NCBI GenBank assembly: GCA_963662155.1
Contig: OY759270.1
Location: 49,625,664 to 49,689,663 of the forward strand
From: Lamellibrachia columna
Lineage: Eukaryota > Annelida > Polychaeta > Sabellida > Siboglinidae
Reading direction: 5' to 3'
DNA: 64,000 nt
Positions 1 to 64,000 of this stretch are shown here, one piece after another. Under the pieces are notes generated by a model. That model was not told the origin of the DNA. It saw nothing but the letters and a program-made list of their open reading frames with translations, and did no database searches. The position numbers and the translations under genes are program-made. Within the stretch, counting starts at the first letter, position 1; every line of letters starts with the position of its first letter.

Positions 1-297
1 AAAAGCTAGCATTGCAGTTGAATGATAGATCATTTATTCTATCTGTTTTAATCGAAAAAATACTGACATCGATTCATTCGAATTTCAACTGTTGTTAGCA
101 TGTACGTTTTCCAACCCAAAGGTCATACAACTATAAATTATAATGTCTTGAACATTGTGGATTTGATTGATGTTTTCTGAAGATTGGTGACATTATTGAC
201 TAGGCTACTTTATAAGAGATATGACGAAAATGTTTATGAAGCAGTGAGTTTGAGGTGATCTCTAGCAAACACAACCCCTTGTTGTAGCAATGTACAG

Positions 298-668
298 AAT
301 CTGCTGAATGACCCCAACATCCTACAGCACATTCACCAGATGTCTGAGACACTACAGAAGACAGAACAACTCAAGTCAGAGCTGAATCAACAGCAGCAAG
401 CACAGCAGAAGATGATGCAGCAGCAACAACAACAACAACAGCAGCAGCAGCAGCAGCATGACTTCATGGCAGTCCAGCAACAGCAACAACAGCAGCAACA
501 ACATGACTTCATGGCAGCCCAGCAACAACAGCAGCAGATGCAGCAGCATATGTTTCACGGGGTACCCCCTCCTCACATTCCACGAGAGGGTAGCAATGCC
601 ATTCACCCTCCACCAGATGCTTTCTTCATGGGTGACCAGGTTGGTGTGACCAGCAGTCTTGGGGGCAG
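298..668 (+). CDS. SCAF exon with poly-glutamine tract
   Basis: The exon opens after an AG at 296-297 and reads NLLNDPNILQHIHQMSET, then a run of CAG/CAA codons at about 382-545 interrupted by two HDFMA units. The end is either at 668 (GTAGAA donor) or 639 (GTTGGT donor); only the 639 end gives phase 0, which fits the next visible exon at 2290. The antisense and third-frame ORFs here are repeat shadows. The glutamine tract is a likely length-polymorphic site. Confidence 0.85.
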
Positions 669-3600
669 GTAGAAGTGTCACTGTGGCGACTCGACTATGT
701 TTTAAGGGCCCAGGCTGACTGTTCTATGCTTGTTTTGAATTTAGTATTTTCAGTAAAAGTTTTTTAAAGATAAACCAACCATTTCTTCACAAATTGAAGT
801 TGAAATACTAAATAATACTCCACATTAATAAAACTTTTTTCATTTATTTGGTGATGTTTCGTGATTTTAAAAATATGTTTGTAAATTTGTAAAAATGACT
901 CATAGAATGCCATCTTATATCATTTTGAGAAAACCCCCTAACAAATAAATTGCATACATATAACTATGACAGTGTCACTGATGATTCCATGAGCTATTTT
1001 GGTTTTGAATGAATGACGGTGACCAAGAAAATTTTGCGGAATTTTTAATGACAGCCAAAAGGTTTTTTATTTACACGACCCCTCTGCTCATAGATACATT
1101 CATTTCATATGCTGCATTTCAGCATTGTGTGTTTTATAAAACATTGAATTAGGTCATGTTTCTTAGTTGTTAAAATTAAGTGATAACAGAAATGTCAGTA
1201 GATATGTGTATCATGCTTGAAATGTGACATTTTACGTATTGTTGACAAAACATAGCAGCCATTTCTAATATTGACGTGTCCCCTTAATTTGTCACCACAA
1301 TGGCCCATAAAACTGTATTTGCAATGTGTTGTTGTCTACAATATCATATTACACCAGCCATCTGACAAACATGTGGTAGGGCATGTTTACGATCCAACGG
1401 GGTCACCAGGTCACATCTACTTGACATTTCCGTTATAAGCTTCAAAGGCACAATAAACTACGGCAGCTGATAATTACCGCTGGTTCAAAGTGGTAACACG
1501 CGGTCGTTACTATGGAAACATTGTCAGCGTTTCCAAGAAGTCGGGGGGGATTTCCCAAAGGACTATTTTAAAAAGATGGATTGGCGAAATATGATGTTAG
1601 TGCTGGGTGATTATTTAAGTTGTTAACGTTCAGTTCAATATTTCCTAGCATGTTATGAGAAGAAGAAAAAATTGTGTTAGTCGCTCCAGCAACCTTAATT
1701 TGTTCTTCCTCGTTGCTCCCTTATAAAGGGGTGAGGCTAGTTCTTACAGTGCTGCACCGCCCCAGCTGTTGTCCCTTCCTTCTCCCTCCACTTGTCATCC
1801 TCCTACACCTTTCTCACATCCATCTTTATGCACTCCTCCAATTTTTTCTTGCGGAAACTATCACAAAACTGAGAATACCTGTATGTGTTTTGAAGGTTGC
1901 AATCATTTGAGTAATTACATGGATCAAATTACAAGACACAATTATTATTATAGTTTCGATATCACTGATTACATTATTATAGTTTGAAATTTGTCGTAAT
2001 GTAGTTGAAATCAATAAAGTAATGAGTTGTGATGTTTGCATGACATAATTATGCTTATACTTTTAATCTCGTTGATTACATCATAGTAGGACAGTTTTAT
2101 TCTCACCCTAATGTGGTGGTAGCGTGAATAAGTCAATATGTTTTAGAAGAGGTGGTGTTTTCCATAAGTCAGCATCTCTGCCATGTCATGTACAATTGTA
2201 AGAAACTCCTGCATGCAGCATTGCTTGCGCTGTGCCATTTCCAGTGGGACTAGAATATGTTGTTAATGCTAACTCCATTGCTGTGACAGATGGGGATGCA
2301 TGGTCCCCCGCCGTCTGTTCCCCCTCTCATGGAGCAGGATGTCATCATGGTACCTGATGAGGAGGCAGCAGAGGAGGAACGCAGGGAGAGACGCAAGAGC
2401 TCCCGCCGCAGGTCACGCTCCAGGTAAGGCACAACACGTTGTCTTTTTCCTTGACTTAAACGCATAGGCCATTATTGCACCATCCTGGTCTATTTACGAC
2501 ACACTGCTCTGCTGTCAACAGTGGAAGCCAAGTACCCTTTCTAATCTGATCACTCCATCTCTTCAGTGGCCTACCTGCTGTCCTTTGAAATCTTGATTGG
2601 CTAACAATATTCTCTCTTGGCATACGGCAAACGTCCAAACTACTGGAGTCTTCCATGTCTGATTACATCTGTGATGGATTCAGGTGTGAATGTCCGCTCT
2701 GATCTGGTTATTTTGCGACCTGTCTGCCCTGTTATCACATGTAGGCAACACACCTCAGAGACTGTGTTTCTCCCCGCTATGGTAATGTACAAGGTGGAGG
2801 GATCAGATACATTCTGTAGTTACTGTACGGCAGCATGTGAGGTTATTGCACCTATGTGAAATGACAGACAGTGGCTGTTGTTGGTGTCATGCCTGCAGCT
2901 GTGGATGTCACCACACCGATGACACTTCTTGCAGCATGACTAACAGTTGTTATGTATCTCACTAGGAGTCCAAAGAGGAGGCGTCGTTCGAGGTCAAGGT
3001 CACGAGACCGCCGTCGCAGGTCAAGGTCACGAGAAAGAAGGCGTAGACCCAGGTAAGTAAACTAGTGCAATACTTCTGGTTGTGAGCGCTCTGCTTGTAT
3101 TAATCACTACCTTCCTCTAGTGTGTCGACCGAGTAGATAGATCAGGTAACTTACGACAGTAGAAAGCCTCAAGTCGATATTTAATTTTGGGCATGTTATT
3201 GTAAAGTAAGAGGTTGCAGTGAGATGGTCCCTTGTCAAGTGGCATGAACAAATGGCAAATTGTCAGTGAGATCGCAAAAATTTTCAGTTGCCATTTGACA
3301 TCATAGTTGACTCTAGATAGGCTCAATTTGTTTGCGAAGTATGTCTGAAACAATACGAGGGAAAAGCAACTTTTATAATCCAGTGATTTATTGACAACTA
3401 GGTCGAGTTCCACGGATGCTGAGAGGGATCGAGAGAAGAGAGAACGTGAGAGAGAACGAAAGAAGGAGGGTCTGCCACCATTGAAGGAGAATAACCTTAG
3501 CAGTGAGTCATGACATCTCTTATTAAAGTGAAACAAAACTCATGGTTTTCGACCTATGCACCTATAATAGTTGCTAAAACATAATCATTTGTAACTACAA

Positions 3601-6600
3601 TTAAGAATATCATGCCAGTGGTGTACTAGGAAAACCTTTGTTGAACACACAACCTCTTAATTTCATGGGCCACGCCATAATGTTAGATAACCCGACGTCA
3701 CGACTGGTATTCTGGCAATATTCACTCACCGAATGAAAATATATTTGTGTACACCTATTCCTATACTTGCTAATAGGCTATGACCATGCTATTTGCATCC
3801 AAACTCAACTTTTGTAACATATTTTTACTAAACTAGTCCTCTTTCTGGCAAAATAACATGTTTGTTTGAGACGTTGCGTTGGTTCTGCGTATGCTGGCCT
3901 CCCTTAATGTGTCACTCTAGTCTAGGTTGCCCCGATTTTATAGAGCTGCGCATGCGTTTATCGGTCTCGCTGGTTAACATGTCAGCCCTTGTTCATTCGG
4001 AGAAATGACCAGAATCTCCCACTTTTAAAACACATTCTGAGTAAATCACTGCCGTTATATTCTTAATTTTAGTTGCACGTGGTTAGTTTTTATTATCTCC
4101 GGTGCATAGCCCCAAAACCATGACTTGTTTTGCTATAGCTGTATCTCGCTCTGAATATTTACCATTCGATGAATAATTTTATTGGTTTATTATATTTCTA
4201 TTTTACAAGCACAAATGGATGGTTTGGTATTACTAGTCTTAAATGTTTTCACTAAAAAAGTTCACCCCTTCATTCAGTTGTGGAAACAAGAACAGATTTG
4301 TAGTAGATCCTGCCTGTATAAACTTATTTACATGTTCGTGGTAACAGTTTTTGTCATGTTTTAGTAGCACTGGTACATTTTAAAGAGGCGTATGATTTGG
4401 TTGTTCCGTGTCTTGTGTTGGTCATTGGAGAATCTTCCCTTGCAGTCTGCACACGCACGCTGTGGTTGGGACATCTCGCCAAGCAGACAATGGAGGAAGA
4501 CTTGAGAAAGGAGTTAGAGAGTTACGGTGAAGTTGACAGCATCCACGTAAGCACTTGCTGGCATTCTGTGCTGGCCACTCAGTGCTGCCTCCTGGTGGTG
4601 GCTGGAAGCAGCAACACAACAGCATTTATATTTCACTTATGATTTACCAAGGTTGTGTTTCATTCTCTCCTGATATCGTAAATTCAATGGTTCACACAAG
4701 TAGTGGAAAATTTATGGAGATAGAATTTTTCTCAAGGTCAGGGAAAAATTGTGGAATTTGTATTATTTCAGTCGAAAGTGCATTCTCGTGGTTAATACTG
4801 TTGTGTCAAAGCTCATATACAAAATTCCATTTTATATTATCTTTATGTTGATTTGAATTTGAGGTTAAAAGGGGTGGGTTGGACAGCTGTAGAGTGAACT
4901 GGACGGTTGTAGGGGAGCTTGGAGGCAATTGTAGAACACACTCACTTGTTTGTCATTTTGTCAGGGAATTTGTAAATTAGTTCCTTGTATGAAACCTTAA
5001 TTCTAATCAGTATTGGTCAGTCTAGAGTGCCTTGCCTTGGCATATCCGTTAGATATCGGATCTATTTAATATGTTTGGTGCATGTTTGTGTGTGACACTG
5101 AGCCCTGTGATGGTACTTGATCTATGCCTTGGCTTACAGCTCATCCCACCACGGGGCTGTGCCTATGTGTGTCTGTCACTGCGGAGGGACGCAGCTCGTG
5201 CCCTCGACCGTTTGCGCGGCGCCAAGCTCATGGGGAACACCCTTAAGGTGAGTGCTGCTGCTGCCACCTAGGGGCCACACAGGTGGTGTCCACTTGTCTT
5301 CGCAGCTGTACATGTCTGGTGGCTGTTAAGCTGGATTGCATCACAAAGCAATACACGTAACATTTAATGTTTTTGTTTGGAAGCATTTATCTGCTTACTG
5401 TGTATATTTTACCATTGTGTAATTTTGGCTTCTAGACATTTGATAAAATGATTATCAGATCATAGACTTGTATGCAGAGTGGATGAGATTGACACTGCGA
5501 TATTGGCAAATATATTGCAATTGTTACTATTACAATTATTTTATACATCTGTCTGATTACTGGTTACATCTTTTTTTGGTATAATAAAGCTGCAGAACCC
5601 TTAGGGATAGCTGACAGTTCCCTGGGGAGAAAGGTTTGCCTTCAGACCCCTTGGGGTTAATCTTCCAAAGTATGGCAGAGGGAGGATAGTTTGCCCCAGA
5701 CCTTGGAGGGGCATGCATCCCTACCCCCCCCCCTAAGTATGGCGGGGCACGTAGCCCCACACCCTGGCGAAGGGGCTGCCCAAGTTTAATTAGGCTTATT
5801 GTTTCACTGGATTTCTGACATGTTGCATGCAACAAGATTCTCTTGTCCTGTGTACGTGATCTTGTCCTGTGTACGTGATCTTGCTGAAAGGTATGCGTTC
5901 TTATTCCTCTTCTATTTTGTTGATAATTTCCATTAATCCTTGCAGCATTTTTATGCCCCAAATGACCCAATTATCTGTGTATTGTAGGGAGACTAGCATC
6001 GTTTCCAAAATCTCTCTGCATTGGCTCGGCTATTTCTTGGCTTTGGAAAAGTTATAAGACAAAATATGTTTCCTTGGTCTTCGGCACTTGTGTGGATGCG
6101 TGTTGCTATCAAAGTTTAGACAAATTTAGTGTCTGAAACAGTTGCAAATACATCTGAAATCTGCAAATGTGAACATGAATAAGCTGCGTAATGTTAACAT
6201 TTCTTCACAGAGTTTAGAGGTGTTTGTTGTGTGCAGTCTAGATGTGGTGATATATGAAATACAGGTAAGAAATCTTATCACTGATGGTTGCACAGTCCCT
6301 GACTCCATCGTTATTGTTATTTTATGGTATTTAAAAAAATTCTTTTGAACTCCTGTTTCTTCCATAATCTGTGCCTGTCTTATGGTGTCCATGCATCAAC
6401 ATTGTATATAGCTAGAAACAGAACCCTATAAATAAATGTTGCCACCTTTCAGATAATTTAGAAGTACACTTTCTGAATAAAATCCACCATTTTGGCCTTT
6501 GTTGGCTTGTTTGTCAGTATGCAGAGAAGTATTTGTTGTAAGACTGTCATATAAAGACAATAATTGTAATATGATGCCAAGCAATTAGGTTTGAGTTCCT

Positions 6601-9600
6601 TTGATGCAGAGCTAGTAAGTTGTCATTAAAGAAGGCATTCCTGAATTGCATTTTGTTTACTCCTGCAGGAAGTAAATCTTCAAAAGTAGTGTTAATTTAT
6701 CATGCATGTTTATGCAAAAACCACTTTACTGCATTTGATTGATAAAATAAGTGAATTGTATTCAATATGTCCCATCTAATGCAAAATAGCAAGCCAGGCT
6801 TCTTAACAGTGTTACATATTTTCTATTGTGTCACTTGAACCGTATAAACTCTCAGCTATTTTATGTCCTACTTCAGCACTCTATCAGCTCAGACAGGAAT
6901 TGTGTTTTTATCAGAAATATATTTTCAAGACATATCCCAACAATGAAGCCAACACACAATGGTTGTTAGTGGAGTTATACTGGTTTGTCAGGTGTGTAGT
7001 GTGTCAGGTGTGTAGGTGCCATCTAAAAACATGTTGGTTATTTTTTAAATGTGTTTTGTTGGGGTTAGCAGTTGTTTCATTAAATACGTTCTTCAATGTA
7101 TTTTCCAAAAAAAAATTTCATCTATTTTTTTATCACGGTTCATATTATGATGAAAAAGGATATGTTTTCAAAGTTTCATGTTTAAGTTTAAATTATGTTG
7201 ATTTTCATCATTGTTTTGAGATGGCATCTAGATTGTGAGATATAAATCGTATAATGCAGGCGGGACAGGTAAGTCCTCTATGCCTTACAACTTGGGATCA
7301 TACATTGAATGACGTGTCATCAAGCCTGGGATAATTGTCCCACGGGCCTCCAGCTTTATGTCACCCTGAACAGGACAATTGTCCCACCAACCAGAAGGTT
7401 TGTTTGTGTGTCTGTTGAACAGATCTCGTCTTAAGTTGTCTCAGATATGCAGCTGCTTGGTATAAAGTATAGCAATGAGTGCAATTCTATATAGTAGTGT
7501 CTCCTAGAGTGAAAAGTCACGATCCACCAGTTATTACTTGGTGTAATTACCACAGGACATTGTGAATAAATATTCGAAAGCACAGCATTAAATCCATTAG
7601 AAAACTATCTAGTCATTCCAGTTATAGTAGTGAGCATGCACTGTCAATACAGCTAGCTAATCTACGTTGGTAGCAAAGGCTCAAGAAAACAGATTCCCTA
7701 GCTTAGCTGTTAAATCATCATATGAAACAGTTGCTCTTTACAGAACATATCATTCGACAGTGGCATGAGATGTTTGTTGTGAATGCAGTTGGCTTATTGT
7801 ATTGCCTTATGTTTTTCATCCAAGCTGTTTTGCATCTCCTCCCAAGCAGTTAGGATATTTACCAGGGATACAGTCATTATCGAGTTTTGGTGGTAATGTG
7901 AAAATTCCCCAGAAAAAAGTGGTTACATGAGTGAAAGAGCTAGTACCCATTAGTTTGGGTGGTATTGTGTGAAAATTCCTCAGAAAATTATTATGTTTTT
8001 TAATTAATAGTTATATTTATATATATGTGTTTGAAAGAGCTAGTACTCATTAGTTTTGCTGGTAGTGTGAAAATCCCCCAGAAAATATGTATGAAAGAGG
8101 TATTACTCATTTCCAACAGCAATTATATCTAATGTAATGAAAGTTTGCCCAGCATGCCGGAATACATCCAGTGAATAACAAACCAGGCGACATCAATTGT
8201 CTTTTTTTCAGGCAACTTTCAGCAGAAAACTACAGTTGTGCTTCAGTGTGAGATGGGTGCCTAGTTTGAAGTGTTTCCTGTAGATTTGTTTTGCAACATT
8301 TACAACATGGTGTTTATCCAAAGCCAACCACTAACTCATATAAACACCACAAACTAAACAAGTACAAATCATATTGCCATGTGAGAAGGTCACTTTGCCA
8401 AGTTGAGATATAAACTGTATACAAATGTGTTCAGACACGAGTGACACAGATGTCTTCCTGTGTCATATCATACTTGTCAGAGTCTGTCCCTTGTAGGCAG
8501 GCTGGGAACCCCCAGAATTACACAGTCTTCTTTACTGTTTGAATAGAACTTAGCTGAAATATTGTAACAAAATGATGTTGGCCTTGAGAAATGGGCATTC
8601 TGTTGTGGATTCGTGCAGTGATTTTGGCAAGTTTTCTAAGACTGGTTTCCCTGCTTCCTCCCTGGGAAAAAACTTACAAGTATTTTATACACAGTGTTTG
8701 TTATTACTTGTTGACTGTGTCTGACTGACTTGTCACCATTGTCTTACTCTAAATATGACCATGGGGTCTACATGTAATTGTCTTGTTGCTTTCTAGTTTA
8801 TTGTTGACCATGCTGGAAATGTGTTCAAATAAACTTAATGTGGAGTAATCTTAATGGTGACGAACAATTGCTTTTTTAGCAGGTTTTCCATGGTGATGAT
8901 TCTAAGTGGGAGTTAACCACAGTTAATGTACTGCATGATAAATATCTATATAGTGAGATGAGATCAATTTAAATTAGACATAATAATGCACCATATATTT
9001 CCCAATATAAACCTGCTCTAAGGTGCTAGAGATGCTTACACTACAGGTATTGGGTTAACTACGCAGGTGTCAGTGTGTTCCATGACCATGGTCAAGTAAC
9101 ATTTGTATGTGCTTCTCATCCTAAAAGGCTGCCTGGGCTCCTGGCACTGGCGTGAAAGAGTCAAACTTCAAGGCCAACTGGGACGTGGACATGGGTGTGA
9201 CATATGTACCATGGGACGACCTGCCAAGTGTCAACGTTGATGCACTCACAGTGGGCGGGATGATTGATAACGACTCCCTGCCTGAATACATGAAGAGTAA
9301 GTCTTCACAGAGACAAATACATACACGCACACACATATGCTCGCACACAAATACTATATCTACTGATATCTTTCTTTCATGGTGGGTAAGTATAAATGGA
9401 TATTATATTAATTACGTACGGATATTACATACACTTAGATGCATAGCTTTTCGTTGGCAATACACAAGCCTATTTTATTTTGGTATCTTAAAAACATAAG
9501 TGTGTGCAGCTACTTTCTTGTGGGATTACATGGAGAATATTCGGTTTGTTTCATTCAAGTATATGTGATTGTATATGCATACTATTTTTTACATTGATTA

Positions 9601-12600
9601 CTTGATACTTAGTAACATCTAAACACTTGTTGAAATTGTAAGAATGAAGACTTATTTTGATGTTATGTTCTGGGTACCAAACATCATAAAATAAGTGTTC
9701 CAGCGATGAGAAAGCAACAGATTCAAATCTTCTAGATCATGCTATACTAAAAAAATGTCAAGTTTCAAAATTGTTGAACAAATGGTCCTACATATGATAT
9801 TTGTTACTATTTAGCCTCAAAACAAATTAAGAACAAATGTTAAAGAGAATAAATTAAAGCCAGAAAGGTCATTTAAGTTGCTATAAGCATGTTTAAACCC
9901 ACTGCAATTCACCTTGCAATTCAACAATAAATTTCTGATCAGTAAAACAGAACAGAACACGAATCGGTTTAAGTTAAATTAAATATTGTCGGCATTCTAA
10001 TACTTACTTACATAGGTAGCCACTTCAACCATTGCCAATGCAAAAATCCAGAACGGCTATGTCCCATCTTGCTACCTTTGACATTGATGTGACACGTCTT
10101 GTGTTGACAGAGAAGTCCGATGACGAGGAAGGTGATGGGAAGGCGACCACAGACACCATGGAGACAGCGGTGACAGGGGATGGCCCTGTCCATCCACAAC
10201 TCATGCCACAGATGATTCAGCCCGGTACCTCCATGCCGGCCGGCATGCAGGCCATCGTGCCAACTCATGTGATGCCGGGTAAGGCCAGCTGACATGACCT
10301 TGTGTCGCTGTCATTCTCGTACTGGGACTGTAACTGACACTGATGACATGGCTGGCTGTGTCATCTCTGGTTCTGTCTATCAACATGGCAAAGTGACTCA
10401 AACTTACATGGCAAAGTGACTCAAACTTACATGGCAAAGTGATTAAAACTCACATGGCAAAGTGACTCAAACTTACATGGCAAAGTGACTAAAATTTACA
10501 TGGCAAAGTGATTAAAACTCACATGCCAAAGTGACTCAAACTCACATGGCAAAGTGACTCAAACTTACATTGCAAAGTGACTCAAACTTTCATGGCGAAG
10601 TTATTAAAACTCACATGGCAAAGTTACTCAAACTTACATGGCGAAGTGATTAAAACTCACATGGCGAAGTGACTCAAACTTAATGGCAAAGTGACTCAAA
10701 TTTACATGGCAAAGTGATTAAAACTCGCATGGCAAAGTGACTCGAACTTACTTTGCAAAGTGACTCAAACTTTCATGGTGAAGTAATTAAAACTCACATG
10801 GCAAAGTGACTCAAACTTACATGGCAAAGAGACTCGAACTTACATGGTAAAGTGACTCACTTGCATTTCAAAGTGACTTAAACTTACATGGAAAGTGACT
10901 AAATTTTATGTGACAAAGTGACTCAAACTTACTTGGCAAAGTGACTCAATTTTACGTGGTAAAGTAGCTAAAACTTGCTTGGCAGAGTGACTAAATTTTA
11001 TGTGACAAAGTCACTTAAACTTACTTGGCAAATTGACACAAACTTGGCAAAGTAGCACAAACTTACTTGGCAAAGTGACTCGATTTTAAATGGCCAATTA
11101 GCTAAAAAGTTGCTTGGCAAAGTGACTCAAATTTGCACTGCAAAGTGACTAAATTTTATATAACGAAGGGACTCAAACTTACTTGGCAAAGTGACTAAAT
11201 TTTACATGGCAAAGTAGCTCAAACTTGCTTGACAAAGTGATGCAAATTTGCATTGCAAAGTGACTGAATTTTTATATGGCAAAGTGACTCAAACTTACTT
11301 GGCAAAGTGACCCAAACTTACATGGCAAAGTGACTCGAGACTTGCATCTCACAGCATAGTTGCATGGCTAAAATTCATGGCAACAATTTATACTCGCATG
11401 ACAAAATTGCTCAAATTTAAATGGCAAAATGGCTTTCAAATGGTCTAGATTAAGGTGTAACAAAGTAATTAAAACTGTCCACAATTCATGTGGTGAAGTG
11501 ATTCATATGGCAAGGTGATTAAAATGTGCATATCAATGTTGATCAGACTTGCTGTGTGAAGCCTAAGCTTCACTTGGCAGTAAGGCTAAAAGGGCAAGAT
11601 ACTCATTTGACCATGTCAGTAATGGTATAAAAGAAATATGACACGAATCAATGTAAAGGTGATGAAAGACGAAAGAAGAAGAATTACAGAAGAAGCTTTT
11701 GAAAACTTAATGAAACACAGCAGAATAAGAGAAACAGAAATTGGGGAGTCAACTGAATCTACAAGAAGAGCATAGAAAGTGGCAGGCAAACCAAGGCAGC
11801 GTCATTACAGAAATGATCCGACAAGAATCTATGACAATGCAGTGGTAGTGTATACCATAGAATACTTGTTTCAAGATAAACCAGGCTAACTAAAATGCTT
11901 ACTTAACATTTCACAACAGAAAGTATATCTAATTGACATGGTTTTTACCTGTCAATAAAAATTTTTGGTTAAATTTCACACTCCAAGAAACCGGAACGTT
12001 TATCAATTCAAGTGTGTCTGATTGTTTTTACTTCATCTGAAGGCAAATTTCAGTTGATGCCATTTGTGGCTTTGTCAGTTTTCTTGCAGCATAATTCGAG
12101 AACAGGAGCAGCAACAATCAAACAATTTGGCCCAGCTTCATACTATGAATGGCCTGGCAGAGTTTGATGTAAAAATCAAAACATCAATGCTAAGGTTGAG
12201 CATAATTTTAAAATCAAACCTGTGAAAGTCATGGCCAGAAAATCAGTGCTACATAGTAGCTGAAAAACATCCAGTGCAGGAGTAGCACATATTTAATGTT
12301 CAAGAACTACTCTTAATACTGTATAACTGTAGGTTGAAAGCATTATTGTTCCATTTTGTATGCGTTTGTGTGAACATTGCTCTTTAAAGATGTCCAGCAA
12401 TTACATAAAAAATCTGGAGAAAAAAACACTGGATTAGAAACTTAAAAACATGTAAATCATGATCAATGGAAGCTGAAGCTATGCTCTACAGGCTGACAAT
12501 ATGCCAGAACTATTAGTAGTAAGTACATTACAATTAGTTTCCTAGCTACAGCTAATCACACAACTATTAGTAGTAAGTACATTACAATTAGTTTCCTAGC

Positions 12601-15600
12601 TACAGCTAATCACACAACTATTAGTAGTAAGTACATTACAATTAGTTTCCTAGCTACAGCTAATCACACAACTATTAGTAGTAAGTACGTTACAATTAGT
12701 TTCCTAGCTACAGCTAATCACACAACTATTAGTAGTAAGTACATTACAATTAGTTTCCTAGCTACAGTTAATCACACAACTATTAGTAGTAAGTACGTTA
12801 CAATTAGTTTCCTAGCTACAGCTAATCACACAACTATTAGTAGTAAGTACATTACAATTAGTTTCCTAGCTACAGCTAATCACACAACTATTAGTAGTAA
12901 GTACGTTACAATTAGTTTCCTAGCTACAGCTAATCACACAACTATTAGTAGTAAGTACGTTACAATTAGTTTCCTAGCTACAGCTAATCACAATACTTTT
13001 TTTATAACAGAAAATTTAATGGAGTAATTACCTATATTTTATGTTAAATTAACTGTCAAGGGAAATGACTGTATTCAAACTTTACTGAAGCCATGTTCAA
13101 GGAATTAAATGTTGGCTGATTTTGGCATTGTTTAAAATGCAGTTAGATATATTATATCCACCTTGATTAATATTTGAACAATAAAAGTGGTCACATATGG
13201 TTATTATAAGCTATGATTAACATTTTAATGAATGACATGATTAAATGCATTATTCTGTAATTAAATTTTTTTTTTTAAACAAGCTGTGCAATGCTGTAGT
13301 TAAAAAAATGGTATGCAAAGATGTCTAATAATTTTTTTTTTTTAAACAGTCATTGTACGCGAATATACAGTCAAAGGAAAGCCAAATGCACAAGGTGTCG
13401 ACAATCCATGTTTTTTCAGTTGGTCCTCAAACGCCTGAACTTGTTTCCACAGCAAATATCCACAAACTGTAACAACTCTCAATTGAACAAACATTGAAAG
13501 ACTAAACAATTTTTTTCTTCTGACATGTGTTACTTGTACCAAAGGAAAGAAAACATGAAACAAATATCACAAAGGAACAATAGCCCAAACCAAAGTGGAA
13601 AAATATGTAAATATTAGATATCATAGAAGCAAAGGACAAAATAAAACACCTAAATAATGCCCCAGACCATTGGTCGCGCACAGCATTGGTTTATCTTGCA
13701 GACCATTGGTCGCGCACAGCATTGGTTTATCTTGCAGACCATTGGTCGCGCACAGCATTGGTTTATCTTGCAGCACACCAGAAAGTTTGATTATTTTTTA
13801 AATGAAAGAAATTGATTTAAGGTATCTTCTAACTAACACCACTTTATATGGAACTGGATTTCATATATGGTGCCTGGCATATATTTAGAATCAGTGTAGG
13901 ATGTATGCTCAACCTTTTGTGACATACTTATAAATTAAAGCTTATGTAATCAATTACAGTTTATTAGGTTTACAATCATGGTTGATTCAAACTTTGGTCA
14001 TACCTCAATTCATACATATTTGTGTAGTATAATGGTCATAACATTTCTGTTCAGTGCATGATGTAAATAAAATCAGTACTATCAGTCTCTGCTGAAATGT
14101 TCGTATTGTGCATGTTACAGCAAATTACATCAACAATGTGTATTTTTTGGCCACAAACAATGAAAAAGGTTTGATTTGAAATAAATAAACAAGTTTCATG
14201 TCTAACTAGAAAGATAATTGCATCAGTACCAAAATAACATGTCCGTCTGGACAAAGTGTATATGTATGGTTACTACACCAAGATTAGACAAAAACAGATT
14301 ATTGCTCCAAATGTTGAATAAACCACCATAATAAAAACCAATGTGTTAGAATGGCTGCAATATTTGTGTCCAGTACCACTAAAAAGATGATTATTTAGTA
14401 CCAAATGAACAGACCTTTGATTCCCAATGGATGGGTTGTAGTTAGTAAAAAGCACAACGTTGGTACAGTGAAGACCTAAGACCTAATGTTGATGACCCAA
14501 TGAGGGTTAGATGCCCGGGGGGGTACTGCCATACCAAAATGGTGGGGGTGTCCCACCAGAGCCATGGAGAGAGAGAGATCAAGAAATTTAGGGTCACCAA
14601 GAGAGAATTATTGAACAATTTATCTAATATCTATAAGCGTAAGGTAAGCCCGGGCGAAACGTTTTCATTGGGAAATTTCCTCTTCGGTGAAAGAGAGAAT
14701 TATCAGATTTAAATGGGGAACAAAGAGAGAAAAAAAAAATTTTTTTCTTCGGACAGTAAAATGGCCAAAAACGGGCATTTGCACGACACATACATGTATA
14801 CCTCAGTATAGGGAGTACCCCCCCCAGGTTAGATGACCCTTCAACCCCCCTTGATTATGGGCCTGCCTATCAACACGTTTTTATCGGCATAAACATGAGT
14901 ATCTGGTGAAATAGAGACATGCAATGTACAAAGGTTGAGATATGGGAATGTGTATTTGTATATCACTATTATTGCATGGCCACTGAAACTGTAAGTGTGC
15001 AAAGTAACTCATCAGCCAAGCATCAGCACATTGTCAAACTTTTAGGCATTCCAGTTTTTCACAAACTATGTTTAATGTTTGCTCTATATAATGTCTTGTT
15101 TCTCGACTATAACTGTCAACTGTAACAGGTGACTGTGAAAATAAATAGTTGTTTAATAGTCATGTATAGGTCTCATCCTGGGACTTGTTGGTGCGATCCC
15201 AGTGATACTGGTATGGACTGCCAGTTATGACTGTTGGTTTGATCATAGTGGTTTCAATGTAAAATGCCATTGATGTGCTGTATTGGACTGTTGGTATGAT
15301 GCCAATGACATGCTATATTGGACTGTTGGCATGATGCCAATGACATGCTGTATTGGACTGTTGGCATGATGCCAATGGCGTGTTGTATTGGACTGTTGGT
15401 ATGATGCCAATGACATGCTGTATTGGACTGTTGGTATGATGCCAATGACATGCTGCATTGGACTGTTGGTAAGATTCCAATGACATGTTACATTGAACTG
15501 TGAATGATGAACGATGCCAATGTAACATGCCAAATGTTGACTGCAGGTATGATCCCAGTGATGCCAATGGGCATGATGCCGCCCCATCCAATGGTGATGC

Positions 15601-18135
15601 CTGGCATGCCACCGCCTGTTGGGATGCCACCAGTGGGTGGCATGATGCCGGGTATGCCACCAGGCATGCCACCCATACCAAGAGGAATGCCAGGTGGACT
15701 GCCACCACCAGTGATGCTGACCAACATGATGCGGCCCCCGCCCAGCTCTGGGGCCACAATCCTCACTATGGCCACATCACAGGTAACAGTAATCAGTTCT
15801 AACATACAACATATGTCCCTTGCTGTCAAACATCATGTTTGATTGGCTGAAAATCAACATTTTATGTTATTTTGTTACTTTGTCAAATCGATGCTGCTCT
15901 TTCTGATGGCTGTGTTTTAAGTCAAACAGGAGCTTCCTGTCTGTATTTTCACTAAATTGTTTGTTGCAAAGGAGGATTTGGAATTCAAAATGGAGTTTTT
16001 TAGTTTGGCATTTTGGCACTGGTAGTAGAGAAAGTAGTGAGGGTGAAAAGTGGTGAGTGTGAAGTGGCAGCGAAGACGGGGTAGTCTCTGGTCAAAATGA
16101 CAAGTTTTTGATCACATCTAATGAAGTAAAAACATTACGGACTGTAGCCTACTTTGTCTTATAAAATGTTCTTGGATTAGTGATGAGGAAACTGTCACAG
16201 TGATACTGATTTTGATTTAGACTAATCATCTTCAACTTTTTTAGCCCTACTTTTTGCATATAATTTATTGTGTCATGCATGCAGTTTGATTAAATACAGA
16301 ATATAATTATTATTTATAATAAAATTGGTTAATATAACATATAATTATTCTATGTTATATTAACCCGTTTTATTCTGACAAATCCAGCATTCATGTATAT
16401 TATAACTGGATAAACAATAACCGGGAGGTAGTCACAATGAAAACGTAAAGGTGGCTCTCATACTAGTGACATTTGTCTAAACGGGTCACACTGGTCATGA
16501 AATGCCATATTTTAATAAATGTCTTCTTAGAAACTAATAAATAAAAATAGATATACATGAATTAAATTATCCATGTGATGTTCCAAAAAACCATCCCCAT
16601 TAGCATTTGTAAGATTATCTGGTTACCATGGTTACCTGCTTTTATACTAGTCAAGTAAATGTGTTTGTCATGTCCTGTGCTTGCAGGGCCCCATCACTGG
16701 CCTGGCGTCGACGGCCACCCCGAGTCACACCAGCAGTCTCCAGCTGGCTCAGGCCATACAAAACATTGTCAGCAACTCAACCACGGTCAACCACGATGCT
16801 CAGGCAAATACTCCAGGGATGATTCGTCCGTTCGTGTCGCAGCCAGCTGCTCACCCCCCGCACTCCACCTTCAACCCTGGTATGCCACCCCCAGGCTTCA
16901 CTGGCATGCTACCGCAAGGGTTGAACATGCCCCGCATGGCTCCGGTCGGACCACGCACTCTCATGCTGCCCCCACAGATGCAACCACCCGGGGGCGATAC
17001 TACAAAGAGTCAGCCGGACAACGACAGGTGGTCCCCAATTAAACCTGAGCGAATTGATGGAGCCAGCGGTGGCCAGCGCAGCATGGAGGATGCTGATGAC
17101 CGGCGAAACCACAGAGACGCTGACCGCCACTTCCCTGACCGCAAGTCTGGCGGTGACCGTGACACCATGATGGACTTAGAGGACACAGCAGAAGGCCATC
17201 GAGGGCCCCCTAGTGGTGGTGGTAGGTCACCACGCATGGTGAGCGCGCTCATGTCAGCGATGTCCAATGATCCCAGGCAGGCTGGACCAGGTGGTATGGG
17301 ACCACTCGGTGGCAATGGTCCCATGCTGGGAGGACCAATCAATATGAGCCCTGGCGGAAGAGGTGGACCAATAAGGCAGCTTGGAAACCAACCAAGAGCA
17401 CCCATGTTGGGCTTCCGTGGCCCGCCCAACCTGTTTGGTGGGCCTCCAGGACGGGGTGGGTTCATGCCAGCACGATTTGAAAGGGCAGACATGGCCCGGC
17501 CACCAATGAGGATGAGAGGGGAAGAGGGCCCAAGGGATCTCTTCCCAGGCCCTCCCCAGGGCCCGCCTGGTGACCCTCGGTTCATGTTCCATGGAGGATT
17601 TGGGGGTATGATGCGTCCAGGCTTCAGGGGACCATCAGAGCGCATGCCAGGTCCATTCCAAGGTGGTCCTGTGCCCAGTCTTACAGACATGCCTCGTATG
17701 GCCCGCTTTGGGGGTCCCCCACGGGATGGTCCTCCACGTGATGGTCCCCCACGAGATGGTCCGCCACAAGACAACGACCATGACAGGTTTGGCCGAGACC
17801 ACGGTGAGCCCGATGGCATGAGAGGCCCGTATAGGCGAGGTGATTCACGTGAGCGGCATGAGAGGAATGAGCGTAGTGAACATACGAGTAACAGCAGCCA
17901 ACGTGAACGTCGCGATCGTGACGGGCCACGGCGGTCACGCTGGGGCAACTGGCAGGCAGAGAATGCTGATGAATCAGACATGAGCAGGAATAGTGAACAA
18001 TCTGCCATAGAGGGAAGTGGAGACAGTTGTGGCGAGGCTGCAACTAAAGACACTAAGGTTGAGGCATCAAAAGAGGAGCCGCCAGCCCCAGCAGACAGCA
18101 CCTCAACGCCCCCTCCAGCTGTACCCTCCCAGTGA
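298..18135 (+). CDS. SCAF8: SCAF4/SCAF8-like CTD-associated SR protein (partial, spliced, 3' part of gene)
   Basis: Spliced host gene whose upstream exons (including the CTD-interacting domain of the family) lie before the window. Exons I can place by splice sites and unbroken phase: 298-639 or 668, 2290-2423, 2966-3052, 3402-3502, 4446-4546, 5140-5247, 9128-9296, 10111-10278, 15547-15782 and 16687-18135. In order they encode a poly-Q segment, an RS-rich segment, one RRM, the post-RRM stretch containing WDVDMGVTYVPW that is diagnostic of SCAF4/SCAF8, and a long Met/Pro/Gly-rich tail. Known family role: nuclear proteins that bind the phosphorylated RNA polymerase II C-terminal domain and restrain early polyadenylation. 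SCAF4 and SCAF8 arose by vertebrate duplication, so an invertebrate copy would be the single ancestor; the symbol is approximate. No exon carries a stop. Confidence in the family is high; exact first-exon end is uncertain. Confidence 0.93.
669..2289 (+). other. Intron, nothing recognised
   Basis: AT-rich host intron between the poly-Q exon and the first RS exon. Small ORFs on both strands have no family resemblance and no codon bias. Confidence 0.6.
2290..3502 (+). CDS. SCAF RS-domain exons (2290-2423, 2966-3052, 3402-3502)
   Basis: Three short exons with consensus donors (GTAAGG, GTAAGT, GTGAGT) join in phase and encode RRERRKSSRRRSRSR, then RSRSRSRDRRRR-type residues, then an acidic/basic ERE-rich stretch ending KKEGLPPLKENNLS. 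This linker directly precedes the RRM in the SCAF family. The RS dipeptides are expected phosphorylation sites for SR kinases. Introns 2424-2965 and 3053-3401 hold no other gene I can see. Confidence 0.9.
4446..5247 (+). CDS. SCAF RRM domain split over two exons (4446-4546 and 5140-5247)
   Basis: Exon 4446-4546 encodes CTRTLWLGHLAKQTMEEDL and supplies the RNP2 strand (TLWLGHL) and helix 1. Exon 5140-5247 encodes IPPRGCAYVCLSLRRDA, supplying the RNP1 strand (RGCAYVCL) and helix 2. The RNP1 form PRGCAYV, with few aromatic residues, is typical of SCAF4/8 rather than of general RRMs. The intron 4547-5139 is phase 0. The RRM binds nascent RNA in the family. Confidence 0.93.
5248..9127 (+). other. 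Long SCAF intron, no gene seen
   Basis: AT-rich intron. A short CT-rich/GGGG stretch around 5690-5790 and a 19-bp direct duplication near 5846-5880 are the only local structures. The 136-residue ORF at 6828-7238 is hydrophobic, low in G+C and unlike any family I know, so it is not called. Confidence 0.6.
9128..9296 (+). CDS. SCAF post-RRM exon
   Basis: The exon reads AAWAPGTGVKESNFKANWDV and continues through a WDVDMGVTYVPW block to GGMIDNDSLPEYMK. This block is strongly conserved between animal SCAF4 and SCAF8 immediately after the RRM and is the best identifier of the gene. Acceptor AG ends at 9127 and donor GTAAGT starts at 9297. The 3.9-kb intron before it (5248-9127) contains no gene I can support. 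Confidence 0.92.
10111..15782 (+). CDS. SCAF linker exons (10111-10278 and 15547-15782)
   Basis: Exon 10111-10278 encodes an acidic KKSDDEEGDGK segment followed by HPQLMPQMIQPG. Exon 15547-15782 encodes GMIPVMPMGMMPPHPMVMPG and further Met/Pro/Gly repeats ending in ILTMATSQ. Phases agree (one base carried over). The exon at 15547 follows directly on an intronic minisatellite with a similar ATGCCAATG core, suggesting the coding repeat and the intronic repeat share an origin or a mutational process. Confidence 0.85.
10380..11540 (+). repeat. Intronic minisatellite, about 23-bp unit CATGGCAAAGTGACTCAAACTTA
   Basis: About fifty diverged copies of a unit near 23 bp with core GGCAAAGTGACTCAAACTTA (20 bases) run head to tail in the SCAF intron. 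Copies degrade progressively toward the right end (after about 11340 only traces remain), and alternate between CTCAAACTTA and TTAAAACTCA versions, giving a partial two-unit higher-order pattern near the left end. Confidence 0.9.
12509..12991 (+). repeat. Tandem repeat, 54-bp unit, about nine copies
   Basis: Nearly identical 54-bp units each contain ACTATTAGTAGTAAGTAC and TTTCCTAGCTACAGCTAATC. Copies differ mainly at one base (TACATT or TACGTT), an alternation that suggests recent local amplification. Confidence 0.95.
13665..13773 (+). repeat. Three perfect 36-bp tandem copies
   Basis: The unit begins AGACCATTGGTCGCGCACAG and is repeated three times without visible change in the SCAF intron. 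It contains an ATTGG (inverted CCAAT) pentamer in each copy. Confidence 0.9.
14514..14826 (+). mobile_element. MITE-like element with G-rich ends and flanking direct repeat
   Basis: The left end CCCGGGGGGGTACTGCC and right end GGGAGTACCCCCCCCA form an imperfect terminal inverted repeat. The flanks carry GGTTAGATG at 14505-14513 and again at 14827-14835, so an 8- to 9-bp target duplication is likely, as for hAT-type elements. The interior is short (about 313 bp) and non-coding. The superfamily assignment is inference. Confidence 0.6.
15240..15500 (+). repeat. Intronic minisatellite of about 35 bp before a SCAF exon
   Basis: About seven copies of a unit containing TATTGGACTGTTGGTATGAT and GCCAATGACATGCTG end about 50 bp before the exon at 15547. 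Antisense ORFs such as CHWHHTNSPIQH repeats come from this array and are not genes. Confidence 0.9.
16687..18135 (+). CDS. SCAF terminal coding exon
   Basis: Acceptor TTGCAG ends at 16686; the exon is open for 482 codons to TGA at 18133-18135. It encodes GPITGLASTATPSH, a helix-like SLQLAQAIQNIVSN segment, then long Gly/Pro/Met/Arg-rich repeats including four tandem PPRDG/PPQDN units near 17719-17775, an RE/RS-like stretch (RGDSRERHERNERSEH) and an acidic tail. The long antisense ORF over 17010-18188 is a shadow of this biased composition. The 3'UTR follows. Confidence 0.9.
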   Translation, partial: GPITGLASTATPSHTSSLQLAQAIQNIVSNSTTVNHDAQANTPGMIRPFVSQPAAHPPHSTFNPGMPPPGFTGMLPQGLNMPRMAPVGPRTLMLPPQMQPPGGDTTKSQPDNDRWSPIKPERIDGASGGQRSMEDADDRRNHRDADRHFPDRKSGGDRDTMMDLEDTAEGHRGPPSGGGRSPRMVSALMSAMSNDPRQAGPGGMGPLGGNGPMLGGPINMSPGGRGGPIRQLGNQPRAPMLGFRGPPNLFGGPPGRGGFMPARFERADMARPPMRMRGEEGPRDLFPGPPQGPPGDPRFMFHGGFGGMMRPGFRGPSERMPGPFQGGPVPSLTDMPRMARFGGPPRDGPPRDGPPRDGPPQDNDHDRFGRDHGEPDGMRGPYRRGDSRERHERNERSEHTSNSSQRERRDRDGPRRSRWGNWQAENADESDMSRNSEQSAIEGSGDSCGEAATKDTKVEASKEEPPAPADSTSTPPPAVPSQ

Positions 18136-19150
18136 GTCCGTGTACATCTTGGTTGCTGAAGCACATGGCTTATTATGCGTCGTGGCACACAGGGACTTTA
18201 CAAGTCATCATAACGTTCAAATAGTTTCATGACCACTTCCAAAGACCACGATCGCTTTTCCAGATTCGTTAGTACCAACAATTGCTGATTAGTAACATTT
18301 CAAAAGAAACTTGTCTTTTATGGTGATCGTTGACAAAAAGAACTCTCTGTGTTGGCTCCACATTGTGGTTGACGACCGTATCGAAACTGCTAATTTGAAT
18401 AAGTTGATAATTTTTTTTCAGTGTAACCACCATGATACGATTTCTCAAATTATAGCGAGCTGATGTGGGGTTTATCAATAGGTTACACCCGTTTTTGTCA
18501 CAGAGTTCATCTAGTAACATAAACTGCACATGTTGTTTGTCATGTGGTTCCGTTGGTAACGCAAAATCTATGTATTTGTTTGTTCTTCCTTGTGCTGCGA
18601 CCATTCTGTGCATCGCAACCTAGTTTACATTGTCTCAAATTTGTTTAGGGTTACCTGCGCTATCACATATCTTCACAACAATTTGTTTAGGGTTACCTGC
18701 GCTATCACATATCTTCACAAAAAATATGATTTATGTCAGACACTTCTCAACCTAGTCTTTTATTATATTCCAACCATATTTGTTGGGAGTACCAACGGAA
18801 GAGAAAACGCCATAAGGTCTTTCACGTATGATAGCTCAAGTTTGTTGTCCTTTCTATTATAGATGTATAAGAGTGTGTTTTAGTTCGAGACGTTTCCTTT
18901 TCACCGTTCATGATCATCCTCGTCTGGTGATATCGGTGAACAATCAAAAGCCAATAAATGTGAGCGTTACACTGGAATTTACATTTGTTGCTGTCACTGA
19001 TGCGAGGTGTGCCCACGTTCTTCGACCAAGCCCATAATCGGCGTCGCGTCAGTTGATGGATTTGATAATTATTTACTAGAGTTCTATGCATTGTGGATTG
19101 TTCTTGCTTAATGGATGTCCGCTTTAATAAACTTAGTGTGTGTGTGTGTG
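18136..19150 (+). other. SCAF 3'UTR with polyadenylation signals
   Basis: No coding potential is seen after the stop. AATAAA occurs at 18953-18958 and at 19126-19131; the second, followed by a GT-rich run (TGTGTGTGTGTG at about 19137), looks like the functional signal plus downstream element. A 39-bp direct duplication lies at about 18645-18720. Confidence 0.6.
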
Positions 19151-20208
19151 CATCGCTTCAGCGTTAATTGATTTATCAACCCAAGGGAACATTTAAAATG
19201 TTCTTGCACAAACGAAAGCCGTAAAATGATTCGAGTAGGTTCTCGTGTTTCATGCGCAACCAAATCTGTGGGAAATCGGTTCCTCTACAATAATGCTGAA
19301 GAAGAATATATCCCAACAGTTTGGTGGGGGACTACGTCACTAGGTTTTGTAGCCCGCAATTTAACACGTCTGAAGGCTTTCAAGTTCCGATGCATAGGCC
19401 AAACATGTAAGGGAAGGCAGTGTTAGTTGAGCAATTTTTAATTCTTTTTGATATCTAGGAGACAATCGTATTCGTATGTCAAAAATTTTTCACTCGCATA
19501 AACTATGGTTATTAGTAGATATTGTATACAAAGATAATATATCTAGTATGCATAGATAATTATATGTAGTTGATTCAAATAGGAACGAGGCCATACGCGT
19601 AGCCTTATGGTCCACTGGGCCCGAAGAGGTGGGGTGAGGTGATTCAAATAGGGTTGGTACACTGGCTCAACTAACACTTGGCGTGGGGTAAGTTGAACCA
19701 CAGTGTAGCGTAAGTTGGGTAAATGCTTTATTTGTATAATTTAGGCCTTGTACTAAAATTTCATAACAACTCAGCCTACACATCTATCCACTGGGTACAA
19801 CACGTTTCTGACAAGCCAACGCACTTGATTAATATCCGATGTCCCAATGTGTTCGGGAAAATGTATTCCTTGGTTTATTTTGGGGTAAAGAACACTCGTC
19901 TTCTTTTTTTAGCTGCTGCTCAATTAACCCTCTCCTGGACCTTGGGTGGCTCAACTAGCCCCGTTTCGACCATGACGCTTTTTTAATTAACTTCTCATTA
20001 CTGCGCGCTGTGGTGTAAATAATCTTCTTCCCTCTGCGTAGTTAAACCATTTGTAAGTTCACAGAAAATAAAGTCTGGTCATATGCGTTGATAGGTTACA
20101 CACCAGCAGATGACATATCACCAAAAGTTTCGAAAAACACTTTTAAATCACAATTTCTTACTGTTGTGACGAATGACACTTATTGTACGTCAATCATGTT
20201 CTAATAAC
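19151..20208. other. Intergenic host DNA left of the Polinton
   Basis: No gene recognised. The stretch ends at the Polinton target site. Short motifs such as GGCTCAACTA recur on both sides of the Polinton (about 19670, 19950 and 52127), consistent with one host locus interrupted by the insertion. Confidence 0.6.
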
Positions 20209-20214
20209 ACTGAC
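20209..20214. other. Left target-site duplication ACTGAC
   Basis: Six bases ACTGAC precede the element end AGTAGTTAAGG and the same six follow the right end at 52079-52084. Six-base duplications are the signature of Polinton integrase. Confidence 0.95.
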
Positions 20215-20450
20215 AGTAGTTAAGGAAAGGAAATGACCAGGTAAAAGAGGTTGCCAGTTTCGAAGAGTCATCCGGTTTCCGATCGCACAGCCTTCTGGGT
20301 AGCCTGAGCGCCCCCTAGCGGAGACCCATAACCCTATCCGTAACCCTGGAGCTAACCCTAACCGCCGTAACCCCCAACTTTTTGACGTGGCGAGCTAACC
20401 CTAACCCTAACCCCTGTCGACTGGAGCTAACCCTAACTGTCTTAACCCCA
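20215..20450 (+). repeat. Polinton left terminal inverted repeat
   Basis: Matches the reverse complement of 51856-52078 with small indels. It contains a conserved AGCGCCCCCTAGCG block near 20308 and CCCTAA repeats at 20394-20414. The same AGCGCCCCCTAGCG block occurs in the nested element near 28379. Confidence 0.93.
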
Positions 20451-20944
20451 TGTAACCCCAAACGAAGTGACCGCTACCCTAACGTGACCGCTACCCCCAT
20501 CCCAAAGAGCAACATAACGTTAACCGTAGCTAAAGGCGTTTAACGAGTGGAGCAAAGCGTAACCCCCCAGCTCGTTGTCGCCCGCGGTACCCTACCCACC
20601 CGTAAGCCATCGGAACCAGAGCGATATAGGGACTTTATAGGTGTTGGACATAAGACGTCATAAAACGAAAAGTTATCGATATAATGTGATAATGTAATAT
20701 GTATAAAAAATTCATCCACTCTTTTTTATGTGGTAGCAGGGTGAAATGTGGTCATATTTCTTTTGTTAGCGTAGTGATAAACCAACAAAACACGTCATTG
20801 AATAAAAGCAAATTTTATTAAATAATGAAAAAACAATGACATTATAATATATAGGAAAGTATTGTAGTTAAATAGCGGTATAACATTTTAAAATAGTGAC
20901 ATATGATATTGTTCATCGTTCGTCAGGCTATGACGTCAATTGAA

Positions 20945-21183
20945 TTGCAGGCATGGTCGGCAAGGCGCGTCCAACCGCGGCAGTGACCGACCTCGTCTAT
21001 CCAGCAACTTGCTCGGTCGGAGCGCTTTCTTTTCGTGCACTATTGGACGGACGTGAGCACTCGTTCTCACAGAGGACAATAAATGAATGGAACAAATTGT
21101 CAACAGATTGTGTAACTGCTAGCAGCGTGAATATGTTTAAAAACAAGGTTGACACATATCTCAGGAGGGCGGGCTATAAGTAG
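20945..21183 (+). mobile_element. LINE reverse-transcriptase C-terminal tail fragment
   Basis: The frame at 20953-21183 encodes SFSQRTINEWNKLSTDCV followed by SVNMFKNKVDTYLRRAGYK. This F..R....WN.LP....S...FK..L pattern is the usual C-terminal end of CR1/Jockey-group LINE reverse transcriptases. Only the last ~75 residues are present, so it is a 5'-truncated insertion or a captured fragment within the Polinton. No 3' poly-A is obvious next to it. Confidence 0.65.
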
Positions 21184-22439
21184 ATGAACATTGTTGGACT
21201 CTCGATAAGCCAATGGCTTCCTTGTCCACTTGCCATCTGGGCCTTTGGCTTGGATGGCAAATCTTGTTAAAGTTCCACCACTACCGTGCTCCACAGCCGT
21301 CTATGATCAAGGAAGGCGGCATATTGGTCAACTTCCGAATTCCAGTCTTCCGTCGGCAGGGGGCTGTCGTAGCCATCATCATAGTCCACACATGGTGTGC
21401 TGTAAAGAAGGTCTTCCATTACAGCAGACCATTGTTGACGATGGAAGCTGAAAACCAGAGTGAGAGACACATAAAAATCGAGCCTTTGTTAAAGGTACAG
21501 CACGCTATAGAATATTTGAAACGAGAGAGCAACGAGAGGCGTACTTTGAACCAGACCAGCAGTCGGCTGACTGGTGTTTTTTTTTTTTTTTTTTTTTCGC
21601 TAGCAGTCGCCTACTCGGCCTGTATACCGATTGCAGTCCTTATCGGCGGTGACCCGACGACCTCAGGGCGGTAAAGCCCGGCGCACACGGGCGGATCGGC
21701 AGCGCGGCGACAGCTCACGAGGCCAACAGCTGAGCTATATTTCCTATCACCGTTGCCTGCACACGAGTGAATGTAGCTGAGCTGCATGCGCGATCGTCAC
21801 TACCAAATTGCACCCACAATACTTTGCGCAGCTTCCCTCCTGAAAATAACATTTCATTAACACTACCTTAAATCTAAGTAACAAAAATTTAATAACTGAA
21901 TCACGAATATTGATACTAATAATAGATAATTAACGCACAGCGTACATATTTAGTCAAATACCTTTTTAATACTTCATAAAATGTATACACATTATGAACT
22001 GTGTGACATGAAAGTTGAAAAGGATATGTTTGTAACTTATATATAACATATCCTGAAAATACAATTTAAAATATCATGAACAAGAATCAATTGTAAGCAA
22101 ACGACGACGTGGTTTTTTTTAACTAGAGCTATCTATAACCAAACGTTACACAGTTGTAAAACAGTATGTCTTTTAAAGTTAAACTATGTGTTATATATGC
22201 ATTGTAAAAGTGTTAAAGTTAAACTATGTATTACCGAATTTTCGCACAACTACACGTGCTATATATATCATATATATACTTACAAACGATGCAGCATTAT
22301 GGTCAGTGCGTCGCCTATGACGTTATACACGACCAGTAGATCGGCGAACACAGCAACGGCAGACACCATGACAACAGCAATGACGATAGGTGCATAAAGA
22401 AATGACTAGTCTTAAATAGCAAGCGTTAAACAATGCAGA

Positions 22440-22745
22440 CAGCTGAGGTACAACTGACGTACAGTCGACGTAAGACACTAGAAAAAAAACATGTTTTTGT
22501 TGTGAAAACAACTCCCAGAAACTCGACGTTCAACTGACGTAGTCGATGTAGACTTCTAGAGTAATAACAAATTCTGGGAAACATGCATTAACCCAAGCCA
22601 GCGGCTATATAAACGACCCCAAATTCATCACAACGAAAAGCTGACCGACGCCGATTTTCCCAGACACTCGACGTACAACAAACGTAGTCAACGTAGGCTT
22701 CTAGAGTAACCCGAGCCAGTGGTTATATCAAGCGACCCGCCACTT
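22440..22745 (+). promoter_or_regulatory. Duplicated promoter-like blocks with TATA box and TGACGT motifs
   Basis: Two related ~85-bp blocks (about 22518-22620 and 22668-22740) share CTCGACGT, ACGTAGTC, CTTCTAGAGTAA and an AGCCAG(C/T)GG(C/T)TATAT core. The first has a clean TATATAAA at 22606-22613; in the second it is TATATCAA. CAACTGACGTA motifs resemble CRE/ATF sites. The blocks lie just before the first Polinton gene at 22800, so they probably drive it. Confidence 0.55.
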
Positions 22746-22799
22746 CAACGGTCACAACTACTCGTTCTTTCGATTGACTGCTTCACGTTCGACTCTGCT

Positions 22800-23293
22800 A
22801 TGGCCACACAGAAGTTTGTCGACGATCAGCAGCAGCAGATGAATCTCGCACGCCTACAGAACGAGGTAACTAGCGGAACTTACAAATTTACAAGACCGTT
22901 AACAATAGTCACTTGCAGCACGCAAGAGAAATGCATACTTTATGCATCGTGCCCGCACTGTCCCAAAGGCGTCCAGTTGCAGAAGCAAGGCTACTATTGT
23001 CCAGTTCACCAATGGCAGAGAGTTCCCGTGTACAGGTACAACCTGCGTGTCCTCCTGCAGGATTGGATCGGAACAGAAATCTGGGTCAGTTTGTTTAACG
23101 AAGTGGCAGCGAAAGTACTGGGTTTTAGCGCTAAAAGCTACGTCGCTATGACGTCAGATGAAGAGCGATGTGCCTCGCTGTCGGTGCTGAAGGGGGCCCG
23201 TGTCATGGCAACCATTAAAAACGCATAAAGAACGAGTATGTCAACTACAACGTGTCAGTGCTGGAAGTGCTAGACGGAGCATTCTCTTTGTAG
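22800..23293 (+). pseudogene. RPA-like single-stranded DNA-binding protein (DBD-C/zinc-ribbon type), frameshifted near its end
   Basis: ATG at 22800 starts MATQKFVDDQQQQMNLARLQ; 142 codons follow to TAA at 23226-23228. A zinc-ribbon core is visible: ASCPHCPKGVQLQ and GYYCPVHQW supply C-x2-C and C-x2-H ligands, followed by the OB-fold strands YRYNLRVLLQDWIGTEIWVSL and NEVAAKVLG. This order (zinc ribbon inside an OB fold, then an alanine-rich helix) is that of RPA70 DNA-binding domain C. After a one-base shift near 23220 the neighbouring frame reads NEYVNYNVSVLEVLDG, matching the last RPA strand, up to TAG at 23291. The role is probably coating ssDNA during protein-primed, strand-displacement replication. 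Family assignment is by motif only. Confidence 0.7.
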
Positions 23294-23806
23294 GAGGAAG
23301 ACAAAGAGAATGCTGCCGGCACCAGCGAGACGACGAATGACAGCGTCGAAAAAGTACAACAGACACAACCGTCGTGGTCAGACTGGGAGGGTGACGATGA
23401 CAGTCGTCATATCGTCGCTGTCGACCATGCTGCTACTACCATAACTATAGTCAGCAGCAGCAGCGACAGCGATGATATAGAGATGACGGTAAGTAAAATA
23501 GATAAAATATGGGATCGTACGGATGCCATGTTGAACCAACAGACATTCGATGTAGCGGTAGACGAGGCCTGCGTTCGTTATACGTGCGCCGAGGTGTTTC
23601 GTATGTTGAGTCTGACGGACGATGAGTATTACATGCCATCGTCCTGTTTTGTCAACCACACCCTACGTTGTGTTGTCGCAGTTTTTATGGCGAGATTCGA
23701 GAAACGACAATGGCATCTCGATATGATAGAGAAGGTTAGAAACACCATCGCTAGTCAATACAAAGATACATGCCCTGCTAGTAGTATGTCATCATCTTAT
23801 ATATAA
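23294..23806 (+). CDS. Acidic accessory protein with SUMO-interaction-like motif (function unknown)
   Basis: The frame is open from the TAG at 23291-23293 to TAA at 23804-23806, but the first ATG is only at 23468/23483. The upstream part (EEDKENAAGTSETTND, SWSDWEGDDD, TITIVSSSSDSDD) looks protein-like, so translation may start upstream, read through the TAG, or be part of the preceding gene (same frame as the shifted RPA tail). TITIVSSSSDSDD has the hydrophobic core plus acidic/serine tail of a SUMO-interacting motif. The C-terminal part has conserved-looking helices (VRYTCAEVFRMLSL, FVNHTLRCVVAVFMARFEK). I do not recognise the family. AATAAA at 23867-23872 ends the transcript. Confidence 0.5.
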   Translation, partial: EEDKENAAGTSETTNDSVEKVQQTQPSWSDWEGDDDSRHIVAVDHAATTITIVSSSSDSDDIEMTVSKIDKIWDRTDAMLNQQTFDVAVDEACVRYTCAEVFRMLSLTDDEYYMPSSCFVNHTLRCVVAVFMARFEKRQWHLDMIEKVRNTIASQYKDTCPASSMSSSYI

Positions 23807-23866
23807 GTCTATCCTTTCATAGCAGTACAGTATATATATTGCATACACGACATATGTATTTTATTT

Positions 23867-23872
23867 AATAAA
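23867..23872 (+). terminator. Polyadenylation signal AATAAA after the early Polinton genes
   Basis: AATAAA 60 bases after the stop at 23806, followed by GTGTCAA and T/G-rich sequence (GTGTTGTCATTGTT), consistent with a cleavage signal separating the SSB transcript from polymerase. Confidence 0.55.
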
Positions 23873-24009
23873 AGTGTCAAAAAAGAAATGGAACGTGTTG
23901 TCATTGTTATATTCCTACGACTGGCACCCCTTCGTAATCGAAAGGGAACCCGTTATCGATGCTAGTGGACAATAGTAGCCATTGTCATAGGACCACACCG
24001 TATCATTCA

Positions 24010-24115
24010 TCACCCCACACACACACACACACTCACGCACGCACGCACGCACACGCACACGCACAAGCACCCGCACACGTGCACGCGCACGCGCACACGC
24101 ACACGCACATCAATC
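24010..24115 (+). repeat. CA/CACGCA low-complexity tract
   Basis: Irregular (CA)n/(CACG)n run between the first Polinton transcript and the polymerase gene. ORFs rich in His-Thr or Ala-His here are artefacts. A TTATATAG box at about 24148 lies between it and the polymerase ATG. Confidence 0.8.
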
Positions 24116-24205
24116 ACTTCTTAGTATACACCATCACCACCCCACACGCGTTATATAGATGGACTGAGGGTCCATGACCTCTCAGTTGTAGACGCAATCA
24201 TCACC

Positions 24206-24437
24206 ATGAAAAGACATCTATGTCGTCACTGTGGAATCGCCTTCGACACGTGTGCAGAGCTACAACGACACGTACCGAGTCATTCAACGCCATCTTGCGA
24301 CGTTCATTCGTACTCAGTGGCACCGCCTATAGTGGTGACACCTAGCGACCACGCAAAGAGAGCGAAATACGTGTGCGAGAAATGCGGGGTCACGTTCGTG
24401 AGATTGGACAACCTACAGCGTCACGTAAGGTCGGTAT

Positions 24438-24474
<37 letters not shown>

Positions 24475-27400
24475 AAGAAACACCGTCTTCTACACGTGTA
24501 AGAAATGTGGACGGAATTTCTAAAGACGCTGGCTCCTGACCAGACACACACGAACCGCATGTGCCGACGTCACCGAGCCGCCATTACCAAAGAGATCAAA
24601 AAGGGAAGACACTACCCCACCCCGCCATCCACTCGTCACCGAAGAAGATCCCATCGGACCACCCGATCGACTTCCCTTCTCTGACACTCTGTCGACGCAA
24701 CTGCTAGATGTCGTTCGAAATCACTGGTCGACTATAAGGACCCACGTATCAAGAGGTCCCCTCCAAGGCAGGTACGATTACAGATTAACCACGCTAGACA
24801 CGACCGTCCTAGAGGCTCCATTGAAGATCATGTTCCAGGAACAGACCAATGCATTCAAGGTTAACCTCAGTTACGGGTTCATTCTGAGAAACAAGAACAC
24901 GGGTCAATACAAGTACTATCATTCCTCGTGTAATTGCTGTGGACGCTACCTGGACGAACCCAGTCTCATCACCAACAGCAAGGACTTTGCCTTTGCGTTT
25001 GACTTTCTCGAACGCATCCGAGAAACCGACATCTTACAATGGGCCATCAATCAAAGACCGGATTCTACGTGGGTGTGCGAACTCGTAACTAATGTTACCT
25101 TCTTCGTCAACCGCATCATCCATCATCCGATAGGATGTGTACGGGCGACCTCCCTTCCAGTCTACATCAAGAAGAAGAAAAGCGTCATCGGTCTGGAAAC
25201 GGAACCCAACAACAACAAGAGGTACAATGATAACCTGTGTCTCTTCCGATGTCTGGCCCTGCATCGAGGATGCGATCTATATTGATTGGAACCGGTGGTG
25301 AAGACGCTGTACGAGGCGTACGATCAAGACCATGTACCCATGAAAGAATTTGCCGGGGTCACGCTGGATGACCTCTTTCGCGTAGAAACCACGTTCCAAA
25401 CGAACGTGTGCGTGTACAAGCTCGTCAAACCGGATGCAGAAGATGACAAGTCGATCGCCGGATTGGTCCGTCGATCGTTATGCAATTACCCCGAAACAAT
25501 GTATCTCAACCTTCACGAGACACATTTTTCTTTCATCCAAGATGTACGCATGTACTGCAACTCGTATAGATGACGGAAGTGCGGTGACTCGTTATGGAAA
25601 GATGCATGGGCGCTATGTCGACACGAGCGCGCGTGTACGGGGGGTGTGCATCGAGTCTATCCTGGCGGCGTGTACCATTCGACTCCATCGGTATTCGAAC
25701 GTCTGGACGACGAGAACATTCGTGTGGCTGAATCGTTGCGCTACTATCCGTATCGAGCCACCTTTGACTTCGAGTGTTGGTTCGACACCGAACAACTTCC
25801 GTCGGACAGTGACAAGGTCCACTGGGTTGCGCGTCACGTCCCACTGAGCGTCAGCGTGGCGTCCAACGTGCCCGGGTACGAGCAAGTGCAATGTCTCGTC
25901 ACGGATGGAGACACCAACAAGTTGGTGGGTGCCATGATGGATATCTTGCGAGCAATGAGTGACGCTGCATAAGACAATATCAAAGACTCGTACGAGGATG
26001 TGTTGGAACAACTCGCAGAAGCGCTGACGAACTGGAACGAACGGGAGGAGACTGCACGATCAGCCAACGACAAGGAATCTCGTCCACCGACCAATCCATA
26101 CAAAAAGCTGATGGGACAACTTTATGGATGGATGCATCAGTTACCCGTCATCGGGTTCAATTCGGGTAAGTATGATCTCAATGCCATCAAACAGTTCCTC
26201 ATACCCTACTTCATATCCACGTCAAAGACAGAGGAACAAGAAGAAGAGGCGAAGGAACAAGTCGACAAAGAAGAAGAGAACGAGGGTATCGGATCGATTT
26301 TCGTCATCAAACGAAACAACACGTTCATGTGTCTTTCGACGGATCAGCTGAAATTCCTAGACATGACCAATTACATAGCCCCCGGGTTCAGTTATGACAA
26401 GTATCTGAAGGCGTACGGTTGCGAGGTGACAAAAGGTCATTTCCCGTACGAGTACATGGACCGTCTGGAGAGGCTCGACGACACCGCACTTCCATCGAAA
26501 GACGCCTTCTTCAGTCAACTCAAGAACGAAGGTATTTCCGACGAGGATTACGCCAGTTGTCAAGAGGCCTGGCGCGTCAACGCCATGACAACTTTGCGAG
26601 ACTTTCTCGTCTGGAACAACATTAGGGACGTGGTTCCCTTTCTGCAGGCCATCGACAGACAGTTTGCCTTCTACCAGCAACGTGGCATAGACATGTTCAA
26701 GCAAGGCATCAGCGTACCTGGTCTGACCTTGCTCTACCTGTTCAACGACCATCCAGAGAAGACCTACTTTACCTTCTTCAACGAGAAGAATAAAGATCTT
26801 CATCACCTCGTCAAAGATCACGTGGTTGGCGGAGCTTCGCTCATTTCTCAATGCTATCACGAGAAAGGGGTCACCACGCTACGTCAGAACGAGTACGGAG
26901 AGGCCGCTCGTCTGTGTCGATCCATCGTCGGATACGATGCCAACGCTCTGTACTTGTGGTCACTCATGCAAGACATGCCTATGGGATGGTACACGCGACG
27001 ACGGGAAGAGAACGACTTCCGTCCCGAATCGGCGCAGCTGTACGGACAGATGGCAGCGGAATGGTTGACTTGGGAATCCGAACGCACGGGACGCGACATA
27101 CGACACCAGATCAACGGTAGAGAGAAGAGAATAGGCAAACTGTTGGTGGACGGGTGGTGCAGCGAGACGAAAACGGCTTATCAGTACCACGGATATTTTT
27201 TTCACGGTCACTCGTGCACCCGTCAAGAGGTCAACGCGGTCAACGGGAAACCCATGGCTGAACTGCTCGCCGAGACCCGAAAGAACACCGCCTACCTACG
27301 TCACTTTGTCAAGGTCGTCGAGTGGTGGGAATGCGAGTGGAAAGAGATGAGACGAGATCCTGTCATGAAAAAGTGTGTGGATGCAGCATTTCCGCGACGA

Positions 27401-28204
27401 CGTCACGTAAGATGGACGATGACGTCGCAACAGATCCTGAGCGATGTGCGTGCCGGAACCGTGTTCGGTCTGATCGAGTGTGACCTTTGCTTACCAGAAG
27501 CATTGCGCGAACACTTTGCCGAGATGCAGCCCGTGTTCAAGAACATCCGTTTGACACGCGATGATCTCGGACCGTTCATGCGCCGATACGCCGAGGAGCA
27601 CAACATCATGGCGACTCCGAGGCGCATGCTCTTGGGTAGTTATCGAGGCGATAAGATCTTGCTCGCCACGCCTCTGCTGCGATGGTATATGGACCACGGT
27701 CTCGAGGAGACGCACGTCTACCAGATCGTAGAATACGATCCCATCCCATGCTTCCGGCGGTTCGGTGATGCAGTGTCCACGACGCGACGCGAGGGAGACA
27801 TCCACTCGCACAAGGCCATCATCGCAGACACCATGAAGTTGCTGGGGAACTCGGGTTACGGAAAGACCATCACCAACGTGGACCGACATCGTGACGTCAA
27901 CTACTGCACGGAGAAGGCGGCATCACTCATGGTCAACGATAGACGATTCCGACAACTCGACGTCGTCGTCGACGATGCGTACGAGATACAGATGAACAAG
28001 AAAACCGTCACGTACACCCTACCCGTACACGTGGGATTCTTCGTTCTACAGTACGCCAAGATGCGCATGTTGCAGTTCTATTACGACTTCATCAACAGGA
28101 GCGCCCTCTTTTTCAGTACAGCGAGATGGATACAGACTCCGCCTATTTGGCCTTGGCCGCCGAGTCCGTCGACGCCCTCGTGACCCAGGAACTACGAGAA
28201 CATT
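24206..28204 (+). pseudogene. polB: Polinton protein-primed DNA polymerase B, 5' part (to motif C); stops and nested insertion
   Basis: ATG 24206. Order: three C2H2-type fingers (CRHCGIAFDTCAELQRHV, CEKCGVTF, CKKCGRNF), a conserved N-terminal region with DNLCLFRCLALHRG near 25220 that resembles the catalytic motif of OTU proteases, another zinc motif near 25571, then the exonuclease (FDFECWF, Exo I Asp at 25766; GFNSGKYDL, Exo II at 26159) and polymerase motifs A (GYDANALYLW, Asp at 26936), B (KLLGNSGYGKT, about 27836) and C (MDTDSAY, 28126-28146). Stops interrupt the same frame at 24521, 25283, 25571 and 25970; a one-base slip lies in a T5 run at 28109-28113 just before motif C. The gene is then cut at 28204 by the nested element. 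It would replicate the linear genome from a protein primer. This copy is dead. Confidence 0.95.
28199..28204. other. Left target duplication AACATT of the nested element
   Basis: AACATT lies immediately before AGTAGTTAGGGGG and recurs at 44358-44363 immediately after CCCCCTAACTACT. A perfect 6-bp duplication inside the polymerase gene proves the palindrome is a separate insertion. Confidence 0.95.
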
Positions 28205-28825
28205 AGTAGTTAGGGGGAGGATCTGACACATCATTGCGCCGCAAATCACGTGACCGAAACATCAAAGGAAAACGACCCTAATATCGCCCACCGCTAATGA
28301 GTGCGCGCAGCCAATCAGAAAGCAGCACTAGACCTTGGAGCGCCCCCTGGCGGTGGTATCGGAGCGTGCGTGACGTAAGCGCCCCCTAGCGACTGGAGGA
28401 GGAACGAGCTTTGTACGAATCTCATATCTATACAACATTGACGATTTGCATATAACCATAGCGAAATCGTTGCAGTCGAATATGTGGTTTCGATAAGTTC
28501 TACGCGTGTTTGTTTATTGGTATAAAAGACGAACACATATTTTATTGTTCCCGTGTACTAGAATCACGTTCATTTACAAGTGAATGAGTGTTCTAACGCG
28601 TGTTTAGGAGGATGTTACGGTTACATAAGTTTTATTTGTTTTCTGAATCAATCCGTATGAAAATTAGCATCGTGACGCATCTTGTCCATACCACGGTAAA
28701 TCATGCTGCGAGATCAAAGGATATTATTCATAGCAACGTTGCAATCGCGTCAATCAGCGACAATGTTACAAGTACGCGCTCCGTTCTTCTTTGAATGCGG
28801 CTTTTCACAACAAGACCACTTTGAC

Positions 28826-29060
28826 ATTGGTCAGTCGCTGTTGGTGAACTTTGGCTTGTGCGCTCCCACTCACATTGGTCAGTCGCTGTTGGTGGACTTT
28901 GGCTTGTGCGTTTCCGCTCGTCTTGTCTTTTTCACACTGGTCAGTCGCTGCTAGTGGACTTTGGCTTGTGCGTTTCCACTCGTCTTGTCTTTTTCACACT
29001 GGTCAGCCGCTATTGGTGGACTTTGACTTGTACGCTCCCACTCGTCTTGTCTTTTTGGAG
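28826..29060 (+). repeat. About four 60-65-bp tandem repeats near the left arm tip (mirror at 43502-43736)
   Basis: Units share GGTCAGTCGCTG and GGACTTTGGCTTGTGCG with length variants; mirror copies lie in the right arm. The ORFs through them (GLCVSARLVFF, LVDFGLC repeats) are repeat shadows. Confidence 0.85.
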
Positions 29061-29653
29061 GAGGAACGAACATTGACCTAGTTACGTGTATGTGTCGAAG
29101 GGTCGTTAACCTAGTAAGGAGACGAACATATGCACACACGCAATGGGAACGAGAACTCGATACAAGACGGGAATATCAGTTCAAGCAAAATTTAATATAT
29201 ATGAAAACGAAGTACAACACTGCTTCCGGGACCAAAGTAAGTCGTATTCGCGTGCCGCCCAACTTTTTAACTGCGCGATGGCTATACGCTAGCCGCGTAA
29301 TGTTTTCGCGCGAGTATCCGTGGTAACAGTAACCGCCATAGTGGACATAGGAACGACTGTCCGTTAACAGCGGTCATTAATAGTATCATTAATAACTGAG
29401 ATGAAAGAGTAAGTTAACAGTGGTCATTAACAGGGTAATTAATAACTGAGATCAAAGGACCTAACGAGGAGACGAAAAATGAACAAAACACGATATCGTA
29501 CTATATTTTCTTTATATGTAAATATTTAAAAATAATGCGCTTTTACATTGTATCCATAACTCCTACAGTTTACCCATAATTCCTACAATTTACCCATAAG
29601 TCTCCTATTGAATAAGAGTACAAGGACATTTTATTAAATATTTGAAAATAATG

Positions 29654-29702
29654 ACACAATATCGTCCACAAACGTTAGACAGAGGACTGTAAAGTCTCTT
29701 GC
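29654..29702 (-). pseudogene. Protease-gene fossil A, left arm
   Basis: Reverse complement of 42860-42908. About 45 of 49-50 bases match the protease gene of the surrounding Polinton at 51223-51272, covering the catalytic-cysteine codon region. Confidence 0.8.
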
Positions 29703-29976
29703 CATACCGACGTAAAGCTGACGTAAGCTATAAACGTGTCAGGACATGCAGCTGACGTATGCTGCACACACAACAATACCAAATAAGGACATGCAGCTGA
29801 CGTAAACGGCATCAGACGCGTCACGGAAAGTGTACCATCAACATATTGTCGTTATATGTCAATATTTTAAAATAATGCGCCTGTACACTTTACCCATAAC
29901 TCCTACAGTTTACCCATAATTCCTTCAATTTACCCATAATTCCTACAATTTACCCAGCACACATATATAGTGTAGT

Positions 29977-30021
29977 AACATTGTCCACAAACGTTAGACA
30001 GAGGACTCTAAATTTTCTTGT
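29977..30021 (-). pseudogene. Protease-gene fossil B, left arm
   Basis: Mirror of 42541-42585; includes a 30-base exact match to 51235-51264 of the intact protease gene. Confidence 0.8.
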
Positions 30022-30299
30022 CATACCGACGTACAGCTGACGAAAGCTATAAACGTGTCAGGACATGCTGCTGACGTAATCCGCATACAGAACAATAACA
30101 AATAAGGTAGTGCACGCTATGTATGCCAATATCAAAAGCCAGCAGGAGAACAACATTGTGGCAGCGATGACGGGAGTATGACGAGAAGCTGTGTGATATG
30201 TATGGAGACATTTGACACCATGTGACATGCATGGAGACATTTACCACTGTGTGATATGCGTGGAGACATTGACAACCATGTGACATGCATGGAGAAATT

Positions 30300-33200
30300 G
30301 ACCGCCATTTTTGAAAGTTTATGTTATGAAAGTTTGTAAGTTGGAAGTTTTGGAAGTTTGCTTCACCGCACACACGTTTTGAAAGTTTGTGTTGTGAAAA
30401 ATGTGTAAGTTGGAAGTTTGCTTCACGTCACACACACACACACACACGTTTTGAAAGTTTATGTTATGAAAGTTTGTAAGTTGGAAGTTTGCTTCACCGC
30501 ACACACATTTTGTGTGAAGTTTGCGAGTTGGAAGTCTGCAAGTTGGAAGTTTTAGCTTTGGAAGTTTGCATATTGGAAGTTCTCCACTCCACTCCACGCC
30601 TGCGAAGTTGTGTAAAGTTGTGTGAAGTTGTGCAAAGTTGTACGAAGTTGTGTGAAGTTTGCGAGTTGGAAGTCTGCCAGTTGGAAGTTTGTGCTTTGGA
30701 AGTTTGCAAATTGGAAGTTTGCTTCACCGCACACACATGTTTTGAAAGTTTATGTTATGAAAGTTTGTAAGTTGTAAGTTTTGGAAGTTTGCTTCACCGC
30801 ACACACATGTTTTGAAAGTTTGTGTTGTGAAAAATGTGTAAGTTGGAAGTTTGCTTCACGTCACACACATACACGTTTTGAAAGTTTATGTTATGAAAGT
30901 TTGTAAGTTGGAAGTTTGCTTCACCGCACATACATTTTGTGTGAAGTTTGCGAGTTGGAAGTCTGCAAGTTGGAAGTTTTAGCTTTGGAAGTTTGCATAT
31001 TGGAAGTTCTCCACTCCACTCCACGCCTGCGAAGTTGTGTAAAGTTGTGTGAAGTTGTGCAAAGTTGTACGAAGTTGTGTAAAGTTTGCGAGTTGGAAGT
31101 CTGCCAGTTGGAAGTTTGTGCTTTGGAAGTTTGCAAATTGGAAGTTTGCTTCACCGCACAAACATGTTTTGAAAGTTTATGTTATGAAAGTTTGTAAGTT
31201 GTAAGTTTTGGAAGTTTGCTTCACCGCACACACATGTTTTGAAAGTTTGTGTTGTGAAAAATGTGTAAGTTGGAAGTTTGCTTCACGTCACACACATACA
31301 CGTTTTGAAAGTTTATGTTATGAAAGTTTGTAAGTTGGAAGTTTGCTTCACCGCACATACATTTTGTGTGAAGTTTGCGAGTTGGAAGTCTGCAAGTTGG
31401 AAGTTTTAGCTTTGGAAGTTTGCATATTGGAAGTTCTCCACTCCACTCCACGCCTGCGAAGTTGTGTAAAGTTGTGTGAAGTTGTGCAAAGTTGTACGAA
31501 GTTGTGTAAAGTTTGCGAGTTGGAAGTCTGCCAGTTGGAAGTTTGTGCTTTGGAAGTTTGCAAATTGGAAGTTTGCTTCACCGCACACACATGTTTTGAA
31601 AGTTTATGTTATGAAAGTTTGTAAGTTGTAAGTTTTGGAAGTTTGCTTCACCGCACACACATGTTTTGAAAGTTTGTGTTGTGAAAAATGTGTAAGTTGG
31701 AAGTTTGCTTCACGTCACACACATACACGTTTTGAAAGTTTATGTTATGAAAATTTGTAAGTTGGAAGTTTGCTTCACCGCACACACATTTTGTGTGAAG
31801 TTTGCGAGTTGGAAGTCTGCAAGTTGGAAGTTTTAGCTTTGGAAGTTTGCATATTGGAAGTTCTTCACTCCACTCCACGCCTGCGAAGTTGTGTAAAGTT
31901 GTGTGAAGTTGTGCAAAGTTGTACGAAGTTGTGTAAAGTTTGCGAGTTGGAAGTCTGCCAGTTGGAAGTTTGTGCTTTGGAAGTTTGCAAATTGGAAGTT
32001 TGCTTCACCGCACACACATGTTTTGAAAGTTTATGTTATGAAAGTTTGTAAGTTGTAAGTTTTGGAAGTTTGCTTCACCGCACACACATGTTTTGAAAGT
32101 TTATGTTATGAAAGTTTGTAAGTTGTAAGTTTTGGAAGTTTGCTTCACCGCACACACATGTTTTGAAAGTTTGTGTTGTGAAAAATGTGTAAGTTGGAAG
32201 TTTGCTTCACGTCACACACATACACGTTTTGAAAGTTTATGTTATGAAAATTTGTAAGTTGGAAGTTTGCTTCACCGCACACACATTTTGTGTGAAGTTT
32301 GCCAGTTGGAAGTCTGCAAGTTGGAAGTTTTAGCTTTGGAAGTTTGCATATTGGAAGTTCTTCACTCCACTCCACGCCTGCGAAGTTGTGTAAAGTTGTG
32401 TGAAGTTGTGCAAAGTTGTACGAAGTTGTGTGAAGTTTGCGAGTTGGAAGTCTGCCAGTTGGAAGTTTGTGCTTTGGAAGTTTGCAAATTGGAAGTTTGC
32501 TTCACCGCACACACATGTTTTGAAAGTTTATGTTATGAAAGTTTGTAAGTTGTAAGTTTTGGAAGTTTGCTTCACCGCACACACATGTTTTGAAAGTTTA
32601 TGTTATGAAAGTTTGTAAGTTGTAAGTTTTGGAAGTTTGCTTCACCGCACACACATGTTTTGAAAGTTTGTGTTGTGAAAAATGTGTAAGTTGGAAGTTT
32701 GCTTCACGTCACACACATACACGTTTTGAAAGTTTATGTTATGAAAGTTTGTAAGTTGGAAGTTTGCTTCACCGCACACACATTTTGTGTGAAGTTTGCG
32801 AGTTGGAAGTCTGCAAGTTGGAAGTTTTAGCTTTGGAAGTTTGCATATTGGAAGTTCTCCACTCCACTCCACGCCTGCGAAGTTGTGTAAAGTTGTGTGA
32901 AGTTGTGCAAAGTTGTACGAAGTTGTGTAAAGTTTGCGAGTTGGAAGTCTGCCAGTTGGAAGTTTGTGCTTTGGAAGTTTGCAAATTGGAAGTTTGCTTC
33001 ACCGCACACACATGTTTTGAAAGTTTATGTTATGAAAGTTTGTAAGTTGTAAGTTTTGGAAGTTTGCTTCACCGCACACACATGTTTTGAAAGTTTGTGT
33101 TGTGAAAAATGTGTAAGTTGGAAGTTTGCTTCACGTCACACACATACACGTTTTGAAAGTTTATGTTATGAAAGTTTGTAAGTTGGAAGTTTGCTTCACC

Positions 33201-34970
33201 GCACACACACATTTTGTGTGAAGTTTGCGAGTTGGAAGTCTGCAAGTTGGAAGTTTTAGCTTTGGAAGTTTGCATATTGGAAGTTGTCCACTCCACTCCA
33301 CGCCTGCGAAGTTGTGTAAAGTTGTGTGAAGTTGTGCAAAGTTGTACGAAGTTGTGTAAAGTTTGCGAGTTGGAAGTCTGCCAGTTGGAAGTTTGTGCTT
33401 TGGAAGTTTGCAAATTGGAAGTTTGCTTCACCGCACACACATTTTGTGTGAAGTTTGCGAGTTGGAAGTCTGCAAGTTGGAAGTTTTAGCTTTGAAAGTT
33501 TGCATATTGGAAGTTCTCCACTCCACTCCACGCCTGCGAAGTTGTGTAAAGTTGTGTGAAGTTGTGCAAAGTTGTACGAAGTTGTGTAAAGTTTGCGAGT
33601 TGGAAGTCTGCCAGTTGGAAGTTTGTGCTTTGGAAGTTTGCAAATTGGAAGTTTGCTTCACCGCACACACATGTTTTGAAAGTTTATGTTATGAAAGTTT
33701 GTAAGTTGTAAGTTTTGGAAGTTTGCTTCACCGCACACACATGTTTTGAAAGTTTGTGTTGTGAAAAATGTGTAAGTTGGAAGTTTGCTTCACGTCACAC
33801 ACATACACGTTTTGAAAGTTTATGTTATGAAAATGTGTAAGTTGGAAGTTTGCTTCACCGCACACACATTTTGTGTGAAGTTTGCGAGTTGGAAGTCTGC
33901 AAGTTGGAAGTTTTAGCTTTGGAAGTTTGCATATTGGAAGTTCTTCACTCCACTCCACGCCTGCGAAGTTGTGTAAAGTTGTGTGAAGTTGTGCAAAGTT
34001 GTACGAAGTTGTGTGAAGTTTGCGAGTTGGAAGTCTGCCAGTTGGAAGTTTGTGCTTTGGAAGTTTGCAAATTGGAAGTTTGCTTCACCGCACACACATG
34101 TTTTGAAAGTTTATGTTATGAAAGTTTGTAAGTTGGAAGTTTGCTTCACCGCACACACACACACATGTTTTGACCGCCATTTTTGAAAGTTTGTAAGTTG
34201 TAAGTTTTGGAAGTTTGCTTCACCGCACACACATGTTTTGAAAGTTTGTGTTGTGAAAAATGTGTAAGTTGGAAGTTTGCTTCACGTCACACACATACAC
34301 GTTTTGAAAGTTTATGTTATGAAAGTTTGTAAGTTGGAAGTTTGCTTCACCGCACACACACATTTTGTGTGAAGTTTGCGAGTTGGAAGTCTGCAAGTTG
34401 GAAGTTTTAGCTTTGGAAGTTTGCATATTGGAAGTTCTCCACTCCACTCCACGCCTGCGAAGTTGTGTAAAGTTGTGTGAAGTTGTGCAAAGTTGTACGA
34501 AGTTGTGTAAAGTTTGCGAGTTGGAAGTCTGCCAGTTGGAAGTTTGTGCTTTGGAAGTTTGCAAATTGGAAGTTTGCTTCACCGCACACACACATGTTTT
34601 GAAAGTTTATGTTATGAAAGTTTGTAAGTTGTAAGTTTTGGAAGTTTGCTTCACCGCACACACATGTTTTGAAAGTTTGTGTTGTGAAAAATGTGTAAGT
34701 TGGAAGTTTGCTTCACGTCACACACATACACGTTTTGAAAGTTTATGTTATGAAAGTTTGTAAGTTGGAAGTTTGCTTCACCGCACACACATTTTGTGTG
34801 AAGTTTGCGAGTTGGAAGTCTGCAAGTTGGAAGTTTTAGCTTTGGAAGTTTGCATATTGGAAGTTGTCCACTCCACTCCACGCCTGCGAAGTTGTGTAAA
34901 GTTGTGTGAAGTTGTGCAAAGTTGTACGAAGTTGTGTAAAGTTTGCGAGTTGGAAGTCCAAACATTGGAG
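30300..34970 (+). repeat. 427-bp higher-order satellite, left arm (about 11 units)
   Basis: Long units of 427 bp, with longer (about 497 bp) and shortened variants, repeat from about 30300. Each is built from short motifs such as GTTGGAAGTTTGC, AAGTTGTGTGAAGTTGTGC and CTTCACCGCACACACATG. Equivalent points fall at 30489, 30916, 31343, 31770, 32267, 32764, 33427, 33850 and 34773. The order of long and short variants is preserved in mirror image in the right arm. Many overlapping ORFs on both strands (KLEVC-type, NFQ/TSNLQTS-type) are artefacts of a stop-poor repeat. Confidence 0.95.
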
Positions 34971-35076
34971 ACGATTTTTTTTTTTTTTTTTTTGATGGTT
35001 TTATTACATACAATAAAGAGGGAGTAAAAAGTGACAACAACAACAGTATCACACTCAACCTCTAAATTTCAAAGTG

Positions 35077-35647
35077 TCACTCATCCAACGTAGCAGTTGT
35101 TCTTATTATCAAATCTGAAATAACGTTATCCAACTGATTAACAGAATTTCTCAGCTGTATAATAGTTCCTAGCATCAATACTTCTCTTGGTGTTTGTGTT
35201 GATTTTTCTATGACGGTTGTCTGTGGTTGTGGCTGTGTTTGTGTCTGTCTTTTTACAGTTTCCGGTGGCGCCTGTGTTTGTGTTGCTGCTGCTGATGTCG
35301 ATGTTCTTTTTTGCTGTATTATAGTAGTATATTCTGTCGTTTTTTTCGTACCATCATCATCATGCATTTGTAACTCCATCTGTAGAAAAGAAAGTCTAGT
35401 CACTATCATCATCATCATCATCATCATATATATTTGCGTATTACATTGCTAGACTCTTTCTAATTATATACTTCACATACATATGTGAAGAGTAATACTA
35501 TGACAATCCAACACAAAATGTGAAGAATGACAGTGCAAATACGATGTGTTTATCTTGCAAGATGTCGTTACTTACTTCTGATTTAGTCGTCATGCTTGGT
35601 CTATGGGTTGAAGGCTGGTCAATGTTCGTAATGTTCCTTGTTTTCAT
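35077..35647 (-). CDS. Two-exon gene of the palindrome, left copy (124-residue TQT-motif protein)
   Basis: Mirror of the gene at 36918-37488. Exon 1 is 35647-35576, the intron 35575-35380, exon 2 35379-35077, all on the minus strand. TATA at 35690-35696 and CCAAT at 35747-35751 lie upstream. I saw no base change from the right copy in exons. See the right copy for the protein description. The two copies are transcribed divergently, away from the centre. Confidence 0.65.
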
Positions 35648-35689
35648 AAAGATATCGGTATTGAAAAGGACGCGCTTTTCGAAATGTAT

Positions 35690-35751
35690 CTATATACGAT
35701 TCGCGGAGAATATTATCAATCAAAATCACACACGTTCACGACTGTGATTGG
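35690..35751 (-). promoter_or_regulatory. CCAAT/TATA promoter of the left-arm gene
   Basis: Mirror of the right-arm promoter: TATA at 35690-35696, CCAAT at 35747-35751 on the minus strand. Confidence 0.6.
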
Positions 35752-35757
35752 TCTTTA

Positions 35758-35932
<175 letters not shown>

Positions 35933-36196
35933 TGATACGATCACTGGAATTTATTAACGGGGGAGGGAAGGAGGGAAACTTTGATTGTTGGAGGGTTGTC
36001 ATTGTTTTATTACAAATTAAGTACTAAAGCACTTATGATGTAGGATTGGCTAAACCTGATAATCACACTTTCTGAAACGTTCGAATAAAGTCATGGAATT
36101 TATTTATGTCGACAAGAGAAACACGATTCTACATTTTCATTCTACTAGTAGATCGTGACCTAGTTGATTAGTCTACATAAACACCGTGAAATAAAA

Positions 36197-36370
36197 AGGT
36201 CAAAAGGTCAAGGTCACCAACAGTCACATGGTGGTTATTATTGTCCATACTGTGGTAAATCGTGCTGCGAATTGTTACCAATAATATTCTTTGATCTCGC
36301 AGCACGATTTACCACAGTATGGACAATAATAACCACCATGTGACTGTTGGTGACCTTGACCTTTTGACCT
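36197..36370. promoter_or_regulatory. Six AGGTCA half-sites around the palindrome centre
   Basis: AGGTCA occurs at 36197-36202, 36205-36210 and 36211-36216 (spacing 2, then 0), and in reverse at 36351-36356, 36357-36362 and 36365-36370. The third reads TCAAGGTCA, the extended half-site used by ERR/NR5A-type nuclear receptors. The cluster lies between the two divergent genes, where a shared enhancer would be expected. Function is inferred from motif only. Confidence 0.4.
36270..36297. other. 28-bp unpaired spacer at the palindrome centre
   Basis: The spacer consists of about 10 bases (AATTGTTACC) plus 18 bases (AATAATATTCTTTGATCT) that continue a ~45-bp motif on the right arm only. A relative of that motif, GTCCATACCACGGTAAATCA..., sits near each arm tip (28684-28735 and 43826-43878). 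The right arm therefore extends the motif further than the left, which points to the junction where mirror duplication occurred. Confidence 0.8.
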
Positions 36371-36634
36371 TTTTATTTCACGGTGTTTATGTAGACTAAT
36401 CAACTAGGTCACGATCTACTAGTAGAATGAAAATGTAGAATCGTGTTTCTCTTGTCGACATAAATAAATTCCATGACTTTATTCGAACGTTTCAGAAAGT
36501 GTGATTATCAGGTTTAGCCAATCCTACATCATAAGTGCTTTAGTACTTAATTTGTAATAAAACAATGACAACCCTCCAACAATCAAAGTTTCCCTCCTTC
36601 CCTCCCCCGTTAATAAATTCCAGTGATCGTATCA

Positions 36635-36807
<173 letters not shown>

Positions 36808-36813
36808 TAAAGA

Positions 36814-36875
36814 CCAATCACAGTCGTGAACGTGTGTGATTTTGATTGATAATATTCTCCGCGAATCGTATATAG
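36814..36875 (+). promoter_or_regulatory. CCAAT/TATA promoter of the right-arm gene
   Basis: CCAAT at 36814-36818 and TATATAG at 36869-36875, 43 bases before the ATG at 36918. The spacing is normal for an RNA polymerase II core promoter. The mirror is at 35690-35751. Confidence 0.6.
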
Positions 36876-36917
36876 ATACATTTCGAAAAGCGCGTCCTTT
36901 TCAATACCGATATCTTT

Positions 36918-37488
36918 ATGAAAACAAGGAACATTACGAACATTGACCAGCCTTCAACCCATAGACCAAGCATGACGACTAAATCAGAAGTAAGTAACGA
37001 CATCTTGCAAGATAAACACATCGTATTTGCACTGTCATTCTTCACATTTTGTGTTGGATTGTCATAGTATTACTCTTCACATATGTATGTGAAGTATATA
37101 ATTAGAAAGAGTCTAGCAATGTAATACGCAAATATATATGATGATGATGATGATGATGATAGTGACTAGACTTTCTTTTCTACAGATGGAGTTACAAATG
37201 CATGATGATGATGGTACGAAAAAAACGACAGAATATACTACTATAATACAGCAAAAAAGAACATCGACATCAGCAGCAGCAACACAAACACAGGCGCCAC
37301 CGGAAACTGTAAAAAGACAGACACAAACACAGCCACAACCACAGACAACCGTCATAGAAAAATCAACACAAACACCAAGAGAAGTATTGATGCTAGGAAC
37401 TATTATACAGCTGAGAAATTCTGTTAATCAGTTGGATAACGTTATTTCAGATTTGATAATAAGAACAACTGCTACGTTGGATGAGTGA
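36918..37488 (+). CDS. Two-exon gene of the palindrome, right copy (124-residue TQT-motif protein)
   Basis: ATG 36918. Exon 1 36918-36989 encodes MKTRNITNIDQPSTHRP...TTKSE; the donor is GTAAGT at 36990 and the acceptor TTTTCTACAG ends at 37185; exon 2 37186-37488 begins MELQMHDDDG and ends IIRTTATLDE before TGA. Phase is 0 at the junction, giving 124 residues. Features: a short acidic patch, a Gln/Thr-rich middle with three TQT motifs (AATQTQAP, KRQTQTQP, EKSTQTPR), of which EKSTQT fits the dynein light chain LC8 consensus KxTQT, and a C-terminal helix (TIIQLRNSVNQLDNVISDL) with coiled-coil heptads. CCAAT (36814), TATATAG (36869) and AATAAA (37560) complete a compact transcription unit. No known family; function unknown. 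An intronless start at 37138 would give a poly-Met artefact from an ATG repeat. Confidence 0.65.
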
Positions 37489-37594
37489 CACTTTGAAATT
37501 TAGAGGTTGAGTGTGATACTGTTGTTGTTGTCACTTTTTACTCCCTCTTTATTGTATGTAATAAAACCATCAAAAAAAAAAAAAAAAAATCGTC

Positions 37595-40500
37595 TCCAAT
37601 GTTTGGACTTCCAACTCGCAAACTTTACACAACTTCGTACAACTTTGCACAACTTCACACAACTTTACACAACTTCGCAGGCGTGGAGTGGAGTGGACAA
37701 CTTCCAATATGCAAACTTCCAAAGCTAAAACTTCCAACTTGCAGACTTCCAACTCGCAAACTTCACACAAAATGTGTGTGCGGTGAAGCAAACTTCCAAC
37801 TTACAAACTTTCATAACATAAACTTTCAAAACGTGTATGTGTGTGACGTGAAGCAAACTTCCAACTTACACATTTTTCACAACACAAACTTTCAAAACAT
37901 GTGTGTGCGGTGAAGCAAACTTCCAAAACTTACAACTTACAAACTTTCATAACATAAACTTTCAAAACATGTGTGTGTGCGGTGAAGCAAACTTCCAATT
38001 TGCAAACTTCCAAAGCACAAACTTCCAACTGGCAGACTTCCAACTCGCAAACTTTACACAACTTCGTACAACTTTGCACAACTTCACACAACTTTACACA
38101 ACTTCGCAGGCGTGGAGTGGAGTGGACAACTTCCAATATGCAAACTTCCAAAGCTAAAACTTCCAACTTGCAGACTTCCAACTCGCAAACTTCACACAAA
38201 ATGTGTGTGTGCGGTGAAGCAAACTTCCAACTTACAAACTTTCATAACATAAACTTTCAAAACGTGTATGTGTGTGACGTGAAGCAAACTTCCAACTTAC
38301 ACATTTTTCACAACACAAACTTTCAAAACATGTGTGTGCGGTGAAGCAAACTTCCAAAACTTACAACTTACAAACTTTCAAAAATGGCGGTCAAAACATG
38401 TGCGTGTGTGCGGTGAAGCAAACTTCCAACTTACAAACTTTCATAACATAAACTTTCAAAACATGTGTGTGCGGTGAAGCAAACTTCCAATTTGCAAACT
38501 TCCAAAGCACAAACTTCCAACTGGCAGACTTCCAACTCGCAAACTTCACACAACTTCGTACAACTTTGCACAACTTCACACAACTTTACACAACTTCGCA
38601 GGCGTGGAGTGGAGTGAAGAACTTCCAATATGCAAACTTCCAAAGCTAAAACTTCCAACTTGCAGACTTCCAACTCGCAAACTTCACACAAAATGTGTGT
38701 GCGGTGAAGCAAACTTCCAACTTACAAATTTTCATAACATAAACTTTCAAAACGTGTATGTGTGTGACGTGAAGCAAACTTCCAACTTACACATTTTTCA
38801 CAACACAAACTTTCAAAACATGTGTGTGCGGTGAAGCAAACTTCCAAAACTTACAACTTACAAACTTTCATAACATAAACTTTCAAAACATGTGTGTGCG
38901 GTGAAGCAAACTTCCAATTTGCAAACTTCCAAAGCACAAACTTCCAACTGGCAGACTTCCAACTCGCAAACTTTACACAACTTCGTACAACTTTGCACAA
39001 CTTCACACAACTTTACACAACTTCGCAGGCGTGGAGTGGAGCGGAGAACTTCCAATATGCAAACTTTCAAAGCTAAAACTTCCAACTTGCAGACTTCCAA
39101 CTCGCAAACTTCACACAAAATGTGTGTGCGGTGAAGCAAACTTCCAATTTGCAAACTTCCAAAGCACAAACTTCCAACTGGCAGACTTCCAACTCGCAAA
39201 CTTTACACAACTTCGTACAACTTTGCACAACTTCACACAACTTTACACAACTTCGCAGGCGTGGAGTGGAGTGGACAACTTCCAATATGCAAACTTCCAA
39301 AGCTAAAACTTCCAACTTGCAGACTTCCAACTCGCAAACTTCACACAAAATGTGTGTGTGCGGTGAAGCAAACTTCCAACTTACAAACTTTCATAACATA
39401 AACTTTCAAAACGTGTATGTGTGTGACGTGAAGCAAACTTCCAACTTACACATTTTTCACAACACAAACTTTCAAAACATGTGTGTGCGGTGAAGCAAAC
39501 TTCCAAAACTTACAACTTACAAACTTTCATAACATAAACTTTCAAAACATGTGTGTGCGGTGAAGCAAACTTCCAATTTGCAAACTTCCAAAGCACAAAC
39601 TTCCAACTGGCAGACTTCCAACTCGCAAACTTTACACAACTTCGTACAACTTTGCACAACTTCACACAACTTTACACAACTTCGCAGGCGTGGAGTGGAG
39701 TGGAGAACTTCCAATATGCAAACTTCCAAAGCTAAAACTTCCAACTTGCAGACTTCCAACTCGCAAACTTCACACAAAATGTGTGTGCGGTGAAGCAAAC
39801 TTCCAACTTACAAACTTTCATAACATAAACTTTCAAAACGTGTATGTGTGTGACGTGAAGCAAACTTCCAACTTACACATTTTTCACAACACAAACTTTC
39901 AAAACATGTGTGTGCGGTGAAGCAAACTTCCAAAACTTACAACTTACAAACTTTCATAACATAAACTTTCAAAACATGTGTGTGCGGTGAAGCAAACTTC
40001 CAAAACTTACAACTTACAAACTTTCATAACATAAACTTTCAAAACATGTGTGTGCGGTGAAGCAAACTTCCAATTTGCAAACTTCCAAAGCACAAACTTC
40101 CAACTGGCAGACTTCCAACTCGCAAACTTCACACAACTTCGTACAACTTTGCACAACTTCACACAACTTTACACAACTTCGCAGGCGTGGAGTGGAGTGA
40201 AGAACTTCCAATATGCAAACTTCCAAAGCTAAAACTTCCAACTTGCAGACTTCCAACTGGCAAACTTCACACAAAATGTGTGTGCGGTGAAGCAAACTTC
40301 CAACTTACAAATTTTCATAACATAAACTTTCAAAACGTGTATGTGTGTGACGTGAAGCAAACTTCCAACTTACACATTTTTCACAACACAAACTTTCAAA
40401 ACATGTGTGTGCGGTGAAGCAAACTTCCAAAACTTACAACTTACAAACTTTCATAACATAAACTTTCAAAACATGTGTGTGCGGTGAAGCAAACTTCCAA

Positions 40501-42265
40501 AACTTACAACTTACAAACTTTCATAACATAAACTTTCAAAACATGTGTGTGCGGTGAAGCAAACTTCCAATTTGCAAACTTCCAAAGCACAAACTTCCAA
40601 CTGGCAGACTTCCAACTCGCAAACTTTACACAACTTCGTACAACTTTGCACAACTTCACACAACTTTACACAACTTCGCAGGCGTGGAGTGGAGTGAAGA
40701 ACTTCCAATATGCAAACTTCCAAAGCTAAAACTTCCAACTTGCAGACTTCCAACTCGCAAACTTCACACAAAATGTGTGTGCGGTGAAGCAAACTTCCAA
40801 CTTACAAATTTTCATAACATAAACTTTCAAAACGTGTATGTGTGTGACGTGAAGCAAACTTCCAACTTACACATTTTTCACAACACAAACTTTCAAAACA
40901 TGTGTGTGCGGTGAAGCAAACTTCCAAAACTTACAACTTACAAACTTTCATAACATAAACTTTCAAAACATGTGTGTGCGGTGAAGCAAACTTCCAATTT
41001 GCAAACTTCCAAAGCACAAACTTCCAACTGGCAGACTTCCAACTCGCAAACTTTACACAACTTCGTACAACTTTGCACAACTTCACACAACTTTACACAA
41101 CTTCGCAGGCGTGGAGTGGAGTGGAGAACTTCCAATATGCAAACTTCCAAAGCTAAAACTTCCAACTTGCAGACTTCCAACTCGCAAACTTCACACAAAA
41201 TGTATGTGCGGTGAAGCAAACTTCCAACTTACAAACTTTCATAACATAAACTTTCAAAACGTGTATGTGTGTGACGTGAAGCAAACTTCCAACTTACACA
41301 TTTTTCACAACACAAACTTTCAAAACATGTGTGTGCGGTGAAGCAAACTTCCAAAACTTACAACTTACAAACTTTCATAACATAAACTTTCAAAACATGT
41401 GTGTGCGGTGAAGCAAACTTCCAATTTGCAAACTTCCAAAGCACAAACTTCCAACTGGCAGACTTCCAACTCGCAAACTTTACACAACTTCGTACAACTT
41501 TGCACAACTTCACACAACTTTACACAACTTCGCAGGCGTGGAGTGGAGTGGAGAACTTCCAATATGCAAACTTCCAAAGCTAAAACTTCCAACTTGCAGA
41601 CTTCCAACTCGCAAACTTCACACAAAATGTATGTGCGGTGAAGCAAACTTCCAACTTACAAACTTTCATAACATAAACTTTCAAAACGTGTATGTGTGTG
41701 ACGTGAAGCAAACTTCCAACTTACACATTTTTCACAACACAAACTTTCAAAACATGTGTGTGCGGTGAAGCAAACTTCCAAAACTTACAACTTACAAACT
41801 TTCATAACATAAACTTTCAAAACATGTGTGTGCGGTGAAGCAAACTTCCAATTTGCAAACTTCCAAAGCACAAACTTCCAACTGGCAGACTTCCAACTCG
41901 CAAACTTCACACAACTTCGTACAACTTTGCACAACTTCACACAACTTTACACAACTTCGCAGGCGTGGAGTGGAGTGGAGAACTTCCAATATGCAAACTT
42001 CCAAAGCTAAAACTTCCAACTTGCAGACTTCCAACTCGCAAACTTCACACAAAATGTGTGTGCGGTGAAGCAAACTTCCAACTTACAAACTTTCATAACA
42101 TAAACTTTCAAAACGTGTGTGTGTGTGTGTGTGACGTGAAGCAAACTTCCAACTTACACATTTTTCACAACACAAACTTTCAAAACGTGTGTGCGGTGAA
42201 GCAAACTTCCAAAACTTCCAACTTACAAACTTTCATAACATAAACTTTCAAAAATGGCGGTCAAT
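37595..42265 (-). repeat. 427-bp higher-order satellite, right arm (mirror copy)
   Basis: Reverse complement of the left-arm satellite including the same sequence of variant unit lengths. One base near 39041 (GGAGCGGAG against GGAGTGGAG) and a CA-repeat near 38400 differ from the partner. Confidence 0.95.
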
Positions 42266-42540
42266 TTCTCCATGCATGTCACATGGTTGTCAATGTCTCC
42301 ACGCATATCACACAGTGGTAAATGTCTCCATGCATGTCACATGGTGTCAAATGTCTCCATACATATCACACAGCTTCTCGTCATACTCCCGTCATCGCTG
42401 CCACAATGTTGTTCTCCTGCTGGCTTTTGATATTGGCATACATAGCGTGCACTACCTTATTTGTTATTGTTCTGTATGCGGATTACGTCAGCAGCATGTC
42501 CTGACACGTTTATAGCTTTCGTCAGCTGTACGTCGGTATG

Positions 42541-42585
42541 ACAAGAAAATTTAGAGTCCTCTGTCTAACGTTTGTGGACAATGTT
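42541..42585 (+). pseudogene. Protease-gene fossil B, right arm
   Basis: Positions 42553-42582 are identical over 30 bases to 51235-51264 in the Polinton protease. The flanks diverge at once. Orientation is toward the arm tip, the same orientation as the real protease toward the right terminal repeat. Confidence 0.85.
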
Positions 42586-42859
42586 ACTACACTATATATG
42601 TGTGCTGGGTAAATTGTAGGAATTATGGGTAAATTGAAGGAATTATGGGTAAACTGTAGGAGTTATGGGTAAAGTGTACAGGCGCATTATTTTAAAATAT
42701 TGACATATAACGACAATATGTTGATGGTACACTTTCCGTGACGCGTCTGATGCCGTTTACGTCAGCTGCATGTCCTTATTTGGTATTGTTGTGTGTGCAG
42801 CATACGTCAGCTGCATGTCCTGACACGTTTATAGCTTACGTCAGCTTTACGTCGGTATG

Positions 42860-42908
42860 GCAAGAGACTTTACAGTCCTCTGTCTAACGTTTGTGGACGA
42901 TATTGTGT
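42860..42908 (+). pseudogene. Protease-gene fossil A, right arm
   Basis: Ungapped match to 51223-51272 with about four or five differences. The frame is still open and would read LSNVCGRYC, against LSNVCGQYC in the intact gene, so the active-site cysteine codon is kept while the rest of the gene is gone. Confidence 0.85.
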
Positions 42909-44357
42909 CATTATTTTCAAATATTTAATAAAATGTCCTTGTACTCTTATTCAATAGGAGACTTATGGGTAAATTGTAGGAATTATGGGTAAACTGTAGG
43001 AGTTATGGATACAATGTAAAAGCGCATTATTTTTAAATATTTACATATAAAGAAAATATAGTACGATATCGTGTTTTGTTCATTTTTCGTCTCCTCGTTA
43101 GGTCCTTTGATCTCAGTTATTAATTACCCTGTTAATGACCACTGTTAACTTACTCTTTCATCTCAGTTATTAATGATACTATTAATGACCGCTGTTAACG
43201 GACAGTCGTTCCTATGTCCACTATGGCGGTTACTGTTACCACGGATACTCGCGCGAAAACATTACGCGGCTAGCGTATAGCCATCGCGCAGTTAAAAAGT
43301 TGGGCGGCACGCGAATACGACTTACTTTGGTCCCGGAAGCAGTGTTGTACTTCGTTTTCATATATATTAAATTTTGCTTGAACTGATATTCCCGTCTTGT
43401 ATCGAGTTCTCGTTCCCATTGCGTGTGTGCATATGTTCGTCTCCTTACTAGGTTAACGACCCTTCGACACATACACGTAACTAGGTCAATGTTCGTTCCT
43501 CCTCCAAAAAGACAAGACGAGTGGGAGCGTACAAGTCAAAGTCCACCAATAGCGGCTGACCAGTGTGAAAAAGACAAGACGAGTGGAAACGCACAAGCCA
43601 AAGTCCACTAGCAGCGACTGACCAGTGTGAAAAAGACAAGACGAGCGGAAACGCACAAGCCAAAGTCCACCAACAGCGACTGACCAATGTGAGTGGGAGC
43701 GCACAAGCCAAAGTTCACCAACAGCGACTGACCAATGTCAAAGTGGTCTTGTTGTGAAAAGCCGCATTCAAAGAAGAACGGAGCGCGTACTTGTAACATT
43801 GTCGCTGATTGACGCGATTGCAACGTTGCTATGAATAATATCCTTTGATCTCGCAGCATGATTTACCGTGGTATGGACAAGATGCGTCACGATGCTAATT
43901 TTCATACGGATTGATTCAGAAAACAAATAAAACTTATGTAACCGTAACATCCTCCTAAACACGCGTTAGAACACTCATTCACTTGTAAATGAACGTGATT
44001 CTAGTACACGGGAACAATAAAATATGTGTTCGTCTTTTATACCAATAAACAAACACGCGTAGAACTTATCGAAACCACATATTCGACTGCAACGATTTCG
44101 CTATGGTTATATGCAAATCGTCAATGTTGTATAGATATGAGATTCGTACAAAGCTCGTTCCTCCTCCAGTCGCTAGGGGGCGCTTACGTCACGCACGCTC
44201 CGATACCACCGCCAGGGGGCGTTCCAAGGTCTAGTGCTGCTTTCTGATTGGCTGCGCGCACTCATTAGCGGTGGGCGATATTAGGGTCGTTTTCCTTTGA
44301 TGTTTCGGTCACGTGATTTGCGGCGCAATGATGTGTCAGATCCTCCCCCTAACTACT

Positions 44358-44363
44358 AACATT
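44358..44363. other. Right target duplication AACATT of the nested element
   Basis: Matches 28199-28204 exactly. The polymerase coding frame continues directly to its right. Confidence 0.95.
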
Positions 44364-44815
44364 ACTTCCGGCACCGCTCCGAATGGTTGCCGTCCGAATG
44401 TTGCGACGACCATCGGAACGAGTACGTGCGCTTTCGTCTCGCCAATAGACCGTGGGTTGGCGAAGAGGCGTGCTGTAAGGCGCGCAGGGCGTACGACAAG
44501 AGGACACCGGGTCTGTTCAAGGTGGAGTGGTCCGGTGATGGGTTCGTGGGGTTGTGTAGCAAGACATACTATTGGTTCGGACCCACCGACAAATGCAGCA
44601 CCAAAGGACTGAGCAAACGTCAAAACGACATCGACAAGAACGCGTTCCTGGAGGTGCTCACCAACCGTCGGAGCGGAAGTGGAAAGAACCGCGAGTTCCG
44701 AGTTTGTCACTCGACCGTGTTGACTTACGTGCAGGAACGAGCGGCTCTCACCTACTTTTACGCCAAACGCGTGGTGCACGAGGACGGGATGAGTACGGGT
44801 CCGGTGGATGTGTAG
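44364..44815 (+). pseudogene. polB: Polinton DNA polymerase B, C-terminal part displaced by the nested element
   Basis: About 150 codons, open to TAG at 44813-44815. It encodes the conserved Polinton polymerase tail: TPGLFKVEWSGDGFVGLCSK (the 'product accepted by template, then lysine-rich thumb' region), KTYYWFG, KGLSKRQNDIDK and the terminal YAKRVVHEDGMSTGPVDV. It is in the frame that continues the 5' part once the inserted element and one target copy are discounted, so the insertion alone split the gene here. Confidence 0.93.
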
Positions 44816-45481
44816 AAAAAGGCGATGCACTCTGGTCGTCTTTCATAAGCGACCATGGACGCACGGTGGAAAACATCCTTTCACGTGCATCGTCGCCGGA
44901 CCGACGGGATGCGGCAAAACTACATTCGTGACGCGTATGCTGCGTCACGCTACTGCGATGATCGATCCACCCCCCCGAACGGATCACGTGGTGTTACGGA
45001 GAATGGCAAGAGGCTTACGCAACGATGGACTTGGTCGACGTGCGGTTCGAGGAAGGATTGCCGAGTGTGAGCATGTTCGATTCGTCGACGAGGAACCTTA
45101 TCGTCATAGACGATCTCATGGCAGAAACGGACGAACGGGTCACGATCTTGTTCACTAAAAAAAGTCATCACAGGAACACGTCCGTGCTGTATCTCATACA
45201 GAATCTGTTCCCTAAAAACAAAGAGAGTTGTACCATCAGTCTGAATTCTCAGTACATGGTGGTGTTCAAGAATCCTCGTGACGCATCGCAGATGTCGCAC
45301 TTGGCTCGACAGATGTATCTGGGGCGCGTCAAGTTCGTTCAAGAGGCTTTTAAAGACGCTACGTCGGTACCGTCGGTATCTATTGGTCGATCTCAAACAG
45401 GACACGCCCGACGACATGTGTCTGCGCACGGCCATCTTTCCAGACGACGGTGTTCAGTACGTGTACTTGCCGAAGGTATAA
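44808..45481 (+). pseudogene. Polinton packaging ATPase (FtsK/HerA, A32-like), two frameshifts
   Basis: The ATG at 44808 overlaps the polymerase stop. Walker A is GPTGCGKTTF (about 44898-44928) and Walker B NLIVIDDLM (about 45097-45123), followed by the sensor-like SVLYLIQNLFPKNKESCTIS and FKNPRDASQMSHLARQM, all standard for the viral genome-packaging ATPase. The protein passes through three frames: a slip in the C7 run at about 44970-44977 and another at about 45360. It ends in DGVQYVYLPKV and TAA at 45479-45481. The family length is about 220-230 residues and the sum of pieces agrees. It would pump DNA into capsids. The first slip is in a homopolymer, so an assembly error is possible. Confidence 0.92.
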
Positions 45482-45518
45482 AAAGACCGCATGCGTGGAT
45501 AGTCTCTTCATTCACACC

Positions 45519-45867
45519 ATGTCTGACCTGGTGAAGAGACACATTGTGTGCATACAGGCTCTGAATAGAATCAAGAGCAACAAACTGAAAAGAGCCATCA
45601 TCGCCAACGCCGACGCCGATCTGCTGTGTGCACTAGCCGAGTGTGCCTACAACATATTAAAAAAGAACATTCCATTGACCGAATTACAGAGGCGGCGTTT
45701 GAGTACATACAGTTACGCGAGTTGGCTCAACTGCCAGGAGACGACGCATCTTGCTGCAACAGCAGGTCGGCGAGGGACAGAGCCGAGGTTTCCTATCGGC
45801 CTTCCTAGCACCGTTGGCAAGTTCGGTCTTTCTACCCTTGCTTCGAGAGGTGCTGCTCAAGAGGTAG
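45519..45867 (+). pseudogene. Conserved small Polinton protein (structural-type, function uncertain), frameshifted
   Basis: ATG 45519 starts MSDLVKRHIVCIQALNRIK; the segment NADADLLCALAECAYNILKKNIPLT is a block I recognise as common to Polintons, adinto-like viruses and some other small DNA viruses. Frame changes near 45700 and 45750 lead to a basic/hydrophobic end (GFLSAFLAPLASSVFLPLL) before TAG at 45865-45867. The usual length is about 115-120 residues, which fits. In these elements it sits in the structural gene region and may be a virion core or membrane-active protein; that is inference. Confidence 0.65.
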
Positions 45868-45873
45868 AGAGAC

Positions 45874-46633
45874 ATGGAACACGCACGCAAGATGGCCTTG
45901 GTGGACCCACGAATGTTGGACACGCTTCGTTCACCCCCAACCCCGACGGACACCTTAGGTAAGAAGGTGCAAGCCCTCGATGACGAGATGATGACCATCC
46001 TCGATAGAAAGGACCTCGACGACAGGACCAAGGTAACACTGTATAATCAGGTGTTGCAACAGTACAACGTCTTGTCTGATAAACACGTAAAGGAACCGGT
46101 ACGCGTGATCGCGGTGAACGAGTCTGGGGCGGGGGCGGGGGTGGCGGAGGGAGCAGTAGGAGCTCCTGCTACTAGCAGAATAGAAGCCGACGTCGTGGAC
46201 ACCGTTGCCAAGACCATGCAAGCCAAAGCCAGACGTTTGATGGAACATCTCAAAAGAGACATATCTTGGACCGCTCGCGGCGAACTGATCCACGAGGGTG
46301 TGTCGGTTGCCGGAAGTAACGTGGTGGATCTCGTAAATTATCTGTTGCGTAAGAGAAAGACCGATCCAACGGGATGGCAACCATTTGCAAGACAACTCCG
46401 TACCATGAACCTGCCCATGGAATTGGTCCTTAACGACACCCACTCCAGGTCGTCGTCGTCGTCGAATGCCGGCTACTCCTCGCTCTGGTGGTGGTGCGGG
46501 TAGTGCACGAAGATCACACAGTTGGACACCCCTCGCTCGTCGACGCAGTCAGATGGAACATTCCATGCTCACCCCACCTCCAGAACGTCAACACAAGGCT
46601 TTGGCGCCATTGGCTAGTTGGGAAGACATTTAA
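45874..46633 (+). pseudogene. Conserved Polinton accessory/structural protein with basic tail, frameshifted
   Basis: ATG 45874, seven bases after the previous stop. The intact part runs to 46503: MEHARKMALVDPRMLDTLRS, then helices with LDDEMMTILDRKDLDDRTKV and LYNQVLQQYNVLSD, a Gly/Ala linker, and a helical domain ending PFARQLRTMNLPMELV. A one-base change near 46448, inside a CGT repeat, moves a basic tail (RRRRRMPATPRSGGG, SARRSHSW) into another frame that ends at TAA 46631. The pattern is familiar from other Polintons between ATPase and integrase, but I do not know its function. Confidence 0.6.
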
Positions 46634-46672
46634 GATGGTGTGGTACGTGTCCATAGCACAGTGTGCGCTACG

Positions 46673-46807
46673 ATGATGAGCGATAAACAGGACACATACC
46701 GTTCCGTCATCGTTGCGATATTTTGCGGTGGACTTTACTTGCTTGCTGATGCTATAGCCCGAAGTCTTATACAATACTCGCTATTCGGGATATGTTTTCA
46801 CTACTAG
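46673..46807 (+). CDS. 44-residue single-span membrane protein
   Basis: ATG 46673 (a second at 46676) to TAG 46805-46807. The sequence SVIVAIFCGGLYLLADAIA forms one hydrophobic segment with a charged N-terminus (MMSDKQDTYR). It overlaps the next small ORF by 16 bases. It is too small for ordinary gene callers. The position before integrase suggests a viral small membrane protein; there is no homology claim. Confidence 0.5.
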   Translation: MMSDKQDTYRSVIVAIFCGGLYLLADAIARSLIQYSLFGICFHY

Positions 46808-46941
46808 ATTATCGGTCATTCGTCATCGTTGTAGGTGTGGTAGTGGGTGTTCTGGTGTACGTCAGCGTACTCGTCGTCACTCGTCAAGAACCGTGCTGTG
46901 AAGTCAACGTCACAACAACCAACCCATCGGAACTCTTTTAA
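46792..46941 (+). CDS. 49-residue single-span membrane protein overlapping the integrase start
   Basis: ATG 46792 to TAA 46939-46941; the last A is the first base of the integrase ATG (TAATG). It contains FVIVVGVVVGVLVYVSVLVV, a strong transmembrane segment, followed by a short tail with an adjacent cysteine pair (EPCCEVNVTTTN) and an NVT glycosylation sequon. The chained overlaps imply co-expression from one transcript. Function unknown. Confidence 0.5.
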   Translation: MFSLLDYRSFVIVVGVVVGVLVYVSVLVVTRQEPCCEVNVTTTNPSELF

Positions 46942-48008
46942 TGGCACCAAGCAATAAACCTCTGAGGGTGGTCTACTTCGATCCGACAAGGGTAGGCAGT
47001 TACGGTGGAGTCGATGCTTTGCGATGCGTCACGCGCGTGCCGCGGAAAATGGTCGCAGAATGGTTGTTGGAACAGGACGCCTATACCCTACACAAACCGG
47101 CGAGACGACATTTCAGGAGACGACGCGTCATCGTAGGTGGTCTACGCCAGCAATGGCAGGCCGATCTCTTCGATCTATCGAATTTGAAAAAGGACAACGA
47201 CGGTATGACCTTTCTCCTCACGGTGATCGACGCCTTCTCGAAAGTGGCCTGGTGTGTTCCTATGAAGAATAAGTCCGCGATGTCATTGGTAGCAGCGCTG
47301 ACAACCACGTTCAGCAAAGGCTGGCCAAAGACGTTGCAGACAGATCAAGGACTGGAATTTCTGAATAAATCCGTTCAGGCTCTATTGAAGAAATACGGCA
47401 TCCATCACTTCTCCACACACAACGCGGAGACGAAGGCGAGCATCGTGGAAAGATTCAACAGAACGTTGAAGACGCGTATGTGGCGATACTTCACGAAACA
47501 CCAGACGTGGCGATACATCGACGTCCTTCAGGACTTGGTGCAATCATACAACAACACCCCCCACCGCAGCATCGGCATGACTCCGTCACAGGTAAGTGCA
47601 AAGAATCAAGAAGAGGTGTGGCAGCGTCTGTACGGACACGATGGTAAGGGCGTGCCCAAATTGCGTGTGTCGGATCGCGTGCGCGTCAGCAAGTACAAAG
47701 GTAAGTTCGAAAAAAGCTACGCGCCGAATTGGAGCGAAGGGATGTTCACGATACACGAGGTTCATCCCTCCGATCCACCCGTGTACCGATTGAGGGATGA
47801 TCTCGGTGAAGTGTTGGACGGTACCTTCTACGAACTGGAGCTGCAGAAGGTGTCGGTACCCACCGATAAAGTGTACCGCGTGGAATCATCGGTACTACAG
47901 CGTCGTAAGGTAGGTAGACGAACGGAGGCTTTGGTGAAATGGTTCCGCTAACCCTCCAAATTCAACAGCTGGATCGATGCCAAGGCACTCGTCAACTATA
48001 AAGACTAG
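46941..48008 (+). pseudogene. int: Polinton integrase (rve family) with chromodomain-like tail; late premature stop
   Basis: ATG 46941; open for 336 codons to TAA at 47949-47951. The N-terminal block includes GSYGGVDALRCVTRVPRK and AYTLHKPARRHFRRRR, typical of Polintons. The catalytic D-D-E is visible: QADLFDLS, LQTDQGLEF and KASIVERFNR, with NNTPHRSIGMTPSQ after it. A chromo-like C-terminus (YRVESSVLQRRKVGRRTEALVKWF) is interrupted by the TAA and then continues in the same frame as PSKFNSWIDAKALVNYKD to TAG at 48006. The catalytic core is complete, so the truncated product might still be stable but lacks the end of the chromodomain. It makes 6-bp target duplications, as seen at both insertions here. 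Confidence 0.95.
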
Positions 48009-48038
48009 CCGCGCGTATGATGACACTTCATTCGAGAA

Positions 48039-48362
48039 ATGACACAAGACACGACAACACGGAACTTCACCACCACCATAGAAGAGGAGGAGGAGGAACA
48101 AGAGGACGTAGTAGCAGCAGTAGAGGATAGTACTGACGCGTCGAGCGAAGAGGACAGCACTCCTTGGCATCTGTTCGGTACCGTGTGTCCTAAAGAGGAA
48201 ATAGTCTTTCTGTGTCAGGTCCTCGTCTTGTTCACGGTCATCTTGATAAGCATCTGCAACCTGACCACGGGTCACGATAATTCTAACCTGTGGACGGCCC
48301 TGTTGAGTAGTTCTTTGGGTTACCTGCTCACCAATCCCACGTTGAGACGCAATGGCGACTGA
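48039..48362 (+). CDS. Small Polinton membrane protein with acidic N-terminus
   Basis: 107 residues, intact. An acidic stretch (TIEEEEEEQEDVV) is followed by CPKEEIVFLCQVLVLFTVIL, one transmembrane helix, then NLTTGHDNSNLWTALLSS and LGYLLTNPTLRR. The block ending LGYLLTNPTL is recurrent between integrase and minor capsid in Polintons. The stop lies inside the first codons of the minor capsid gene (an 11-base overlap from ATG 48352). Role unknown; an envelope or inner-membrane role is inference. Confidence 0.7.
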   Translation: MTQDTTTRNFTTTIEEEEEEQEDVVAAVEDSTDASSEEDSTPWHLFGTVCPKEEIVFLCQVLVLFTVILISICNLTTGHDNSNLWTALLSSSLGYLLTNPTLRRNGD

Positions 48363-49266
48363 TTTCTACCTGACACTGCCTAGCAACGCTTCCATGAAGA
48401 TGTATCCCGACAATACGTTGGCCCATTACATCACCGACTTGCCTCAACGTATCGACCTGACTGGCGAGTGGGAGTGTGGGTTAGCAAAGATACAGTACCC
48501 GCATACTTGGTACAACGTTACAGAGGAAGATGTATTGTTCTTCCTCGGTGAGAAAAATCCTACGGGTCTTACCCCGAGTACGAAGTTAGCCTCTGGGTAT
48601 TACAAAGGTCCTGTGACATTGATGAACCGTGTAAACAAGGGACTGGACAGTATGTCGACGGACTAGACACGAGCTAAATTGAACTACAACGTCATCACTC
48701 AAAAAATGACGTTGCACTTGTCATCCGACACCGTGTTCACCATACCGTACCACAGTGCGTTGGGACCTATGTTAGGATTTCGTAAGTCGGTCGTCACCAG
48801 TCCGCCGGCAGTAGCAGCAGCAGCAGCAGCAATACCAGCAGACAGCACACGCCACTACGTTCACCCGAGACTAGGTGGAACGGATATCGGTGTCACACCA
48901 TCAGCCACTGTGATTATACCACCTACATACAGTCCTGATGCTCCGTACCCCTTATGTAAAGAAGCTGAAGACGGGGTGAGCATGACTCGCGGGTTCAATA
49001 CCATCTACGTCTACACCGACGTCGTGGAATCTCGTATAGTAGGTGACAGTCTCGCACCTTTGTTGCGAGCCCTCCCGGTTAGAGGAAGTCACGGTGCCAC
49101 GGTATCTGATAGGTTCACTAACATTCACTACGTGCCTCTGTTGTACTCGCACTTCAAGTCGATCGAGATGGATATAAGAGACGACACCGGACGACGCGTG
49201 CCATTCGAGTACGGTAGAGTGACGGTGACACTTCATTTTCGACGACGAAGTACCGGACTGTTCTGA
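48352..49266 (+). pseudogene. Polinton minor capsid (penton-like) protein with one in-frame stop
   Basis: ATG 48352. It begins MATDFYLTLPSNASMKMYPD and continues with LTGEWECGLAKIQYPHTWYN, the standard start of Polinton minor capsid proteins (single jelly roll, fivefold vertex). TAG at 48664-48666 interrupts the frame, which then continues to 49266 (LNYNVITQKMTLHLSS, FNTIYVYTDVVESRIVGDSL, VTVTLHFRRR). Total about 304 codons. A single nonsense change is the only visible defect; a poly-Ala stretch lies near 48811-48830. Confidence 0.9.
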
Positions 49267-49268
49267 AG

Positions 49269-49684
49269 ATGAATTACAACGAATATTACGCGCGTCAGGC
49301 GGGTGGTTCGCTGCCCTACTTCGCCGGTGCCCAATACTATAGAGGTCACGGACTAGGAAATTTGTTCGGAGGTCTGCTGCGCAGCGACATGCCACTCATC
49401 AAGAGAGGTGCCGTGGCATTGGGAAAGGGGGCGTTGAAGACCGGCGTGCGCATAGCCGACGACGTAATGTCCGGACAGAGCATAAAAAGGCGACCAAACG
49501 ACGCGTCACGGATGCTGGTAGGAGTCTGATGCGTGACCTTCTGGCCCCTGGCGTGCGACCTCGTAAACGTATAAAACGCGCACCGGCGAAGAAAAGAGTC
49601 ATTTCAGCAACGAGACGACGCAAGAGACAGACGTCCACGAAACGTGAGGCCGACATATTCGACAACGATGGCTTTCGTACATAG
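49269..49684 (+). pseudogene. Polinton core-like basic protein, frameshifted
   Basis: ATG 49269, three bases after the minor capsid stop. Starts MNYNEYYARQAGG, then GLGNLFGGLLRSDMPLIKRG and ALKTGVRIADDVMSG; a one-base change near 49500 leads into a strongly basic end (RKRIKRAPAKKRVISATRRR) that stops at 49684, overlapping the major capsid start by 17 bases. Small size, glycine-rich amphipathic front and arginine/lysine-rich tail resemble adenovirus pX/pVI-type core or cement proteins; the equivalence is inference. Confidence 0.65.
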
Positions 49685-50935
49685 ACAGTCGTGTGAAGGG
49701 GTCAAGACCGAGCTGGATCTCTTTACCGTACCCCCACTCAGACCAGCATCGTCAACAGCCACGTAGTGGAACATCAACCCATGGCCTCTCTGGACTCGGG
49801 TGGACCAATAGAATTCCTGATCGGGCGACGATTACCTGGATCTCGCCAACACGATGCTACACGTGCAGGTGAAGGTGACACGAGCCAACGGGGACGATCT
49901 CGAATTGGCTGATCCTGTGGGGCCAGTCAATAACTGGCTGCATACGCTGTTCAGTCAAGTCGACGTCTACCTGAACGGCACGCTCGTGACCCCTTCGACC
50001 AACACGTACGCGTATCGTGCTTACATCGAGACGCTACTGAGCTGTGGCACAAGGATACGGCCACTCGCATGGATGCCGTCGAGATAGTCGACGGAGCCGC
50101 AGCTAACGAAGGCTTCGTGGCTCGACGAGCGAACATCGTAAGGAGTCGAGTGGTCGACCTGATGGGCCGTCTCCACGTGGATATCTTTCTGCAAGATAAA
50201 TTCCTGATCAACGGCGTCGATGTCAAGATACGACTGGTGCGCAGTAAGGCTGCCTTTGCGCTCATGGCTGGTGGGCCCAACCCCGATTACAGGATAACCA
50301 TAGTCAATGCCACCTTGTTTGCAAAGAAGACCACCCTGAATCCGACCGTGCAGATGGCCCACATCAAGGCTCTCGAGAAGAGCACGGTCAAGTATCCGAT
50401 GCGGTCCGTCGACTGCAAGGTGTACTCCATTCCCGCGAGTGCTCGGTCGCACACGCACGAGAACCTGTTCCTCGGTACCCTGCCGAAACGTTTGGTGCTG
50501 TGCTGCATCGATAACGATGCGTACAACGGCGCATACGACAAGAATCCGTTTCACGCCAAGAACAACACCATCAGCTTCCACGCAGTGTACGTGGACGGAC
50601 GACAGATACCCTCCAAACCTTTCCAGCCCAACTTCGAAGACGACCTCTTCGTCAGGAGCTACATGAGTCTGTTCTCCTCGACTGGCAAGATGTGGCAGGA
50701 CGAGGGGAACAGACTGACTCGCAGTGACTACCGATACGGCTATACCTTCTTCGGTTTTGATCTGACCCCCGAGCAGTGTGATGGCCCCTGCTTCCATCTG
50801 GTACAAAAGGGCAACCTGCGCATAGAGCTGCATTTCCATGAGGCGCTACGGACTACCGTGAACGTCATCGCCTACGCCGAATTCGAGTCCGTGCTGGAAA
50901 TAGACAAGAGCCGCAACGTCATCTACGACTACTGA
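49668..50935 (+). pseudogene. Polinton major capsid protein (double jelly roll), three frame changes
   Basis: ATG 49668. The front piece (SCEGVKTELDLFTVPP) is followed by frame changes near 49727-49733 (in a C5 run), about 49822 and about 50037. The long open part, 50069-50935, contains VDIFLQDKFLINGVDVKIRL, DYRITIVNATLFAKK, FLGTLPKRLVLCCIDNDAYN, SMSLFSS-like and HFHEALRTTVNVIAYAEFES, all hallmark blocks of the Polinton hexon. The combined length is about 420 codons, slightly shorter than many relatives. It would form the icosahedral shell. Confidence 0.93.
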
Positions 50936-50936
50936 G

Positions 50937-51371
50937 ATGGACACCCTGCAGATCGGTAGACTACTAGCGAGGGACCCGCGCACCAGATCGATATTTCGTG
51001 GTGTCGTACCCAAAGACGGACTGCCTACGATGATAGACGGCGCTCTGCCTGTGGCCTTCGTGTGCAACACCGACGACGGCGACGAACCGGGCGAACATTG
51101 GATAGCGCTGTACCTGGACGCCGACGGACGCGGCGATTACTTCTGTTCGTACGGTCTGCCGCCACGACACGCGGCGTTCCGCACCTTCATGAACGAACAT
51201 TGTTCCGAGTGGACTTATAATAGCAAGAGACTTCAGAGTCCTCTGTCTAACGTTTGTGGACAATATTGCGTAGCTTATGTATTGCTTCGTTGTAACGGCT
51301 TTCCGATGAAAACATTTATCAACATATTCGACACCGATTTAGTAGCTAACGACTGCCGCGTATTTGATTGA
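50937..51371 (+). CDS. Adenain-like cysteine protease, intact
   Basis: ATG 50937, one base after the capsid stop; 144 residues. Catalytic pattern: His in GEHWIALYLD, Asp in YFCSYGLPP region (ADGRGDYF), Cys in LSNVCGQYCVAYVLL. It belongs to the adenovirus maturation protease / Ulp1-like clan that cleaves capsid precursors. It is one of the few uninterrupted genes of this copy. Part of it (51223-51272) is the source of, or shares origin with, the fossils in the nested palindrome. Confidence 0.93.
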   Translation: MDTLQIGRLLARDPRTRSIFRGVVPKDGLPTMIDGALPVAFVCNTDDGDEPGEHWIALYLDADGRGDYFCSYGLPPRHAAFRTFMNEHCSEWTYNSKRLQSPLSNVCGQYCVAYVLLRCNGFPMKTFINIFDTDLVANDCRVFD

Positions 51372-51423
51372 CTTAAACAGCTGCGACAAGGTAGACTGTA
51401 TTATCGCACATCTTACATCGATT

Positions 51424-51600
51424 GAGCCTCTGGCGAGGTGGACGCACCACCCCTAAGCTCACGACCTCTGGCGTGATGGTAAACATCCGCAAGTCGCCTC
51501 GTCGTCACCCTCGAGCCTCTGGTGAGATGGAGACACCCCTAAGCTCGCGACCTCTGGCGTGATGGTCAACATCCGCAAGTCAAGTCATCGTCACATTCGT
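51424..51600 (+). repeat. Two ~85-bp tandem copies after the protease gene
   Basis: GAGCCTCTGG, CCCCTAAGCTC, GACCTCTGGCGTGATGGT and AACATCCGCAAGTC recur twice in order, with a short insertion in the first copy. Non-coding. Confidence 0.85.
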
Positions 51601-51666
51601 CATAGTCGTAGTCGTAGTGATATTACACGCTACCCTTGTTGTATCGTCATGCTGCTTGTGTTGTTC

Positions 51667-51672
51667 AATAAA
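51667..51672 (+). terminator. AATAAA polyadenylation signal for the late Polinton genes
   Basis: AATAAA about 300 bases after the protease stop, followed by GTGTTGCGTTCG (G/T-rich). It is the first such signal after the structural gene cluster. Confidence 0.5.
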
Positions 51673-51855
51673 ATACGTGTGCACTCGTACCATACCGTGT
51701 TGCGTTCGTTTATCGTTTCCTCATTAGTCCCTTTGATATTTAATGTCCCTATTCATAAATGGTGCATATGGGTCAGTTCGTTAGGGTTACGGTTAAGATC
51801 AGCGTTCACCGCAGACGACAAAAAAGTTAGGGTCATACCACAGACGTCTACAGGT

Positions 51856-52078
51856 TGGGGTTAAGACAGTTAGGGTTAGGGTTAGGGTTAGCTCGCCACG
51901 TCAAAAAGTTGGGGTTACGGCGGTTAGGGTTAGCTCCAGTCGCTCTAGGGTTACGGATAGGGTTATGGGTCGCCGCTAGGGGCGCTCAGGCTACCCAGAA
52001 GGCTGTGCGATGGGAAACCGGATGACCCTTCGAAACTGGCAACCTCTTTTACCTGGTCATTTCCTCTCCTTAACTACT
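51856..52078 (-). repeat. Polinton right terminal inverted repeat
   Basis: Reverse complement of the left terminal repeat. TTAGGG repeats occupy 51870-51892 and it ends CCTTAACTACT at 52078, followed by ACTGAC. Confidence 0.93.
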
Positions 52079-52084
52079 ACTGAC
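52079..52084. other. Right target-site duplication ACTGAC
   Basis: Identical to 20209-20214. Confidence 0.95.
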
Positions 52085-52434
52085 ACTGGGTGATACCGCT
52101 GTTGTAGTTTCCTGGGAGACATGGGTGGCTCAACTAACCCAGTGGCTAACTAGCACTGCCTTCCCCTATCAAGCAGACGGGGGTATACCATGTGCTGCTG
52201 AAACCTAGCGGTTAGCCTAGGATTAGTGTCTCGTCCCAAGTCATGTATAACCACTTTTCTGCGTGGGGCATACAATTTTATTATAAATTTCGGAGTTGTA
52301 CCGTGATGTACGCAGATATAGGACTCGCCAAAGATCAGCGGAATCTTTGGTTTAATGTAATGCTAATGTCCAATGGCAATGGCAATGCTATGGTCATGAC
52401 TCATGGCCATGGGCATGGGAGTAATGATCGAAGC

Positions 52435-52607
52435 TTCAATGACACCTGCATGATGGATATGAAGGTGTGGGGTGTCACTGCCGATGACACTGCTCGACAT
52501 AACAAGTGCTCTAATCCATTTAATAAAAACATATTAGAGCACTTGTTATGTCGAGCAGTGTCATCGGCAGTGACACCCCACACCTTCCTATCCATCATGC
52601 AGGTGTC

Positions 52608-52613
<6 letters not shown>
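52435..52613. mobile_element. Foldback/MITE-like palindrome with ~80-bp arms
   Basis: TTCAATGACACCTGCATGAT at 52435 is the reverse complement of the sequence ending at 52613; arms run inward to AGCACTTGTTATGTCGAGCA with one mismatch seen and a short AT-rich loop near 52516-52533. No coding capacity. It abuts an (AT)n tract. Confidence 0.85.

Positions 52614-52690
<77 letters not shown>
52613..52690. repeat. (AT)n microsatellite
   Basis: About 76 bp of AT repeat directly after the foldback element. Confidence 0.95.
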
Positions 52691-52693
<3 letters not shown>

Positions 52694-53279
52694 GTCAAAA
52701 TTATACTGTAGTGGTATCGCATATCGTTTGCGTTTGGAAGCAGGCGAGTTTGAATGTATCCGTAGTGCGGCGCCACCAACACCTGCTCGAGCGTGACCGC
52801 GTACCGACCAGTGCGGGCGGGCGAAGGTCGGCTTACTCCTAACGGCAGCCAATACACAACAAGTCAACATCCATTGAAATTGGTCGTACCCTATTTCGAT
52901 AAGTACTAAAGCATACAATTGTGGGTGCGTGTTTGTGGTGTAATTCACTGTTTAGTTAATCAATTAGGTTAGGACGACACAATACCACATAATATCGCCA
53001 ACCATCAATCGGAGGGGCCTCGGAGCCAGAGACAGACGGGCTGTGTCACTGAGTCTGAATCGACGTCAAGCACTCAAGAATCAAGGGTATGTTTACTGCA
53101 AACATCCATGAAATATCAGGTAGATTTACTCCAAACTATCAATTGTTTGGTTATTGCATGAACTTGTTTCGTTTGTTCATATGTGTCAGGGTGTTTTTTT
53201 GTGATATTCAGCTGAGATTTAGTTAAGAATATCTCAAAACTCTTTCATGCGAACACACACACACACACTCACTCACTCT

Positions 53280-53370
<91 letters not shown>

Positions 53371-53560
53371 ATGTCAGTGTGTCAGTGATAATTTCATGAT
53401 CATCATGCTATCGAACCAGTTTTTGCTTTTGCTAGTTATGTGTGTATTTGGCTTTGCTTTATGGTCTTAAGTTAACCTTTCTAATAATTTACAAATCACT
53501 GATGTTAAACTCACTGGTCTGTAATTCTCTGACTTATTTCTCGAACCCTTTTTAAAATAA
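52691..53560. other. Intergenic DNA with a (CA)n microsatellite (about 53251-53366)
   Basis: No gene seen. The CA tract is interrupted by CTCACTCACTCTCACC near 53270. Confidence 0.7.
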
Positions 53561-55500
53561 TGGTATGATGTTTGCTTCTTTCAATTCAAAAGGAACCACT
53601 CCCTCTTTTAATGACAAGTTGAACACTCTTGTTCTACTGTTTCCATTAGTAGTTTTGGTGGAATTCCATCCACTCCAGGTAATTTGTTATCCTCCATTGC
53701 TTTATTTTCTACCATTTCTGCAGTTACAATTAACTGCCTTAAATAGTCCAATTTAGCCTCCTGAAATTTAGCATTTGGAATTGATAATGAACTAATATCA
53801 TCTCCGGCAAACACTGAACTGAAGTATTTATTTAAATCTTCCACCATTAAAAAACCTTGTGATATTATATTTCCAGCACTGTCTTCTAACATCCAAGTCA
53901 TTCATTTATGCTCATAGCTTCTTTTCTATTGTCTAATTTCAGTTGTAGCTGCATTAGGTGCCTCTGTAATTTGTGTAGTCTTCATCCTTTCTGATACGCC
54001 TATAAACCATCCACATAGTTTGCTTGTATGCTTTTTCTAATAGCTTCTTTTGACAAGTGTTTCTTTCGAGACCATTTTCCTTGTATTTTCAAGGGAACAA
54101 ACTGATCAATGATACTCTCAATTTCATATTTTAGGATGTTCCAACATTCAATTGCGGTCTTATTCCTCAGCATGTAATTCCAGTCTAGCTTTGCTAAGTA
54201 TTTTCTCATATCTTTATATTTACCTTCGTGGAAGTTTCTCCTGTATTTTTTTTTGTACTTTCTGATTTTACTTTGGTGTCAAAATGTATTTGATTATGAT
54301 CACTGTTACCCAATGGCTCATGTATTTTGACATTTTCCACTAACTCATTTTGTGAAGACAAAACTAAATCTAATACATTCTCACCCCTGGTTGGTTCTAG
54401 CACGTGTTGAGTAAGGAAACTATCCTGAATTAAAAATATAAATTGTTGGTCCTCAACCCTGTACTCTCTTGAGATCTCCATTGTATGTATCCGTGGTTAA
54501 AATCTCCCATAATGATACATTCGCCTTTACTCACTTCCTTTATAGCATTTTGTATTGTTGTGTTATCCTCTTCATTTATGTTTGGACTTCGGTAAACTAA
54601 CCTAATAGTTAATGTTGAATTTCCGGTAATTATGTTGCATCAGACAGCTTCATTGCAATTTGCTTCCCTTTCTAATTTTATTAATAGAATACATTCTTTA
54701 ATATATAAAATGACTCCCCTTCCCCTTCTTCCTGTTTGATCTCTCCTAAACATTACATCTCCTGTCAGTCCTAATTCAGCATCAGATGTGTCTTTGTTGG
54801 CCCATTACTCAGTTATACCAATTATATGAGGGTTAATATCTTCTACCATAATGTTTAATTAATTTTTCATATTTACTATGCTCCTTGCATTTAAACACAC
54901 CATTTATAACCAGCTTCAGAAATGTTTTTCGGGCATTTTATTACTGGTTTGTATGTACTAGTGGCCTCTTGTCCTGTTTGAGGTACCTCTAAGTTACCCC
55001 CTGCACTTCTAGTTTGCTACCATAAATATTTGTTATGCTACCCATGCCACTGTCAACTGCAGCTGAGAGTTCATCCACAAATACTGCTGCCCCCTTTCCA
55101 CTTACATGAAGCCCATCTCTTGTGTATATATAAGCCCTCCCGACAAAACATCCCCACAAATCCTACTTCCTCTTCCCTTCATAGCTGCTGAACTAACGTG
55201 TTAATTGCCACCCTCTGGCAATTTCGATATCCCTGTCCCCTGCTTCCCATTACCAGTAGAATCCCTGACAAAATTATCTGCTCAACCCATGTCTGCTTAG
55301 CTCTTCTAACTAATTGCCTGTATTTCCTAACTATGGCAGTTGTACCCTCCCTTTCTGCGTTGTTAGTCCCTATGTGTAATAAAATAGAACCTCCCTTGCC
55401 CAGACCCACAATTTTTTCCACGCTCTCTGTGATAGCCTCTATTTTTGCCCTTGGAAAGCAAACCACCGGGTTGTCCCCCTTGTTAGAAGGGAACTCACAC
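53560..55500 (-). mobile_element. CR1-group LINE fossil with SGNH-type ORF1, minus strand
   Basis: Read on the minus strand from 55500 down. Around 55466-55080 there is an ORF1-like SGNH/GDSL esterase domain: ILLHIGTNNAEREGTTAIVR (the N block) and, in the continuation at about 55080-55180, a DGLH-type H block. Around 54481-54206 is the endonuclease end (LDLVLSSQNELV...GNSDHNQIHF), and at 53901-53608 the start of reverse transcriptase (NKLPGVDGIPPKLLMETV). Frameshifts and stops separate the parts and the rest of the RT is missing, so it is a dead, 3'-truncated or deleted copy. Confidence 0.8.
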
Positions 55501-56398
55501 TCAGTTGTTTAATGTTTCCAAACAGTGTTGCCAATCTGATGTGATAGAAAATTCACTAAGTCCAGTTGATCCGTGACTTAGTGCACCGTGTGATGTAACA
55601 CTAGTGTGTATAGTCCAGGCATGTTGGCAAGTCTTGAAAAGGGCTTAAGTCTCAGTCCAAGCCCTTTCTTATACCTGTACGTCCAAGCCCTTCATCTAAT
55701 CCCTTTTGTTGAAAGGGGCTTAAGCACCATTCCGAACCCATATGGTAAGTCCGAACCCATATGGTAAGTCCAAGCACAAAGCAGAGCAAATAATACATTA
55801 CAATTAACAACTTTTATATTTAACAAGACATGATATGTATTATCTTGTTAAAGTTCCTGTGCTTTTGTGCTCAGTACATTCTATTTCTCTCCACTGGATG
55901 AGGTGAAGTCCTGTTGGCCTCCAGTACACATTTGTCCCTTGTATGATTCTAGTATGTTTTATATTTATCTATTGAATTCTTTGTGCATTCATGTTCTAGG
56001 AACTGGTCACATTCTTGTACAGTATTTAGCACACTTAGTTTGTCAGTTGAAAGCAAAGCCACAGTGTGCCAGTTCAGTTCTCAGTTGTATGTTTTATAAG
56101 GCTTACACAATATCTCACTGTCAGTCATGGTTGCAACTATAACTGCTCGCCTAGTTCAGATTGCATGAGTCCTCTCCAACTCTAGTACTTGAATTTGGTT
56201 GAGAAAGTTGCAATTTAGGATTCAGTTGCTTTTAATCTACTTCGGTTTTTTTCAATGTGCTCAAACAGTAAATGCCAATATTTTAATTTTGTGTGTTCAT
56301 TTAATTAAATAAATTTGACGTTTTTAAACAAAGAACTTTTAAATATATGTTGTCACCATTGTTTTATTGACCTAATGACATGACTGTGTTGGTTGTAG
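55501..56398. other. Region upstream of the carrier gene, nothing recognised
   Basis: A short internal duplication CCGAACCCATATGGTAAGTC occurs twice at about 55734-55772. Any promoter and non-coding first exon of the carrier gene would lie here, but I cannot place them. Confidence 0.4.
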
Positions 56399-59300
56399 GA
56401 CATCTTGGGGAAGATTACACCTGACATTTTCTGTTTGTCACCTCCACGGCGCTGAATGGATAAGAAGGATTTCTCGTAAGTAACTCAACAAACTTGTTGT
56501 AATCACATGAATTACAGTTTTATGACACAGCCTCAATTCTGTCATTTTTTTTTATTGAACATATCAAGTGTGACTTTAGTGATATGAACAATGTTACAAT
56601 ACATGCCACTGATGCAAGTGTACTGTGCAGTTCAAATATTTAAAATGTATACTAAAAAATTGGCTAAAGAGCCTTCCCAGAATGCTCTATAGCCGCTTCC
56701 AAAAAATTAAGAATTTAAATGTGGAGTGCAGTATTATTGTTTCCCTTTATGGCAGAACTAACTAGAACAGTTGGAGAGTCCTCAGCTAGGTTCTGTCTGT
56801 AAATCACATTAAATGTGAACCTTGATCTTGGGAGGGGTGTCATCTAGGAGACATGTTTGATGTTACGCGGCTGCTATGTTATGTATATTGTAAATGTGGA
56901 TTAAATGTTATCCAAGGTGAAAGGTTAATCCTGTATGCATGTTAACCCAGTAAAGAGCAGTACAAAGTACATTAAATAGTGCAGATAGATTGAAATGGTG
57001 TCAAATTTCCTGTTTGATCACAAACAATAGAATCTCACTTATAAGTTATAATTTACCAACCAGTTTGTTCAGTAACCCCTTTAAATGTCTCACTCCCTCT
57101 TAGCAGCACAATTTGGCAAGCAGCCACGGTAGCCCTAAGTGAAACCTAGTTCTACCTAGTATTGTATTGTGTATTTTTCACATGAACACAAGACCTGATT
57201 AAAAATAACTGTAACAAGAATATCTAACTAAACCAATCTTAATATAATAGGGCTTTCTAAGACATAACGAAAGCAGGTCAAACTGCCAAACTTGGCTCGT
57301 AGGTTCAAACTGTGAATGGCTTGAAGGTATAGTTGAACATTTTTAATCGAACAAACAAAAGCTGTAGCTAGAACAGTGGTGCCACACAGTGGACATGATA
57401 ACACTAATGTGGCAAGCGTAAAGGGAGGATGTAGCGAGTGATATGTACACTGCTCTTTGTGTTTAATTACTTTAGTGATATTCCACAATAATAATGTGTT
57501 AGTTATAACTAGTCACAAAAAAGGATAGGGAGATTAACTATCTTTATCCCTAACGCTAATCTTGTCTTCAGCAATTACAAACTTCTCCCTCCGTTTAATC
57601 CTTTATCATATTTTTATAGACTTCATTATCTATCATGTTACATTACAGCCTTCTTCCCCGCATCGTCAATGGGAGCATTGCAGGGATAATCGGAGTCACC
57701 TGTGTCTTCCCTATCGACCTGGTCAAGACACGTTTACAGAACCAACAAATAGGCAAAAATGGCGAGCGCATGTATCGCAGCATGTGAGTATATATATCCC
57801 CTATGAGTGTGTGCCCCTAAAATACACCCATTCCTATTTTCAGCTTAACTTTGCAATGTGATTTATATTTACTCACTTATTTTCACTGAAGTCTTGTAAC
57901 ATTTGGTTTTAAAAACATTGGTTTGCTGTGGGACAGTACACAGTAAATACAAAATGTATAGAAAAAGTTATCTACATGTACTATCTTGATAGACCTGATC
58001 TGTTTACAGACAAGTAAGTTTCAATAGTGATGCCCTCAATCTGGATAATTGGACCAATTTTAAACAACACCCTTTCTATGCAGTACATCAGTGGTTCATA
58101 ACCTTTTTTGGCTGTGACCCAAATTCTGGTCACAGGGCTTGCACTGCAACCCTGCATTCAAACAATCCACTTGTGATAAATTATAAAATATATAGGGATC
58201 AAATAAATAAATGAAAAATGAGAAAATTTATAAAACTTGCTTTCTGAACAACAGTGACCACAGTGACATTGCCAAAGTTTCCTAACAAGAATCCTGGATT
58301 TGAACTGCTTTAGCAAGTTTTTCTAAATGTTGTGTTGTTGAAGTTATGCTGCATCGCATGTCATGCTATGGCTACAGACAAGTTTCGAAAGTATGTTTTC
58401 CCGACAGTAAGCACCCAACACCATTATCCAGCCTCACACAAGCAGGTAACAAAGGTCAATACCTGAGCACCTCAGGCGCCTCCCAGGATCATCTTGTCCT
58501 TGTGCATTGGACCCAGAATGCACTCAAAGATTCCTTTGGTATTTTGAAATCATAGTAAAGTAACATAAGAATTAACTGCATATGCCAGAACCTTTCCCTT
58601 TCAAAACAACATTCTATGTTCCATGGCTCAAATTCATTATCATCTTAATCTTAAATTAAATTAAACTCGCGTTAATTCCACCGAATGGCACAATAATACA
58701 CAATGTTTCAAATTTGGCATAAATTATTCGCCTCACATGCATCAAGCGAGACAATAAAGGAAAGTTCAGATAGTCACTTGAGACCCTTGGTGACCCATTA
58801 AAAATGGCTTGGCAAACCAATTTTGGGTTGCAACCCAGGGGTTGAGAACTGCTCATAATGAGTGCGACAGCAGGCACTCGGTATAATACCATATGTGGGG
58901 TATCACGTACACCCCCTATATCCCTGTGACTGATGTAACAAAGACACCCACCATATTTGACAGTAAATGGGGTGGAAAGTACAGATTCACCTGGTTATGT
59001 TGGTCAAGGCAGTGTCATTGAAGGACATTCTACAGAAACTACTCTCTTAAAAGTACACACCTTAAACATTGACAAAAGAAAAGTAACAGCACTTACCTTG
59101 CTGGATCTGTCTGCCGCCTTTGATACCATAGATCACAACATCCTTATTAAATGCTTATCATTCTGGTATGGCATATCTGGCACAGCTCTGAACTGGTTTT
59201 TATCATACCTAACTGGTAGACACCAAAAAATAAAGATAGCAAACTGTTTCTCGGCCGCACTCCCCACTTCGTGTGGTGTCCCCTAGGGTTCTGTTCTTGG

Positions 59301-62300
59301 GCCTTTGCTGTTCACTCTTTATACTACGCCACTCAGCTCTGTTATCCAAAATCATAATTTGGATCACCACCTTTACGCAGATGACACACAGATCTACATT
59401 TCTTTGGCTACCTCAGATGCAAATTGCTCCCTAAATCAGCTCAGCGATTGTCTCCACGAAATATTCCTCTGAATGACTGACAGCAGATTAAAGTTAAATG
59501 CAGACAAAATTGAATTTCTCATCATTGGTACTCCAAAGCAGTGTGGCAAACTTGATGGTTTTTCCCCGACACATATCCTGAGTCAAAATATTACACCAGC
59601 AGCCTCAGCGAGGAATTTGGGAGTCACCTTTGATAAGAACTTCAACTTTAGACAACATATTTCTCAAACGTGTCGTTGCTGTTTTTATCATATCCGTGAT
59701 CTTCGCCGTATTCGCTAGTATATGTCACTTTCTGTCACTAAAACTATTGCAACAGCTCTTTTTAGAAGCAGACTTGATTATTGCAATTCCCTCCTTCATA
59801 ATATTGCTATCAAGGATATTACAAAACTTCAATGTGTCCAGAATTGTTTGGCTAGGGTAGTTACACGATCTCCTCATTTCTCTCGCTCAGTGCCACTTCT
59901 AAAATCATTGCATTGGCTCCCTGTGCGATATCGCATTATTTTTAAGATCTGTACATTTACCTATCAAGCCCTATCAACCAAACAACCTGCATATTTACAT
60001 TCAATGCTCACTCCAGCAAGACAGCCCAGACAGCTTCGGTCGTCTGGTTCTGATTTACTTTCTGTTCCCAGAGTTTAAACAAATGCTGGAACTGAAGCTT
60101 TCTCAGTTGCCGCACCAACCCGGCAGCAAGAAATATAGCTTCATTTCGCTGTAATCTGAAAACCTTTCTTTTAAATTGCCTATCCTCCTTAGCTTCTTGG
60201 CACCTCCATCCATCAGTTGACGACTTTTTGCATTGTACATGGGCACGAAAAAGCCTAATCCTTTGGTTTTGTTGCGCCACTGAGCTTGGACTTTCTGAGG
60301 ATATTGGCGCCATAGAAGTCATTTTATTATTAGTATTTGTAGGTGTGTGACTGGAGATAATGGTTGTTATTCACTCCAGGCCACATAAATTACATGTTGA
60401 CAGAGATGGAACAATGTGGCAAGATTCCTTGTTATTGCTATGTATGTTATTGCATTTATGGTCTATGAAACAATTATTAAAAATGTATTTGTCTCTCATA
60501 GCAATTAGCTTAATATACAACATGTGACATTTGCTATAAAATATTCATCATATTGTGATTTTACAGCAGTACTGCCAGTTTGCTGAACCATTTCCTGTGA
60601 TATGTTGTATAAGCTGAATCATGCTGACAGTTTGAATTTGTATATATTGAATCATGTGCATAGTTGTGTGCTGATGTTTGGGCTTGATTATGATTCTTCC
60701 TGTGATCAGCAGTAATCCATTAAACTCTAAACTGCAACAAGAAATGATGACCAATGTATAATCAGACTGATGTCTACTAACCATTATAGTTACCCATGTA
60801 ACTAAAAACAATAAAAAGATTTAGTACAATGTAAGCTTACCAAGATATTCATTACACAACCCACCATTAGCACCCAGGCATAATTAAGTGCTCATTAAAT
60901 TTTTTTACAGCTGACAATCATGTGCTCAGTCAACTGCTAACAGTCATATGCTGACAGTCACGTCATTTTCCAGCTAATGTTGTGTTCTGTCTGCAGGCTT
61001 GACTGTGCTGTCAAGACCTTTCGCAATGAAGGTTTCTTTGGCATGTACCGAGGTAGGTGGAATAAAATTAAAAATTCATGATGCGGTCAGAGAGGCTCCC
61101 ATTGAGACATTAAATGTTGCTCTCATAATCACAGCCAACCTATTTACTAATGTATTTAGTATTGTTTTCAAATCAACTGTCATGTGATCACCACAATAAC
61201 TAGCCATTGATCAGCATACATGCACATTTGTAATGATTTAAGTGCGCATTTATGTCAGGCTCTGATGTGTATTATATATACCTGGTATACAAACTTATTC
61301 TCACATAAATTTGAGAAAATCTGTATCTCCATATGTAATGCAGTGCACATATAGTTAAATTTATATGTGTGTATTTTAACTTTAATATTGACAAATATAC
61401 CAGTTAGGAATAAGACAGCAGCATGATTCATAATTCATGATAAAGTGCTTTTTAAGTAAATGTAATATTATTATGTATGTATTGGTGAGTAATGTTTTAG
61501 TTGAGTTTGTCAGTTTATCCTGGCTGGCCTAAACGTTTGGGGAACAAACAACCTGTCTTGTAATAAGTTATCACTATGTCTGGGTGCAGGGCTTAGTTTG
61601 TGAGTAGGGTCAGTCTGTTTGATTAGAATGATTGTGTGCATGTCTGTCTGACCATGGTGTTTATTGTAGGGTCAGGGGTCAACCTGTTGCTCATCACCCC
61701 AGAGAAGGCAATCAAGTTGGTGGGAAATGATTTCTTCCGACATGTTCTTGTCAACAAACAGTAAGTTATTCACCCACATTATACTACCATGCAGTTACCT
61801 CAACAATTTCCCTTAAAACAATTTGAAATGACCAACATAATTGAGCAATATCTGACACAGGTGGACCACACATAAATAATTAAAACTGCACACTCTCAAT
61901 AAATCAAACAGTTCCTTGTCCATCTAGACCTAATGGCAACTTTGTTAAATCTTACTACTTGTGAATTTGGTGTGACATATTTCTTAAAAAATTAATGTGT
62001 GTTTCCTGTGTTATTTTCATCCATATATAATTTGTTTCTTGTCAAGGTGCCATATAACGTCACTGTTTATGTCAGTAGGACTTTTACAACAAGTGATAAA
62101 TTTGTTATCGCAAATTATACAGCAATTAACAACCAACACGCTCACTGTAAGTTTACATACTTAAGCTGAGAAAAGTGAGCAGTACATTGCTGTAGGCACA
62201 ACTGCTTCTGTTACTTGTGGCTCAGTGGTTAGAATGTAGGACTCTCAATTGAGAGGACCGGGGTTTGAGTCCTCTTGCTGTCTTTTCAAAGCTTGGGCAA

Positions 62301-62643
62301 TATTGTTTATTCAGTTCACTCGGGTGCTATAAATGAGTACTTGACTACAGGCAGAGGTGGATGTATGTAAATAGTATTCATGCAGTAATTGCAGCTCCCA
62401 GAGAAGTCAGGTTGGTGTTGGAATGAAGTGTAAAGCGCTTTGGGCAGTCCTCAGGACTTGATACTGTATTATATAAGATCTTACCTTCAATTTTGCTTGT
62501 GTAGCCTTCAGTATCATGTAACAGGAACAAGTTGACCCTGCCGCGAGAGATGTTGGCTGGGTCGGGGGCCGGCATGTGTCAGATCATTGTCACAACTCCA
62601 ATGGAACTACTCAAGATCCAACTACAGGACGCTGGCCGCACGG
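56399..62643 (+). CDS. SLC25A22: Mitochondrial glutamate carrier-like (SLC25A22/SLC25A18), partial
   Basis: Spliced gene continuing beyond the window. Exons: 56399-56475 (5'UTR, ATG at 56456, MDKKDFS), 57649-57783, 60997-61052, 61670-61760, 62525-62643; phases agree at every junction. The protein begins [20 protein letters not shown], with carrier signatures [10 protein letters not shown] (repeat 1), [16 protein letters not shown] (repeat 2, the glutamate-carrier variant) and [11 protein letters not shown] (second half of repeat 2 or start of repeat 3 in the family layout). These words are characteristic of glutamate/H+ symporters of the inner mitochondrial membrane. About 140 of an expected ~320 residues are present. 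No defects seen. It could equally be the single invertebrate ancestor of A22 and A18. Confidence 0.93.
58089..58852. mobile_element. Non-autonomous hAT-type element in a carrier-gene intron
   Basis: The left end CAGTGGTTCATAACCTTTTT and right end GGGTTGAGAACTGCT form the inverted CAGTGGTTCTCAACC-type terminus used by many hAT (Charlie/MER-like) elements, and the subterminal GTGACCCA / TGGGTTGCAACCC words also recur. No transposase frame remains. Ends are approximate at the right. Confidence 0.65.
58950..60330 (+). mobile_element. LINE reverse-transcriptase fossil (CR1/L2-like), plus strand
   Basis: Open pieces at 58957-59286, 59473-59718 and 59722-60078 in succession encode [20 protein letters not shown], then (59281-59400 region) a YADDTQIY catalytic block, then [16 protein letters not shown] and [24 protein letters not shown] and [10 protein letters not shown], the conserved order of CR1/L2-type RTs from domain 2 to the C-terminus. 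Stops at 59284, 59470 and 59716 show it is dead. The 5' part (endonuclease, ORF1) is absent, as is normal for truncated insertions. It lies in the intron 57784-60996. Confidence 0.88.
62214..62485 (+). mobile_element. tRNA-derived SINE in the carrier-gene intron
   Basis: The head has a pol III A box (TGGCTCAGTGG, 62218-62228) and B box (GGTTTGAGTCC, 62262-62272) at tRNA spacing. The body ends with GTGTAAAGCGCTTTGGGCAG and a TATATAAG tail, a 3' module widespread in SINEs of molluscs and other marine animals. No acceptor-stem pairing, so it is not a tRNA gene. Confidence 0.75.
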
Positions 62644-63699
62644 GTGAGTGAGGGTGAAGGGGCAGTTCGCTCAGGTCACTGAGAAGTCACCGATTTTCAA
62701 CCAAGAAATAGTGTACACATAATACTGACGTAGGATGGGTGATGACTGTGATGTTACAATTGTAGAAGTCATCATTTGGGATAGAAGTACAGATTGAGTT
62801 TATGACTCGGTCTTGATGAAATATTAATGTTTTAGCATTGAACCCAATTTAGTGTACACGTTGAAGACTGGCATGTGTATTGTGATTGGTGCAGCTTGTG
62901 TGCACATGTTTGTTTTCTAGCATAGCTGAAGAATTAAGGGCCACTCTCTAAAATTGTCTGACAGTTCGTTTTGAAGTTTCGTGGAAATGAAATGAGTTGA
63001 ATAATGGCTACACGCAGATTATGTTAGTGATACAGGAGGTAACTGTTGAATAATGGAAATAAGGAAATGTTTTACTACAAGGAATATATTCCATGGAAAA
63101 GTATTTGACACAAAGAACTCGCAAAGAATCAGTATGCTGTGATACAAGAGGTCAATGGCAACCTTAATGAGGACATGCGTACTGTGCAAATGAACTTTGT
63201 AGAAAACATTTTGTGAAGCAACATTAAAGAAATCCAGTCACCCTAGATGTTAACAAAAACACCGTTACACTGCATCCACATGTAGAACACTACACAATGA
63301 ATGTTCAGAATGAAAATACTTTTAACTGCTTATTTGTATCTTGGAATGACGTTCTCGTTGAAAAGGGCCAAATGGATGCATGGTAATAGCACTGAGTAGA
63401 AAACTTCAGGAATGTGCACAATATGATGGCGAAAGGACCCTCCCACTTTACAAGCTGTTGCCGTGACGCCAACACCAATTCATGTCAAGGAAATTATGAT
63501 AAATGGGTGAAGATAACAACTAAATGTCAAACATATTAGAAGTCGCAACCCCAGACACGCACTTGTGGACGTAGTCGAGGACTTGGGTGCGAGTGCAAAG
63601 AAACTAATCACCCGTAGTTAAAATGTGTAACATAGCATTCAGTAGAACATATATAGAATCAGTTTGACATATATAGAATACATATATACTTTGTTTTAA

Positions 63700-64000
63700 G
63701 GATAGTTCTTATGCCCATTACCAAGCTACGATGTTTATTGTTACACCCGGTACCAAGCTACAATGTTTATTTTTACACCCGGTACCAAGCTACTATGTTT
63801 ATTGTTACACCCGGTACCAAGCTACAATGTTTATTTTTACACCCGGTACCAAGCTACGATGTTTATTGTTACACCCGGTACCAAGCTACAATGTTTATTG
63901 TTACACCCGGTACCAAGCTACAATGTTTATTTTTACACCCGGTACCAAGCTACAATGTTTATTGTTACACCCGGTACCAAGCTACAATGTTTATTTTTAC
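63700..64000 (+). repeat. 32-bp minisatellite running off the window end
   Basis: Units of about 32 bp contain CACCCGGTACCAAGCTAC and ATGTTTATTGTTA. Copies alternate ATTGTTAC with ATTTTTAC in a nearly regular manner, giving a 64-bp higher-order period. The array continues past base 64000. Confidence 0.9.

Follow-up and report, generated by a model that had tools for sequence, protein, structure and literature searches.

The view that Polintons are viruses which replicate by protein priming is based mostly on gene content. Giant palindromes that carry a protein-primed viral end on both sides and foreign DNA within are exemplified by SYREC (adenovirus 12) and the mirror-image defective adenovirus genomes, which formed as viral DNA during cell culture. 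Fold-back elements (FB, Galileo) are characterized by inverted repeats of great length with tandem repeats inside, the Galileo type having P-superfamily ends and a longer target-site duplication (TSD). Near-perfect palindromes of 10–17 kb are usually unstable.

As in coding Polintons/Mavericks, the palindromes from Lamellibrachia columna described here have (AGT)2//(ACT)2 ends, a 6-bp TSD, and terminal sequence shared with a coding element of this genome, the features by which a non-autonomous Polinton/Maverick is recognized. In contrast to coding elements, they are nearly all inverted repeat, and the ORF lists of the arm in our window (the whole 64,000-nt stretch of DNA that was analysed) and of ten other left halves contained no ORF of the size of a polymerase, integrase, ATPase, or capsid gene; as the autonomous Polinton gene set is absent from these lists, the palindromes are classed solely as non-autonomous. 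They resemble SYREC in having one Polinton end on both sides of mirror arms with foreign DNA inside, but constitute an inserted, inherited family, for which helper-dependent replication and packaging might be proposed. Long terminal inverted repeats (TIRs) with tandem repeats are shared with the Galileo type of fold-back element, from which the palindromes differ in their Polinton tips, 6-bp TSD, complete 10–17 kb mirror structure, and absence of P-superfamily ends. Tips of the (AGT)2 type and TSDs of 6 bp are likewise described in vertebrate Mavericks (PMC8097293), and long inverted repeats are described for Teratorn, a large viral mobile element that, unlike the palindromes, is a herpesvirus whose TIRs are 18 bp long and whose transposase is piggyBac-like (PMC6431247). 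No description of palindromic Polintons was found in the Polinton/Maverick and fold-back literature, judged mostly at the level of titles and abstracts.

Structure of the palindrome and its host Polinton

The palindrome spans positions 28205–44357 of the window (16,153 nt) and comprises a left arm on the forward strand (28205–36270; 8066 bp) and a right arm on the reverse strand (36297–44357; 8061 bp). The arms were delimited by an inverted-repeat scan, which returned I1 (5961 nt), I6, and I7 in the window, and by a blastn comparison of the left half with the reverse complement of the right, in which they were 99.864% identical with 6 mismatches and 3 gap openings. These values agree with the near-perfect 16-kb palindrome and ~8.06-kb arms of a preliminary description, which had also regarded the whole element as terminal repeat, as is true of nearly its full length. 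The spacer, previously given as 28 bp, is 26 nt (36271–36296), has a centre of type A, and has a copy of the 55-bp subterminal motif beside it. The tips, AGTAGTTAGGGGGAGG, begin AGTAGT, the (AGT)2 end motif of Polintons, and comparison of the ends in the sequence confirmed a perfect AACATT duplication at 28199–28204 and 44358–44363. The proposal of the preliminary description is borne out in part: this is a transposed, non-autonomous Polinton form. The palindrome is confirmed as real: its length excludes a chance origin of the inverted repeat, and a missed-adapter read artefact was rejected because it would mirror the flanks too, whereas here each flank is unique sequence and the two terminate in a 6-bp direct duplication.

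The palindrome interrupts a host Polinton (20215–52078; ~15.7 kb without the insert) that has ends AGTAGTTA...TAACTACT and the TSD ACTGAC on both sides, and in which domain matches identified an rve integrase within 46902–47951 and Rep_fac-A_C within 22710–23228. Relatives with rve and a chromodomain were among the best 120 of 3002 proteins in an integrase search. In the host polymerase gene, an open frame (25973–28183, forward strand; weak DNA_pol_B_2 match, E 2e-4, below the Pfam cut-off) stops 21 nt before the palindrome, which sits in the same gene, so that this gene was or is broken there too. When compared separately, the two host flanks each align with a related coding Polinton (L045) right up to the insertion point, which lies ~450 nt inside its polymerase ORF; both flanks are collinear with that ORF, which confirms the proposed insertion into the polymerase gene.

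The arms open with the left-end sequence of a coding Polinton located at C11:6858066-6874704 (16.6 kb), which continues beyond that element's own terminal repeat. A shared terminal block (28233–28409; arm 29–205, 98.9% over 177 nt) is separated by a ~650-bp block (28410–29055) from a second left-end piece (29056–29128; arm 852–924, 97.3% over 73 bp), the coding left end jumping from arm 205 to arm 852. All three segments are mirrored in the right arm, and the coding-Polinton match in the window arm is limited to the two left-end pieces and short additional ones. The adjoining 90 bp (arm 924–1013) resemble the other, right, Polinton end. The remainder is mostly other DNA, chiefly 427-bp satellite units that repeat analysis placed at 30309–34958 in the left arm, with an array in opposite orientation at 37603–42253 in the right arm (limits taken from the left-arm mirror). 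The earlier view of the element as a mirror dimer of one terminal region consequently fits the tip end only, and the arm includes a piece like the right end. Satellite unit counts were unequal between the arms in three of the four elements counted; a full-arm MAFFT alignment mis-registered the arrays, and its 880 differences were excluded from the results.

A small ORF of 100 codons is located at 37186–37488 on the forward strand, with a possible first exon at 36972–36989 seen by eye, and the ORF list contains its mirror copy at 35077–35379 on the reverse strand. With 36/36 candidates scored, a match to this ORF was present inside just 3 of 34 paired genomic copies, which rules out coding capacity as a requirement of the family. 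A phrogs scan gave a single weak match in a zinc-finger region, to a family of unknown function.

A copy family with homogenised arms

In the 880-Mb genome, 34 paired copies of the window arm type were listed, paired at arm position ~236, a position represented by a total of 55 forward and 54 reverse sites against 0 in the control. Evidence of some kind for a palindromic centre was obtained for 31 of these pairs, and the full type-B centre lies inside 22 of them; a palindromic centre was found in 10 of the 11 elements examined as two halves, and 12 of 20 examined midpoints were self-inverse, with 2 more having shorter inverted arms. Perfect 6-bp TSDs were present in 11/11 elements and in 5/5 further long-repeat elements; these 16 insertions with both ends compared represent 15 independent ones, as the five include one insertion present in two copies. 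The element that the preliminary description had presented singly is one member of a family at dozens of loci. Terminal repeats range from 123 and 224 bp (coding) through ~1.0–1.1 kb (three elements read) and 1474 bp (C3:11643914, which has a non-palindromic middle) to full palindromes. In palindrome L027, two copies of the window's stem-loop lie head to head across a single base, as expected from a fold-back that was copied and then folded again. Element lengths are mostly below that of the putative helper Polinton.

The C11 Polinton, a likely coding partner, carries parts of polymerase and ATPase frames and shares both tip and terminal sequence with one palindrome subgroup, matching L027 at 122/122 nt of the right end and at 99% over 206 nt of the left end. 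A relative bears an integrase ORF, weak polymerase and ATPase ORFs, and one that is RPA-like, and a 17.6-kb Polinton on C1 has 84.7% identity over 163 nt of shared terminal sequence. Contrary to the initial impression that the palindrome has ends like those of its host, the match from arm position 29 onward is to the C11/C1 lineage; descent from the host Polinton was rejected, as the host tips differ and the nearest ends were found in the C11 and C1 elements. In the genome search, none of the elements with the palindrome's own tip (first 28 nt) was shown to be coding; the sites of this tip comprise four pairs and one single site, two of the pairs being palindromes and the other two having self-inverse midpoints.

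Private variants were found on both arms in 22 cases and on one arm in 6, and a 3-bp indel was alike on both arms in 31/31 testable pairs (21 with offset 1008 and 10 with offset 1011; for 3 of the 34, the listing gave no second site), demonstrating that the arms are homogenised. Arm-versus-arm differences amounted to 0–3 per 2000 nt in 9/9 elements. The right arm of element L029 shows 0 differences to L027 and 1 to its own left arm when 800 nt are compared, and a tie over 2000 nt.

Propagation of the palindromes and alternative explanations

We consider it probable, at roughly 70%, that the palindromes are non-autonomous Polinton satellites that are replicated via a hairpin by Polinton enzymes acting in trans and inserted by Polinton integrase. 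Because they have Polinton ends but not the main Polinton genes, it is likely that they travel as hitch-hikers of Polintons and that a hairpin serves in their copying. The retained tip and terminal sequence would be recognized by Polinton terminal protein, polymerase, and integrase, and the same arm end at both ends would provide two origins, with other DNA, mainly satellite, replacing the coding interior. During a mobile phase, a displaced single strand could form one long hairpin by folding back at its centre; the arms would become alike as one half was repaired or copied from the other, replication round the loop would restore the duplex palindrome, and Polinton integrase, to which the tips and TSDs point, would insert it with a 6-bp duplication. 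Homogenisation would fall in the mobile phase or, less probably, inside the chromosome. The unequal satellite unit numbers, the closeness of L029 to L027, C3:11643914, and the window tip without a coding copy count against this satellite and hairpin model.

A family that evidently shares just tips and mirror structure offers a natural probe of the cis requirements of the Polinton machinery, and arm homogenisation may record, in sequence, a hairpin or end-to-end copying step. The palindromes also show a route by which near-perfect palindromes of 10–17 kb can spread in an animal genome. More tentatively, they might be heritable palindromic satellite viruses: helper-dependent mirror genomes with end origins (perhaps packaging signals) that would be remade through a hairpin in each cycle and limited by the capsid to below helper length, with tips tracking Polinton lineages and the small gene of one subgroup under selection. 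The length distribution alone is suggestive of such packaging, and lengths mostly under helper size make it testable.

The likeness of the arms could instead originate on the chromosome, if the arms of long-repeat non-autonomous Polintons paired after insertion and were kept alike by gene conversion, as in Y-chromosome palindromes. We regard this as improbable. Private variants common to both arms would be produced equally well, but in another subgroup the arms diverge (13/1085, 10/406, 14/1050, and 14/1102 mismatches) which suggests that they are not always kept alike; a duplicated insertion has also retained 13–14 arm differences in both copies, a weak test given that the duplication is recent. 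Slightly better placed, though still unlikely, is growth of the fold-back type, in which the terminal repeats of a deletion derivative were lengthened stepwise by unequal exchange until they met. The graded repeat lengths, from 123 bp up to full palindromes, favour it, while one 341-bp centre at at least 40 loci suggests a single palindromic founder rather than repeated growth. This process concerns origin and is compatible with hairpin-copied Polinton satellites. The palindromes are known here from the assembly alone, and assembly of a single arm twice, which the preliminary description had named as refuting if the right AACATT junction were missing, would be by far the least probable explanation: that junction is present, 16/16 elements have flanks that differ between their two sides together with matching 6-bp duplications, the arms differ at single sites, and the family occupies dozens of loci.

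The palindrome within its host Polinton

The host element, a Polinton, occupies window positions 20215-52078, has the tips AGTAGTTA...TAACTACT and is bounded by the 6-bp duplication ACTGAC. Its integrase ORF matches rve (E 1.7e-13) and another of its ORFs is RPA-like (E 7.7e-13), while its polymerase frame gave a weak match only. Within this polymerase gene sits a palindrome of 16,153 bp at 28205-44357, coordinates that the preliminary description had placed exactly, which consists of a left arm (28205-36270), a spacer (36271-36296) and a right arm (36297-44357); the spacer, previously put at 28 nt, measures 26 nt. The blastn alignment of the arms has 6 mismatches, 3 gap openings and an identity of 99.86%, and AACATT stands on either side of the palindrome. 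The host flanks, when compared separately, each align with a coding Polinton as far as the insertion point, and a stop ends the host's open polymerase frame 21 nt ahead of it. Outside the Polinton are two further tandem arrays (10316-11313 and 12397-13108), with units of 23 bp and 54 bp.

A family of palindromic elements

A search of the same genome (880 Mb, 30 contigs), in which the window is C10:49625664-49689663, for other such palindromes with 6-bp duplications, as had been proposed, uncovered a whole family. The first 396 bp of the arm gave 40 scored matches, 38 of which form 19 inward-facing pairs. Searching with a 36-nt pattern from arm position ~236 gave 109 sites, 55 of them forward and 54 reverse, against 0 in the control; at least 34 pairs are present among the 100 sites that were listed. 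The median total length of the 34 pairs, estimated as span plus 470, is 14.5 kb; 31 pairs fall between 6.6 and 16.8 kb, and the other three measure 22.0, 31.7 and 33.2 kb.

Ten further pairs were fetched as separate halves. Together with the window element, all 11 have perfect 6-bp duplications, and in 10 the inversion reaches a centre that spans no more than a few hundred bp, with satellite arrays unequal in some; at C3:11643914 the repeats extend for 1474 bp only and the palindromic centre is absent. Among 20 more midpoints, 12 are self-inverse, two (L065, L066) have shorter inverted arms and six show no inversion; three of these six carry a type-B centre elsewhere in the element, and in two the satellite switches strand once. 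Two of the three unfetched pairs (C11:2978636 and C14:37794455) contain a type-B centre. Counted over all classes, some evidence of a palindromic centre is found in 31 of the 34 pairs; C3:11643914 lacks it, and C9:51755207 and C13:32638283 could be of either kind. One long-repeat insertion is present twice on C8, at 34.93 and 38.04 Mb (L053/L054 and L055/L056), inverted and with an identical target-site duplication (TSD); this is a recent duplication of one locus.

The type-B centre, 341 bp long, occurs at 40 or more loci, every one of which matches on both strands. A 55-bp subterminal motif is also present within the type-A centre (window, L027, L035). In L027 the stem and loop of the window element are present twice, head to head about one base, reflecting either a second turn-round in L027 or the loss of one half by the window form; the orientation of the spacer is uninformative because the palindromic element has no fixed orientation.

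Likely coding partners and a proposed route of formation

A terminal-sequence pattern was found at 347 forward and 342 reverse sites in the genome (control, 0), and among the 100 places listed, on C1-C3, 32 of 47 pairs are spaced 17.3-17.9 kb. The one pair of this class that was read, L045/L046 on C1, is a coding Polinton whose terminal repeats measure ~224 bp and whose TSD is GCGGCC. It has an integrase core (E 2.4e-13), an RPA-like C-terminus and an ATPase that weakly matches adenovirus IVa2 and poxvirus A32; its polymerase match is likewise weak. It has 163 bp in common with the window arm at 84.7%, and short pieces of it also occur there (left end 194-264 and 645-700; right end 728-813). 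At L046:5806-7026 a single open frame combines Pfam matches to a NADAR domain (E 2e-16) and to an RPA-like C-terminal domain (E 3e-12).

Closer to the palindromes is the Polinton at C11:6858066-6874704 (TSD AGCCAT), read at its ends and in part of its middle. It shares its tip with the L027 subgroup, matching it at all 122 nt compared at the right end and at 99% over 206 nt at the left. An alignment to L045 at 98.9% covers 1401 bp of its middle, in which lie 422 polymerase-frame residues and 79 from the ATPase frame. The C11 element has a terminal repeat of 123 bp, and its left-end sequence runs on in the palindrome arm as far as position 205, with a further stretch at 852-924 (97.3%). This exceeds what its right end shares, and both palindrome ends therefore carry left-end sequence. 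In the L053 subgroup, left-end sequence (39-440) is followed by right-subterminal sequence (533-702), both inward-reading, an arrangement suggestive of an ancestor with longer repeats or of template switching between ends.

Nine pairs have a particular tip variant or its two-mismatch form: the C11 Polinton, an unread 16.6-kb pair on C14 and seven of the 34 family pairs (C9:14198402, whose midpoint is self-inverse, C6:62313020, whose centre is partial, and five that were fetched as palindromic halves). The window's tip occurs in four pairs and at one single site in the genome, none shown to be coding. The 20-30 nt after AGTAGT differ by subgroup (L027, L033, L039 and others), yet several subgroups have a short inverted repeat there (AGGGG...CCCCT; GTGAGAGGATCTCAC), which looks as though a tip hairpin were kept in shape.

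Mavericks are reported to have 6-bp duplications and (AGT)2 ends, the latter expected to permit jumping-back during protein priming (PMC8097293). We propose that Polinton enzymes would act in trans on the palindrome tips; a displaced strand could then fold into a hairpin with one end and be copied around its loop, mismatch repair or copying would render the arms alike, and integrase would insert the resulting product. Element lengths, mostly below those of the coding class, are compatible with packaging, though only suggestively.

Arm similarity and a small ORF

Over the first 2000 nt, all nine elements compared have 0-3 differences between their own two arms, against a between-element mean of 0.78%; L035 and L041 were omitted because their interiors differ. 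L029 and L027 tie over this length; over 800 nt, the right arm of L029 is nearer to L027 than to the left arm of its own element. Element-private variants lie on both arms in 22 cases and on one in 6 (15 and 6 beyond column 80), and a 3-bp indel is the same on both arms in all 31 pairs with both sites listed. The arms of C2:13291296 are identical at all 12 satellite steps; unit numbers are unequal in three other elements (10/11, 12/9 and 12/8), and another subgroup has ~1.2-2.5% mismatches between arms. Conversion in the chromosome is a possible means of keeping arms alike; we infer that they were made alike during the mobile phase and drifted later.

Type-A elements carry a 100-codon ORF close to the centre, one per arm, which has 24 matches in the genome, none with internal stops, and no match in Pfam. 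Among 28 pairs from the eight copies read, dN/dS is 0.18-0.49 in 23 (dS 0.04-1.35) and 1.4 and 2.3 in two close pairs, and synonymous differences are absent in three; from these comparisons the ORF looks to be under purifying selection overall. In the window (36972-37590), AATAAA and a poly(A)-like run lie behind this ORF, which may contain an intron. Tandemly arranged, diverged copies occur at C8:9.70-9.72 Mb and C9:24.496-24.500 Mb; the C9 group lies near a sequence that matches the terminal repeat of the host Polinton.
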